NCBI GenBank assembly: GCA_020723105.1
Contig: DYJL01000023.1
Location: forward strand, 1-48,728
Source: Nitrospira japonica
GTDB taxonomy: Bacteria; Nitrospirota; Thermodesulfovibrionia; UBA6902
DNA: 48,728 nucleotides
Direction: 5' to 3'
A program made the position numbers and the translations under genes. Each line of letters begins with the position of its first letter. Positions within the stretch are counted from its first letter, which is position 1. The notes under the pieces are model-generated. The model was not told where the DNA came from and did not search any database. It saw only the letters and a program-made list of their open reading frames with translations. Below are positions 1-48,728 of this stretch, piece after piece.

Positions 1-417
1 TCTATTACTTTCTCCCCTACTTTAACTGGCTTTTTCTCTCCCTCTATTACTTTCTTCCCTACTTTTACTTTTCCCTTTATTGGCTTTTTCTCTATCTCTG
101 TTACTTTCTCCCCTACTTTTACTTTTCCCTTTACTGGCTTTTTCTCTACTTCTGTTATTTTCTCCCTTACTTTAACTGGCTTTTTCTCTCCCTCTACTAC
201 TTTCTCCCCTACTTTAACTGGCTTTTTCTCTCCCTCTATTACTTTCTCCCCTACTTTAACTGGCTTTTTCTCTCCCTCTATTACTTTCTCCCCTACTTTA
301 ACTGGCTTTTTCTCTCCCTCTATTACTTTCTCCCCTACTTTAACTGGCTTTTTCTCTCCCTCTATTACTTTCTCCCCTACTTTTACTTTTCCCTTTAAGG
401 GCTTTTTCTCTATTTCT
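1..417 (-). repeat. 42-bp in-frame tandem repeat, left part
   Basis: About nine tandem copies encoding EGEKKPVKVGEKVI. Some units are lengthened to 18 residues by a GKVK insertion. All period changes are multiples of three, so the frame is kept. The array continues at 48508-48728, giving about 13 full units plus one partial. The linear ends of the window lie inside it, so the true copy number may be collapsed or expanded by assembly. The Lys/Glu/Val/Pro composition suggests an extended charged linker between the N- and C-terminal domains. Confidence 0.9.
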
Positions 418-1292
418 ATTATCTTTAGTGGCTCTTTTGAAATTTTAGTTCGCGATCGTAAAACTGCACCAGTACCTATTAATCCTCTTATTGCTCCTCC
501 TACTCCTCCATAAAGTAATGATTCTTTTGTTATTTTGTTAATATCTATTTTTTCTCCAGCTTCCTTTTGTCTTTTAGCTTCTTTTATTGCGCCTATTGTT
601 CCCCAAAAACCTGCATGTCCAGATGTTTTTACTGTTTCTTGTACAGCTTTAGGTAAGGCTTTAAAGGCTTCTGTAACTCGAGGAATTAACTTAGGAATTA
701 CTTTTGCAGGAATTACTTTTGAAGTTGCTTTTGCAAGCATAGTTGCTCCTTTCCCAAGTATTGTTTGTGGCATAAGTAAAAAAGCAAGAAGTTCTGTTGC
801 CGTTTCTGTAAGATCTCTTTCATATGGACTTAACCATTTTTTTTCTAACTTTGTTTCTTTTGGCTCAAATATTGTAAGAGTTGCACCTGTTATTGCGCCT
901 CTTTTAGCACTTTCTACAAAAGCTGGTATTTTTTTTATAAATGGAGTTGCAAATGCCTTTTCTTTAATTTCAGAAACCCGTTTATGTGTTTTCTCAAAAG
1001 TTTCTGGAGTGTATCCTTCAGAAGCAATATATTTATTAATTTGAGAAATAGGCAATTCCTTCTGTTTCATTTTTGATACAATATCACCAACTATAAGGAT
1101 ATCTTTTCTATTAATTGCTGGAATTGCTTTTGGTGTAATAATAGATGGTATAATAGTAGGTTTTGATGGATACCAATATTGATTTTTATTTGGACTTTTA
1201 AATACTTCTGTTATTGGGAAAATTTCCCCTCGTATCCAAACTTGTTTTTTATCTGGGCTTACAAATACGTCTTCTTTATTAACTATGGGCAT
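1..1292 (-). CDS. Giant ejection-type virion protein, N-terminal part (continues across the circle junction)
   Basis: Reads from ATG at 1292 (upstream GAGGT) to base 1 without a stop. It continues in frame at 48700 once the 28-bp terminal overlap is removed, giving 3897 nt or 1298 aa, ending at 46096. This part supplies residues 1 to about 430. Residues 1-290 form a globular region with hydrophobic stretches (an Ala/Leu-rich helix near residues 165-190 and a GGVGGAIRGLIGTGAV segment near 265-280). From about residue 292 come 14-residue Lys/Glu/Val repeats. It is last in a run of ejection-type genes, starting 24 nt after the stop of the preceding coiled-coil gene. By position and size it resembles internal or ejection proteins of podoviruses. 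That role is inferred from context; I recognise no catalytic motif. Confidence 0.8.
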   Translation of the reverse strand, partial: MPIVNKEDVFVSPDKKQVWIRGEIFPITEVFKSPNKNQYWYPSKPTIIPSIITPKAIPAINRKDILIVGDIVSKMKQKELPISQINKYIASEGYTPETFEKTHKRVSEIKEKAFATPFIKKIPAFVESAKRGAITGATLTIFEPKETKLEKKWLSPYERDLTETATELLAFLLMPQTILGKGATMLAKATSKVIPAKVIPKLIPRVTEAFKALPKAVQETVKTSGHAGFWGTIGAIKEAKRQKEAGEKIDINKITKESLLYGGVGGAIRGLIGTGAVLRSRTKISKEPLKIIEIEKKPLKGKVKVGEKVIEGEKKPVKVGEKVIEGEKKPVKVGEKVIEGEKKPVKVGEKVIEGEKKPVKVGEKVVEGEKKPVKVREKITEVEKKPVKGKVKVGEKVTEIEKKPIKGKVKVGKKVIEGEKKPVKVGEKVI

Positions 1293-1315
1293 TTCCCTTT
1301 ACCTCTTTTTAGACA

Positions 1316-2050
1316 TCATTGTAATGGAGTCCATCCTACAGGAGGTTGTGAAACTTTCTTTTTTGAAGGTTGTGAAACTTTCTTTTTTGAAGGCCGTAAG
1401 GGAAAAGTAGAAGAAGATGGTGGAATTTTTTGTTTATTTAAAAAATCCTCTGCAGTTTTCTCTGGAAACCAAAAAGGTTTTCTTTTATTATAAATTTTTG
1501 CTTCTTCTCGGGCTTTTTCAAATTCTTCTATTTGTTTACTCAAACCATATTTTTGTTGTAATATCTGCATTTTTTTTAAATTATTTAAAGAGAAACCTTT
1601 AGGGTCTTTCATATAAGCATTTTCTAACAACCTTTTATGAATTCTCTCTTCTTTTTGTAATTCTTCTTCTCTTTTCTTTTTTTTCTGTTGTCTTTCTTCT
1701 TCTTTTTGTTCCTTAATTTGTTGGTCATATTCTTTTCGTTTTTCTCTAAATTGTTCTTTTAATAATATTTTAGATACTTCTTGTTCATGTTTTTTTTGTT
1801 CTTCTCTTTGTTTTTCATATTTTTTTTGTTCCCTAAATTTTTGTTCATATTCTTGTTGTTCTTTTTTAAATTGTTCTTCTAATATTAATTTAATTATTGC
1901 TTGTTCATATTCTTGTTGTTCTTTTTTTTGTTCTCGAGCAAACTTTGCTATTTCAGCTTTATTTTGAGCAATATTACTTAATCCAGTGAGTAATCCTGTT
2001 ACTAAATAATCTGGTGTTTTTGCTCCTATCCAAAGATTTTCTTCTATCAT
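1316..2050 (-). CDS. Coiled-coil protein, probable ejection/internal virion protein
   Basis: 244 aa. A short N-terminal region with small and hydrophobic residues (YLVTGLLTGLSNIAQNKAEI) is followed from about residue 40 to 150 by an almost uninterrupted Lys/Glu/Gln helix with repeating EQQEYEQ and REQKK elements, a predicted long coiled coil. The C-terminus is Pro/Ser/Lys-rich with a tandem duplication of SKKKVSQP, visible in DNA as a repeated block near 1350-1385. It lies between two other internal-protein candidates on the late strand and its stop is 24 nt before the 1298-aa gene. No family recognised; the role is inferred from position. Confidence 0.75.
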   Translation of the reverse strand: MIEENLWIGAKTPDYLVTGLLTGLSNIAQNKAEIAKFAREQKKEQQEYEQAIIKLILEEQFKKEQQEYEQKFREQKKYEKQREEQKKHEQEVSKILLKEQFREKRKEYDQQIKEQKEEERQQKKKKREEELQKEERIHKRLLENAYMKDPKGFSLNNLKKMQILQQKYGLSKQIEEFEKAREEAKIYNKRKPFWFPEKTAEDFLNKQKIPPSSSTFPLRPSKKKVSQPSKKKVSQPPVGWTPLQ

Positions 2051-2096
2051 TTTCTATTTTTTAATTAAATTTGGGATTTTATTTAAGATATGAAAT

Positions 2097-2681
2097 TTAT
2101 AATTTGGGTAATTTAGGACGATTAAAAGACATCCATTTATTAGCTAAATTAGATAATGTTGATTTTCCTACAAATGGTCGATAAAGATATGCTCTTTTAT
2201 CTTTAGGTATAAGTTCAATTTTAGGTGCTATAAAAGTACTTATTTTTTCATTTCCTTTTGCTTTTTTCATCTTATTTCTTACCCAATCCCAAATTACACC
2301 TCCTAATGTTTTTTGAGGTATTCCTTCTGGTGAATACTTCCAGGGAGTAGTTAACAATTGTATTCCTGTTTGTAAATATCGGCTTCTTCTTGCGCTTTTT
2401 GCGGCAGATTTTCTTTCTTCTTTTCTTTCTTCTTGAGCTATCTTATCTCTCATCACTTGCGCATATAAATTAGCATAGTCCTTTTTTAAATTTGCAATAG
2501 AATCGTCATATGCTTTTTGTACTGAAATAATTTGAGCTATATGTGCTCTACCACCTAATAATCCTCGTGATGCGAAGTCTGCCGCGATTTCTTCAAATAA
2601 ATCTGATTGTGCCTTTTTTAATCGTTCTTGTTCAGACTGTATATTTCGTTGATATTCTCTCAATATATCTTCATATGCCAT
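2097..2681 (-). CDS. Hypothetical internal virion protein, helical
   Basis: 194 aa, preceded by AGGAA about nine bases before the ATG. Residues 1-95 are strongly helical and charged. A small-residue segment, ADFASRGLLGGRAHIAQ (about 33-49), recalls amphipathic segments of phage ejection proteins. A basic stretch (KSAAKSARRSR) follows, then a less ordered C-terminus with Trp and Pro. It sits in the cluster after the tail protein where podoviruses keep ejection genes. Function is inferred from context only. Confidence 0.7.
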   Translation of the reverse strand: MAYEDILREYQRNIQSEQERLKKAQSDLFEEIAADFASRGLLGGRAHIAQIISVQKAYDDSIANLKKDYANLYAQVMRDKIAQEERKEERKSAAKSARRSRYLQTGIQLLTTPWKYSPEGIPQKTLGGVIWDWVRNKMKKAKGNEKISTFIAPKIELIPKDKRAYLYRPFVGKSTLSNLANKWMSFNRPKLPKL

Positions 2682-2718
2682 AAGTTTGATTTCCTGCCTT
2701 TCAATAGAAAAAATTTAT

Positions 2719-3204
2719 TTAAAAAATTTTTCTAATCTTTTTACCAATTTTTTTACCTATCTTTTTTAGTGGTTTTTTAAGTAATAAAGCTCCTCCTATT
2801 AAAAGTGGTAATCCCATTGGTGATAGTGCTGCTAATTTTGACATTTTTGACATTGCCGATAATTCCTTTATTCCTTTTGTAAGATATGGTAATCCTTTTT
2901 TCGCTATTGGATAAAGAGAACTTAACATATTTAATGCAGAATCTCTTTTAAATCTTTCTTGTGCTTCTTTATCTTGTTGGTATCCTAATTGTTGTTCTAA
3001 TTGTTGTTCTTTTTGGAGAGCGAGTTGTTGCAGTACTTTTCTTTCCATTTCTTCCACTAAGAATTTTTCTTTTTCAGCAAGTTCTTTTTCTCTTAATCTT
3101 GCTGCTGCTCCTTCAAGAGATAATCCACGCCTTATCATTTCTTCTTCTTCTTCCTTTCTTTGTTGTGCAATTTGCCTACGTAATTCTTTTTCCCAATCGT
3201 TCAT
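2719..3204 (-). CDS. Hypothetical internal virion protein with hydrophobic segment
   Basis: 161 aa with a good GGAGG site. Residues 1-90 are a charged Glu/Gln/Lys/Arg coiled coil. Residues about 95-145 contain hydrophobic stretches, including LSPMGLPLLIGGALLL, a plausible membrane-inserting helix. The last 20 residues are very basic (KKIGKKIGKKIRKIF). Coiled coil, hydrophobic helix and cationic tail suit a protein ejected with the DNA or crossing a membrane, but no homologue was identified. Confidence 0.7.
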   Translation of the reverse strand: MNDWEKELRRQIAQQRKEEEEEMIRRGLSLEGAAARLREKELAEKEKFLVEEMERKVLQQLALQKEQQLEQQLGYQQDKEAQERFKRDSALNMLSSLYPIAKKGLPYLTKGIKELSAMSKMSKLAALSPMGLPLLIGGALLLKKPLKKIGKKIGKKIRKIF

Positions 3205-3263
3205 AAAATTCGCCTCCTAAATTAATAAAATTAATATTAAATAATAAAAATATTAAATTAATT

Positions 3264-3440
3264 TTATCTTCTTCGTCTTTTTATACTTTTTATACTTTTT
3301 ATTCGTTTATTTATTCTTTCTGGTAATCCTTTAATATTATGAGTTTCTCTTGCCCATCTTTTTGCAGTTCCTATAGGCAATTCATTTCGTTTTTCCATAG
3401 CAAAAAATTTTCGCATTTGTCTTTTACTTTTAAAAGGCAT
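3264..3440 (-). CDS. Small basic phage protein, MPFKSK-type
   Basis: 58 aa with GAGGT 10 bases before its ATG. It begins MPFKSKRQMRKFFAMEKR and contains GTAKRWARET, ending in IKRRRR. This resembles the short basic phage proteins that begin MPFKSKAQRR and contain an AKRW element, often found near structural genes and of unknown role. It fills the gap between the tail protein and the ejection cluster. The start and strand fit the operon. Confidence 0.7.
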   Translation of the reverse strand: MPFKSKRQMRKFFAMEKRNELPIGTAKRWARETHNIKGLPERINKRIKSIKSIKRRRR

Positions 3441-3478
3441 ATTAATTACCTCAATTAAATTTAATTTATTATTAAATT

Positions 3479-6295
3479 TTAATTTCTTATATTTTCAAAT
3501 TCTAAAGTTATACTATGGATTTGCTTCGTAAAGTTCATAAATCTTAATTTAAAAAAATATCCTTTTTCCATTACTGGTATTCGATTTTTATTTAACATAT
3601 TTATTCCCCTTAAATTATATTTTGTTATATTATTTTTATCAATATCCAATTCTATAGATAAATCACCACTAAAAAGAACATTAATAAATCGTAATCTTTT
3701 TCTATTATTTGGTGTTCCTAAATCTAAATAACCTGTATCATACTGACTATTTATTAATTTATTATCTTCTAATACATTATTTTCATTAAAATTTCGATAT
3801 TCTTGTAATCGTATATTCCCTTTTGTTGATCCGATAAATAATACATTATTTATCGGATCAACAAACATAGAAGTAACATCTTCAGGTGGAATCCAATAAC
3901 TCCACCAACCTGCTTTATAATCTAACACTAAAATAATATTATTGGTAGTAGAAGAATAAGTAGGCACAGCAAGAAAATATCTATTATTCCATACAACTCC
4001 AATAGCATAATTTAAATATGCAATATTTAAATTATTAAATGTAGGTATAATTTTTGTTGCAAGATTATCTGTTTGAATATTATCAATAGTAAAGATTATA
4101 GGGGTTTCTGCAACTGCTCCTCTAATAAAATGTATTCCTATTTTAGAGACATAAAAAACTCCATTTTCCCATTCAGCAACACTTCTCCAAGCAATACAAC
4201 CTTCATTAATATTAAGTTTTTTAATGTAAATATTTGGAATATCACCATAAATAAGATATGCAGCATTTTCTTTCCAAACTATAATCTGATCTGACATTCT
4301 TCCAACTGCAGTAATATTAAATCCATCATCCATATTAATATATTCTGTATTATCTATACCACTTGTTTGCCAATCGGTGAGAGCCATTATTTTATTGATA
4401 TTACTATACCAAAACATAGATGATGAAATTTCAGGGAAATTAAATAACCATAATCTATTTTTATGTACTAATCCAAATTTAGCTTTTTTAAATCCTGGTA
4501 ATGTTGTTGTAGTAATTCCATCCCAAGTTATAATTTCTTTTGCCTTAGTTGTTGTATCTTCTTCAGTAAGGAAAATAAGTTTTTTTAAAAAATTCAATAT
4601 TTGATATGGTTTAGTAGATGCAGGTAAATATGTACTATCATATAAAATAGTCCAATCAGATTCAGCTGTTTTACCTGTCTCAGGAAGTAAGTTTGATATT
4701 TCAATTTGCGTTGGCTCATCAGAGTAAAGAGCAAAAAATTCATCCCATCCCATATAAAAAGTTATCCCTTGACTCCATAGAAAACTCCATAAATATAGAT
4801 ATCCAACCTGAATAAGAGCAGTAGATATATTAAGATTGGAAATAATTTTTTCATATATTGTATTTACTCCATCAGTAATTTTTCCATAAATTGTTCCTTT
4901 ATCTTTATTAATTAATATTTCTATCCAATAATCAGTATTTGCTTGCCAATCATATTGATATGTTAGATATTTCTCACTAAAGTAGTATTGGTAGAGATTA
5001 GACTCATTTTCATACTCAAATTCTATACCTCTCCAGGAAAAATTTCCCTTAAAATATCTAAAACCAATAAATACATTATTCCCCCAATTTAAAATACCAT
5101 CTAATTTAATTATAAAACCTACTTTCCCCGTAATATCGTTTGCCGTCATTTTTATTTTAGATTTGAGATATATTTTATGTGCTTCTGCAATAATAGTCAT
5201 ATGATCATATTGGGAACTATTATAACATGTATAATTATATCTAAAATAATCAGCATCAACGAGGGAAACAGCTGGTGGGAAGAAACAGGTTGCTCTATAT
5301 GGAGGAAATGAAGTAGGTAGATTTGCTTTTTCTTCAGGAGCATAAAATTGGAATAAATAAAAATTTTTATTAAAATAAGATGCTAAATCTGAAGTAGCTG
5401 GCTTCATATAATTATATAAATTTATATTACTTTGAGCTTCTGCATTTATATTTCCATAATACATAGTAACAGTTACATCTGTTTTTGGTGCAATAGAAAA
5501 TTTAATAAATATTATACTTTCTTTTTTCCCTTCAATCTTTATTGTTCCACCAGTAAATCCTGAAGTAGTAATACCATTAATATTAACAGATTTGAATTGT
5601 TTAGTTGTTTCCTTTATTTCATTAGCAGTAAATGTTAATGTTTCTTCTATATTATTAAGATTATTATCTTTACCTTGTATTTTAATACTGCCCCAAGTTG
5701 TAGCTCCTTCAATAATAATTTTTAAAATTGCTGGTGAAGTCAGTTGTGAGGTTAGTGACATTGTTAATGATATATTTGTTGTAGGTAATAAAATAGCATT
5801 AATTTTACTCCATTCTTTTATCCAATAAGGTAATTCTTGAGGAAGATTTTTATCATATACAATAAATCTTAAATCTTCTCCATTATCTTTAATATTACTA
5901 TAATCAAATCCAATTGGTAATTTCCATTCTAAAATTAAATTATAATAAGAAACAAGAGTATGATTTTTTATAATTCTTTTTCTACATTTAGTCCAATTAT
6001 TATTCCACCATTCGTTAATATTTATACTATTTTTTCTAATAATATTATCAACTTGGACTATATTCACAGAATTATTTCCTAATTTCCCCGTATAAAAAGT
6101 ATTAACATTACCAATTTTCCCATCATTTAATTGCTTTGCAGAATAATGAATATTTTGTGGAGCTCGGCAAAATATTGTTCCTTCTTCCATAATTGCATTA
6201 ATAATGTTAGGACTTTCTACTGGTTGAGTTGAAAGTTCCATCTCTGGACTTTTAGTATTAAGACCTGCAAAATTAGTTAATGTTAAAGTTTGCAT
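3479..6295 (-). CDS. Tail hub/stabilisation protein, P22 gp10-like, with DUF2341 and lectin-like insertions
   Basis: 938 aa. The N-terminus (TLTNFAGLNTKSPEMELSTQ, then NIINAIMEEGTIFCRAPQN) matches the opening of phage stabilisation or tail accessory proteins, which bind new DNA-filled heads. Residues about 95-290 look like DUF2341 (NNNWTKCRKRI at the start, MYYGNINAEAQS at the end). Residues about 340-540 look like a concanavalin-type beta sandwich. Residues about 570-840 have the Trp- and Gly-rich blades typical of the gp10-like propeller (KNRLWLFN, DWQTSGI, AAYLIYGDI, WWSYWIPPEDVTSM). The inserted carbohydrate-binding-like modules suggest adhesion. Start ATG follows the previous stop (TAAATG), so translation is probably coupled. 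Confidence 0.8.
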   Translation of the reverse strand: MQTLTLTNFAGLNTKSPEMELSTQPVESPNIINAIMEEGTIFCRAPQNIHYSAKQLNDGKIGNVNTFYTGKLGNNSVNIVQVDNIIRKNSININEWWNNNWTKCRKRIIKNHTLVSYYNLILEWKLPIGFDYSNIKDNGEDLRFIVYDKNLPQELPYWIKEWSKINAILLPTTNISLTMSLTSQLTSPAILKIIIEGATTWGSIKIQGKDNNLNNIEETLTFTANEIKETTKQFKSVNINGITTSGFTGGTIKIEGKKESIIFIKFSIAPKTDVTVTMYYGNINAEAQSNINLYNYMKPATSDLASYFNKNFYLFQFYAPEEKANLPTSFPPYRATCFFPPAVSLVDADYFRYNYTCYNSSQYDHMTIIAEAHKIYLKSKIKMTANDITGKVGFIIKLDGILNWGNNVFIGFRYFKGNFSWRGIEFEYENESNLYQYYFSEKYLTYQYDWQANTDYWIEILINKDKGTIYGKITDGVNTIYEKIISNLNISTALIQVGYLYLWSFLWSQGITFYMGWDEFFALYSDEPTQIEISNLLPETGKTAESDWTILYDSTYLPASTKPYQILNFLKKLIFLTEEDTTTKAKEIITWDGITTTTLPGFKKAKFGLVHKNRLWLFNFPEISSSMFWYSNINKIMALTDWQTSGIDNTEYINMDDGFNITAVGRMSDQIIVWKENAAYLIYGDIPNIYIKKLNINEGCIAWRSVAEWENGVFYVSKIGIHFIRGAVAETPIIFTIDNIQTDNLATKIIPTFNNLNIAYLNYAIGVVWNNRYFLAVPTYSSTTNNIILVLDYKAGWWSYWIPPEDVTSMFVDPINNVLFIGSTKGNIRLQEYRNFNENNVLEDNKLINSQYDTGYLDLGTPNNRKRLRFINVLFSGDLSIELDIDKNNITKYNLRGINMLNKNRIPVMEKGYFFKLRFMNFTKQIHSITLEFENIRN

Positions 6296-6655
6296 TTAAA
6301 AAAATTCTCCTTCTATAACCATAGTCAAATCGCTACCACTTCCCTCAGCACGGCTATCGAATATTATATTAGAGCCTGCAGGTATAATTTCTTTTCCTTG
6401 CCAAATTTTACTATTGTTGTGACCTGCAACTATCTCTACAGTAATTGTAGTCGTAGGTATTGTAACTGAAAAAGAAGTAGATGTAGTAGATGTATTTACT
6501 ACAGTAGCAACCACTTTAAGAATTTTAAATTGTCGAAATAAATAAATATTAGCAAATTTTTTAGGAAGTATTGCTCCTGGTGATTGCACGATTATAATAT
6601 CTTTTGCAAGAGTTTGTTTTAAATTATCACTTAAATTTGTTAAAGTTATAGGCAA
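6296..6655 (-). CDS. Hypothetical beta-rich tail-associated protein
   Basis: 119 aa. The only sensible start is TTG at 6655, with AAAGGT upstream. The protein is rich in Thr, Val, Ile and Ser (STTSTSFSVTIPTTTITVEIV), consistent with a small beta-sandwich. Its stop abuts the start of the gp10-like gene, suggesting coupled synthesis and possibly a partner in the tail. No family recognised. Confidence 0.65.
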   Translation of the reverse strand: MPITLTNLSDNLKQTLAKDIIIVQSPGAILPKKFANIYLFRQFKILKVVATVVNTSTTSTSFSVTIPTTTITVEIVAGHNNSKIWQGKEIIPAGSNIIFDSRAEGSGSDLTMVIEGEFF

Positions 6656-6686
6656 TTTTTATTACCTTTATCTTTAAAGAATAAAT

Positions 6687-7529
6687 TTATTTTTTATATC
6701 TTTCTAAACATCTTTCTAAATTTTTAATATAATTATCAATTTTATGATCTTCAATCATAGCTATTTTTAGTTGTAAAATTTCCTGAAATCCCATTTCTAT
6801 TCTATCCCAAAATTTTTCCCAGAAAGTCTGACTCTTATTAGGAGGATATAATATTCCATTTTCATCAAAATAATAACAAGGTTCTTTAATATTTTTTTCT
6901 ATGATAGGAACATGTCTATAATGCATTATTCGTCTGGGTATTCGTGTTACATAATCAGCACAATTTACAAATCTAAACCAATTATTCCCAAATTTATTAC
7001 TAAAAATTTTAGCAAAACTCTTATTACCCACACGAGGAGATCCAAAAGTATAACCACCAGCTATTTCATATGAAAAGATTAAATCACTATTATATATCCA
7101 TATAGGTGCTAAAGTTGCTAATGCTCCACCCATACTATGTCCTGTTAACCATATTCTTCGAGAGCTTATTATCGTTTTAAGTTCATCTAATTCTTGAAAT
7201 ATCAAATCCCAGAGATTTACAATTCCCTCTTTAAATCCTTGATGAATTAATCCATCATAAGTAAAATATTTTATTTTTTTACATCGAATATCTGTTATCC
7301 AATCAGATATATTTTGTTTTTCTGTTCCTCTAAAAGCCAAAATAACTATATCTGAATCATATAAAAGAGATGCTTGTGAATTTTTTTTATCAAAATATTT
7401 AAAATTAAGTTGTAATTTTTCTGCTTCTTCTTTTATTTCATTATATCCTGCATAAACTAATTTAGAGACATTAGCTAAATAAAGTGCATTTTCAATATTA
7501 AATGTAGTTGCATAAGGATTAAATTTCAT
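6687..7529 (-). CDS. Class 3 lipase (alpha/beta hydrolase)
   Basis: 280 aa, close to the usual size for Lipase_3 proteins. VILAFRGTEKQNISDWITD supplies the oxyanion-region strand. The nucleophile elbow is GHSMGGALATL (Ser near residue 132), followed by YTFGSPRVGN. The probable catalytic Asp is in NCADYVTRIP and the His in HYRHVPI, so the triad looks complete. No signal peptide is seen. It lies next to endolysin and holin candidates, so a role in breaking a lipid or ester layer at lysis is possible. A virion-bound esterase acting at entry is the alternative. Confidence 0.85.
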   Translation of the reverse strand: MKFNPYATTFNIENALYLANVSKLVYAGYNEIKEEAEKLQLNFKYFDKKNSQASLLYDSDIVILAFRGTEKQNISDWITDIRCKKIKYFTYDGLIHQGFKEGIVNLWDLIFQELDELKTIISSRRIWLTGHSMGGALATLAPIWIYNSDLIFSYEIAGGYTFGSPRVGNKSFAKIFSNKFGNNWFRFVNCADYVTRIPRRIMHYRHVPIIEKNIKEPCYYFDENGILYPPNKSQTFWEKFWDRIEMGFQEILQLKIAMIEDHKIDNYIKNLERCLERYKK

Positions 7530-7588
7530 TATTTTTATTTCCTTCTTTTAATGAAAAAAAATAATAATAAAATAGAGATAGAATATTT

Positions 7589-8122
7589 TTAATGCCCTTT
7601 TAATGTCCTATTTATCCATCCTAAAAGAAATTTTTTTTGAGATGAATTTCTATTACAAATTGCTACATAATATTTTATTTTTTTTATTATATATTTATCT
7701 ATAAATTCTTCCTCTTCTATTCCATTTAATTTAGTTATGGTATCATTCCCTATAATACCATCTTGTTGTATTTTTAAAATTTGTTGTACAAAACGAATAG
7801 CTGTTTTAACTCCTGCATTTACTGCAAAATCACAGATATCAATAGCAATTTTTTGATTTCTTATTTCATCCCCTTTAATTTTATCCCAAAAATTTATTTT
7901 ATAAAAATCTTTTACTAATTGTGTTAATTCTGATTGTGTTAATTCTGATGTTTCTTGATATTTTTTATTTTTATCAATTAAATTCCATCCTTTCCAATCA
8001 GGGAAATTTTTATAAGATATTCCAGCATAAGTTGCACCTCCCAAATCCCCTTCTATTTCATGAAAGACAAAGCCTCCTTCATTTTGTAATATTATTTCAA
8101 ATGCTTTATTGAAATCACTCAT
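7589..8122 (-). CDS. Endolysin, GH108-type muramidase with peptidoglycan-binding domain
   Basis: 177 aa from ATG 8122. An in-frame GTG at 8134 is less likely because the purine-rich ribosome site would be too close. The N-terminus has LQNEGGFVFHEIEGDLGGAT followed by YAGIS, the GH108 signature; the Glu of NEGG is the expected catalytic residue. A downstream block (CDFAVNAGVKTAIRFVQQIL, then DGIIGNDTITKLNG) matches the peptidoglycan-binding domain usually found in this family. It would cleave the glycan backbone of host cell wall. No signal peptide, so release probably depends on the adjacent holin-like protein. Confidence 0.9.
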   Translation of the reverse strand: MSDFNKAFEIILQNEGGFVFHEIEGDLGGATYAGISYKNFPDWKGWNLIDKNKKYQETSELTQSELTQLVKDFYKINFWDKIKGDEIRNQKIAIDICDFAVNAGVKTAIRFVQQILKIQQDGIIGNDTITKLNGIEEEEFIDKYIIKKIKYYVAICNRNSSQKKFLLGWINRTLKGH

Positions 8123-8142
8123 TTTTATAATCACTCTCTTCT

Positions 8143-8493
8143 TTAAATAAATTTTGAGATTATTTCTATAATTTTATTTATCCCTACTGAAGACCCTCCA
8201 CATAATATAATTAAAGTTAATACAATTAATAAAAAAAATTTATTTTTTATTACCTCAAGAAATTTTTCTGTCATATCTTTTCCTGCTAATACTCTTAAAT
8301 GATTAACATCAGAGATAGTTTTAGTTAAATTATTCTCAACCGTAGACATTTTTATTGTTAAGTTATTTATCTTTTCAAAAATAGTTGTATGTTGAGCGTT
8401 ATTAGATTGTATTAAATCTGTTAATCTCAAATTTATTCCTTTAGTCTCACCTTCAATAGTTCCTAATATTACTCCAATATCTATTTTATCCAT
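8143..8493 (-). CDS. Holin-like/XhlA-like coiled-coil membrane protein
   Basis: 116 aa. Residues 1-80 are an amphipathic helix with regular hydrophobics (LTDLIQSN, IFEKINNLTIKM, TVENNLTKTI). Residues 86-104 are a transmembrane helix (FFLLIVLTLIILCGGSSVG), followed by a short tail. Coiled coil plus C-terminal membrane anchor is the layout of XhlA-type lysis proteins. It lies 20 nt upstream of the endolysin. The holin-type assignment rests on topology and context rather than a specific motif. Confidence 0.65.
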   Translation of the reverse strand: MDKIDIGVILGTIEGETKGINLRLTDLIQSNNAQHTTIFEKINNLTIKMSTVENNLTKTISDVNHLRVLAGKDMTEKFLEVIKNKFFLLIVLTLIILCGGSSVGINKIIEIISKFI

Positions 8494-8495
8494 TT

Positions 8496-8945
8496 TTAAT
8501 TTTTAATTATTTTCCAAACTTGATCTAAAACATTGCCATCAATATAAATACCTACGCCTATAAAATCTTTATTTTTTTCTTTATTATAGAGATCTATAAT
8601 TTGGACACCACATCCTCCTATGACTATATAATAACCTAATCCTACTGCCATATTTTTCTTTCTATCTATTCCCAGATATAAATAAGCTCGTTTTTGCCAA
8701 TCTTTCATTGATGCATTTTCACACAAGAAAGATGCTTCCATGCTACCATTTATTTGTAATAATTTCCTCCATCCAGGGACGTCATTATTTAGTCTATTTA
8801 TTGAAATCCCGCCATGAAGATAGGAAGCTCCTATTCCCTCTGTTACTTTTTTCTCTTCTGCTTTGGCTAAAGGAACATAATTCGTGAGGATTAATGTTAT
8901 TCCTAATGTCATTATTATTTTAAGTAATTTATAACTATAAACCAT
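8496..8945 (-). CDS. Exported protein of unknown function
   Basis: 149 aa from ATG 8945, preceded by a strong AAAGGAGGTG; an upstream in-frame GTG overlaps that site and is unlikely. The N-terminus is a Sec signal peptide: basic MVYSYKLLKI, hydrophobic IMTLGITLILTNYV, then PLAKA-EE with a probable signal peptidase I cut after AKA. The mature part includes GLGYYIVIGGCGVQIIDLY and GVGIYIDG, suggesting a small beta-barrel or porin-like fold. It directly precedes the lysis genes. Function unknown. Confidence 0.75.
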   Translation of the reverse strand: MVYSYKLLKIIMTLGITLILTNYVPLAKAEEKKVTEGIGASYLHGGISINRLNNDVPGWRKLLQINGSMEASFLCENASMKDWQKRAYLYLGIDRKKNMAVGLGYYIVIGGCGVQIIDLYNKEKNKDFIGVGIYIDGNVLDQVWKIIKN

Positions 8946-8965
8946 TTTTTTCACCTCCTTTATTT

Positions 8966-10111
8966 TTAATCTTTAATTTTTATTCCTCCTGAAATTATTC
9001 GAAGAGGAATTTTTGTTTGAAAATTTGTTAAAGTAGTTGTTCCTGGATTATTAATAGTTATAGGACGTCGTAAAGTATATGCTGGATATATAGTTCCAGG
9101 ATTCTGCTCTTCAGCACCATAAGTAACAGTAATAGTACCTTCATTATATTTTCTTCTTTCATATAAAGTTTGAATTTCTGCTGGAGATAATACACGATTA
9201 TATACGCGGACTTCATCTATATAACCGTTTGTTACTTCCCCTGCTTTTGCTATTGTAAATGGTTCAGTAGTAGTAGTAGGAGCACCATGAAGTGCAGTTC
9301 CTTCAAGAATATTATTAACATATAATCGCATTGTTGTTCCATCATAAGTTCCTACTATATGAAACCATTTATTAAAATTTAGGTCAAGTCTTGTAAGTCC
9401 AATACAAAATGGAGTTGTATTATTTATTCGAAATTCAGGTCGCCAAGTAGTAGACGAATCTGAAAAAATAAAAAATTTATATCCTTTATTTACCCATATA
9501 GAAGTAATAGGAAAACTTATTATATTTACCCATAATGAGATACTAAATATTCCCGTAATATTTAAACTTGGAGCATTTCCACAATTTACATATCCGCCTG
9601 AACCATCAAATTTTAAATGAGAGCCTGTATTAAATTTAGTTACTTCACTTCCATTCCAATGTCCTCCATCACTTGTTTGCCATATGTTAGTTCCTACGAA
9701 TGTTCCAGTATTTGCATTATTTGAAACATCATAAGTAATTGTTCCTATTCCTTCATCTAAATGCCATGAGCCTATTAATCCTGATTCTTCATAATTTTTA
9801 GTAAATACTGTAGAGAAGGTGCTTGCATCTGTAGCTGTAGAATTATTATAATATACATAATAGGAGTTATTTCCTGGCGCTAAAGTTGTTTTTATCCAAA
9901 AAGTTGCTGTGCCAAAAGTAGTCCAGCTGTCTCTAAAAGAAGATAATTCAGTAGTGCTACTTCCAAAAACAATATCAAATCCATCGTCTCTGACTGTTGA
10001 AGAACCACTAACAGGTAAAATTACACTTGTGCTCCAAAATCCAGCATCAGCATTATTAATTATTACTTCTATTAATACTCCTAAAATAATAATTATTTTT
10101 TTAATTATCAT
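8966..10111 (-). CDS. Exported LamG/concanavalin-like protein with DUF2341 segments
   Basis: 381 aa from ATG 10111, which has AAGGA at good spacing; the longer GTG start at 10138 would overlap the preceding gene. A signal peptide (MIIKKIIIILGVLIEVIINNADA) comes first. A DUF2341-like segment follows (ending YYVYYNNSTATD, about residue 100). A LamG-type domain covers about 150-325 (SHLKFDGSGGYVNCG, ISLWVN, HIVGTYDGTTMRLYVN, GYIDEVRVYNRVLSPAEI). The C-terminus starts a second DUF2341-like unit and then stops, so it may be truncated. Probable carbohydrate-binding surface or virion adhesin. Confidence 0.8.
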   Translation of the reverse strand: MIIKKIIIILGVLIEVIINNADAGFWSTSVILPVSGSSTVRDDGFDIVFGSSTTELSSFRDSWTTFGTATFWIKTTLAPGNNSYYVYYNNSTATDASTFSTVFTKNYEESGLIGSWHLDEGIGTITYDVSNNANTGTFVGTNIWQTSDGGHWNGSEVTKFNTGSHLKFDGSGGYVNCGNAPSLNITGIFSISLWVNIISFPITSIWVNKGYKFFIFSDSSTTWRPEFRINNTTPFCIGLTRLDLNFNKWFHIVGTYDGTTMRLYVNNILEGTALHGAPTTTTEPFTIAKAGEVTNGYIDEVRVYNRVLSPAEIQTLYERRKYNEGTITVTYGAEEQNPGTIYPAYTLRRPITINNPGTTTLTNFQTKIPLRIISGGIKIKD

Positions 10112-10124
10112 TAAATAATTCCTT

Positions 10125-10826
10125 CTATTGATTAGCACTTTGTCGATAAACTACTTTTATATATATATCTCCTCCTGATGTAGTAATTTGTAGACTTTCA
10201 GCTGCCGGAGATAAATCGGGGCTATCCCAACCAATAGATTGTTTAGCATCACAAAAAAGTTTAATAATTGTGGATCCTCCAGACCATTTTAATTCTACTA
10301 CGCCACCTAAAGAAGTATTATAATTACAAACTATTATTGATGCAATTTGTATTTTTTGTCCTGTTTGTGCGGGGATTAAAGTTAATGAAGTAGTAGCACC
10401 AATAATATTAGTATTAGATAGAGAATATCCCACATAATTATCAGTTTTTATTCTTGTACTATCAGGAGTTAATGGAGACATTAAAATAACACCAAGATAT
10501 CCATTAGTATCTGTATAAGGAATTCTCCCATTAAGAGCCGTTATTGTTACTGTTCCTCCTCTTACTTCAGTATAAGCTGTTCCTGTATTAGTATTACCTT
10601 TTAATCCAACCCATATAGCTCCATCAGTAATATACATATTACTTGTAGTAGTTCCTACCCCTCCACTACCAGAATAATCATATACTTTAATATAACCTTC
10701 TGTTGTTGTTGGAGAACCTAATTCAACTTTTCCTGAAATTTGTTGACTCCCTGATATACTATAACATATATTATTATTATAAAATATAAATATTAATGAT
10801 ATTATAAGAAATATAATTTTTTTCAT
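10125..10826 (-). CDS. Exported Gly/Thr-rich protein of unknown function
   Basis: 233 aa. Begins MKKIIFLIISLIFIFYNNN, a signal peptide with probable cleavage near CYS-IS. The mature part is rich in Gly, Thr, Ser and Val (YDYSGSGGVGTTTSNMYI), with IYIKVVYRQS near the C-terminus, and looks all-beta. No strong ribosome site is visible. It belongs to the run of secreted proteins between the adaptors and the lysis genes; a receptor-binding or surface role is conceivable. Confidence 0.7.
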   Translation of the reverse strand: MKKIIFLIISLIFIFYNNNICYSISGSQQISGKVELGSPTTTEGYIKVYDYSGSGGVGTTTSNMYITDGAIWVGLKGNTNTGTAYTEVRGGTVTITALNGRIPYTDTNGYLGVILMSPLTPDSTRIKTDNYVGYSLSNTNIIGATTSLTLIPAQTGQKIQIASIIVCNYNTSLGGVVELKWSGGSTIIKLFCDAKQSIGWDSPDLSPAAESLQITTSGGDIYIKVVYRQSANQ

Positions 10827-10909
10827 AAATTCATAAATTCTTTTTTTATTAAATTTAGAAACTATCTAAGGGTAAAGATAAAAATATCCTTACCCTCAGA
10901 TAATTTATG

Positions 10910-11572
10910 TTAATACTCAAAACCTACCCAAGATATTGTTCCAGCATTTACAGTCTCAGTAGTCGCTGCATAAACAGTAATGACTGTTCCTGCGATTTTT
11001 GCTGTTGGACGGCTATCTACAATAGAATTACAAGGATTTGCTGGTGCTACTGATAAATATATCTCGTCACCCGTGCTACCGTCATCCACTTTTACACGTA
11101 AAGCATAGAGTCCTGTAACTTCTACCGAGCTGATTTTCAAAGACTTTCCCGTAGTTACAGTATAACTGCCAATCACTACCCACGCATCTGTAGACGCAAT
11201 ATTGGAAAAAATATAAGATTTCCTTAAATTTGTCCCACTTTCTGGAGCAGTAATGGCATAAATCTGTCCTTCTGAGTCTTGCTTAATAGCTTTCCCTAAA
11301 TTACCTAATACAGTTGAAGATCCAATAGTATTTACACCTGCAGGAATTGATGGTAAAGCCGTTATAGTTGCGGCAGTTACAGTCCAAGTACCACCTTGAT
11401 AGATAGTCATTCTGTCAGCTTCAGTCGATACAATATCTATTGGCGCTGATTGAATTACTGTTACTGAACCACATACTTTTTGTGCTCCTGATGTTTCAAC
11501 AGCATTTGCTAATGTTAATGTTGCAGTTAAAAAAATAAATATTGATACAATTAACATTAATGTTTTTTTCAT
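10910..11572 (-). CDS. Exported beta-rich protein of unknown function
   Basis: 220 aa with a perfect GGAGGTGATAAAAA leader. The signal peptide is MKKTLMLIVSIFIFLTATLTLANA, cut probable after ANA. The mature chain is alternating Val/Thr/Ile with two short Cys-containing segments (KVCGSVTV and ANPCNSIVD) that could form a disulphide outside the cytoplasm. Overall layout resembles the neighbouring 233-aa gene (short SGSQ or SGAQ start, beta-rich body), so the two may be distant paralogues. No family recognised. Confidence 0.75.
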   Translation of the reverse strand: MKKTLMLIVSIFIFLTATLTLANAVETSGAQKVCGSVTVIQSAPIDIVSTEADRMTIYQGGTWTVTAATITALPSIPAGVNTIGSSTVLGNLGKAIKQDSEGQIYAITAPESGTNLRKSYIFSNIASTDAWVVIGSYTVTTGKSLKISSVEVTGLYALRVKVDDGSTGDEIYLSVAPANPCNSIVDSRPTAKIAGTVITVYAATTETVNAGTISWVGFEY

Positions 11573-11638
11573 TTTTTATCACCTCCTTTTCTTCTTATGA
11601 TTAAATTTTATTTTATCATCTCTTTTACATTCTATAAA

Positions 11639-12310
11639 TTATGGAGCATAATTAGATTTGCGATATGATATTATAATCCCTATATTTAATTTTTGTATAT
11701 CATCTACTTTATTTTGCAAAACTAATTTCATTTTAGAAGATAAAAATTCTCCTATTAAAATTGGAATAGGTGGTTTAAAAATATTAATTGGATTTGATGG
11801 AGTTATTTCACCACCTAATACCAAATAAATAGCTTCTTCAGTATATAGTCTATTTACATATAATTGAAAGTTAAAATAATCTATCAATTTCTTTTCATTT
11901 CGAACAATAACAAGATATTCTAAAAATACTTCAAAATTACCAACACCAGTTATTGTTTGAGTAACTGTATAACTACCAAAAGGTAATAATTCTACATTAT
12001 CTAAATTTATATATCGTAATCCTGGTTGGGCTTCCCAAACAGGTTCATTAATACTTAATATTGTATCAATTGATCCTATAACTTGTGCTGATAATGTTCC
12101 TAAATCAAAACTATATTTTCCAGAACTTAGTTCTTTTAGAGTAAGTATTTGCCACTGTCCATTAGCATCTTGTCCAATTATTGCAGAATAAGGACGAACA
12201 TTACTATCTTGTGGAATAGCTTGTTGTTTTAATGAAGCTGCAAAGATAATAGTAGGATAAAATAAAAAAATATTTAAAATAATCCAATTTTTAATAAATT
12301 TTTTAATCAT
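11639..12310 (-). CDS. Exported protein of unknown function, first of the secreted cluster
   Basis: 223 aa. Residues 1-24 (IKKFIKNWIILNIFLFYPTI then FAA) form a signal peptide or N-anchor. The body includes GQDANGQWQILTLKEL, a short phage-type phrase seen in structural proteins where a Gln-Trp pair follows Gly-Asn-Gly. Its start is 9 nt after the stop of the preceding adaptor-like gene, so it is probably translated with it. Whether it is a virion component or is exported to the host surface is unresolved. Confidence 0.7.
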   Translation of the reverse strand: MIKKFIKNWIILNIFLFYPTIIFAASLKQQAIPQDSNVRPYSAIIGQDANGQWQILTLKELSSGKYSFDLGTLSAQVIGSIDTILSINEPVWEAQPGLRYINLDNVELLPFGSYTVTQTITGVGNFEVFLEYLVIVRNEKKLIDYFNFQLYVNRLYTEEAIYLVLGGEITPSNPINIFKPPIPILIGEFLSSKMKLVLQNKVDDIQKLNIGIIISYRKSNYAP

Positions 12311-12319
12311 ATTTTTTCT

Positions 12320-12943
12320 TTATTCAATAAAAAAATTTTGTTGTTCTTTAATTGGTTGATAAAATTTGCTTAACATGTCTTGTTCTATTATTTTTTCTTC
12401 TCTCCATTTTGAAAATAAATCAACTTTTGCTTTTATCCATTTAGGATCTCCTATTAAATTAATTGTTTGTAAACATGCTTCTGTTAATATTAATTTATCA
12501 AATATCGCTGGAAATGGTACATTTGATTCAAAAGATGAAATAATATTTAAGCTAGGAACATAATGTCGTTTAAATAAAAGATTTATACTTGGAGTAGGAA
12601 TAAATCCAATTTTATTAATTGTTTCAAAATAATATTGTGGAAAACCTTTTATAAGAAAATTAAATTTATATTCATATTCTTTTTTTTCTATTTTAAGGAC
12701 ATCATTATAATAAATAGCTATTGTTTTTCCTTCTAAAACAATATATTGTTCTACTCCTGCTATTATGGATATATCATGTGTCTGAATTTCTACATATATT
12801 TTTTTTAAAATTAACCAATTAAAAATAGTCCTAATAGATTGATTTAATATATTAAGATAAACTTGTGGTGGAAATCTCTCTATATTTTCATCATCAATTT
12901 CATAAGCAATTTTATGTATTATATCTTTTGCTATTGTTGCCAT
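12320..12943 (-). CDS. Adaptor/head-completion-like protein B
   Basis: 207 aa. The N-terminus (IAKDIIHKIAYEIDDENIER, then FPPQVYLNILNQSIR) has the helix pattern typical of phage head-tail connector proteins, where an early helix carries a conserved Asn-x-x-x-Arg element. It follows the 186-aa adaptor-like gene by 2 nt and shares its overall layout: helical N-terminus, a beta region with GFIPTPS, then a C-terminal helix. The assignment is by architecture and gene order. Confidence 0.6.
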   Translation of the reverse strand: MATIAKDIIHKIAYEIDDENIERFPPQVYLNILNQSIRTIFNWLILKKIYVEIQTHDISIIAGVEQYIVLEGKTIAIYYNDVLKIEKKEYEYKFNFLIKGFPQYYFETINKIGFIPTPSINLLFKRHYVPSLNIISSFESNVPFPAIFDKLILTEACLQTINLIGDPKWIKAKVDLFSKWREEKIIEQDMLSKFYQPIKEQQNFFIE

Positions 12944-12945
12944 TT

Positions 12946-13506
12946 TTAACTTTTATTAATTACCTCAATAATTCCATTGAATAAATCTAAATAATATCGT
13001 GCAGTATCAAATTTTTTATCTTTTTCTAATGCTTTTACACATATAAAATTAATTATTCCATCTTGCCAATTTCTTGGTAATTCAGATTCTTCATTTAATA
13101 TAAAATTAGGTTTTCTAATATAAATTACTTCTACTGTAGCAGGAGCAGTAACAGGTTCTATAATTATTTTATTTCCTATTCTATAAACTGTTGGAAATTC
13201 AGCAGTTGGTAAAAAAAAATTATTAGTTGTTTTAATATTTTTAATAGTACATATTTTACCTGCTCTTGTAACTTTAACTAATTTTAAAAAATTTCCATCT
13301 AATATTTGTTCTCCTGGAGTAAGAATAGTTAAAGAAATTGTATAAAGAAAATCTAATAAATCGTTTTTAATTCTTAAAATTAAGGATTCATTCCCATCTT
13401 GACACCAATTTACAAACATTTCTGAAGTCCATGTAGGATCTTCTCTTCCCTCAATAACAGCTTCTAATAAATCTCTTGCTCTATTAATTATTTCTTGTTG
13501 TGTCAT
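12946..13506 (-). CDS. Adaptor/head-completion-like protein A
   Basis: 186 aa. The N-terminus (TQQEIINRARDLLEAV, then EDPTWTSEMFVNWCQDGNES) matches head-tail adaptor proteins in which a bundle of helices begins with an arm reading W-x-x-x-x-L-x-x-W-x-N-x-A-x. A beta core (KIIIEPVTAPATVEVIYIRK) and a C-terminal helix follow. It probably docks on the portal after packaging, as P22 gp4 or related adaptors do. This is the stronger of the two adaptor-like genes. Confidence 0.65.
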   Translation of the reverse strand: MTQQEIINRARDLLEAVIEGREDPTWTSEMFVNWCQDGNESLILRIKNDLLDFLYTISLTILTPGEQILDGNFLKLVKVTRAGKICTIKNIKTTNNFFLPTAEFPTVYRIGNKIIIEPVTAPATVEVIYIRKPNFILNEESELPRNWQDGIINFICVKALEKDKKFDTARYYLDLFNGIIEVINKS

Positions 13507-13509
13507 TTT

Positions 13510-13953
13510 TTATTTCTTTTCTTTTTTTTTCTTTTTAAATTTTAACCTTTCAGATAATTCTTCTAATGAGCCTTCAGATTCATTTAATTTAACTTCTTTA
13601 GATTTTTCAGGTTCTTCTAATTCTTCTAATTCTTTTAAATCTTCTAATTCTTCTAAAATTTCTTCAGATTCTTCTAATTCTTTAGGAAATTCAATATTTC
13701 TAAAGAGATTAGTTCCTATTTTTCCTTTAATTAAATAAATTTTATCTCTGGGACAATCTTGTGTTATCATTCCTTCAATAATAGATTTATCCCATGCAAG
13801 TTCAGGATATTCCCAATTACCTATAATTCTTTTTAATATATTTTTTTCACAAAATATAGCTTTTTTTAATGGGAAAACATAGTCTTCATTAAATAAAGAT
13901 ATTGTTATTTCTGGTAATGCTTCTGTAGAATCATCCCAATATATAGCTTTCAT
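13510..13953 (-). CDS. Hypothetical head-region protein with acidic and basic tails
   Basis: 147 aa with GGAGGT upstream. Residues 1-92 look folded (mixed beta, with ISLFNEDYVFPLKKAIF). Residues 93-130 are almost wholly Glu/Leu/Ser/Lys (EELEDLKELEELEEPEKSKE). The last 15 residues are Lys-rich (LKFKKKKKEKK). The charge-segregated tail resembles an assembly or DNA-mimicking region but has no recognised family. It lies between the decoration and adaptor genes. Confidence 0.7.
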   Translation of the reverse strand: MKAIYWDDSTEALPEITISLFNEDYVFPLKKAIFCEKNILKRIIGNWEYPELAWDKSIIEGMITQDCPRDKIYLIKGKIGTNLFRNIEFPKELEESEEILEELEDLKELEELEEPEKSKEVKLNESEGSLEELSERLKFKKKKKEKK

Positions 13954-13990
13954 TAGATACCTCCATAAACTTTTTTATTATATTATTCTA

Positions 13991-14395
13991 TTACATTCCA
14001 CGAACATCTACCTGAATATTTACATCGCTATTTACTGGTACTGCTTCTAAAGCAATTGCAATTGGATGAGAAGTTGCTAATCCTAATTTCCCTTTTGTGG
14101 CAGATGTTGATAATCCATCCCCAATCGCAACTGCAGTTGCTCCTGTTTTAACTTTTGCTGTTGTTATTCCACTTATCACTATACTTCCTATTTTTCCTAC
14201 TGGAATAGTTTGTTTGGCAATACCTTTTACTAAGGATGAATTTGCAACTGTAGTACAAATTGCTCCTCGTCTTGTAAGATTAGTAGTGTCAATAATAACA
14301 ACATTTCCTGTTTCAATAGTTATAGTATCTCCATTTAAAAAGTCACTTTCTACTGTTTCTGGTATTTCAATTGGAATAATATCTTTAATTTTCAT
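13991..14395 (-). CDS. Capsid decoration protein, DUF2190-like
   Basis: 134 aa, preceded by AAAGGAGGAT. The pattern DTITIETGNVVII, GIAKQTIPVGKIGSIVISG and GDGLSTSATKGKLGLA matches the small beta-barrel cement proteins (DUF2190 type) encoded beside major capsid genes. These bind the outside of the mature head. Gly, Thr, Val and Ala dominate and no Cys except one near residue 47. It lies 34 nt downstream of the capsid gene. Confidence 0.75.
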   Translation of the reverse strand: MKIKDIIPIEIPETVESDFLNGDTITIETGNVVIIDTTNLTRRGAICTTVANSSLVKGIAKQTIPVGKIGSIVISGITTAKVKTGATAVAIGDGLSTSATKGKLGLATSHPIAIALEAVPVNSDVNIQVDVRGM

Positions 14396-14429
14396 TTAAT
14401 TATCCTCCTTTCTTTCATCTTCCATTATA

Positions 14430-15392
14430 TTAAGGAAGTGCATTAATTATTTTACCATGCATTCGTGGTGAAGATGAATATAATTGTCCATCAAAGAATA
14501 CCTGCAATGCTTTTACTGTTGCAAGGTCAATTTTTGTATAGCCTTCCATTGTCATTCCTCGTTCATCTGCTTGTTGTTTGAGAACTAACTGTAAATAATT
14601 CTCATTAATAAAATACATTGTATCTGCTGGAACATATGGACTCTTAACACAAGGAGCATTAAATATTTTAAAATTATTTATCCCCAAATTTGCAATACTG
14701 TCATCTTGTAAAGCATATCTTTGTTTCTCCATGATAAGGTTATTTGCAGCTGTCCATAAAGCATCTGTTGTTAAAACAATTGTTGCTGATTCTGTTCCTA
14801 GCTGAATTTTACTAATGACATTAGAAAGGTCAGAATAAGTTAGAGATGTTTTATTCTTGTTCATAACATAAGATTTCCATTCAGGGAACTCTATCCTTGA
14901 TAATCCTGCATATTCAGGATACATATCTCCATTATCAATAATTTTTTCCAAACTATCAATAGGATAACCTTCTGTTACTGCTTCTTGAATAAATAACTTT
15001 CGCTCAATTGTTTCAATTAAACTTGTTACCATTGTTGAAAATCTGACTTTTATAGTATCCAATACAGCTGCATCTGATGTTAAAATATTTTCATCCTCTC
15101 TTGTTAATGCTAATGCTCCATACAAAGTAGCAAAACGAAATTTTGCATAAGTCATAATTTGATTTGTAGGAACATTTATTTTCCCAAACTTATTATCATG
15201 AGAAAAAATAGGATATTTTCCTGCTATGATAGGTTGTACTACATAACCATCTCTACCTGCACCATCTATCTTTACTTTATTTCTTTTTAATAGACGATAA
15301 AAAAGTAAAATGTTAGTAAATACATTATCAACAGCCACAGGAAAAAATTTTTCTCTTACTGTCGCATTTATATCATGTAGATTAAATGCCAT
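14430..15392 (-). CDS. Major capsid protein, HK97-fold type
   Basis: 320 aa with a strong GGAGGTAGA site, usual size for short HK97-fold capsid proteins without a cleaved delta domain. Features include an N-arm (LHDINATVREKFFPVAVDNVF), a probable E-loop region around HDNKFGKINVPTNQIMTYAK, the spine helix near SDAAVLDTIKVRFSTMVTSLI, and an A-domain (ESATIVLTTDALWTAANNLI ... DTMYFINENYLQLVL). It follows the scaffold gene and precedes the decoration gene, the standard order. Identity rests on these features and on position. Confidence 0.8.
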   Translation of the reverse strand: MAFNLHDINATVREKFFPVAVDNVFTNILLFYRLLKRNKVKIDGAGRDGYVVQPIIAGKYPIFSHDNKFGKINVPTNQIMTYAKFRFATLYGALALTREDENILTSDAAVLDTIKVRFSTMVTSLIETIERKLFIQEAVTEGYPIDSLEKIIDNGDMYPEYAGLSRIEFPEWKSYVMNKNKTSLTYSDLSNVISKIQLGTESATIVLTTDALWTAANNLIMEKQRYALQDDSIANLGINNFKIFNAPCVKSPYVPADTMYFINENYLQLVLKQQADERGMTMEGYTKIDLATVKALQVFFDGQLYSSSPRMHGKIINALP

Positions 15393-15496
15393 TATAATCT
15401 ACCTCCTTTTGATTTTTAAAATTATTTTTGTTACCTTTTTTAAAATCTTTAAATCTCTTTCTTTATTATCATTTTTTATTTATTTTTATCTTTTTT

Positions 15497-16225
15497 CTAT
15501 TTTTCTATTATATACTTTTTTCCTTCTTTGAGAGCCATTGCTACTGCTTCTTCAAAATCTTTAGGTCTTTTCACTTGTAAATTTCCCCTAATTCCTCCTA
15601 CTGAAGGTGTTCCTGAAGGGATATTTTTCATTTTTGTAGTATAATCTACTTCCCATTGCTTTCGAAAAGTATCTATTTGATCTCCTATTAGATAATTAAG
15701 TGCTTTTAAAGGAGATCCAATTTCTTCATTAAGCATTATTTGATAAATGTCACGTTCAGAGATAGAGAAATTGTTTTTTTTAATTCTTGTCATAACTTCA
15801 GCCATTTCTTTCTCTAATGTTTGTTCAATTTGCTTTTTAGTAAAAATAAACTGTCTATCTTCTATTTGTTTTAATCTATCCTCTAATTGTCGTGTAAATT
15901 TATCTCCAAAATTATCTTCATTTTCCTCTTCATTTTTCTCTTCTTCTTCAGTAGAAAAGTAATTGTTGCATAGTTGTTGAATTTCTTTTTCAAGTTTAGG
16001 ATTTTGTTTTAAAAGCTCTACATAGTTACTATAAGCTTCAATTATTGGTGTCTGCGCTATAATCTGATCTTCTAATTCCTGCTTTCTATGTACTACTTCA
16101 GCAAATCGAGCATAAGGAATATCAGGAAATTCTTTTTTACTTTCCCCTTGATTAACCTCCTCTTCATTTGGCGTTTCTTCTATTGGCGTTTCTTCTATTG
16201 GAGTAATAGTTGTTTCTTTTTCCAT
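15497..16225 (-). CDS. Capsid scaffolding protein
   Basis: 242 aa, ribosome site AGGAGGTTAAA. An acidic Pro-rich N-terminus with tandem PIEETPIEETPNEE precedes the scaffold hallmark FPDIPYARFAEVVHRKQELE (about 33-52). Glu-rich and helical segments follow (EEEEKNEEENEDN, then a long amphipathic helix to about 145), and a C-terminal Lys-rich end that could contact the coat. It lies directly upstream of the capsid gene. Its 5' end and leader have been duplicated upstream in a dead copy (see 16193-16417). Confidence 0.8.
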   Translation of the reverse strand: MEKETTITPIEETPIEETPNEEEVNQGESKKEFPDIPYARFAEVVHRKQELEDQIIAQTPIIEAYSNYVELLKQNPKLEKEIQQLCNNYFSTEEEEKNEEENEDNFGDKFTRQLEDRLKQIEDRQFIFTKKQIEQTLEKEMAEVMTRIKKNNFSISERDIYQIMLNEEIGSPLKALNYLIGDQIDTFRKQWEVDYTTKMKNIPSGTPSVGGIRGNLQVKRPKDFEEAVAMALKEGKKYIIEK

Positions 16226-16417
16226 TTATTTAACCTCCTTATATTTTACCTGATTTAACCCTTCAGTAAGGTCAAATTATTATCTTAATTTCAATATTTT
16301 TATAAAACATTGAAATTAGGATTTTTTCTATTGGAGTAATAGTTGTTTCCCTTTTTATTTAACCTCCAGATACTTTACCTGATTTAACCCTTCAGTAAGG
16401 TCAAATTATTATCTTAA
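16193..16417. repeat. Direct duplication of the scaffold gene 5' end and leader
   Basis: Bases 16193-16288 and 16326-16417 are near-identical copies. Each contains the end of the upstream gene, an AACCTCC (minus-strand GGAGGTT) ribosome site and the first codons of the scaffold gene. In the outer copy the ATG is lost (bases now read as AAAAAGGG on the minus strand), so it cannot start a scaffold protein. The 37 bases between carry an inverted repeat (AATTTCAAT ... ATTGAAATT). The stretch is otherwise non-coding. Confidence 0.85.
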
Positions 16418-16842
16418 CCTAATCTCGATGTTCCTATTGGAGTTTTAGCTTTATCAAGCCTTGATTCATTTGATCGTAATGGTGGTTCTATTCTTGATGA
16501 TGATTCTTTTTTTACATTTTTATCCTCATTTGACATTAAATGCTCAAACCGTCCTTCTTTAAACATTTCTATTCCTTTTAAATTAGATATATTTTGTTCC
16601 CTTATTATTTTTAAAAAGTTCAAAATATGTGGATTATCTATTTCTAATCTAAATAATTCATCAAGAATAAAATTATTTTGCTTAAAAGAATCTTCTAAAT
16701 TTATAAATAAATCTTCTAAATTTGAAGGATTAATTTTTTTAAATTGTTCTTTTGCTTGATTAACTGCTTTTGGAATTCTTTCTTCTATTTCATTTAATAA
16801 TTTTTTATTTAATATATCTTTTTCAATTTGTGTTAAAGCCAT
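16414..16842 (-). CDS. Hypothetical head-region helical protein
   Basis: 142 aa with AAGGAAAT upstream. Residues 1-95 are helical with regular hydrophobics (IEKDILNKKLLNEIEERIPK). The C-terminal third is Ser/Arg/Lys-rich and probably disordered (SSSRIEPPLRSNESRLDKA). It lies between small portal-proximal genes and the scaffold gene. It could be an assembly cofactor, but I recognise no family. The stop codon lies within the duplicated leader repeat. Confidence 0.7.
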   Translation of the reverse strand: MALTQIEKDILNKKLLNEIEERIPKAVNQAKEQFKKINPSNLEDLFINLEDSFKQNNFILDELFRLEIDNPHILNFLKIIREQNISNLKGIEMFKEGRFEHLMSNEDKNVKKESSSRIEPPLRSNESRLDKAKTPIGTSRLG

Positions 16843-16917
16843 TTTTTATTTCCTTATAGTTTTTATTATAAAGTAATTTAGTTTTCTTTACATATTTAAT
16901 TACTAAATTAATTATTT

Positions 16918-17124
16918 TCATCTCCTTTTTATCGCTCTTGTAGCTTTTATAGGACGATCAGTTATTTCTTTTCTTCTGTTAATCATTAAATCAACTACAT
17001 TTCTTCCTTCTACTGGTTCTTTCCTTTTTTTAATCATTAAATTAACAGATTTTCTTTTATCCTCCTCTTTTTGTACTGCTTCCCATCCTTGAGATGCTCT
17101 TTCACCTCCTATTGCGGTCTTCAT
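16918..17124 (-). CDS. Small basic protein with internal duplication
   Basis: 68 aa; GGAGGCAAA lies eight bases before ATG 17124 and overlaps the 3' end of the next upstream gene. It contains two similar blocks, SVNLMIKKRKEPVEGRN and VVDLMINRRKEITDRPI, so it may have arisen by duplication of a roughly 20-residue Lys/Arg element. The C-terminus is KATRAIKRR. Possibly a nucleic-acid- or capsid-binding peptide; function unknown. Confidence 0.65.
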   Translation of the reverse strand: MKTAIGGERASQGWEAVQKEEDKRKSVNLMIKKRKEPVEGRNVVDLMINRRKEITDRPIKATRAIKRR

Positions 17125-17126
17125 AG

Positions 17127-17279
17127 TTATTTGCCTCCTTTAATCTTTATCTTTTTTATTTCAATTGATCTAATATCATCAGATGATTTAATGTTTTTAG
17201 GTTCAGGTTTTCCTTTTGACGGTCTTTCATAAATTGTAAATTCTTTATCAATAATTGGGGATAAAATCTCTTTTGCCAT
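17127..17279 (-). CDS. Small hypothetical protein
   Basis: 50 aa, clear GGAGGTAAATTT ribosome site. Reads MAKEILSPIIDKEFTIYERP and then a Lys/Pro-rich segment ending KIKIKGGK. The codons for the final GGK also form the ribosome site of the 68-aa gene, two bases beyond the stop, so the pair is translationally linked. No recognised family. Confidence 0.65.
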   Translation of the reverse strand: MAKEILSPIIDKEFTIYERPSKGKPEPKNIKSSDDIRSIEIKKIKIKGGK

Positions 17280-17299
17280 TATAAAATTTACCTCCTTTT

Positions 17300-17587
17300 T
17301 TAAAGTATTCCATATGAAGTAATAATTTCTTGTTTAGATTCTTTTTCTTCTTTCCACTTTTCTGGGAAAAATATTGTTGTTAAATAATCTTTATAATCAG
17401 TAAGAATTTTATTAATTTTCTTTTTATATTGTTCTATATATTCATCTATAAATTGTTTTATATCTTTTTTAATTATTACTTTCTCAACTTGTTGAATTAT
17501 AATCCATGTATATAAACTACCTATAATAAATCCTATTAATAAAATTAAGCAAAGTAAAAAAAATAAATTAAATATATTAATAAACAT
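17300..17587 (-). CDS. Small membrane-anchored protein
   Basis: 95 aa. Residues 4-33 (NIFNLFFLLCLILLIGFIIG then SLYTWIIIQQ) are one N-terminal transmembrane helix, followed by a charged helical tail of about 60 residues (KKDIKQFIDEYIEQYKKKIN). Single-pass with a cytoplasmic or periplasmic coiled tail. It sits between portal and head genes rather than with the lysis genes. Could be a lysis-timing or membrane-tether protein, but unassigned. Confidence 0.65.
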   Translation of the reverse strand: MFINIFNLFFLLCLILLIGFIIGSLYTWIIIQQVEKVIIKKDIKQFIDEYIEQYKKKINKILTDYKDYLTTIFFPEKWKEEKESKQEIITSYGIL

Positions 17588-17613
17588 TGATATTTTCCAT
17601 AGATAATTAATGT

Positions 17614-19374
17614 TTAATCTGTTAATTTTATTCCTAAATCTTTTAATAATCCTTTTGTTAATTGTCTTGCTTCTTCTTGTGTAATAAGTGTAGAATTTAA
17701 TAAACTAATAATAGTTTGTAATGATTCTAAAGCTTGTTTATGTTTTACCATTTTTGATTGAACTATTTCAGTTTGAAATCTCACATTAACATTAAATAAT
17801 AAATTTTGATAATCTATTCCTTTAAAAATCACCATATTTGGTTGTTTATAATCTAATGCTAATTGTTCTGTATATGTATGGTAATTAGTTAAAATATGAA
17901 GAATATGTAAAATGACTTTTTTTAATTCTTTTTCAATATCTCCTAATAAAGTTACTTGTCTTCTTTGTTCTTCTTCATCTAAAAGAGTTGCTTCTGTTGC
18001 AGTTTTTATTCTTGATCTATCTCGAAGTCCCGTTTTATTATCCATTTGTGCTCTAAATACTTGGGACATTTCAAATAATCCTACTGGTAATGGTGGCATA
18101 TCCATCCATTGTATATGTGTTCCAGGTAATTTTTCTATTATATCTCCAAAGTCAGTTGATTTAATACCTTCTTTTAATGTATTTTCATCAACAAAAACAG
18201 GACGATCTGCTGTTTTTTTAATTATTCTCATACCCATTGAAAGTAATTTATTTATAGCAATTTGCTCACTTATTAAATATTCTACATCTCCTAATCCCCA
18301 ATATTTAGTAGTATTAATATTTATAAATCTTATAAATGGAATATCATAATAAGGATTAGGTCTATCATCTAATAATATTTCATTTGCAATTACAATCATG
18401 CGTCCTCGTGGATATTTTAGAATAATTTGTTTTTCAGCAATTCCATCTTTAATTATTTGATTTATTGGAATTAATCTTCTACATATAGGACATCTAATAT
18501 TTTCAATTGATGTATTTTTCTTAGAAAATCTCTCATTACAACAATTAAAGGTATAATTATAAAAAGCAAGTTCTTCTTTTGTATCATCACGAAAGAAACC
18601 AAAAATTAAATTTGCTGAAGGCATTTTATTACGTTTTTGAGATTTTGTCTCACTACTTATTGGTGAAAGAAAGTGAATGCTATCATACATTATATCAACA
18701 AAGCTACTTTTATCTTTAAATTTTTGAGAAGGACTGGTAATAAATTCTTCTTTAACAAATTTACCTCTTTCTGGATACCATCGTCGAATTCTTGTTAAAG
18801 GTATTGGTTCACAATAAAATATAAATTCTGCCTCAGAATTTTCATTACAAGATGGATCTGGATAAATACATTCAGGATTTATAACGTCCATTCTAATATT
18901 TAATAAATTATTCTCTATATTATAATGTGGATATAAGAATCCAGTCCCCCAAATTTTAACTTTTGTTAATAATTCTTTAATTTTTTTAATCATTTCCAGA
19001 TGTTGTGTCCAATAAAATAAAAGTATTATCTCTAATTCTTTTATTTGTTTAATTTGTTGTTCAGTACTATTAACACCTGGTATTAATTCAATACTTAAAG
19101 GGACTTCTAATATTGTTGAAATTGCTGATTGAATAATAGGAGTAATATTATTTAAAATAACATCTGTTGTTTTTGGATTCTTTCCTAATTGTCTTCCTAA
19201 ATAAAATGATAAAAGTCTATCAAAAAAATTTTTATCTCCAAATTCCATATTAAAAAATTCTTCTTTTGCAGATTTTGCAATATAGAATTTCTCCATTACT
19301 GTATCAACAATTTGTCTTTCTTCTTTTTGTATTTGTTCTCTAATAATTTTAGGATCTATTTCTTTTATTGCCAT
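17614..19374 (-). CDS. Portal protein with Cys4 insertion
   Basis: 586 aa, expected size for phage portals. The core is recognisable: an early helical region, WGTGFLYPHYN (about 142), MDVINPECIYPDPSC (about 162-176), and later PYYDIPFIRFININTTKYWG, EQIAINKLLSMGMRIIKK and TGLRDRSRIKTATEATLLDE leading to the C-terminal crown helices. Between them, around residues 272-305, is CCNERF...CPICRRLIP: Cys 278, 279, 295 and 298, a likely zinc-ribbon insertion. It forms the ring through which DNA is packaged by the adjacent terminase. Confidence 0.85.
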   Translation of the reverse strand: MAIKEIDPKIIREQIQKEERQIVDTVMEKFYIAKSAKEEFFNMEFGDKNFFDRLLSFYLGRQLGKNPKTTDVILNNITPIIQSAISTILEVPLSIELIPGVNSTEQQIKQIKELEIILLFYWTQHLEMIKKIKELLTKVKIWGTGFLYPHYNIENNLLNIRMDVINPECIYPDPSCNENSEAEFIFYCEPIPLTRIRRWYPERGKFVKEEFITSPSQKFKDKSSFVDIMYDSIHFLSPISSETKSQKRNKMPSANLIFGFFRDDTKEELAFYNYTFNCCNERFSKKNTSIENIRCPICRRLIPINQIIKDGIAEKQIILKYPRGRMIVIANEILLDDRPNPYYDIPFIRFININTTKYWGLGDVEYLISEQIAINKLLSMGMRIIKKTADRPVFVDENTLKEGIKSTDFGDIIEKLPGTHIQWMDMPPLPVGLFEMSQVFRAQMDNKTGLRDRSRIKTATEATLLDEEEQRRQVTLLGDIEKELKKVILHILHILTNYHTYTEQLALDYKQPNMVIFKGIDYQNLLFNVNVRFQTEIVQSKMVKHKQALESLQTIISLLNSTLITQEEARQLTKGLLKDLGIKLTD

Positions 19375-19386
19375 AATTTTTAATTT

Positions 19387-21162
19387 TTAAAAATTTCCAT
19401 ATGGAGTTTTTATTATTTGATTAAGTGGTTCTCCTTTATCTCTATTTTTAAATGGCACATATATAACTTGTTCTTCTAAATTATAAGTATAATCATTATT
19501 TATTTTTGTTTCTTTTTTTAATGGTGTTTCCCATCTACGTTGATTACTTCGATATGCTCTTAAACATAATCCAAGAGCCATTACTCTATCATCATAGCAA
19601 TTATTTGCAGCTTCCATTTTACCATTTGCATATTTTAAATAACTCATCAATTCAGAAATTAATACTTTACTTCGTATTTTCCCTAAATCAAAATTAATGT
19701 AATCTTTAATATCTTGAATAAGTAAACCTTTTGTATATGCTCCTGTTTCAAATCCTAATTTACTTGTTATTACTTTTCCAAATTCATCGATTTTTTCCCA
19801 GCGATAAAGATTAAAATAATTATCTTTTATCCGCTCTAAAGTTGCTCCCCCCCCAGTTCCTGTTATTTCAATTATTATAAAAGCATTATTAAAATATTTC
19901 GCTCCTTCTATAATATCTTGTGCATATATAGATGCATCTGTATGACTGTGATATTCTGCTACTTGGTCTAATGTATCTGCCCTTAATACAATTGTTACAT
20001 TAGGATCTCCATTTTGTATTCCTGTTCCACTATCAACACCAAAGATATATGTACTTTTTTCTTGTGGAGCTTCCCAAATTTCCCAATAACCATCAAATGT
20101 TGGAATAAATCTATTATTCTTTATATCCCCTTTTTGTCCTTTACAACAATAACTTCTACATGATAATTCTTGTAATTTCCGAACATTAAAAACATTCATC
20201 TCTGTAGAAATAAATGCCTCATTATCATCTGAGGGATATTCTTGCATAAATTTTAAAGGATCTCCTTGACAATCATTATCAATTGTTTGTCGTCTCCAAT
20301 ATAATTGTTCATCTGATAAATTATATCTCTTTTTTAATTCTTGTTCTGGTTGATAATCTACTTCACTATCTATAGGAATATCAAACCACTTTTTATCTAA
20401 AGGTTTTTGATAATATCTACAAATATACCAGGGCAAAAAAACTGCTTCAAAATCTGTTTTCTTAGATTTTGCTAATAAATATTGTTGATGAAAATAATTC
20501 CCATATCCTTGTGCTGTAGATTCAAGAATTATTACACTCCCATGTTCTTTAGGAATACCAGGCATAACAGATAACATAATTTCTTCAGGATAAAACCACC
20601 TGGCTACTTCTGATGCAAGAAAATGTGTTGGTGTTGTTCCTGCTCCTGCATCTTTATTCCCTGAAACATCTACTCTTATTTGACTATGTAATCCAGTTCC
20701 ATTTTTATTATCAAAAATTACTTTCCGCTTCGCCCATTGCCCTGTTAAAATTGTCGGTTGTAATTCTTTTGGCAAATCTGAATAAAAAAGATTAATCTTC
20801 GCAAAAATCTCTAAACTAATATTTTCTAAATTACCAATTAATAAACTCTTTACATTCGGATTTAATATCGTCTCTGCAAAAAGAATTGCCGCCCACAATG
20901 TCGATGAACATTGTTGGCGAGATTTTAAAACAATTAATCTCACAGGTTTCCGTTGTTGTCGTTGTTTAATAAAATGTTCATATAGTATCTCTTGATCTTT
21001 ACTAAAATAAAATGGATATATTTTCCCTCTTATTGGTTTAATATTACGATGTAATAATCCTTGAATCCGTTCTGGAGTCGTTTCAATATGAAAAAATTGC
21101 TCTATAAATTGTCGAGGGTTTTCTCTATATCTCCAAAATCTATTTAATATCTCCTTATTCAT
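19387..21162 (-). CDS. terL: Large terminase subunit (packaging ATPase-nuclease)
   Basis: 591 aa from ATG 21162; an in-frame GTG at 21174 is possible. The ATPase has RLIVLKSRQQCSSTLWA (Walker A, about residue 80), THFLASEVARWF (Walker B-type acidic strand) and SVIILESTAQGYGN (coupling motif). EYPSDDNEAFISTEMNVF is the usual phrase at the domain junction. The C-terminal RNase H-like nuclease shows IFGVDSGTG, FIIIEITGTGG and NCYDDRVMALGL, giving the acidic residues. Odd: the Walker A has Cys where relatives usually have Gly. The start overlaps the small terminase gene by 8 nt. Confidence 0.92.
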   Translation of the reverse strand: MNKEILNRFWRYRENPRQFIEQFFHIETTPERIQGLLHRNIKPIRGKIYPFYFSKDQEILYEHFIKQRQQRKPVRLIVLKSRQQCSSTLWAAILFAETILNPNVKSLLIGNLENISLEIFAKINLFYSDLPKELQPTILTGQWAKRKVIFDNKNGTGLHSQIRVDVSGNKDAGAGTTPTHFLASEVARWFYPEEIMLSVMPGIPKEHGSVIILESTAQGYGNYFHQQYLLAKSKKTDFEAVFLPWYICRYYQKPLDKKWFDIPIDSEVDYQPEQELKKRYNLSDEQLYWRRQTIDNDCQGDPLKFMQEYPSDDNEAFISTEMNVFNVRKLQELSCRSYCCKGQKGDIKNNRFIPTFDGYWEIWEAPQEKSTYIFGVDSGTGIQNGDPNVTIVLRADTLDQVAEYHSHTDASIYAQDIIEGAKYFNNAFIIIEITGTGGGATLERIKDNYFNLYRWEKIDEFGKVITSKLGFETGAYTKGLLIQDIKDYINFDLGKIRSKVLISELMSYLKYANGKMEAANNCYDDRVMALGLCLRAYRSNQRRWETPLKKETKINNDYTYNLEEQVIYVPFKNRDKGEPLNQIIKTPYGNF

Positions 21163-21625
21163 TATCTTTATCACATTTCGTCTCTTCTAATAATGATAGT
21201 TGCATTATATAGTCTTCAAATTGTGTTTGACTACCTTTATTAGAAATATTTATCTGTTGTGCTAATTGCATCTTTGTATCATTTAAATCTCCACGTACTT
21301 TTAATAATAATGTTATATAACTTAATATTTGTCCTGATGCATAAATACTTAATCCTGGATTATAAAATTTATGATATTGTGTAGTATCTGTTTCATTTAT
21401 TTTGTGTTGAATTTGTAATAAAACCTTTATTTGATCTTTTATTATTTGTGCTATCCTATCTGTTGTAAGTCCTATCTCCTGTTGTTCAAATGATTCTATT
21501 AGCGCTGTACGAATTTGTTGCTTCGCTTGATTATCACCTTCTAATAATTTTAATGCTCTATTAGGCTTTCTCTTTTCTATATATTGCTCAATCTTCTCTA
21601 ATCTATTCTTTTGTACATTTGTCAT
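21155..21625 (-). CDS. Probable small terminase subunit
   Basis: 156 aa, GGAGTAAATTTA before ATG. It is all-helical and charged (RLEKIEQYIEKRKPNRALKL, then ALIESFEQQEIGLTTDRIAQ) with a C-terminal segment containing YITLLLKVRGDLNDTKMQ. A helix-turn-helix-like region near residues 40-75 fits DNA recognition, but the family is too divergent for a firm motif. It is first in the late operon and overlaps terL, the usual terS position. Assignment is mostly by context. Confidence 0.65.
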   Translation of the reverse strand: MTNVQKNRLEKIEQYIEKRKPNRALKLLEGDNQAKQQIRTALIESFEQQEIGLTTDRIAQIIKDQIKVLLQIQHKINETDTTQYHKFYNPGLSIYASGQILSYITLLLKVRGDLNDTKMQLAQQINISNKGSQTQFEDYIMQLSLLEETKCDKDNE

Positions 21626-21648
21626 TAAATTTACTCCAAAATAAAAAA

Positions 21649-21694
21649 AGACAAAAATATTAATATCTTCCCCTATTTATTAATAGTTTTGTCT
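21649..21694 (-). terminator. Leader hairpin with T-run (possible late-operon attenuator)
   Basis: On the minus strand, AGACAAAA-C-TATTAATA pairs with TATTAATA-T-TTTTGTCT (17 positions, one mismatch) around a 12-base loop. It is followed directly by TTTTTTATTTT, then the terS ribosome site. This is intrinsic-terminator architecture, though the stem is mostly A-T. It lies between the late promoter and the first late gene. Confidence 0.5.
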
Positions 21695-21807
21695 CCCTTA
21701 TTTAAAAATATATATCTTTGTATAATATCAGAATAAATCATTTCTCTTAAAGAATTCCCTTTAAAAAAATTTAATCTTTTATTAAACACTTCTATAATAG
21801 TATATCT

Positions 21808-21836
21808 ATTATAACATATTTTTAAATGTTTGTCAA
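21808..21836 (-). promoter_or_regulatory. Late promoter, sigma-A/70 type
   Basis: The minus strand has TTGACA (21836-21831), a 17-base spacer and TATAAT (21813-21808), a perfect consensus. Transcription should begin near 21801, leaving a leader of about 175 bases before terS. This is the only strong promoter seen for the minus arm, which then runs about 25 kb through the circle junction. Confidence 0.8.
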
Positions 21837-21900
21837 GTACTTTTTTATCTTTTTTTATCTTTTCTTATCTTTTTTTATCTTTTTTCTTATCTTCTTATCC
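21837..21900 (-). promoter_or_regulatory. A-tract GATAAG array upstream of the late promoter
   Basis: On the minus strand this reads as repeated AGATAAGAAA or AGATAAAAAA units at roughly 10-11 base spacing, ending directly at TACTTGACA. Phased A-tracts of this sort form UP elements or bent DNA, or may bind a regulator. A matching array lies upstream of the early region. Confidence 0.55.
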
Positions 21901-22123
21901 CACCTCTTATCGCTAAATTATAGAAAAACCTTTACTTATAGCATTTTCATCATGAAAACCTATCTTACTTCTTATAATAATAATTTTTATAAAATAAATC
22001 TTTATCTTATATTTTTATCAATTAAAATTAAAAATCCTTTCAATAAAGATAGAGCATAACCATAGTTTCATAGCATAATTGTTCTTTACCTATTATTTTT
22101 CTTCTTTTCTCTTGTCCTTTCTT

Positions 22124-22143
22124 CCCCCCTCCCTCTCCCCCCC
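22124..22143 (-). other. Putative G-quadruplex motif
   Basis: The minus strand reads G7-A-G-A-GGG-A-G6, enough G-runs of three with very short loops for an intramolecular quadruplex. It is the only such motif in the divergent region and lies about 500 bases from terS. Confidence 0.45.
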
Positions 22144-22989
22144 TACTTTATCCATAGAAGAATCTACATCCGTCTATTGTTCCCCCTTTTTATCTATCTG
22201 GTTGGTGGGGTCTAAAATTGGGATAAAATTATCATATAAGATATTGTAATTATTATATTTACATATTATAGTTATAGATAATAATAATAATTATGATTAT
22301 AATGATATTGATGATAATAATAATTTAGATATTTATATAATAATTGATGTAGATATTATAAAGTAGATACTATAAATATGATAGATATTATAATTATTAA
22401 TAATTGTTTATTAGTTTTACTATTATTAATTTAATATAATTATAATAAATTTAAGTAATTATATTAATTTTTATAATTATTTTTATTTTATATTTAGGCA
22501 ATAGGAGAGTTATAACCGCGCGATAAAGAATTATGCAAAGTAGTAGACAGACAATTAGAAGGGCAAGATAGGGGTAAAATAAGGAAAAAATATAATTAAT
22601 ATAGATTTATATATAAAAATATTATAAAATTAAAATAAAGGCACAATTTGGGGCTTAAAAAGCATAGTATTAAAAATTAAACTTAAAATAGCAAATAATA
22701 CAAAAAATTAAACTATTTATATTAAATAATATAAAATAATATTAAATAATACATAATATTATAAAATAATACAAAATAATACAGAATAATACTAATAGAA
22801 TATATATATAGAACATAGAATAACAAAGAATGTATAAAGAATATAAAATAAAGAGAAAAATAAATTAAAAATATAATTATAACAAAAAATAAATAAAGAT
22901 ATAATTATTATAATATAAAAAATTATATTTATTGTAAAGATATCATAGAGATATAATAATAACAAAGAGAGTCAAAAGAGACAAGACTA

Positions 22990-23138
22990 AATAAAGAAAA
23001 GAAAAATCTTGAAAAGAAAAGAAAAGAAAAGAAAAAAGAAGAAAAGAAAAGAAAAAGTTTAAAAGAAAGAAAAAAAGATAAGAAAAGATAAAAGAAGATA
23101 AGAAAAGATAAGAAAAGATAAGAAAAGATAAAAATTAC
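22990..23138 (+). repeat. Purine tandem repeats (AAGAAAAGAAAAG and AGATAAGAAA)
   Basis: Two classes: short AGAAAA units (about 22990-23065), then AGATAAGAAA units of about 10 bases (about 23075-23132), ending at ATTACTTGACA. It mirrors the array before the late promoter. The TTGACA at 23139 lacks a good -10 box at normal spacing. Confidence 0.6.
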
Positions 23139-23242
23139 TTGACAGAGGAAGAAAAAAAGGAAAGATTACTATACTACACAATACAATATAAAATAATATA
23201 CTAAAGTATGAGAAAAATTAATAAAAAAACTATAAAAAAGAC

Positions 23243-23271
23243 TTGACAAATTTAGAATAATATGGTATAAT
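23243..23271 (+). promoter_or_regulatory. Early promoter, sigma-A/70 type
   Basis: TTGACA (23243-23248), 17-base spacer, TATAAT (23266-23271): perfect consensus. The start should be near 23278, about 36 bases before the first early gene, which has AAAGGAGGTG. It probably drives the repeat-protein array. Confidence 0.8.
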
Positions 23272-23313
23272 ATGATTAAAGAAAGGATAAGATAATAAAG
23301 GAGGTGAAAAAAA

Positions 23314-23484
23314 ATGAAGAAAGAAAGAGAATCAAAGTTAACAAAGCGCGAAAGAGAATTAATAGATAAAGAAAGGGAGTTAGAAGATCAAAAGATTGTT
23401 AAAATAACTAAAGATGTAATTAACCAATTCATTAAACTTTCTGGCGATGTTTCCCTTTTTGAAGGTCTTCTCATTAAGAAGTAG
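23314..23484 (+). CDS. Leader gene of the repeat array, one vestigial heptad
   Basis: 56 aa, site AAAGGAGGTGAAAA. Residues 1-38 are a charged helix (KRERELIDKERELEDQK). Residues 41-51 read KLSGDVSLFEG, a single seven-residue repeat unit of the array family, after which it ends LLIKK. The N-terminal helix resembles the extra N-terminal segment of the 395-aa member. It is either a reduced family member or a leader peptide; function unknown. Confidence 0.65.
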   Translation: MKKERESKLTKRERELIDKERELEDQKIVKITKDVINQFIKLSGDVSLFEGLLIKK

Positions 23485-23526
23485 AAGAAAGAATCAAAAA
23501 ATATAACAAAAAAGGAGGTAAGAAAA

Positions 23527-24033
23527 ATGAAGGATTTAATGCTTGAGATAATAAGAAGGTATGATGCAGAAGAATTAAGATTAGAAGGGAAAAAATTAAT
23601 AAATGCTGAGAATCTTACTGGAGATATAAGATTAATTTGGGGGGACGCTAAAGGAATTAGAGGAAAGGCAAGTAAGATTAAAGGGAATGTCTCCAGAATT
23701 TATGGTGATGTTACCCTTCTTAAGGGGGATGTCACTAATATTGAAGGATATGTTAGCAATATTACTGGTAACGTCTCTAAGATTAAAGGTAATGTATCTC
23801 ACCTTAGAGGTGATGTCTCTAATATTGAAGGAACTGTTACTTTTCTTAGAGGTAATGTTACTGAACTTTCTGGATATGTTGGGAATATTTATGATGATGC
23901 CTCTAAAATTTATGGTGATGCCTCTAAAATTGAAGGTAATGTTTCTAATTTTGAAGGATGTGTTACTTTTCTTAAAGGGGATATTACTAAGTTTCAACAG
24001 AACGACTTTAATTTTAAGAAGAGACGTTTCTAA
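23527..24033 (+). CDS. Heptad-repeat protein 1 (frameshifted 3' end)
   Basis: 168 aa. It has a distinctive N-terminal extension (MKDLMLEIIRRYDAEELRL) before the head at KLINAENLTGD. Heptads run regularly to GDITKF, then degenerate into QQNDFNFKKRRF and stop. In the next frame the DNA continues with RDVSNIEGYVIFLEEKV and ends at 24124 with INLKEDKKNE. A single-base change near 24016 has therefore cut the protein by about 30 residues, or a +1 shift is used. Confidence 0.75.
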   Translation: MKDLMLEIIRRYDAEELRLEGKKLINAENLTGDIRLIWGDAKGIRGKASKIKGNVSRIYGDVTLLKGDVTNIEGYVSNITGNVSKIKGNVSHLRGDVSNIEGTVTFLRGNVTELSGYVGNIYDDASKIYGDASKIEGNVSNFEGCVTFLKGDITKFQQNDFNFKKRRF

Positions 24034-24124
24034 TATTGAAGGATATGTTATTTTTCTTGAAGAAAAAGTTTCTAATTTTAACGGGGATGTCATTAATCTT
24101 AAAGAAGATAAGAAAAATGAATGA
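24019..24124 (+). pseudogene. Out-of-frame 3' remnant of heptad-repeat protein 1
   Basis: Read in frame 2 this encodes about three further heptads (DVSNIEG, YVIFLEE, KVSNFNG, DVINLKE) and ends at TGA 24124. It has no start codon or ribosome site of its own. It is the former 3' end of the gene at 23527. Confidence 0.7.
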
Positions 24125-24173
24125 AAAAAGAGAAGTAAAAAAAATATAATAAATAAGAAGGAGGTGATAAAAA

Positions 24174-24416
24174 ATGAATGAAGAATGGAAAAAACAATAT
24201 CAATTAAGAGAATTAGAAAAAATAGAGGCAAACAAACTATTTGAAATGGAAAAAAGGCTTTACTTGGAAGGATTAAAAATAATAGCGGAAAAGATACCTT
24301 CAATTGAGAAGAGAGAAGAGTTTTACCAAGAAGGATTAAAAACACTAATGGAAATAGAAGAAAAAATCAAAGAAGATAACAAAAAAAGATACCTTCAATC
24401 TCCTTTTTTCTTGTAA
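24174..24416 (+). CDS. Charged helical protein, not of the heptad family
   Basis: 80 aa, site AAGGAGGTGATAAAA. Almost all helix, rich in Glu and Lys (QLRELEKIEANKLFEMEKRL, then EKREEFYQEGLKTLMEIEE). It ends RYLQSPFFL, which looks like read-through past an original stop, because a second copy of its 3' end follows at once. Possibly an accessory coiled-coil partner of the repeat proteins; unknown. Confidence 0.65.
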   Translation: MNEEWKKQYQLRELEKIEANKLFEMEKRLYLEGLKIIAEKIPSIEKREEFYQEGLKTLMEIEEKIKEDNKKRYLQSPFFL

Positions 24417-24497
24417 GAAGAAAAGATGGTTTTACTAAGGAGGATTAAAAGCATTAATGGAAATAGAAGAAAGAATCAAAGAAGATAACAAATAAAG
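24417..24497 (+). pseudogene. Duplicated 3' fragment of the preceding gene
   Basis: 24428-24494 repeats 24321-24387 at DNA level with few changes and encodes EGLKALMEIEERIKEDNK before TAA. It lacks a start. It shows that the 80-aa gene originally ended in EDNK-stop and that its last codons are a rearrangement scar. Confidence 0.7.
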
Positions 24498-24509
24498 GAG
24501 GTAAAAAAA

Positions 24510-24782
24510 ATGAATAACAAAAGGAAATTAATAAATAGTAAAAATTTTATTGGAGATACAACAAGAATTTGGGATGATGCTAAAGGAACCAATGGAGATG
24601 TAAGTAACATTAGAGGAGAAGTTGCTTTTCTTGAAGGTGATATCGATACTACTAACTTTGAAAGGAATGTTACTAAAGAGGAGCTAAAAAGAATATGTGA
24701 AAAGAATATTGATGAAACGGATAAATCCTTTGATTTTCAAAAGGATTCTTTTTGGAAATACAAGACTGAGAAAGAAAATTAA
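24510..24782 (+). CDS. Heptad-repeat protein 2, short degenerate member
   Basis: 90 aa with AAAGGAGGTAAAA. The head is altered (KLINSKNFIGDTTRIWDDAK, with Asp replacing Gly after Trp). Only about three heptads follow before the sequence diverges into a non-repetitive charged C-terminus (EELKRICEKNIDETDKSFDF, ending KYKTEKEN). Similar KYKT residues occur in a fragment near 30160. Possibly a decaying or specialised member. Confidence 0.65.
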   Translation: MNNKRKLINSKNFIGDTTRIWDDAKGTNGDVSNIRGEVAFLEGDIDTTNFERNVTKEELKRICEKNIDETDKSFDFQKDSFWKYKTEKEN

Positions 24783-24833
24783 TAAATAAAAGGAGATATT
24801 ATTAATCTTAGAAGAAGAAAGAGGTGAAAAAAA

Positions 24834-24953
24834 ATGATAAAGATATTAAAAGAGACATTAAGAATAACATCATTAATAATAGGATTCTTTATAATAGAAA
24901 CTGGAATAGGAATAAGTTTTCTTTTAATAATTAAATCAATGCTTTCTATTTAA
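24834..24953 (+). CDS. 39-aa membrane peptide
   Basis: Site AGAGGTGAAAAA. MIKILKETLRITSLIIGFFI then IETGIGISFLLIIKSMLSI: one long hydrophobic helix with a basic start. Too short for the listed tools but with good translation signals. It may be a small toxin-like or anchor peptide; a second membrane peptide lies at the other end of the array. Confidence 0.55.
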   Translation: MIKILKETLRITSLIIGFFIIETGIGISFLLIIKSMLSI

Positions 24954-25009
24954 TTCCTTTATAAAGAAACCATAAGAACAAAATAAATAATAAAGGAGGT
25001 GAAGAAAAA

Positions 25010-26305
25010 ATGGAGAAAGAAAGAGAATCAAAAGAATTAAGATTAGAAGGGAAAAAATTAATAAATGCCGAGAATCTTACTGGAGATATAAGATTAATTT
25101 GGGGGGACGCTAAAGGAATTAGAGGAAAGGCAAGTAACATTAGAGGTGATGTTACTAATATTTCTGGTAATATCTCTCTTCTTGAAGGGAATGTCACTGA
25201 TATTTCTGGATATGTTGGCAATATCTCTGGCAAGGTTACTAAGATTAAAGGTGATGTTACCAATATTGAAGGTAATGTTACTAATATTAAAGGTAATGTC
25301 ACTAATATTAAAGGTAATGTCACTCTTCTTGAAGGTAATGTTACTAAACTTTCTGGAGATGTTTACAATATTTATGGTAATATTGCTAAGATTTGTGGTG
25401 ATGCCTCTAATATTAAAGGTGATGTTACCAATATTGAAGGTGATGTTACTTATATTGAAGGACATGTCACTTTTCTTGAAGGTAATGTTACTAAACTTTC
25501 TGGGAAGGTTTCCAGACTTGAAGGGAAAGTCACTCTTCTTAAAGGTAGAGTTACTCTTCTTTCTGGATATGTTGGGAATATTCACGGTAATGCCTCTAAG
25601 ATTATTGGTAATGCTTCTAAGATTAAAGGGGATGTTACTAATATTGAAGGATATATTAATAATATTGAAGGTGATGTTACTAATATTGAAGGTGATATTT
25701 CCAAACTTTCTGGGGACGTTACTAACCTTAAAGGGAATGTTACTAACCTTGAAGGACATGTTACTGGTAAAGAGGTAAAAAAATTGAGTGAAGGGAAAAA
25801 GTTAATAAATAACGAGAATCTTTTTGGAGATATAAGATTAATTTGGGGGGACGCTAAAGGAATTAGAGGAAAGGCAAGTAACATTAGAGGTGATGTTACT
25901 AATATTTCTGGTAATATCTCTCTTCTTGAAGGGAATGTCACTGATATTTCTGGATATGTTGGCAATATCTCTGGCAAGGTTACTAAGATTAAAGGTGATG
26001 TTACCAATATTGAAGGTAATGTTACTAATATTAAAGGTAATGTCACTAATATTAAAGGTAATGTCACTCTTCTTGAAGGTGATGTTACCAATATTGAAGG
26101 TAATGTTACTAATATTAAAGGTAATGTTACTAATATTAAAGGTAATGTCACTTTTCTTGAAGGTGATGTTACCAATATTGAAGGTAATGTTACTAATATT
26201 AAAGGTAATGTTACTAATATTAAAGGTAATGTCACTCTTCTTGAAGGTGATGTTACTAATCTTTCTGGAAATGTTGCTGAGATTACTCAAGCTAAAAGTC
26301 AATAA
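25010..26305 (+). CDS. Heptad-repeat protein 3, fusion of two genes
   Basis: 431 aa. Two complete heads: KLINAENLTGDIRLIWGDAK (residue about 14) and KLINNENLFGDIRLIWGDAK (about 264). Just before the second, AAAGAGGTAAAAAAATTGAGT is read through as KEVKKLS, i.e. a former ribosome site plus a start now TTG at 25784, which may still work. The last part consists of a repeated 28-residue block of four heptads. The tail is LSGNVAEITQAKSQ, shared with the next members. Confidence 0.8.
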   Translation: MEKERESKELRLEGKKLINAENLTGDIRLIWGDAKGIRGKASNIRGDVTNISGNISLLEGNVTDISGYVGNISGKVTKIKGDVTNIEGNVTNIKGNVTNIKGNVTLLEGNVTKLSGDVYNIYGNIAKICGDASNIKGDVTNIEGDVTYIEGHVTFLEGNVTKLSGKVSRLEGKVTLLKGRVTLLSGYVGNIHGNASKIIGNASKIKGDVTNIEGYINNIEGDVTNIEGDISKLSGDVTNLKGNVTNLEGHVTGKEVKKLSEGKKLINNENLFGDIRLIWGDAKGIRGKASNIRGDVTNISGNISLLEGNVTDISGYVGNISGKVTKIKGDVTNIEGNVTNIKGNVTNIKGNVTLLEGDVTNIEGNVTNIKGNVTNIKGNVTFLEGDVTNIEGNVTNIKGNVTNIKGNVTLLEGDVTNLSGNVAEITQAKSQ

Positions 26306-26326
26306 ATAAAAAGGAGGTGATAAAAA

Positions 26327-27163
26327 ATGAGTGAAGAAAGAAAGTTAATAAATACTGAGAATCTTTTCGGAGATACAACAAAAATTTGGGGTAATGCTTA
26401 TAGAATTAGAGGAGATGCAAGTAAGATTAAGGGGAATGTCTCCAGAATTTATGGTGATGTTACCCTTCTTGAAGGGGATGTCACTAATATTGAAGGATAT
26501 ATTGGCAAGATTACTGGTAATGTCTCTAAGATTAGCGGTGATGTCTCTTATATTAGAGGTAATGTTACTAATATTAAAGGGGAGGTTACTAATCTTGATG
26601 GTGATGTCACCCAACTTTCTGGTAATGTTGAAAACATTTTTGGTATTGCTTCTAAGATTAAAGGTGATGCCTCTAAAATTCGCGGTGATGTCACTAATAT
26701 TGAAGGATATATTGACAAGATTACTGGTAACGTCTCTAAAATTAGCGGTGATGTCTCTTATATTAAAGGTAATGTTACTAATATTAAAGGGGAGGTTACT
26801 AATCTTGATGGTGATGTCACCCAACTTTCTGGTAATGTTGAAAACATTTTTGGTATTGCTTCTAAGATTAAAGGTGATGCCTCTAAAATTCGCGGTGATG
26901 TCACTAATATTTCTGGAGATGTTACTAATATTATGGGTAGAGTTATTAAGCTTTCTGGTGATGTTTCTAATATTGAAGGTAATGTTACTAATATTAAAGG
27001 TAATGTCACTTTTCTTGAAGGTGATGTTACCAATATTGAAGGTAATGTTACTAATATTAAAGGTAATGTTACTAATATTAAAGGTAATGTCACTCTTCTT
27101 GAAGGTGATGTTACTAATCTTTCTGGAAATGTTGCTGAGATTACTCAAGCTAAAAGTCAATAA
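26327..27163 (+). CDS. Heptad-repeat protein 4, internal 210-bp duplication
   Basis: 278 aa, strong site AAAAAGGAGGTG. A 70-residue (ten heptads) block beginning at about 26491 is repeated at 26701 with few changes (EGYIGKITG versus EGYIDKITG; both contain VENIFGIASKIKGDASKIRG). The final 150 bases are nearly identical to the end of the preceding gene, including the AEITQAKSQ tail and the following spacer. That pattern indicates recent unequal exchange. Confidence 0.8.
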   Translation: MSEERKLINTENLFGDTTKIWGNAYRIRGDASKIKGNVSRIYGDVTLLEGDVTNIEGYIGKITGNVSKISGDVSYIRGNVTNIKGEVTNLDGDVTQLSGNVENIFGIASKIKGDASKIRGDVTNIEGYIDKITGNVSKISGDVSYIKGNVTNIKGEVTNLDGDVTQLSGNVENIFGIASKIKGDASKIRGDVTNISGDVTNIMGRVIKLSGDVSNIEGNVTNIKGNVTFLEGDVTNIEGNVTNIKGNVTNIKGNVTLLEGDVTNLSGNVAEITQAKSQ

Positions 27164-27184
27164 ATAAAAAGGAGGTGATAAAAA

Positions 27185-27832
27185 ATGAGTAAAGAAAGAA
27201 AGTTAATAAACAGCAAGAATCTTCTTGGAGATACAAAAAATATTTGGGGTAATGCTAAAGGAATTTGGGGAGATGCAAGTAACATTAGAGGAGATATCAC
27301 TAATATTGAAGGGGATGTTAGTAATATTAGCGGTAATATTATTAATCTTAAAGGTGATGTCTCTTATATTCATGGTGATGTTTCTAATCTTAGAGGTGAT
27401 GCTACTAATATTGAAGGGAATGTTTCTCTTCTTGAAGGAAATGTTACCAGGCTTTCCAAATATGTTGGGAATATTTCTGGTGATGCTTCTAATATTAAGG
27501 GTGATGCTTCCTCCATTAGAGGTAAAGTTACTAATATTGAAGGAAATGTTATTCTTCTTAGAGGTAATGTTACTGAGCTTTCTGGATATGTTGGGAATAT
27601 TCATGGGGATGCTTCTAATATTAAGGGTGATGCTTCTAAGATTTCTGGTGATGTTAATAATATTGAAGGTGATGTTAGTAATATTATAGGTGATATTAAT
27701 AAAATTGAAGGTGATGTTAGTAATATTGAAGGTGATGTTAGTAATATTGAAGGTGATGTTTCTAAGATTGAAGGTGACGTTACTAAGCTTTCTGGGAATG
27801 TTGCTGAGATTACTCAAGCTAAAAGTCAATAA
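27185..27832 (+). CDS. Heptad-repeat protein 5
   Basis: 215 aa with the AAAAGGAGGTGATAAAAA leader used by the upstream gene. Head KLINSKNLLGDTKNIWGNAK. Two similar blocks containing YVGNISGDASNIKGDAS and YVGNIHGDASNIKGDAS. Towards the end Ser codons switch from TCT to AGT (GATGTTAGTAATATT), a usage shared with the last array member. Tail AEITQAKSQ. Confidence 0.78.
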   Translation: MSKERKLINSKNLLGDTKNIWGNAKGIWGDASNIRGDITNIEGDVSNISGNIINLKGDVSYIHGDVSNLRGDATNIEGNVSLLEGNVTRLSKYVGNISGDASNIKGDASSIRGKVTNIEGNVILLRGNVTELSGYVGNIHGDASNIKGDASKISGDVNNIEGDVSNIIGDINKIEGDVSNIEGDVSNIEGDVSKIEGDVTKLSGNVAEITQAKSQ

Positions 27833-27837
27833 ATAAA

Positions 27838-27892
27838 TCTGGTGATGCTACTAATTTTGAAGGTGATATTGCTAATTTTAGAAATTGAAGAA
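27838..27892 (+). pseudogene. Two-heptad remnant after protein 5
   Basis: Directly after the stop the DNA still reads SGDATNFEGDIANFRN and then stops. It has no head or start. It marks a truncated former 3' end or a lost neighbour. Confidence 0.55.
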
Positions 27893-27919
27893 AGAAGTAA
27901 AATAAAGGAGATGAAAAGA

Positions 27920-28084
27920 ATGAGAAAAGTAAAAACAAAAAAAATAAAGACAATAGAAGAGAGAATAAAAGAAAGCCCAGATATACAATATCTAAAAAAT
28001 TTTAAATTAACAAGAAAAGGGAAAAGAGAATTAATAAATCTTTATGAAATTCTTATAGATATCCCAAATATAGAACTCACATAA
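27920..28084 (+). CDS. Small basic protein, not of the heptad family
   Basis: 54 aa from ATG 27920, with AAAGGAG eight bases upstream; an in-frame ATG at 27911 lies inside the ribosome site. Reads MRKVKTKKIKTIEERIKES and then LKNFKLTRKGKRELINLYEI. It has a basic N-terminus with a helical middle. The longer open frame upstream is the hydrophobic shadow of the repeat. No family recognised. Confidence 0.6.
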   Translation: MRKVKTKKIKTIEERIKESPDIQYLKNFKLTRKGKRELINLYEILIDIPNIELT

Positions 28085-28132
28085 TTACTAAAAAAGATTA
28101 AAAAATATAACAAAAAAAGGAGGTGATAAAAA

Positions 28133-28282
28133 ATGGATGAAATAATGAATGAAATGATGGGAATAGAAGCAGAGAAATTAATAAAAATGCTAAATATATT
28201 AAAAAAGGTACAAGATTCATTAAGCGATGTAATAAAAATAATTATTGAGGAGCCAATAATAATAGATGATTTTAAAGAATAA
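28133..28282 (+). CDS. Small acidic helical protein, paralogue of the 45482 gene
   Basis: 49 aa, site AAAGGAGGTGATAAAA. It reads MDEIMNEMMGIEAEKLIKML and ends IIIDDFKE. The gene at 45482 encodes a similar peptide (MTEMIGIEEDELKKII ... ILIDNFKR), and both are followed by the same TAAAAATTACTTAA. The two are therefore copies placed 17 kb apart within the early arm. Function unknown. Confidence 0.65.
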   Translation: MDEIMNEMMGIEAEKLIKMLNILKKVQDSLSDVIKIIIEEPIIIDDFKE

Positions 28283-28307
28283 AAATTACTTAAGGAGGTG
28301 ATAAAAA

Positions 28308-29477
28308 ATGAATGAAGAAAGGAAGTTAATAAATACCGAGAATCTTCTTGCATATACAAAACTGATTTGGGGAGACGCTAAAGGAATTAGAGGAAATGCA
28401 ATTGACATTAGTGGGAATGTCACTGGTCTTTCTGGCAATGTCTCCCTTCTTAAAGGGGATGTCTCTAATATTTCTGGATATGTTGGCAATATTATTGGTA
28501 ACGTCTCTAAGATTAAAGGTAATGTATCTCGCCTTAAAGGTGATGTCTCTAATATTGAAGGATATGTTATTAATATTGAAGGTAATATCATTGAACTTTC
28601 TGGATATGTTGGAAATATTAAAGGTAATGTCTCTAAGATTTCTGGTAATGCCTCTAATATTTTTGGTAATGTTACTAATATTATTGGTGATGTCTCTAAT
28701 ATTGAAGGAGATGTTACTTTTCTTATAGGGAATGTTACTAATCTTAGAGGGAATATCTCTAAGCTTAAAGGTAATATTTCTAAGATTTCTGGTAATGTTA
28801 CTAAAATTTCTGGTAATGTTATTAATCTTAAAGGTGATGTTTCTAATATTGAAGGGGATGTTTCTAATATTCATGGTGATGCTTCTAATATTGAAGGTGA
28901 TGTCTCTAAAATTGAAGGTAATGTTACTAAGATTTCTGATGATGTTAGTAATATTGAAGGTGATGTTAGTAATATTGAAGGAGATGTTAGTAATATTGAA
29001 GGAGATGTTAGTAATATTGAAGGAGATGTTACTAATATTATGGGTACTATTGCTATTCTTCTTTTAGGTAATGTCTCTCTTCTTAAAGGAAATATCACTG
29101 ATATTGAAGGATATATTGGCAAGACTAAAGGTGATATTTCCAACCTTAGAGGTAATATTACTAAAATTGAAGGTGATGTTTCTCTTCTTAAAGGTGATGT
29201 TTCTCCTCTTTCTGGATATGTTGGGAATATTAAAGGTGATGCTTCTAAGATTTATTGTGATGCCTCCAGAATTTCTGGCGATGTCACTAATATTTCTGGC
29301 GATGTCACTAATATTTCTGGCGATGTCACTAATCTTAAAGGAGATGTCACTAATCTTAAAGGAAATGTCACTAAACTTAAAGGAAATGTCACTAATTTTT
29401 CTGGAAATGTTAAGGAAATGTCACTAATTTTTCTGGAAATGTTGCTGAGATTACTCAAGCTAAAAGTCAATAAATAA
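28308..29477 (+). CDS. Heptad-repeat protein 6 (rearranged 3' end)
   Basis: 389 aa. Head KLINTENLLAYTKLIWGDAK, with AY replacing GD. The body has one phase slip, NIMGTIAILLLGNVS, where eight residues separate two glycines. At about 29400 a duplicated ATTTTTCTGGAAATGTT throws the frame, so the protein ends EMSLIFLEMLLRLLKLKVNK instead of the AEITQAKSQ tail, which is still encoded in the other frame just downstream. Confidence 0.75.
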   Translation: MNEERKLINTENLLAYTKLIWGDAKGIRGNAIDISGNVTGLSGNVSLLKGDVSNISGYVGNIIGNVSKIKGNVSRLKGDVSNIEGYVINIEGNIIELSGYVGNIKGNVSKISGNASNIFGNVTNIIGDVSNIEGDVTFLIGNVTNLRGNISKLKGNISKISGNVTKISGNVINLKGDVSNIEGDVSNIHGDASNIEGDVSKIEGNVTKISDDVSNIEGDVSNIEGDVSNIEGDVSNIEGDVTNIMGTIAILLLGNVSLLKGNITDIEGYIGKTKGDISNLRGNITKIEGDVSLLKGDVSPLSGYVGNIKGDASKIYCDASRISGDVTNISGDVTNISGDVTNLKGDVTNLKGNVTKLKGNVTNFSGNVKEMSLIFLEMLLRLLKLKVNK

Positions 29478-29495
29478 TAAAGGAGGTAAGAAAAA

Positions 29496-30101
29496 ATGAG
29501 TAAAGAAAGAAAGTTAATAAACAGCAAGAATCTTCTTGGAGATACAAGAAGGATTTGGGGGAATGCTGAAAGAATCAGTGGAAATGCAAGTAATATTACT
29601 GGTAATGTCACAAATATTTCTGGCAATATCTGGGATATTTTTGGGGATGTTTCTAAGATTAAGGGGAATGTTTCTAAGATTTCTGGGAATGTTTTTTATA
29701 TTTATGGTGATGTTTCCAAGATTAGAGGTAATGTCTCTAAGATTTATAACGATGTTACTAAGATTTCTGGTGATGTTACTAATATTGAAGGAGATGTTAC
29801 TAAGATTTCTGGCTATGTCTCTAATATTTCTGGTGATGTTTCTAATATTAGAGGTGATGTTTCTAAGATTTCTGGCGATGTCTCTAAAATTAGAGGAGAT
29901 GTCACGGATATTAAAGGTAATGTTGCCAAGATTTTTGGTGATGTTACTTTTATTTCTGGATATATCGGGCAGATTTCTGGGAATGTTTCTAATATTGAAG
30001 GTGATGTTTCTTTTCTTGAAGGTGATGTTTCTTCTCTTAAAGGTGATGTTTCTAATAATGGAAACAATGTTATTGAAGGAAGAGCTAAAAAAATTGAGTG
30101 A
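29496..30101 (+). CDS. Heptad-repeat protein 7
   Basis: 201 aa, site AAAGGAGGTAAG. Head KLINSKNLLGDTRRIWGNAE. Heptads are regular and unusually rich in KI-S units (VSKIRGN, VSKIYND). The tail is unique: SSLKGDVSNNGNNVIEGRAK then KIE. It is followed by a 142-base gap with remnants. Confidence 0.78.
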   Translation: MSKERKLINSKNLLGDTRRIWGNAERISGNASNITGNVTNISGNIWDIFGDVSKIKGNVSKISGNVFYIYGDVSKIRGNVSKIYNDVTKISGDVTNIEGDVTKISGYVSNISGDVSNIRGDVSKISGDVSKIRGDVTDIKGNVAKIFGDVTFISGYIGQISGNVSNIEGDVSFLEGDVSSLKGDVSNNGNNVIEGRAKKIE

Positions 30102-30243
30102 AAAAGATATTATTAATATTTATTGATAACAGTGATACCTTTAATATTCATAGGAATGCTTTTAGAAAATACAAGACTGATTAAGGCAAGTCACATTGAT
30201 AATAGAGAAAGAAAGTCAATAAATAAAAAGGAGGTGAGAAAAA
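30102..30243 (+). pseudogene. Decayed repeat-gene fragments
   Basis: Contains short relics: a TFNIHRNAF-like heptad piece near 30138, KYKTD (compare the KYKTEKEN end of protein 2) near 30165, and a ribosome site for the next gene. No frame is open for the whole stretch. It probably held a short member now lost. Confidence 0.5.
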
Positions 30244-30831
30244 ATGAGTAAAGAAAGAAAGTTAATAAACAGCGAAAATCTTACTGGAAATATAAGAAGG
30301 ATTTGGGGTGATGCTAAAGGAATTAGTGGAAATGCAAGTAAGATTATAGGAGATGTCACTAAGCTTTATGGTGATGTCTCTAATATTGAAGGATATGTTG
30401 GGAATATTTCTGGTGATGTTACTTATATTTCTAAATGTGTTTCTAAAATTAGAGGTAATGTCACTAATATTGAAGGAGATGTTTTTATTAACGGTAATGT
30501 CACTAATCTTTCTGGATATGTCGGGAATATTTATGGTGATGCCTTTAATATTTATGGTGATGCCTCTAATATTTCTGGTGATGTCTCTAATATTTCTGGT
30601 GATGTTACTAATATTGGAGGTAGAGTTACTGATATTACTGGTGATGTTTCTAAGATTTCTGGTGATGTTTCTAATATTAGAGGTGATGTTTCTTATATTG
30701 AAGGTAATGTTTCTAAGATTACTGGTGATATCTCTATTCTTAAAGGAAACGTTACTAATATTTCTGGTAATGACATCTCTGGATTTACATTTCTGAATTT
30801 AAAAAGAAATCTATTCTTTGAGGAAAATTAA
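30244..30831 (+). CDS. Heptad-repeat protein 8
   Basis: 195 aa. Head KLINSENLTGNIRRIWGDAK. One short unit, EGDVFINGNVT, has six residues between glycines instead of seven. The tail is ISGNDISGFTFLNLKRNLFF then EEN, a type shared only with the next gene. The intergenic spacer after it (AAGAAAAATTTTGTAACTGC) is repeated after that gene too. Confidence 0.78.
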   Translation: MSKERKLINSENLTGNIRRIWGDAKGISGNASKIIGDVTKLYGDVSNIEGYVGNISGDVTYISKCVSKIRGNVTNIEGDVFINGNVTNLSGYVGNIYGDAFNIYGDASNISGDVSNISGDVTNIGGRVTDITGDVSKISGDVSNIRGDVSYIEGNVSKITGDISILKGNVTNISGNDISGFTFLNLKRNLFFEEN

Positions 30832-30901
30832 GAAAAATTTTGTAACTGCTCAATCATCTATTAAAGAAGAAAGAATATAACAAAAAAAGGAGGTAAGAAA
30901 A

Positions 30902-31918
30902 ATGAGGAAAGAAAGGAAGCTAATAAATAGTGGAAATCTCACTGGAGATACAACAAGAATTTGGGGAAACGCTGAAGGAATCAGTGGAAATGCAAGTAAC
31001 ATTAGAGGGAATGTTACTGGCCTTAAAGGAGATATCACTTTTCTTAAGGGTAATGTCACAAGGCTTTCTGGATATGTTGAGGATATTCATGGGGATGCCT
31101 CTAATATTAAGGGTGATGCTTCTAATATTAAAGGGGATGTTTCTAATATTAAAGGTAATGTTACTAATATTGAAGGAGATGTTACTCTTCTTAAAGGTAA
31201 TGTTACTAAACTTTCTGATAATGTTGGAAATATTTATGGGGATGCCTCTAAGATTTATGGAAATACCTTTAATATTAAAGGATATGTTACTAATATTTCT
31301 GGTAAAGTTACTAATATTGAAGGAGATGTCACTTTTCTTATAGGGAATGTTACTGACCTTAAAGGAGATATTACTTTTCTTAAGGGTAAAATTACTAAAC
31401 TTTTTGGTAATGTCAAAGATATTAGAGGTGATGCCTCTAATATTTATGGTGATGCCTCTAATATTAAAGGGGATGTTTCTAATATTGAAGGAAATGTTAC
31501 TTTTCTTATAGGTAATATTACTAAACTTTCTGGTAACGTTGAAAATATTTATGGTGATGCCTCTAATATTTCTGGGTATGTTTCCAAACTTAGAGGTAAA
31601 GTTACTAATATTAAAGGATATATCTCTTTTCTTGAAGGTGATGTTACTCTTCTTTCTGGATATGTTGGGAATATTCACGGTAATGCCTCTAAGATTATTG
31701 GTAATGCTTCTAAGATTAAAGGGGATGTTACTAATATTGAAGGTGATGTTTCTTTTCTTGAAGGTGATGTTTCTTCTCTTGAAGGTGATGTTTCTAAGAT
31801 TACTGGTAATGTTACTACTCTTAAAGGAAACGTTACTAATATTTCTGGTAATGACATCTCTGGATTTACATTTCTGAATTCAAAAAGAAGTTTATTCTTT
31901 AATGAAGAGGAAAATTAA
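30902..31918 (+). CDS. Heptad-repeat protein 9
   Basis: 338 aa, site AAAGGAGGTAAG. Head KLINSGNLTGDTTRIWGNAE. It contains VEDIHGDASNIKGDASNIKG, shared almost exactly with the next gene, and GYVGNIHGNASKIIGNAS, shared with protein 3. Tail GNDISGFTFLNSKRSLFF then NEEEN. The exact sharing with non-adjacent genes indicates gene conversion rather than simple tandem copying. Confidence 0.78.
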   Translation: MRKERKLINSGNLTGDTTRIWGNAEGISGNASNIRGNVTGLKGDITFLKGNVTRLSGYVEDIHGDASNIKGDASNIKGDVSNIKGNVTNIEGDVTLLKGNVTKLSDNVGNIYGDASKIYGNTFNIKGYVTNISGKVTNIEGDVTFLIGNVTDLKGDITFLKGKITKLFGNVKDIRGDASNIYGDASNIKGDVSNIEGNVTFLIGNITKLSGNVENIYGDASNISGYVSKLRGKVTNIKGYISFLEGDVTLLSGYVGNIHGNASKIIGNASKIKGDVTNIEGDVSFLEGDVSSLEGDVSKITGNVTTLKGNVTNISGNDISGFTFLNSKRSLFFNEEEN

Positions 31919-31988
31919 GAAAAATTTTGTAACTGCTCAATCATTTATTAAAGAAGAAAGAATATAACAAAAGAAGGAGGTAAGAAAA

Positions 31989-33089
31989 ATGAGGAAAGAA
32001 AGGAAGCTAATAAATAATGGAAATCTCACTGGAGATACAAGAAGGATTTGGGGTAATGCTGAAGGAATCAATGGAGATGCAAGTAATATTGAAGGAAATG
32101 TCACTGGCCTTAAAGGAAATATCACTCTTCTTAAGGGTAATGTCACAAGGCTTTCTGGATATGTTGAGGATATTCATGGGGATGCCTCTAATATTAAGGG
32201 TGATGCTTCTAATATTAAAGGGGATGTTTCTAATATTAAAGGTAATGTTACTAATATTGAAGGAGATGTTACTCTTCTTAAAGGTAATATCATTAAACTT
32301 TCTGGATATGTTGGGAATATTTATGGTAATGTCTCTTATATTAAGGGTAATGTCTCTAATATTAAAGGTAAAGTTACTGATATTGAAGGGAATGTTTCTC
32401 TTCTTGAAGGGAATGTTACCAGGCTTTCCAGATATGTTGGGAATATTTATGGTGATGCTTCTAAAATTTATGGTAATGCTTCTTCCATTAAAGGTAAAGT
32501 TACTAATATTGAAGGAGATGTCACTTTTCTTGAAGGGAATGTTACTGAGCTTTCTGGATATGTTGGGAATATTGAAGGTAATGCCTCTAAACTTTCTGGT
32601 AATGCCTCTAATATTTTTGGTAATGTTACTAATATTATTGGTGATGTCTCTAATATTGAAGGATATGTTACTTTTCTTATAGGGAATGTTACTAATCTTA
32701 GAGGGAATATCTTTAAATTTAAAGGTAATATTTCTAAGATTTCTGGTAATGTTACTTTTGTTTCTGGGAATGCTTCTAATATTTTTGGTGATGTTACTAA
32801 TATTATTGGTGATGTTACTTCTCTTGAAGGTGATGTTACTTCTCTTGAAGGTGATGTTACTTCTCTTAAAGGGGATACTTCTAAACTTAAAGGTAATATT
32901 TCTAAGATTTCTGGTAATGTTACTAAAATTTCTGGTAATGTTATTAATCTTAAAGGCGATGTTTCTAAGATTGAAGGGGATGTTTCTAAGATTTATGGTA
33001 ATGTCTCTAAGATTTCTGGTGATGTTACTAATCATGAAGGTGATGTTGAAGATCTTTATAGTAATGTTCTCAATCCTAAAAAAATATAA
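31989..33089 (+). CDS. Heptad-repeat protein 10
   Basis: 366 aa. Head KLINNGNLTGDTRRIWGNAE. The first third matches protein 9, the middle matches protein 6 (ASNIFGNVTNIIGDVSNIEG), and the last third (VTSLEGDVTSLEGDVTSLKG) matches protein 11: a mosaic of three neighbours. The tail is unlike others: GDVTNHEGDVEDLYSNVLNP then KKI. Confidence 0.78.
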   Translation: MRKERKLINNGNLTGDTRRIWGNAEGINGDASNIEGNVTGLKGNITLLKGNVTRLSGYVEDIHGDASNIKGDASNIKGDVSNIKGNVTNIEGDVTLLKGNIIKLSGYVGNIYGNVSYIKGNVSNIKGKVTDIEGNVSLLEGNVTRLSRYVGNIYGDASKIYGNASSIKGKVTNIEGDVTFLEGNVTELSGYVGNIEGNASKLSGNASNIFGNVTNIIGDVSNIEGYVTFLIGNVTNLRGNIFKFKGNISKISGNVTFVSGNASNIFGDVTNIIGDVTSLEGDVTSLEGDVTSLKGDTSKLKGNISKISGNVTKISGNVINLKGDVSKIEGDVSKIYGNVSKISGDVTNHEGDVEDLYSNVLNPKKI

Positions 33090-33112
33090 CAAATAAAAAG
33101 GAGATAAGAAAA

Positions 33113-34228
33113 ATGAGTAAAGAAAGGAAGTTAATAAACAGCGAAAATCTTACTGAAGATATAACAAAGATTTGGGGGGACGCTAAAGGAATTAGAGGAA
33201 AGGCAAGTAACATTAGAGGTGATGTTACTAATATTTCTGGTAATATCTCCCTTCTTGAAGGGAATGTCACTGATATTTCTGGATATGTTAACAATATCTC
33301 TGGCAAGGTTACTAAGATTAAAGGTAATGTATCTCTTCTTAAAGGAAATGTTACTAATATTGAAGGAACTGTTACTTTTCTTGAAGGTAATATCATTGAA
33401 CTTTCTGGATATGTTGGGAATATTTATGGTAATGCCTCTAAGATTTCTGGGAATGCTTCTAATATTTTTGGTGATGTTACTAATATTATTGGTGATGTTA
33501 CTTCTCTTGAAGGTGATGTTACTTCTCTTGAAGGTGATGTTACTTCTCTTAAAGGGGATACTTCTAAACTTAAAGGTAATATTTCTAAGATTTCTGGTAA
33601 TGTTACTAAAATTTCTGGTAATGTTATTAATCTTAAAGGCGATGTTTCTAAGATTAAAGGGGATGTTGGGAATATCTTTGGTGATGTTACTTCTATTTTT
33701 GGTAAAGTTACCAATATTTCTGGTGATGTTACCAATATTTATGGTGATGTCTCTAAGATTTCTGGTGATGTTAGTAATATTGGAGGTAGAGTTACTGATA
33801 TTACTGGTGATGTTTCTAATATTTCTGGTAATGTTACTTTTGTTTCTGGTAATGTTTCTAATATTTTCGGTAATGTTTCTGAGATTTCTGGTGATGTTTC
33901 TGAAATTGAAGGGGATGTCTCTAATATTACGGGCAATGTTACTAAATTTTTAGGTGATGTCTCTCTTCTTAAAGGGAATGCCACGAATATTGAAGGATAT
34001 GTTGGCAGGATTAGAGGTGATATCTCCAACCTTAAAGGTAACGTTACTAAAATTGAAGGTGATGTTACCTTTCTTAAAGGGAATGTTTCTCTTCTTTCTG
34101 GATATGTTGGGAATATTCATGGGGATGCCTCTAATATTTATGGGGATGCTTCTAATATTGAAGGAGATGTCACTAATATTTCTGGCGATATTTCTAATCT
34201 TAAAGGTGATATCTCTAAAAAAGAATGA
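33113..34228 (+). CDS. Heptad-repeat protein 11
   Basis: 371 aa, site AAAAGGAGATAAG. Head KLINSENLTEDITKIWGDAK, with Glu replacing the head Gly. Opening heptads match protein 3 (VTNISGNISLLEGNVTDISG). Tail LKGDISKKE, the first of the SKKE-type ends seen through the middle of the array. The +1 frame near the end is open and runs into the next gene but lacks a ribosome site. Confidence 0.78.
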   Translation: MSKERKLINSENLTEDITKIWGDAKGIRGKASNIRGDVTNISGNISLLEGNVTDISGYVNNISGKVTKIKGNVSLLKGNVTNIEGTVTFLEGNIIELSGYVGNIYGNASKISGNASNIFGDVTNIIGDVTSLEGDVTSLEGDVTSLKGDTSKLKGNISKISGNVTKISGNVINLKGDVSKIKGDVGNIFGDVTSIFGKVTNISGDVTNIYGDVSKISGDVSNIGGRVTDITGDVSNISGNVTFVSGNVSNIFGNVSEISGDVSEIEGDVSNITGNVTKFLGDVSLLKGNATNIEGYVGRIRGDISNLKGNVTKIEGDVTFLKGNVSLLSGYVGNIHGDASNIYGDASNIEGDVTNISGDISNLKGDISKKE

Positions 34229-34280
34229 AAAAAAAGAAGTAAAAAGAAAAAATATAATAAATAAAAAGGAAATAAGAAAA

Positions 34281-35468
34281 ATGAGCGAAGAAAGAAAATC
34301 AGAATTAATGAATAATGAAAAGGAAGAAAGAGAATTAGAGTTACCAAGTCAAGAAAAAGAGTTAACAAATAGTGGAAATCTCACTGGAGATACAAGAAAA
34401 ATTTGGGGTAATGCTGAAGGAATTAGTGGAGATGCAAGTAACATTAAAGGGAATGTCTCTACTCTCTTTGGTGATGTTTCTAAGATTAAAGGTAATGTCT
34501 CTAAAATTTATGGTGATGTTACTAATATTATTGGTGATGTTTCTAATATTTATGGTGATGTTACTGATATTTATGGTGATGTCTCTAATTTTGAAGGTTA
34601 TACTCTTAATCTTAACTTATATAGAGGTAAAAAAATGAAGAGAAAAAGAAAGTTAATGAATAGCGAAAACCTCACTGGAAATATAACAAAGATTTGGGGT
34701 GATGCTAAAGGAATTAGAGGAAATGCAAGTAACATTAGAGGGAATGTTACTGATATTAAAGGTAATGTCTCCAATATTTCTGGTAATGTTACCAAGATTT
34801 TTGGATATGTCGAGAATATTACTGGTGATGTCAACAAGATTATTGGAGATGTTACTCTTCTTAAAGGTGATGTCTCTAATATTTCTGGTAATACTTCTGG
34901 TATTAAAGGTGATGTTTCTAATATTGAAGGATATGTCGGAAATATTTGTGGGGATGTTACTGATATTAAAGGTGATGTTAGTAATATCTATGGTGATGTT
35001 TTTAAGATTTCTGGGAATATTACTTATATTGAAGGTGATGTTACTTATATTAAAAATGATGTTACTAATATTTCTGGTGATGTTACTAATATTGAAGGAT
35101 ATATCTACGATATTTATGGTGATGTTACTAATATTAAAGGTGACATTACTTATATTAAAGGTAAAGTTACCAATATTAAAGGTGATGTCTCTAATATTTT
35201 TGGTGATGTTTCTAATATTTCTGGTGATGTTTCTTATATTTTGGGTGATGTTTCTAAGATTTCTGGTGATGTTTCTAAGATTGACGGATATGTTTTTGGT
35301 ATTTCTGGGAATGTTATTAATATTAGAGGAAATGTTACCAATCTTAGAGGGAATGTCTCTAATATCTCTGGGCTTGTTACTTATATTAAAGGTAATATTA
35401 CTAATATTAAAGGAGATATTTCTAAGATTAAAGGGAATATCTCTAAAGAAGAAGTGCAAAAAAAGTAA
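34281..35468 (+). CDS. Heptad-repeat protein 12, fusion with possible internal start
   Basis: 395 aa from ATG 34281. It has an extra charged N-terminus (ERKSELMNNEKEERELELPS) before the head KELTNSGNLTGDTRKIWGNA. After about 11 heptads, YTLNLNLYRGKKMKRKRKLM leads into a second full head (NSENLTGNITKIWGDAK). AGAGGTAAAAAAATG at 34623-34637 is a usable ribosome site and start in the same frame. Both a 395-aa and a 277-aa product are therefore possible. It ends GNISKEEVQKK. Confidence 0.75.
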   Translation: MSEERKSELMNNEKEERELELPSQEKELTNSGNLTGDTRKIWGNAEGISGDASNIKGNVSTLFGDVSKIKGNVSKIYGDVTNIIGDVSNIYGDVTDIYGDVSNFEGYTLNLNLYRGKKMKRKRKLMNSENLTGNITKIWGDAKGIRGNASNIRGNVTDIKGNVSNISGNVTKIFGYVENITGDVNKIIGDVTLLKGDVSNISGNTSGIKGDVSNIEGYVGNICGDVTDIKGDVSNIYGDVFKISGNITYIEGDVTYIKNDVTNISGDVTNIEGYIYDIYGDVTNIKGDITYIKGKVTNIKGDVSNIFGDVSNISGDVSYILGDVSKISGDVSKIDGYVFGISGNVINIRGNVTNLRGNVSNISGLVTYIKGNITNIKGDISKIKGNISKEEVQKK

Positions 35469-35528
35469 GGGGAAAAAGTTAATAAATAGTAGAGAAAAAA
35501 AGTCAACAAATAAAAAGGAGATAAAAAA

Positions 35529-35930
35529 ATGAATAGAAGAAGGGAGTTAATAAATAGTGGAAATCTTACTGGAGATATAACAAATATTTGGGGTAATGCT
35601 GAAGGAATTAATGGAAATGCAAGTAACATTAAAGGATATGTTACATATATTTCTGGTAATGTCTCTTCTATTTCTGGATATGTTGGAAGTATTACTGGTG
35701 ACGTTACTAAGATTAAAGGTGATGTTACTTATATTTCTGGGAATGTTTCTAAGATTGTAGGAGATGTCAGCAATATTTGTGGGGATGTTACTGATATTTC
35801 TGGTGATGTTTCTAAGATTGTAGGCAATGTCTCTAAAATTGAAGGAGATGTTACTAAAATTGAAGGAGATATCACTTTTCTTGAAAGTGATGTTACCAAT
35901 ATTAAAGGTGATATCTCTAAAAAAGAATGA
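35529..35930 (+). CDS. Heptad-repeat protein 13, short
   Basis: 133 aa, site AAAAGGAGATAAA. Head ELINSGNLTGDITNIWGNAE. Its whole body is nearly identical to part of the second half of protein 14 (SSISGYVGSITGDVTKIKGD, VSKIVGDVSNICGDVTD). Tail TNIKGDISKKE. One unit reads LESDVTN, with Ser replacing Gly. Either it is the source of that half of protein 14 or a copy of it. Confidence 0.78.
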   Translation: MNRRRELINSGNLTGDITNIWGNAEGINGNASNIKGYVTYISGNVSSISGYVGSITGDVTKIKGDVTYISGNVSKIVGDVSNICGDVTDISGDVSKIVGNVSKIEGDVTKIEGDITFLESDVTNIKGDISKKE

Positions 35931-35980
35931 AAAAAGAGAAATAAAAAGAAAAATTAACAAATAAAAAGGAGGTAAGAAAA

Positions 35981-37525
35981 ATGAGGAAAGAAAGGAAGCT
36001 AATAAATAGTGGAAATCTCACTGGAGATACAACAAGAATTTGGGGTGATGCTAAAGGAATTAGAGGAAATGCAAGTAAGATTAAAGGGAATGTTACTGAT
36101 ATTAAAGGTAATGTCTCCAATATTTCTGGTAATGTTACCAAGATTTTTGGATATGTCGAGAATATTACTGGTGATGTCAACAAGATTATTGGAGATGTTA
36201 CTCTTCTTAAAGGTGATGTCTCTAATATTTCTGGTAATACTTCTGGTATTAAAGGTGATGTTTCTAATATTGAAGGATATGTCGGAAATATTTGTGGGGA
36301 TGTTACTGATATTAAAGGTGATGTTAGTAATATCTATGGTGATGTTTTTAAGATTTCTGGGAATATTACTTATATTGAAGGTGATGTTACTTATATTAAA
36401 GGTGATGCTTCTAAGATTTCTGGTGATGTTTCTTATATTTCTGGTGATGTTACTAATCTTGAAGGATATATCTACGATATTTATGGTGATGTTACTAATA
36501 TTAAAGGTGATGTTACTTATATTTCTGGTGATGTTACTTATATTTCTGGTGATGTTACTGATATTTCTGGTGATGTTTCTAAGATTAGAGGTAATATAAG
36601 GAGTGAAGAAAGGAAATTAATAAATAAAGAGAATCTTATTGGAGATATAACAAATATTTGGGGTAATGCTGAAGGAATTAATGGAAATGCAAGTAACATT
36701 AAAGGATATGTTACATATATTTCTGGTAATGTCTCTTCTATTTCTGGATATGTTGGAAGTATTACTGGTGACGTTACTAAGATTAAAGGTGATGTTACTT
36801 ATATTTCTGGGAATGTTTCTAAGATTGTAGGAGATGTCAGCAATATTTGTGGGGATATTACTGATATTTCTGGTGATGTTTCTTATATTTCTGGGAGTGT
36901 TTCTAAGATTGTAGGAGATGTCAGCAATATTTGTGGGGATGTTACTGATATTTCTGGTGATGTTTCTAAGATTGTAGGCAATGTCTCTAAAATTGAAGGA
37001 GATGTTACTAAAATTGAAGGAGATATCACTTTTCTTGAAGGTGATGTTACTAATATTAAAGGTGATGTTACTAATATTAAAGGTGATGTTACTTGTCTTA
37101 AAGGTAATGTTTCTAAGATTTCTGGTGACGTTACTAATCTTGAAGGATGTATCTACAATATTTCTGGTGATGTTACTAATATTAAAGGTAACATTACTTA
37201 TATTAAAGGTAAAGTTATCAATATTAAAGGTGATGTTGCTTATATTTATGGTGATGTTACTAATATTTCTGGTGATATTTCTAAGATTTTGGGTGATGTT
37301 TCTAAGATTTCTGGTGATGTTTCTAAGATTGACGGATATGTCGGGAATATTCATGGTGATGTTACTGATATTAAAGGTAACATTACTTATATTAAAGGTA
37401 AAGTTACCAATATTAAAGGTGATGTTTCTAATATTTCTGGTGATGTTTCTAATATTTCTGGTGATGTTTCTAATATTTATGGTGATGTTACCTATCGTAA
37501 AGGTGATGTTACTAAAAAAGAATGA
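35981..37525 (+). CDS. Heptad-repeat protein 14, fusion with dead internal start
   Basis: 514 aa. First head KLINSGNLTGDTTRIWGDAK. At residue about 207, RGNIRSEERKLINKENLIGD begins a second head. The DNA there, AGAGGTAATATAAGGAGTGAA, is a former ribosome site with the ATG changed to AGG (36599), so separate initiation is lost. The first half is nearly identical to the second half of protein 12, and the second half to protein 13. Tail GDVTYRKGDVTKKE. Confidence 0.8.
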   Translation: MRKERKLINSGNLTGDTTRIWGDAKGIRGNASKIKGNVTDIKGNVSNISGNVTKIFGYVENITGDVNKIIGDVTLLKGDVSNISGNTSGIKGDVSNIEGYVGNICGDVTDIKGDVSNIYGDVFKISGNITYIEGDVTYIKGDASKISGDVSYISGDVTNLEGYIYDIYGDVTNIKGDVTYISGDVTYISGDVTDISGDVSKIRGNIRSEERKLINKENLIGDITNIWGNAEGINGNASNIKGYVTYISGNVSSISGYVGSITGDVTKIKGDVTYISGNVSKIVGDVSNICGDITDISGDVSYISGSVSKIVGDVSNICGDVTDISGDVSKIVGNVSKIEGDVTKIEGDITFLEGDVTNIKGDVTNIKGDVTCLKGNVSKISGDVTNLEGCIYNISGDVTNIKGNITYIKGKVINIKGDVAYIYGDVTNISGDISKILGDVSKISGDVSKIDGYVGNIHGDVTDIKGNITYIKGKVTNIKGDVSNISGDVSNISGDVSNIYGDVTYRKGDVTKKE

Positions 37526-37575
37526 AAAAAGAGAAGTAAAAAGAAAAATTAACAAATAAAAAGGAGGTAAGAAAA

Positions 37576-39234
37576 ATGAGGGAAGAAAGAGAGTTAATAA
37601 ATAGTGAAAATCTTTTTGGAGATACAAAACTGATTTGCGGTGATGCTAAAGGAATTAGAGGAAAGGCAAGTAACATTATAGGAGATGTCACTAATATTAA
37701 AGGGGATGTTACCAAGATTAAAGGTAATGTCTCTAATCTTGAAGGTGACGTTACTAATATTAAAGGATATGTCCACAATATTGCTGGGGATGTTTCTAAG
37801 ATTGAAGGTGATGTTACTTTTCTTGACGGACATGTTTTTGGTATTTCTGGTAAGATTACTAATATTAGAGGAAAGGTCACTAATATTAGAGGTGATGTTA
37901 CTAATATTTCTGGTGATGTCTCTTATATTTCTGGTAAGGTTACTAATATTTCTGGTAAGGTTACTAATATTTCTGGTGATGTCTCTAATATTTCTGGTGA
38001 TATTACCAAGATTTCTGGTTATGTTACTAATATTTCTGGTGACGTTTCTAAGATTTCTGGTGATGTTTCTAATATTGAAGGATATATTAGAAATATTTCT
38101 GGTGATGCTACTTATATTGAAGGTGATGTTACTAATATTAAAGGTAATGTTACTTATATCTCTGGTGACGTCTCTAATATTAGAGGGAATGTTACTGATA
38201 TTAAAGGTAATGTTTCCAAGATTTCTGGTAATGTTTCTAATATTTCTGGATTTGTCGAGAATATTACTGGTGATGTCAACAAGATTATTGGAGATGTTAC
38301 CCTTCTTAAAGGTAATGTTTCTCTTCTTTCTGGTAATGTTGGAAATATTAAAGGTGATGTTTCTAATATTAAAGGATATGTCGGAAATATTCATGGTGAT
38401 GTCACTGATATTAAAGGTGATGTCTCTAATATTTCTGGTGATGTTTTTAATATTTATGGTGATGTTACTAATATTAGAGGTGATGTTTCTAATATTTTGG
38501 ATGATGTTTCTAAGATTTCTGGTGATGTTACTAATATTGAAGGATATATCTACAATATTTATGGTGATGTTACTAATATTGAAGGTGACATTACTTATAT
38601 TAAAGGTAAAGTTACCAATATTAAAGGTAAAGTTACTAATATTTCTGGTGATGTTTCTAATATTTTAGGTGATGTTTCTTATATTTTGGGTGATGTTTCT
38701 AAGATTTCTGGTGATGTTTCTAAGATTGACGGATATGTTTTTGGTATTTCTGGGAATGTTATTAATATTAGAGGAAATGTTACCAATCTTAGAGGGAATG
38801 TCTCTAATATCTCTGGGCTTGTTACTTATATTAAAGGTAATATTACTTTTATCTCTGGGGATGTTACTAATATTAGAGGAAATGTTACTGAGATTAAAGG
38901 TAATGTTACTGATATTTCTGGTAATGTTACCAATATTTCTGGTGATGTCGAGAATATTATGGGCGATGTTACTGAGCTTTTAGGTGATGTCTCCCTTCTT
39001 AAAGGGAATATCACTGATATTGAAGGATATGTTGGCAATATTAAAGGTAATGTCTCTAATATTGAAGGTAATGTCTCTAATATTTCTGGTGATGTCTCTA
39101 ATATTTCTGGGGATGTCTCTAATATTTCTGGGGATGTTACTGAGATGAAAGGTGATGTTTCTAAACTTAAAGGTAATATTTCTAAAAAAAAGTTAAATTT
39201 TCCCAAGATTGAAGGAGATAATAAAAAAGAATAG
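37576..39234 (+). CDS. Heptad-repeat protein 15, longest single-head member
   Basis: 552 aa, one head (ELINSENLFGDTKLICGDAK, with Cys replacing Trp-adjacent Trp: the IWG is ICG here). More than 70 heptads with no phase break. A block, SKIDGYVFGISGNVINIRGN, is shared with protein 12. The tail is LKGNISKKKLNFPKIEGDNK then KE, shared with the next gene. Loss of the head Trp makes it the exception to the head consensus. Confidence 0.8.
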   Translation: MREERELINSENLFGDTKLICGDAKGIRGKASNIIGDVTNIKGDVTKIKGNVSNLEGDVTNIKGYVHNIAGDVSKIEGDVTFLDGHVFGISGKITNIRGKVTNIRGDVTNISGDVSYISGKVTNISGKVTNISGDVSNISGDITKISGYVTNISGDVSKISGDVSNIEGYIRNISGDATYIEGDVTNIKGNVTYISGDVSNIRGNVTDIKGNVSKISGNVSNISGFVENITGDVNKIIGDVTLLKGNVSLLSGNVGNIKGDVSNIKGYVGNIHGDVTDIKGDVSNISGDVFNIYGDVTNIRGDVSNILDDVSKISGDVTNIEGYIYNIYGDVTNIEGDITYIKGKVTNIKGKVTNISGDVSNILGDVSYILGDVSKISGDVSKIDGYVFGISGNVINIRGNVTNLRGNVSNISGLVTYIKGNITFISGDVTNIRGNVTEIKGNVTDISGNVTNISGDVENIMGDVTELLGDVSLLKGNITDIEGYVGNIKGNVSNIEGNVSNISGDVSNISGDVSNISGDVTEMKGDVSKLKGNISKKKLNFPKIEGDNKKE

Positions 39235-39282
39235 AGAAAGAAAGTTAATAAATTATAAGGAGGTTATAAGGAGGTGATAAAA

Positions 39283-40812
39283 ATGCATAAAAGGGAAAAA
39301 TTAATAAATGCCGAGAATCTTATTGGAGATACAAGAATGATTTGGGGGGATGCTAAAAGAATTAGCGGAAATGCAAATAAAATTGAAGGTAATGTTACTA
39401 ATATTTCTGGTGATGTTTCTAATATTGAAGGTGATGTTTCTTATATTTCGGGTAATGTTACTAATATTAAAGGGTATGTCTGGAATATTTTAGGTAATGT
39501 TACTGATATTGAAGGGGATGTTACTAAGATTGAAGGATATGTCGAAGATATTTTGGGTGATGTTACTAATATTACTGGGATTGTTACTCTTCTTGAAGGT
39601 GATGTCTCTAAAATTAAAGGTAAAATTACTAAGCTTTATGGTGATGTTACTAAGATTTCTGGTGATGTTTCTAAAATTACAGGTAAAGTTACTAATATTT
39701 CTGGTGATGTTACTAAAATTTATGGTAATGTTTCTAATATTTCTGGTGATGTTACTTATATTTCTGGTAATGTTACTTATATTTCTGGTGATGTTTCTAA
39801 AATCATAGGTAAAGTTACTTTTATTTCTGGTAATGTTTCTAATATTTCTGGTAATGTCACTGATATTGTAGGTGATGTCTCTAAGATTAAAGGTAAAATT
39901 TCTAAAGCTGATAATTTTATTTTCATTCATGGGGATGTTTCTAATATTTCTGGTGATGTTACTAATATTTATGGCAATGTTACTAATATTGAAGGTAATA
40001 TTACTTCTCTTTCTGGATATGTTACTAACCTTAAAGGCAATATTTCTAATATTGAAGGATCTATCAGATATCTTTCTGGTGATGTCTCTAATATTAAAGG
40101 TAATATCTCTTCTATTACTGGTGATGTTTCTAAAATTTCTGGTGATGTTACTGGTATTATAGGTGATGTTACTGGTATTATAGGTGATTTTACTAATATT
40201 AAAGGTAATGTTCTTGGTATTTCTGGTGATGTTACTAATATTTCTGGTGATGCTACTAATATTATAGGTAATGTTACTCTTCTTAAAGGTGATGTCTCTA
40301 AGATTTCTGGTAATGTTATTTATATTTCTGGTGATGTTTCTAAAATTACAGGTAAAATTACTAATCTTTATGGTGATGTTACTAATATTTCTGGTAATAT
40401 TACTAAAATTAGAGGTGATATTTCTAAGATTGAAGGATACGTCGGGAATATTTCTGGTTATATCAACAAAATTATTGGGAATGTTACTCTTCTTAAAGGT
40501 AATGTTACTAATATTTCTGGTGATGTCTCTAATATTTCTGGGAATGTTACTCTTCTTAAAGGTAATGTTTCTAATATTTCTGGTGATGTCTCTAATATTT
40601 CTGGGAATGTTACTCTTCTTAAAGGTAATGTTTCTAAGATTACTGGTAATGTTACTGATATTTATGGTGATGTTTCTTATATTTCTGGTAAAGTTACTAA
40701 TATTTCTGGGAATGTTTTTCTTCTTAGAGGTGATGTCTCTAAACTTAAAGGTAATATTTCTAAAAAAAAGTTAAATCTTCCCAAGATTGAAGGAGATAAT
40801 AAAAAAGAATAG
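39283..40812 (+). CDS. Heptad-repeat protein 16
   Basis: 509 aa from ATG 39283. The leader has two ribosome sites in tandem (AAGGAGGTTATAAGGAGGTG). An in-frame GTG inside the second site is not a likely start. Head KLINAENLIGDTRMIWGDAK. One interruption, KISKADNFIFIHGDVS, breaks the period. Near the end a 21-residue (three heptads) unit, NVTLLKGNVSNISGDVSNIS, is repeated three times. Tail LKGNISKKKLNLPKIEGDNK then KE. Confidence 0.8.
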   Translation: MHKREKLINAENLIGDTRMIWGDAKRISGNANKIEGNVTNISGDVSNIEGDVSYISGNVTNIKGYVWNILGNVTDIEGDVTKIEGYVEDILGDVTNITGIVTLLEGDVSKIKGKITKLYGDVTKISGDVSKITGKVTNISGDVTKIYGNVSNISGDVTYISGNVTYISGDVSKIIGKVTFISGNVSNISGNVTDIVGDVSKIKGKISKADNFIFIHGDVSNISGDVTNIYGNVTNIEGNITSLSGYVTNLKGNISNIEGSIRYLSGDVSNIKGNISSITGDVSKISGDVTGIIGDVTGIIGDFTNIKGNVLGISGDVTNISGDATNIIGNVTLLKGDVSKISGNVIYISGDVSKITGKITNLYGDVTNISGNITKIRGDISKIEGYVGNISGYINKIIGNVTLLKGNVTNISGDVSNISGNVTLLKGNVSNISGDVSNISGNVTLLKGNVSKITGNVTDIYGDVSYISGKVTNISGNVFLLRGDVSKLKGNISKKKLNLPKIEGDNKKE

Positions 40813-40860
40813 AGAAAGAAAGTTAATAAATTATAAGGAGGTTATAAGGAGGTGATAAAA

Positions 40861-41451
40861 ATGCATAAAAGGAAAAAATTAATAAATGCCGAGAATCTTA
40901 TTGGAGATACAACAGAGATTTGGGGGGATGCTAAAGAAATTAGAGGAGATGCAAGTAACATTAGAGGGAATGTCTCTTATATTAGAGGAAATGTTTCTAA
41001 TATTGAAGGTGATGTTACTGATATTAAAGGTGATGTTACTTATCTTAAAGGTAATGTTACTAAGATTTCTGGTGACGTTACTAATATTGAAGGATATATC
41101 TACAAGATTTATGGTGATGTTACTAAGATTTCTGGTGACGTTACTAATCTTGAAGGATATATCTACGATATTTATGGTGATGTTACTAATATTAAAGGTG
41201 ATGTTACTTATATTTCTGGTGATGTTACTTATATTTCTGGTGATGTTACTGATATTTCTGGTGATGTTACTGATATTTCTGGTGATGTTACTAAGATTTC
41301 TGGATATGTTGGGAATATTCATGGGGATGCTTCTAATATTAAGGGTGATGCTTCTAAGATTACTGGTGATGTTTCCAATATTTCTGGGAATGTTACTCTT
41401 CTTAAAGATGATGTCTCTAAACTTAAAGGTAATATTTCTAAAAAAAGTTAA
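40861..41451 (+). CDS. Heptad-repeat protein 17
   Basis: 196 aa from ATG 40861, with the same doubled ribosome site and nearly the same spacer as the preceding gene. Head KLINAENLIGDTTEIWGDAK. The body has several consecutive identical SGDVTYI or SGDVTDI units. The tail is cut short at LKGNISKKS by a shift of one A in the poly-A run that elsewhere gives SKKKLN. It is the last gene of the main array. Confidence 0.78.
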   Translation: MHKRKKLINAENLIGDTTEIWGDAKEIRGDASNIRGNVSYIRGNVSNIEGDVTDIKGDVTYLKGNVTKISGDVTNIEGYIYKIYGDVTKISGDVTNLEGYIYDIYGDVTNIKGDVTYISGDVTYISGDVTDISGDVTDISGDVTKISGYVGNIHGDASNIKGDASKITGDVSNISGNVTLLKDDVSKLKGNISKKS

Positions 41452-41590
41452 ATCTTCTTAAAATAAGAAGGTAATAAAATAGTTGAAAAAATAGAAACTG
41501 GGAGGGGAAAAATAGAAACTGGGAGGGGATTGGGAGGGGAAAAAATAGAAACTGGGAGGGGAAAAAATAAATTAAAAAAGGTGATAAAAA
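41452..41590 (+). repeat. G-rich tandem repeats with quadruplex motif
   Basis: GGGAGGGG occurs four times (41500, 41521, 41532, 41554), mostly within a TAGAAACTGGGAGGGGAAAA unit. GGGAGGGGATTGGGAGGGG at 41521-41539 fits a G-quadruplex on the coding strand. It separates the main array from the independently promoted last member. Confidence 0.6.
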
Positions 41591-41728
41591 ATGATTAATA
41601 AATATCAAAAATGGATATTTAAAAAATATTTATTCTCAGAAAAAATAGATATTTTTATTGAGAAAATAATAAAAAGAATAATAATAATAATATTATTAAT
41701 TATTATTCTATATTGGATAACAAAATAA
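41591..41728 (+). CDS. 45-aa membrane peptide
   Basis: Reads MINKYQKWIFKKYLFSEKID and then a hydrophobic run, IIIIILLIIILYWITK. AAAAGGTGATAAAAA precedes the ATG. Basic amphipathic start and single C-terminal membrane helix. Like the peptide at 24834 it may be a membrane-active or anchor peptide. Moderate confidence because of its length and Ile/AT bias. Confidence 0.5.
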   Translation: MINKYQKWIFKKYLFSEKIDIFIEKIIKRIIIIILLIIILYWITK

Positions 41729-41740
41729 TTTAAAAAATAC

Positions 41741-41769
41741 TTGACAAATGTTATAATATATGTTATAAT
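41741..41769 (+). promoter_or_regulatory. Promoter for the last repeat gene and rusA-like gene
   Basis: TTGACA (41741-41746), 17-base spacer, TATAAT (41764-41769). The start should be near 41776. The spacer also contains a second TATAAT-like hexamer. The core is nearly identical to the promoter at 43609. Confidence 0.8.
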
Positions 41770-41812
41770 ATGTAAGAGTAATAGATAACGAAAATATTAA
41801 AAGGAGATAAAA

Positions 41813-42514
41813 ATGACAAAAAAATTAATAAATAATGAAAATCTTACTGGAAATACAAACAAAATCTGGGGTGATGCAAAAAAAATCACGGGAGATACAA
41901 GTAAAATCAAAGGTGATGTTAGTAATATTGAAGGTGATGTTAGTAAGATTAGTGGTAATGTTAGTAATATTAAAGGTAATGTTAGTAAAATTGAAGGTAG
42001 TGTTAGCAGAATCGAAGGTAATGTTAGTAATATTGAAGGTGATGTTAGTAAGATTAAAGGTGATGTTAGTAAAATTGAAGGTGATATTAGTAATATTGAA
42101 GGTGATGTTAGTAATATTGAAGGTAATGTTAATAAAATTAAAGGTAATGTTAGTAATATCGAAGGTAATGTTAATAAAATTAAAGGTGATGTTAGTAAAT
42201 TTATGGGTGATGTTAGTAATATTAAAGGTGATGTTAGTAAAATTGAAGGTGATATTAGTAATATTGAAGGTGATGTTAGTAATATTGAAGGTAATGTTAG
42301 CAAGATTGAAGGTGATGTTACTAATATTAAAGGTAATGTTAGTAATATTGAAGGTGATGTTACTAATATTAAAGGTGATGTTAGTAATATTGAAGGTGAT
42401 GTTACTAATATTAAAGGTGATGTTAGTAAGATTAAAGGTGATGTTAGTAAATTTAAAGGTAATATTAGCAAATTTAAAAATAGAGGGGAAAAGAAAAATG
42501 GAATTCATAATTAA
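41813..42514 (+). CDS. Heptad-repeat protein 18, separately promoted
   Basis: 233 aa, site AAAAGGAGATAAAA. Head KLINNENLTGNTNKIWGDAK. The most uniform member: nearly every unit is GDVSNIE, GNVSNIK or GDVSKIE. It uses AGT for Ser almost throughout, whereas most of the array uses TCT and ACT. The tail is ISKFKNRGEKKNGIHN and overlaps the start of the RusA-like gene by 17 nt, so the two are translationally coupled. Confidence 0.82.
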   Translation: MTKKLINNENLTGNTNKIWGDAKKITGDTSKIKGDVSNIEGDVSKISGNVSNIKGNVSKIEGSVSRIEGNVSNIEGDVSKIKGDVSKIEGDISNIEGDVSNIEGNVNKIKGNVSNIEGNVNKIKGDVSKFMGDVSNIKGDVSKIEGDISNIEGDVSNIEGNVSKIEGDVTNIKGNVSNIEGDVTNIKGDVSNIEGDVTNIKGDVSKIKGDVSKFKGNISKFKNRGEKKNGIHN

Positions 42515-42863
42515 TATTGAAGGAATGAGTCAAGTAAGAATGACTCAAAGAAACAAATATATAAATGAAAAAGCTCAACAATATCTTGCATGGAAAAAAG
42601 AAGTTGGTTGGATATTAAAACAACAATTTAAAGGAAAATCTCCTTTTATTGGTTCTTTAGAAATATCTGGTAAATTTTATCTTTCACTTAGTCGATATAA
42701 TAGATGCGATTTATCAAATTTAATTAAAGCAATAGAAGATGCAGGACAAGGTATCTTATATCGTAATGATAAACAAATTAAAAAATATAATAGTTGGCAA
42801 ATGATACCTGTTAGGGAAGCAGAAACAAAAAAAATTATATTTGAAGTTAATGCATTAATATAA
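42498..42863 (+). CDS. RusA-like Holliday junction endonuclease
   Basis: 121 aa from ATG 42498, with GAGGGGAAAAG upstream; the normal size for RusA. The signature region RYNRCDLSNLIKAIEDAGQG followed by ILYRNDKQIKKYNSWQM matches the RusA pattern R..D.DNL.K...D.L.G....DD.Q. The acidic residues Asp (CDLSN), Asp (IEDAG) and Asp (RNDKQ) are in the expected places. It would resolve branched replication or recombination intermediates before packaging. Confidence 0.82.
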   Translation: MEFIINIEGMSQVRMTQRNKYINEKAQQYLAWKKEVGWILKQQFKGKSPFIGSLEISGKFYLSLSRYNRCDLSNLIKAIEDAGQGILYRNDKQIKKYNSWQMIPVREAETKKIIFEVNALI

Positions 42864-42890
42864 TATTTTATTTCCAAAAATATTATATTT
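42861..42890 (+). terminator. Weak hairpin after the RusA-like gene
   Basis: TAATATTTT and AAAATATTA pair around a seven-base loop, followed by TATTTCTATT. The stem is wholly A-T and the T-run is broken, so termination is doubtful. Confidence 0.3.
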
Positions 42891-42946
42891 CTATTATAAA
42901 TAATATTATTTATTTATATATATATATTAGTAGTAGTAATAGTACC

Positions 42947-43547
42947 TGTGGATAACTTGAAGATAATTTTATAGAGGCTGATTCTGTCTATTTAAAAAAG
43001 GATTTTTGTCCTGTGGATAACCTGTGGATATCTTGTGGATATCTTGTGGATAACCTGTGGATAACTTTTTAAATATAAGTTATCCACAGGTTATCCACAG
43101 GTTATCCACAGGGTTATCCACAGGGTTATCCACAGGGTTGTAAAAAAAATTTTGACAAAATAACGGAAAAATCATAAATGCTTCTATTTATTGATATTAA
43201 GAAGAGAAAAAATCAATTCTGTTAACTGTAAATGATCTGTGGATAACTTTATAAAGGCAGATTTTATCTACCTCAAGAAGAGATTTTTATCTTATAAATA
43301 ATTTTGTAAAAATTTTTAAAAATTTATATTTTATAGATAACCTGTGGATAACTTTATAAATATCCCTGTGGATAACCTGTGGATAACTCTATAGAGGTAG
43401 ATTCTATCTACTTGTAGAAGGTCTATTCCCTGTGGATAACCTGTGGATAACTCTATAGAGGTAGATTCTACCTATTTGTAGAAGGTCTATTCCCTGTGGA
43501 TAACCTGTGGATAACTCTATAGAGGTAGATTCTACCTATTTGTAGAT
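42947..43547. promoter_or_regulatory. Origin-like region: 19 DnaA boxes
   Basis: TTATCCACA or its complement occurs 17 times, and ATATCCACA twice (43023, 43034). Boxes start at 42947, 43012, 43023, 43034, 43045, 43056 (TGTGGATA orientation), 43080, 43091, 43102, 43114, 43126 (opposite orientation), 43238, 43343, 43367, 43378, 43431, 43442, 43495 and 43506. Six then five boxes face each other around 43065-43080. AT-rich stretches at 43140-43200 and 43300-43335 could unwind. Most boxes are 11-12 bases apart, about one helical turn, which suits a continuous DnaA filament. Confidence 0.85.
43364..43547 (+). repeat. Three 64-bp iterons
   Basis: Copies start at 43364, 43428 and 43492. Each has two head-to-tail DnaA boxes (CCTGTGGATAAC twice), then TCTATAGAGGTAGATTCTA and a CTATTTGTAG segment. 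The GTAGATTCTAC core is an inverted repeat and could bind a second protein. A looser relative lies at 42945-42990 and 43236-43275. The third copy runs into the promoter at 43609. Confidence 0.8.
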
Positions 43548-43608
43548 AATTTTATATTTTTTAATATTAATTATTTTAAAAATAAATAAAAAAAAGTAAA
43601 AAAAACAC

Positions 43609-43637
43609 TTGACAAATATTATAATATATGTTATAAT
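43609..43637 (+). promoter_or_regulatory. Promoter of the small XRE-type regulator
   Basis: TTGACA (43609-43614), 17-base spacer, TATAAT (43632-43637). It lies 23 bases before the ATG at 43660, giving a very short leader. It directly abuts the iterons, so DnaA or another iteron-binding protein could influence it. Confidence 0.8.
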
Positions 43638-43659
43638 ATATATGTAAGGAAAAAGAAAA

Positions 43660-43863
43660 ATGAAAACTGAAAAACAACAAGCTATATCTGATATTTGTAA
43701 ATATAAAAAAATCCATAAATTATCTACTGAAGCATTAGCTTTAAAATTAAATATTAACTATACAACACTTTATCGAATAATTAGAGGAAAAACAAAATAT
43801 CCACATGATACTACTTGTGAAAAAATAAAGGAATTTATAAAAGAAGAAAATAAAAAAGCATAA
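43660..43863 (+). CDS. Cro/XRE-type helix-turn-helix regulator
   Basis: 67 aa with AAGGAAAAAG upstream. ISDICKYKKIHKLSTEALAL and KLNINYTTLYRIIRGKTKYP form a helix-turn-helix of the Cro/CI type (LSTEALALKLNINYTTLYRI being the turn and recognition helix). It has no further domain. It sits just downstream of the origin region and is followed by a structured-RNA candidate. It may regulate the divergent arms or the origin. Confidence 0.75.
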   Translation: MKTEKQQAISDICKYKKIHKLSTEALALKLNINYTTLYRIIRGKTKYPHDTTCEKIKEFIKEENKKA

Positions 43864-43878
43864 ATAAATAATAAATAA

Positions 43879-43988
43879 ACTTCCCGCCTGTCATATCAAA
43901 TATTTCCTCTCGGGTGAGTTTAGAAATATCACTCATCTTCTCCAAAGATGATCCTGGACGTATCACTCACTTCAAGCAGGCGGGAAGT
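43879..43988 (+). ncRNA. Structured RNA element or regulatory leader
   Basis: A closing stem of 12 perfect pairs (ACTTCCCGCCTG at 43879, CAGGCGGGAAGT at 43977) encloses 86 bases. Inside: ATATTTC (43900) with GAAATAT (43923), and TCATCTT (43933) with AAGATGA (43945) around a five-base loop. GTGAGT (43914), in the first loop, can pair with ACTCAC (43965), giving a pseudoknot. GC content is well above the surroundings and no reading frame explains it. It lies in the leader of the excisionase-like gene. No T-run follows the stem, so it is not a simple terminator. Confidence 0.6.
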
Positions 43989-44014
43989 AATTATTATTAA
44001 TGAGGTATGAAAAT

Positions 44015-44236
44015 ATGAAAGATATAAAAAATCAATCTTTATTAACAGTTCAAGAAGTCGCGGAGATATTGCGATTAAGTAATAGTACAATTTATCGTAT
44101 GATTCGCGAAGGAAATCTTGTTGCTGTAAAATTAGGTGAAAAAAAAGGAGCTACTATTAGAATTACACAAAAGGCTATTGCTCACTTAATAAAAGAAAGA
44201 GGAAGAAAAAATGAAGAATCAATCATGGATAATTGA
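44015..44236 (+). CDS. Excisionase-family helix-turn-helix protein
   Basis: 73 aa from ATG 44015, which has TGAGGTATG upstream; ATG 44000 is less likely. SLLTVQEVAEILRLSNSTIY and RMIREGNLVAVKLGEKKGAT are the classic HTH_17/excisionase pattern: a recognition helix followed by a wing containing K-x-G. No integrase is seen, so a role in site-specific excision is unsupported. A replication-initiation or regulatory role next to the iterons is more likely. Confidence 0.8.
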   Translation: MKDIKNQSLLTVQEVAEILRLSNSTIYRMIREGNLVAVKLGEKKGATIRITQKAIAHLIKERGRKNEESIMDN

Positions 44237-44333
44237 AAGATTTAGATATCTTGATGAACAAGAACAAGACGATTTTCTTACATGGGTAAATAACATAGAA
44301 AAAGATTTTGAAGATTTTGAAGATTATCTTTAA
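44211..44333 (+). CDS. Small acidic protein
   Basis: 40 aa; ATG lies inside the preceding gene, which has GGAAGAAAAA just before it, so the genes overlap by 26 nt. Reads MKNQSWIIERFRYLDEQEQD then DFLTWVNNIEKDFEDFEDYL. Strongly acidic (many Asp and Glu). Function unknown; such small acidic early proteins often inhibit DNA-binding targets, but there is no motif. Confidence 0.5.
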   Translation: MKNQSWIIERFRYLDEQEQDDFLTWVNNIEKDFEDFEDYL

Positions 44334-44385
44334 ATAAAAAATATAAAGAAGAATATTAAATAATCAAAGGAGGTTGTAAAAAAAG

Positions 44386-45435
44386 ATGTCTACTCAACAT
44401 AATAAAACAATAGTAGAAGAAAAAAAAGAAAAAGATATTATAGGATTACAAACTCTTTCTATAGAAGAAGTAGTTGCACAAATAAACTTGATTCACAATG
44501 TAATGAAAACTATAATGAAAAAAGATGAACATTATGGAATAATTCCAAATACTAAAAAACCAACATTATATAAACCTGGAGCTGAAAAAATATGTCTTAC
44601 CTTTCGCCTTGCTCCTGATTATGAAATCATTAGAGAAATTCGAGAAGAAGATTTTATATCTTATATTGTGAAATGTTCTTTAACACATATTATTTCAAAA
44701 CAAATCATAGCTTGTGGTATTGGAGCTTGTAATAGTAAAGAGAATAAATATAATTTTCGTTATATTCAGGAAGAAGGAATTTCTACTGGAAAAGTAGTTC
44801 CAAAAGAATATTGGGAAATAAGAAAAGATAATCCAATAAAAGCACAAGAATTATTAGGAGGAGCTGGATTTCAAGCGAAAAAGGGAGAAAATGGAATTTG
44901 GCAAATTTATACAAAAGGAAAATTCGAAAAAGAAATAAATAAAAATCCCTGGGAATTAGATAATACTATTATAAAAATGGCTTGCAAAAGAGCATTAATT
45001 GCCGCAACTTTAAATGCTACCGCAACAAGTGATATTTTTACTCAAGATATAGAGGATTTCTCTGAAGAATTTTTTCAACAACCATCTCAACAATTATTTC
45101 AACAACCATCTCAACAACCATCTCAACAATTATTTCAACAACCATCTCAACAACCATCTCAATCTCAACAAAATTTACAAAGAATTAAAGATATAATTAT
45201 CAATTTGAATAAAAATGATAAAAATAATGAAATCGCTGAATTTGCAAAACGATATTTAAAATATGTTTATAATTGTAATACATTAGAAGAGTTATTAAAA
45301 AATCCAAGTTATTTAGATGATTGCTGGAATATGTGGAAGACATATCAAGATCTATATGATGAAAAATCGATAACAATAGATGAGATAAAAAATGATTTTA
45401 GAAAATTTTTCCAAGAAAAGAATAATAATCAATAA
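44386..45435 (+). CDS. Conserved phage protein, possible DNA-annealing/recombination protein
   Basis: 349 aa, site AAAGGAGGTTG. It has phrases found in a widespread phage family: DEHYGIIPNTKKPTLYKPGA followed by EKICLTFRL, VKCSLTHI, GIGACNSKENKYNFRY, and NPWELDNTIIKMACKRALIA then ATLNATATSDIFTQDIED. The family is, to my knowledge, usually of unassigned or suggested single-strand annealing function. Residues about 230-262 are a Gln-rich low-complexity tract (PSQQLFQQ repeated). The last 80 residues form a separate helical domain (IKDIIINLNKNDKNNEIAEF). It sits in the early arm with a RusA-like resolvase, which fits recombination. Confidence 0.7.
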   Translation: MSTQHNKTIVEEKKEKDIIGLQTLSIEEVVAQINLIHNVMKTIMKKDEHYGIIPNTKKPTLYKPGAEKICLTFRLAPDYEIIREIREEDFISYIVKCSLTHIISKQIIACGIGACNSKENKYNFRYIQEEGISTGKVVPKEYWEIRKDNPIKAQELLGGAGFQAKKGENGIWQIYTKGKFEKEINKNPWELDNTIIKMACKRALIAATLNATATSDIFTQDIEDFSEEFFQQPSQQLFQQPSQQPSQQLFQQPSQQPSQSQQNLQRIKDIIINLNKNDKNNEIAEFAKRYLKYVYNCNTLEELLKNPSYLDDCWNMWKTYQDLYDEKSITIDEIKNDFRKFFQEKNNNQ

Positions 45436-45481
45436 GATAAAAAATAAATTTTAAATAAAAAAGGAAAGGAGATGAAAAATA

Positions 45482-45619
45482 ATGACAGAAATGATTGGAA
45501 TAGAAGAAGACGAATTAAAAAAAATAATAAAGAGATTAGAAGATTTATATGATTTATTAAGAAATGTAATAGACTCACTTAATAATAATACAATATTGAT
45601 AGATAATTTTAAAAGATAA
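45482..45619 (+). CDS. Small acidic helical protein, paralogue of the 28133 gene
   Basis: 45 aa, site AAAGGAGATGAAAA. MTEMIGIEEDELKKIIKRLE then DLYDLLRNVI ... ILIDNFKR. Matches the peptide at 28133 in order and in its end, including the downstream TAAAAATTACTTAA. It is the last gene of the plus arm. Unknown function. Confidence 0.62.
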   Translation: MTEMIGIEEDELKKIIKRLEDLYDLLRNVIDSLNNNTILIDNFKR

Positions 45620-45650
45620 AAATTACTTAAAGAATTACATTTTTTATTTT

Positions 45651-46061
45651 TTATTTGGATTTTAAATCTGATTTAGAAGGAGGTAATGAAGTAAGAATAG
45701 GAGAAGATAAAACAGAAAGTAAATCTTTTTCTTTTAATTCTTTAGCCCTTTGTTGTTTAATCCAATTAGCAAAGTTTTTAATAAAAAAGAAATGAAATTT
45801 TTTAGGATATAATTCTTTCTTAAACCAACGATACCATGTACGATAATTAATATGACTGAATTCTTCAAGAGAAGTATACCATTGTTTTTTTATATATTGA
45901 GTTTTTACTTTTTTATCTCTTTTCTCTCTTTTATCTCTTGACTTTATACATTGAGAAACTTTAGCATTATACTCTATAGTTTTCTTCTTAAAGTATAAAA
46001 TAATAACACGAATATCTTGATAAATATCATCATATTCAGAATTTGTTATTTTATATTGCAT
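45651..46061 (-). CDS. Basic hypothetical protein, last gene of the late arm
   Basis: 136 aa, very Lys/Arg-rich in the middle (SRDKREKRDKKVKTQYIKKQ). A helix-turn-helix-like phrase, TSLEEFSHINYRTWYRWFKK, lies about residues 63-82. The C-terminus is Ser/Pro/Lys. It lies 34 nt downstream of the 1298-aa gene and faces the plus arm. It may be a DNA-binding regulator or a virion DNA-associated protein. No family recognised. Confidence 0.65.
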   Translation of the reverse strand: MQYKITNSEYDDIYQDIRVIILYFKKKTIEYNAKVSQCIKSRDKREKRDKKVKTQYIKKQWYTSLEEFSHINYRTWYRWFKKELYPKKFHFFFIKNFANWIKQQRAKELKEKDLLSVLSSPILTSLPPSKSDLKSK

Positions 46062-46095
46062 TTTAATTTATAATATCCATCCTTTTTAACTTTTA

Positions 46096-48728
46096 TTAAA
46101 AAATTTTTTTATCTTTTGATTTCTTGGATTGTTGTTTATAGATTTCACTTAATTTCATTGGCGTAAAACCAAATCCAAGAAGAAGAGCTTCATGGAAAGT
46201 TTGAGGTTTATAAATTACTTTAACTGTTTTTCCTCTGCCTTGTTTTACTCCTTGAATAGCTTTAGCAGTTCCTTTAACAACATATTGAATTCCTGCTAAT
46301 GGAAGATTACCAATAATTCCTGGAATACCATATTTATTCCAATCTCTTTCTCCCCGTTCAATTTCTTGATGAATAATTTGAAGGGAAGTAGTTATATCCC
46401 CAATATTTGCAAGACCTTTACTATAGAATGGCACTAAGAATTGTGGAGCAATATCTAAAGCTCCAAGAAATCCACCTAACATAAATTTTTCTTGTAAAGT
46501 TAAATTTAATGGATTTTTATTAATCAGCCCTTGTTTCTCTAATAAACTTCTCCCAAAAGGAAAATTACTAAATCCTAATCCTAATAACCAAAGCATAGAT
46601 ATTTGTAATTTTACACCTACTTCTGCTCGAACAAATTCATTAATAAAATGAAGAGGCCATCGTAAAAAAATAGCACCATATTTTCTTATCCATCCAGCTT
46701 CAGGAGACTGAAGAGCAATTAAGAAATTCGCTTGTTTATAAAAAGGTTTCCCAACACCTAATAGAAAATCTGTTGCTACTATTTCAGCTTCATTACCTAT
46801 TAATCCTTTATCACGAGCTAATTTTAAACCTAATTCATATGTTTTTCGAGAGCTATAAGATTCTGATAAGCGAGATAATATCTCTAACTTGGCTAAATTA
46901 CTTTTTTCTAATACTTCTTCTACATACATTGAAGTAAATAAACCTTCTTTTTCTGCCTTTTTAATTAAAGCAATATATTCTTTATTTAAAGGCATATCAA
47001 ATTTAAGGGGATTCTTTAATTTAAAAGTATTTATTCTTACTCTTGCCCAAAAAGGTTCTAATAAATTTTGAAGTATAAAAGTAGGTTTATTTGCTAATGT
47101 CATAAAATAAGTATAAGTTTTTAATCCATCTAATATACCTAATCCTCTAATCGGTGTTGATAAATTATCTAAATATTGTAAAGCAACATTTTTTCGAAAT
47201 GAATCTGTTATTGTTTTTTCAGCTGTTTTTTTCAATTCCTTCATATTTAATCGAAATTCTCGTTGAATAGCACTATTTGCAGAATCTATTCCAGCTTCTA
47301 CTATAGCATTCCAATTAGTTAAAAAGCCTGGGAAATCGTGGCGATGAATAAAATGTTTCATCAATCCAGACATTGAACGATAACTATTAAGTAATCTTAT
47401 TGCTTCTTCACTACCTAAAGAAATTCCTCTTGAAGTTAAATACCATTCCATATCAACCATAGTTCCAAAAGGTGGGAAATATAGCATTTGTTCCTGATGT
47501 GGTTTTATACTAATTCTAATATTAGGCATCGTTCTTTTCATTAACTTTTCAAGTGTCTCTGCATAAGTTTTATTTGGGACTCGGGCAGAATATATTTTTT
47601 CTTCTCCTCCACTTATTAATGGTTTAAAAACCTCTACCCAAAAATTTCCTTTTAAACGATTATGAAACATATAATTTTCATAAGGTAATATTTCATTTAT
47701 TATTCGTTGAGTTTCTTGTCCTAATTCACCTGTTATGGGATCTTGTATCCAGTTTTTAACTGCTGTTTCAAAATTTATCTCGGTAACAGTTTTTTCTCGA
47801 TAATGTCCAGTTTTTTTATCAAGCCATCTTAATAAAACTTTTTCGGAGGTTTCTGAAATTTCATAGATTTTAATTTTTTTCATTTTCATTAAATTTAAAA
47901 GTTGAATATCTGTTAAGCTTTCTTGTTTTATTATTCCTTCTTTAGTTTCATATTTAACTACTTGAATAAAGCCTTCTGATCGAGCAGTTACACCAAGTCG
48001 AGAACGTAAAATTTCCCGAATTAAAGCATCCTTAACAAATTTATAAATATAATAATAGCTAATATATGCTTCTTTATCTTTTTCTGTTAATCTTCCCTCT
48101 TTAACAGCAGTATTTATTATTTGAAAAATATCAAAATTAGGATTTTTTTCTGCTTCACAAACTATTCTGGCTAATTTTCTTGGATTATCAATTTGTTTTG
48201 CTCTGCTTTCTAATATTTTAATATCACGTTCTTGTCGTAATAATTTTCTAACTAATTGATTAATTGTACTTACAATTGGTTGACTATCTTTATATTGTCT
48301 TAAATAAGTATGAACTATTTCAAGATTATGTATCCCTCGTTTAAGTTGTCTTATTCCTTCTCTAATAGTTCCAACTAACTTTTGTAGAGGAGATAAAATA
48401 TCATCAAGATCTTCAGGGGTTATTTCAATACCTTTATCTTTATTTACTCCATAACTTTCTGATATTTTAGGATTTTTTTCTTTTATTCCTTTAGCTAAAT
48501 CATCCATTGATTTTACTGGCTTTTTCTCTCCCTCTATTACTTTCTCCCCTACTTTAACTGGCTTTTCCTCTACCTCTATTACTTTCTTCCCTACTTTAAC
48601 TGGCTTTTTCTCTACCTCTATTACTTTCTCTCCTACTTTAACTGGCTTTTTCTCTCCCTCTATTACTTTCTCCCCTACTTTAACTGGCTTTTTCTCTCCC
48701 TCTATTACTTTCTCCCCTACTTTAACTG
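46096..48728 (-). CDS. Giant ejection-type virion protein, C-terminal part
   Basis: Continues from base 1 (see 1-1292); the frame is kept if 48701-48728 duplicates 1-28. Residues about 496-1298 start at MDDLAKG, an internal Met at 48507 following the repeat linker. The chain is largely helical. It includes FIHRHDFPGFLTNWNAIVEA, TLANKPTFILQNLLEPFWAR, EAGWIRKYGAIFLRWPLHFI and a hydrophobic segment, ISMLWLLGLGFSNFP. These phrases resemble the large polyvalent-type or internal virion proteins of phages. The repeats at 48508-48700 link the halves. No lysozyme or protease motif is evident. Confidence 0.8.
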   Translation of the reverse strand, partial: VKVGEKVIEGEKKPVKVGEKVIEGEKKPVKVGEKVIEVEKKPVKVGKKVIEVEEKPVKVGEKVIEGEKKPVKSMDDLAKGIKEKNPKISESYGVNKDKGIEITPEDLDDILSPLQKLVGTIREGIRQLKRGIHNLEIVHTYLRQYKDSQPIVSTINQLVRKLLRQERDIKILESRAKQIDNPRKLARIVCEAEKNPNFDIFQIINTAVKEGRLTEKDKEAYISYYYIYKFVKDALIREILRSRLGVTARSEGFIQVVKYETKEGIIKQESLTDIQLLNLMKMKKIKIYEISETSEKVLLRWLDKKTGHYREKTVTEINFETAVKNWIQDPITGELGQETQRIINEILPYENYMFHNRLKGNFWVEVFKPLISGGEEKIYSARVPNKTYAETLEKLMKRTMPNIRISIKPHQEQMLYFPPFGTMVDMEWYLTSRGISLGSEEAIRLLNSYRSMSGLMKHFIHRHDFPGFLTNWNAIVEAGIDSANSAIQREFRLNMKELKKTAEKTITDSFRKNVALQYLDNLSTPIRGLGILDGLKTYTYFMTLANKPTFILQNLLEPFWARVRINTFKLKNPLKFDMPLNKEYIALIKKAEKEGLFTSMYVEEVLEKSNLAKLEILSRLSESYSSRKTYELGLKLARDKGLIGNEAEIVATDFLLGVGKPFYKQANFLIALQSPEAGWIRKYGAIFLRWPLHFINEFVRAEVGVKLQISMLWLLGLGFSNFPFGRSLLEKQGLINKNPLNLTLQEKFMLGGFLGALDIAPQFLVPFYSKGLANIGDITTSLQIIHQEIERGERDWNKYGIPGIIGNLPLAGIQYVVKGTAKAIQGVKQGRGKTVKVIYKPQTFHEALLLGFGFTPMKLSEIYKQQSKKSKDKKIF
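48508..48728 (-). repeat. 42-bp in-frame tandem repeat, right part
   Basis: About five copies of the same 14-residue unit as at 1-417, with minor changes (EVEKKP, EVEEKP). Bases 48701-48728 equal bases 1-28, the overlap used to close the circle. Confidence 0.9.

Follow-up and report, generated by a model that had tools for sequence, protein, structure and literature searches.

The phage genome and the genes beside the array

The window, meaning the whole stretch of DNA that was analysed, is an entire contig (C56) of 48,728 bp with 28% GC, from an assembly of 3.13 Mb in 94 contigs. The first-pass annotation had taken it for a phage genome, and this is borne out by genes for a terminase, a portal, an SU10-like capsid and adaptor, and an endolysin. 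The portal is of the P22/SU10-like kind and an internal virion protein gene is present as well, as befits a tailed phage. The contig ends share 28 bases inside a 42-bp tandem repeat (VKVGEKVIEGEKKP), and once this overlap is collapsed, one unbroken frame of 1,298 codons spans the ends (46096-48728 plus 1-1292, minus strand). Because of the end overlap and the unbroken frame, the contig is read as circular, and it is probably a closed circle of about 48.7 kb. A search of the assembly for a second copy of 40000-48728 gave no long match outside the contig. About 19 kb (23527-42514; 40% of the phage) is occupied by paralogous genes of 7-residue repeats such as GDVSNISGDVT; many of these genes start KLINAENLIGDT-x-x-IWGDAK, and in several the antisense strand is an open frame too. 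Amid the structural and lysis genes lies a class 3 lipase gene (6687-7529; Lipase_3, 2.4e-30).

The features between 42498 and 45435 are the following:

42498-42863, plus strand: RusA-like Holliday junction resolvase gene (phrog_140, 1.2e-15; Pfam RusA, 2.8e-10)
42864-42926, no strand: AT-rich stretch (95% AT), candidate DNA unwinding element by its AT content and its place beyond the trios
42928-42942, plus strand: five DnaA-trios, TAGTAGTAGTAATAG, reading from the box 3'-GAT-AAT-GAT-GAT-GAT-5' (consensus from PMC8287927)
42943-42946, no strand: 4-bp spacer TACC from trios to box (published average, 4 bp)
42943-43554, plus strand: five copies of a 64-bp unit, starting at 42943, 43223, 43363, 43427 and 43491
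42947-42966, minus strand: box pair at 11-bp pitch, a perfect box (42947-42955) and a weak box TTATCTTCA (42958-42966)
42970, 43250, 43390, 43454 and 43518, plus strand: 21-bp motif TATAGAGGYAGATTCTATCTA, one per 64-bp unit (motif search)
43012-43064, minus strand: five boxes at 11-bp pitch, three perfect and two ATATCCACA
43080-43134, plus strand: five perfect boxes at 11-12-bp pitch, inverted relative to the block at 43012-43064
43238-43514, minus strand: eight further perfect boxes, at 43238, 43343 and in the pairs 43367/43378, 43431/43442 and 43495/43506
43541-43640, no strand: second AT-rich stretch (92% AT) on the right flank, with no trios on that side
43609-43637, plus strand: consensus sigma-70 promoter TTGACA-17-TATAAT for the rightward genes (12/12 matches)
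43660-43863, plus strand: gene of a 67-aa Cro-like HTH protein (HTH_3, 5e-4, under the curated cut-off)
44000-44236, plus strand: gene of a 78-aa excisionase-type (HTH_17) DNA-binding protein (HTH_17, 3.2e-14; TIGR01764)
44386-45435, plus strand: gene of a 349-aa phrog_10048 protein (phrog_10048, 1.6e-49)

The recognised DNA-metabolism genes of the phage are those of RusA and the phrog_10048 protein. In three annotated phages, homologues of the phrog_10048 protein directly precede an exonuclease or endonuclease gene, which in two of them is followed by an SSB gene, and from this gene neighbourhood alone the protein is probably a recombination protein and not an initiator. Profile comparison of the phrog_10048 family with the Mgm101-like protein of the relative described below gave no support, and single-sequence structure predictions were poor (pLDDT 39.5 for the 349-aa protein and 51 for a 136-aa protein). 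The family scans (Pfam, PHROGs and NCBIfam) covered the sizeable non-repeat proteins of the window, and small ORFs and the 19 kb of repeat genes in part; no gene for an initiator, helicase loader, helicase or polymerase was recognised among the sizeable non-repeat proteins. Several of the window's proteins are without any family match and, given this together with the partial scan of repeat genes and small ORFs, it is possible that an initiator escapes recognition.

The DnaA-box array and its left edge

Seventeen perfect DnaA boxes (TTATCCACA) and two boxes of the form ATATCCACA lie within 42947-43514, and a scan of the whole window found no perfect box elsewhere in the contig. Dinucleotide shuffles of the window hold 0.67 perfect boxes on average (maximum 3), with at most one in any 600 bp. 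The initial count of 19 boxes, 17 of them perfect, is thus upheld, and so are the 11-12-bp spacing and the inverted clusters that went with it: both are found in the five reverse boxes of 43012-43064 and the five forward boxes of 43080-43134. The folding energy of this inverted 5+5 block as a single strand is -53.6 kcal/mol (z = -14.5). The remaining 3.09 Mb of the assembly, some of whose contigs read as masked, contain 31 perfect boxes and no perfect box pair at 11-bp pitch.

The same account had listed three 64-bp iterons; the repeat is real, while its copies number five, two of them diverged. The 21-bp motif TATAGAGGYAGATTCTATCTA has exactly five matches in the window at up to three mismatches (0.02 expected), all inside the 64-bp units, and may be a binding site for another protein. 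The weak box at 42958-42966 sits 4 bp before this motif, just as normal boxes do in the other units, and this register suggests a second box of the first unit that has decayed.

As published, the basal unwinding system (BUS) joins a DnaA-box through a short spacer to three or more trios with the consensus 3'-GAT-5'; the spacer is a GC-rich region of about 4 bp, or 10-13 bp when counted from the better of two paired boxes (PMC8287927, PMC6669920). In the window, a trio run that was absent from the first-pass annotation adjoins the outermost box of the array. The order away from this box is a perfect box, 4 bp, GAT-AAT-GAT-GAT-GAT and AT-rich DNA, on the strand and side that the BUS requires. 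The distance of 4 bp falls within the 16 bp allowed between box and trios, and the minimum of three trios on the correct strand and side is exceeded by two (four GAT and one AAT). The stretch 42864-42926 is among the top 0.3% of 60-bp windows by AT content and borders the trios on the side away from the box, which is where the BUS model places opening. The (TAR)x5 run at 42928-42942 is unique in the window, both strands having been searched; 5000 shuffles of the flank yielded such a run as near the box once, and 200 shuffles of the window never reproduced the arrangement. Furthermore, a looser BUS pattern found no match elsewhere in the 3.13-Mb assembly. Judged by these sequence features, the left edge of the array is a complete BUS of the bacterial chromosome-origin kind.

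The element is like the incC-type BUS of B. subtilis (PMC6669920, PMC8287927) in its box pair, 4-bp spacer and correct-strand 3'-GAT-5' trios, in the AT-rich DNA past the trios and in the further boxes at a distance. It is unlike a chromosomal BUS in being carried by a phage, at a GC-skew maximum and with no dnaA or dnaN near; moreover, the proximal box of its pair is the stronger one, and it comes with 17 perfect boxes, inverted blocks and the extra 21-bp iteron-like motif.

A bidirectional origin is expected at the cumulative GC-skew minimum. The array lies near the maximum, and this is the main point counted against its reading as an origin. The skew in this phage tracks gene orientation. 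As an origin test, GC skew was discarded: 12 other phages show no consistent flip at their BUS sites, and the window is opposite to expectation. At the skew minimum of the window there is a 1.5-kb AT-rich divergent intergenic region (21800-23300) with repeated AAGATAAGAAAAGATAAG-like tracts; it contains no perfect DnaA box and is an alternative origin candidate.

Relatives, host and similar elements in other phages

The nearest relative found is IMG/VR 3300032112_000026 (G001; 50.4 kb), which is circularly permuted and collinear with the window phage over most structural genes, the two being 57% identical in terminase, 54% in portal and 50% in capsid. This relative has one perfect box in total and no box cluster. 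It employs the lambda/SPP1-type module of initiator and helicase loader (PMC5499656), encoding a replisome organiser (phrog_9327, phrog_13246, phrog_270) and a DnaC-like helicase loader (phrog_50, 1e-48), whereas neither gene was recognised among the scanned proteins of the window phage. An Mgm101/Rad52-like protein and a Holliday-junction resolvase are also encoded by G001. Between the two collinear relatives, an initiator/loader cassette has apparently been exchanged for a DnaA origin.

The setting of the array is not that of an oriC, which would be chromosomal and usually near dnaA; the contig is a phage, and dnaA is on another contig of the assembly. By its DnaA, which is 94% identical to that of a groundwater MAG, the assembly into which the contig is binned is itself a MAG of the Thermodesulfovibrionia (Nitrospirota). 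The host of the phage is uncertain, because the GC content of the phage (28%) differs from that of the sampled contigs of this assembly (mostly 37-49%) and no box cluster lies at the dnaA of the assembly. Beside dnaA in this lineage, neither box clusters nor trios were found, save that one distant locus, labelled deltaproteobacterial, has a trio-like run. No terminase relative was found in GTDB contigs, and the terminase matches in the phylum of the MAG are just ~24-32% identical.

Triple box arrays are common in phages (at least 120 contigs in a scan). Trios as a general trait of such arrays were considered and rejected: among 120 sequences, comprising 119 other phage arrays with enough flank and the window, a run of at least four CTA/TTA triplets on the expected side occurs in the window only, and four other arrays carry a run of three. 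That most phage box arrays lack trios is counted against the DnaA-origin reading.

A box with four trios is present in 37 IMG/VR contigs versus 8 with the box reversed as a control (p = 1.5e-5), or, after sequence grouping, in 27 groups of correct orientation versus 5 reversed. All eight reversed-box controls have a single perfect box and lie inside ORFs of at least 80 codons, whereas contigs of correct orientation have at least two perfect boxes in 28 of 37 cases and, by the same ORF test, are intergenic in 22 of 37. The distances from box to trios in these contigs are concentrated at 4 and at 12-13 bp. In one group of eight (L165 and others), more boxes follow the trios, and the element there could have another role. 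Since 10 of the 20 BUS contigs examined match one terminase model, many of them are tailed phages. DnaB helicase was detected in 1 of 20 BUS contigs versus 8 of 20 array-only contigs (Fisher p = 0.02), the two sets being of similar total length (498 kb and 563 kb, respectively) and the contigs incomplete, which makes these counts indicative. The DnaC-like loader model is rare in both sets alike and does not discriminate between them.

Arrays and BUS-like stretches were also encountered in other settings. The T7-like phages P483 and phiEap-1 have TTATCCACAGG-type arrays near their genome ends and encode their own replication proteins (L131 and L132), and intergenic box arrays occur in small single-stranded DNA phages (Microviridae), as in bajarodmic virus 309 (L133). 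A gokushovirus (KT264804.1, 3706-3746) gave a 43-base match to the box-plus-trio query, and small Buchnera plasmids (NZ_CP135041.1, 173-231; NZ_CP135044.1, 1233-1283) are similar to the BUS stretch of the window phage.

A probable host-DnaA-driven origin and its alternatives

In the usual description, a phage origin is served by initiators that the phage itself encodes, or DnaA has a helper role. That phage replicons can contain DnaA boxes is already known from P1 in its plasmid replicon (PMC4980987), and in lambda DnaA acts as a helper (PMC5499656). In a literature search at the level of titles and abstracts, with subscription journals mostly outside it, no description of DnaA-trios in a phage was found, and the match that joins DnaA-trio with phage genomes concerns, at that level, a Kocuria chromosome; an earlier description of a phage BUS in other literature is possible.

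The anatomy of the array, its rarity, the lack of any recognised initiator, loader, helicase or polymerase in the scanned proteins and the contrast with G001 are observed. The array is best read as a tailed-phage replication origin of the chromosome type that depends on host DnaA, a reading to which we assign a probability of about 0.72, and this putative origin would stand in place of the initiator/loader module. The first-pass annotation had left a choice between a DnaA-dependent phage origin and a datA-like titration decoy. The former is well supported at the sequence level by the complete BUS, by the absence of a recognised initiator or loader and by the G001 contrast; the latter is needless for the anatomy and does not predict oriented trios. 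The 21-bp motif counts against the DnaA-origin reading, as it suggests a second binding protein.

Because of these motifs, a plasmid-type iteron origin is the main rival, though an unlikely one. Here, a phage protein (for example, the HTH_17 protein) would bind the five 21-bp motifs and initiate, with DnaA as a helper (compare P1, RK2 and pSC101). The five copies are regularly spaced and region-specific, small HTH genes lie directly downstream of the array, and boxes, iterons and an AT-rich element together make up the plasmid pattern (PMC4980987); P1 and other iteron plasmids likewise have box arrays, repeats for a possible second protein and an AT-rich element, and the P1 replicon is also phage-borne. 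Nevertheless, no Rep-like protein was found by Pfam, PHROGs or NCBIfam, and the sole Rep-sized protein beside the array (349 aa) occurs in a recombination context in other phages. The window phage further departs from iteron plasmids in its trio run and its many more boxes, and a helper role for DnaA needs neither a full BUS nor a far bigger box array.

An array that is not an origin and soaks up host DnaA, thereby blocking host initiation, appears improbable. The datA locus of E. coli is, like the array, a DnaA-box cluster; the window phage differs by its trios, its adjacent AT-rich element and its phage genome. The 17 perfect boxes exceed half of the 31 in the rest of the assembly, and trio-less box arrays are common in other phages, both as a titration role would have it. 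However, oriented trios, correct spacing and an AT-rich element serve no such role, the phage has no other recognised replication start, and G001, with its own initiator and loader, is without the array. A regulatory or structural element (a DnaA-controlled early promoter, a cruciform or a packaging signal) is more improbable still, for although a consensus promoter adjoins the array, the inverted clusters fold strongly and comparable arrays occur close to the genome ends of T7-like phages, 17 boxes or trios would be superfluous for a promoter and the hairpin is a consequence of one sequence repeated inverted.

For the preferred host-DnaA-driven origin, we infer DnaA binding, unwinding, origin use and the later steps from the sequence. 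Host DnaA would load onto the array of strong boxes, and an ATP-DnaA filament would extend from the box pair at 42947-42966 onto the plus-strand trios at 42928-42942. This filament would open the AT-rich stretch 42864-42926, where the host helicase and replisome would be loaded for theta replication; subsequent rounds and the formation of concatemers could pass to RusA and the phrog_10048 protein. By raising the local DnaA concentration, the large additional array would probably let the phage origin compete with that of the host, and the 21-bp motif may give a small HTH protein of the phage control over the origin. With 17 strong boxes per genome copy, some titration of host DnaA is possible as a side effect, and would be an expected by-product of the many perfect boxes and not their function.

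The broader proposal is a class of tailed phages that have abandoned their own initiator and loader, carry a bacterial BUS, start replication purely by host DnaA and outcompete the host origin by massed perfect boxes; we consider the odds on it to be even. If true, some phages start replication with the cell-cycle initiator of their host, and their replication would be tied to the level and nucleotide state of DnaA. For studies of origin opening, such phages would also offer short natural variants that differ in trio number, array size and the spacing between box and trios. The apparent swap of cassette and origin between the two collinear phages opens the idea to direct testing.
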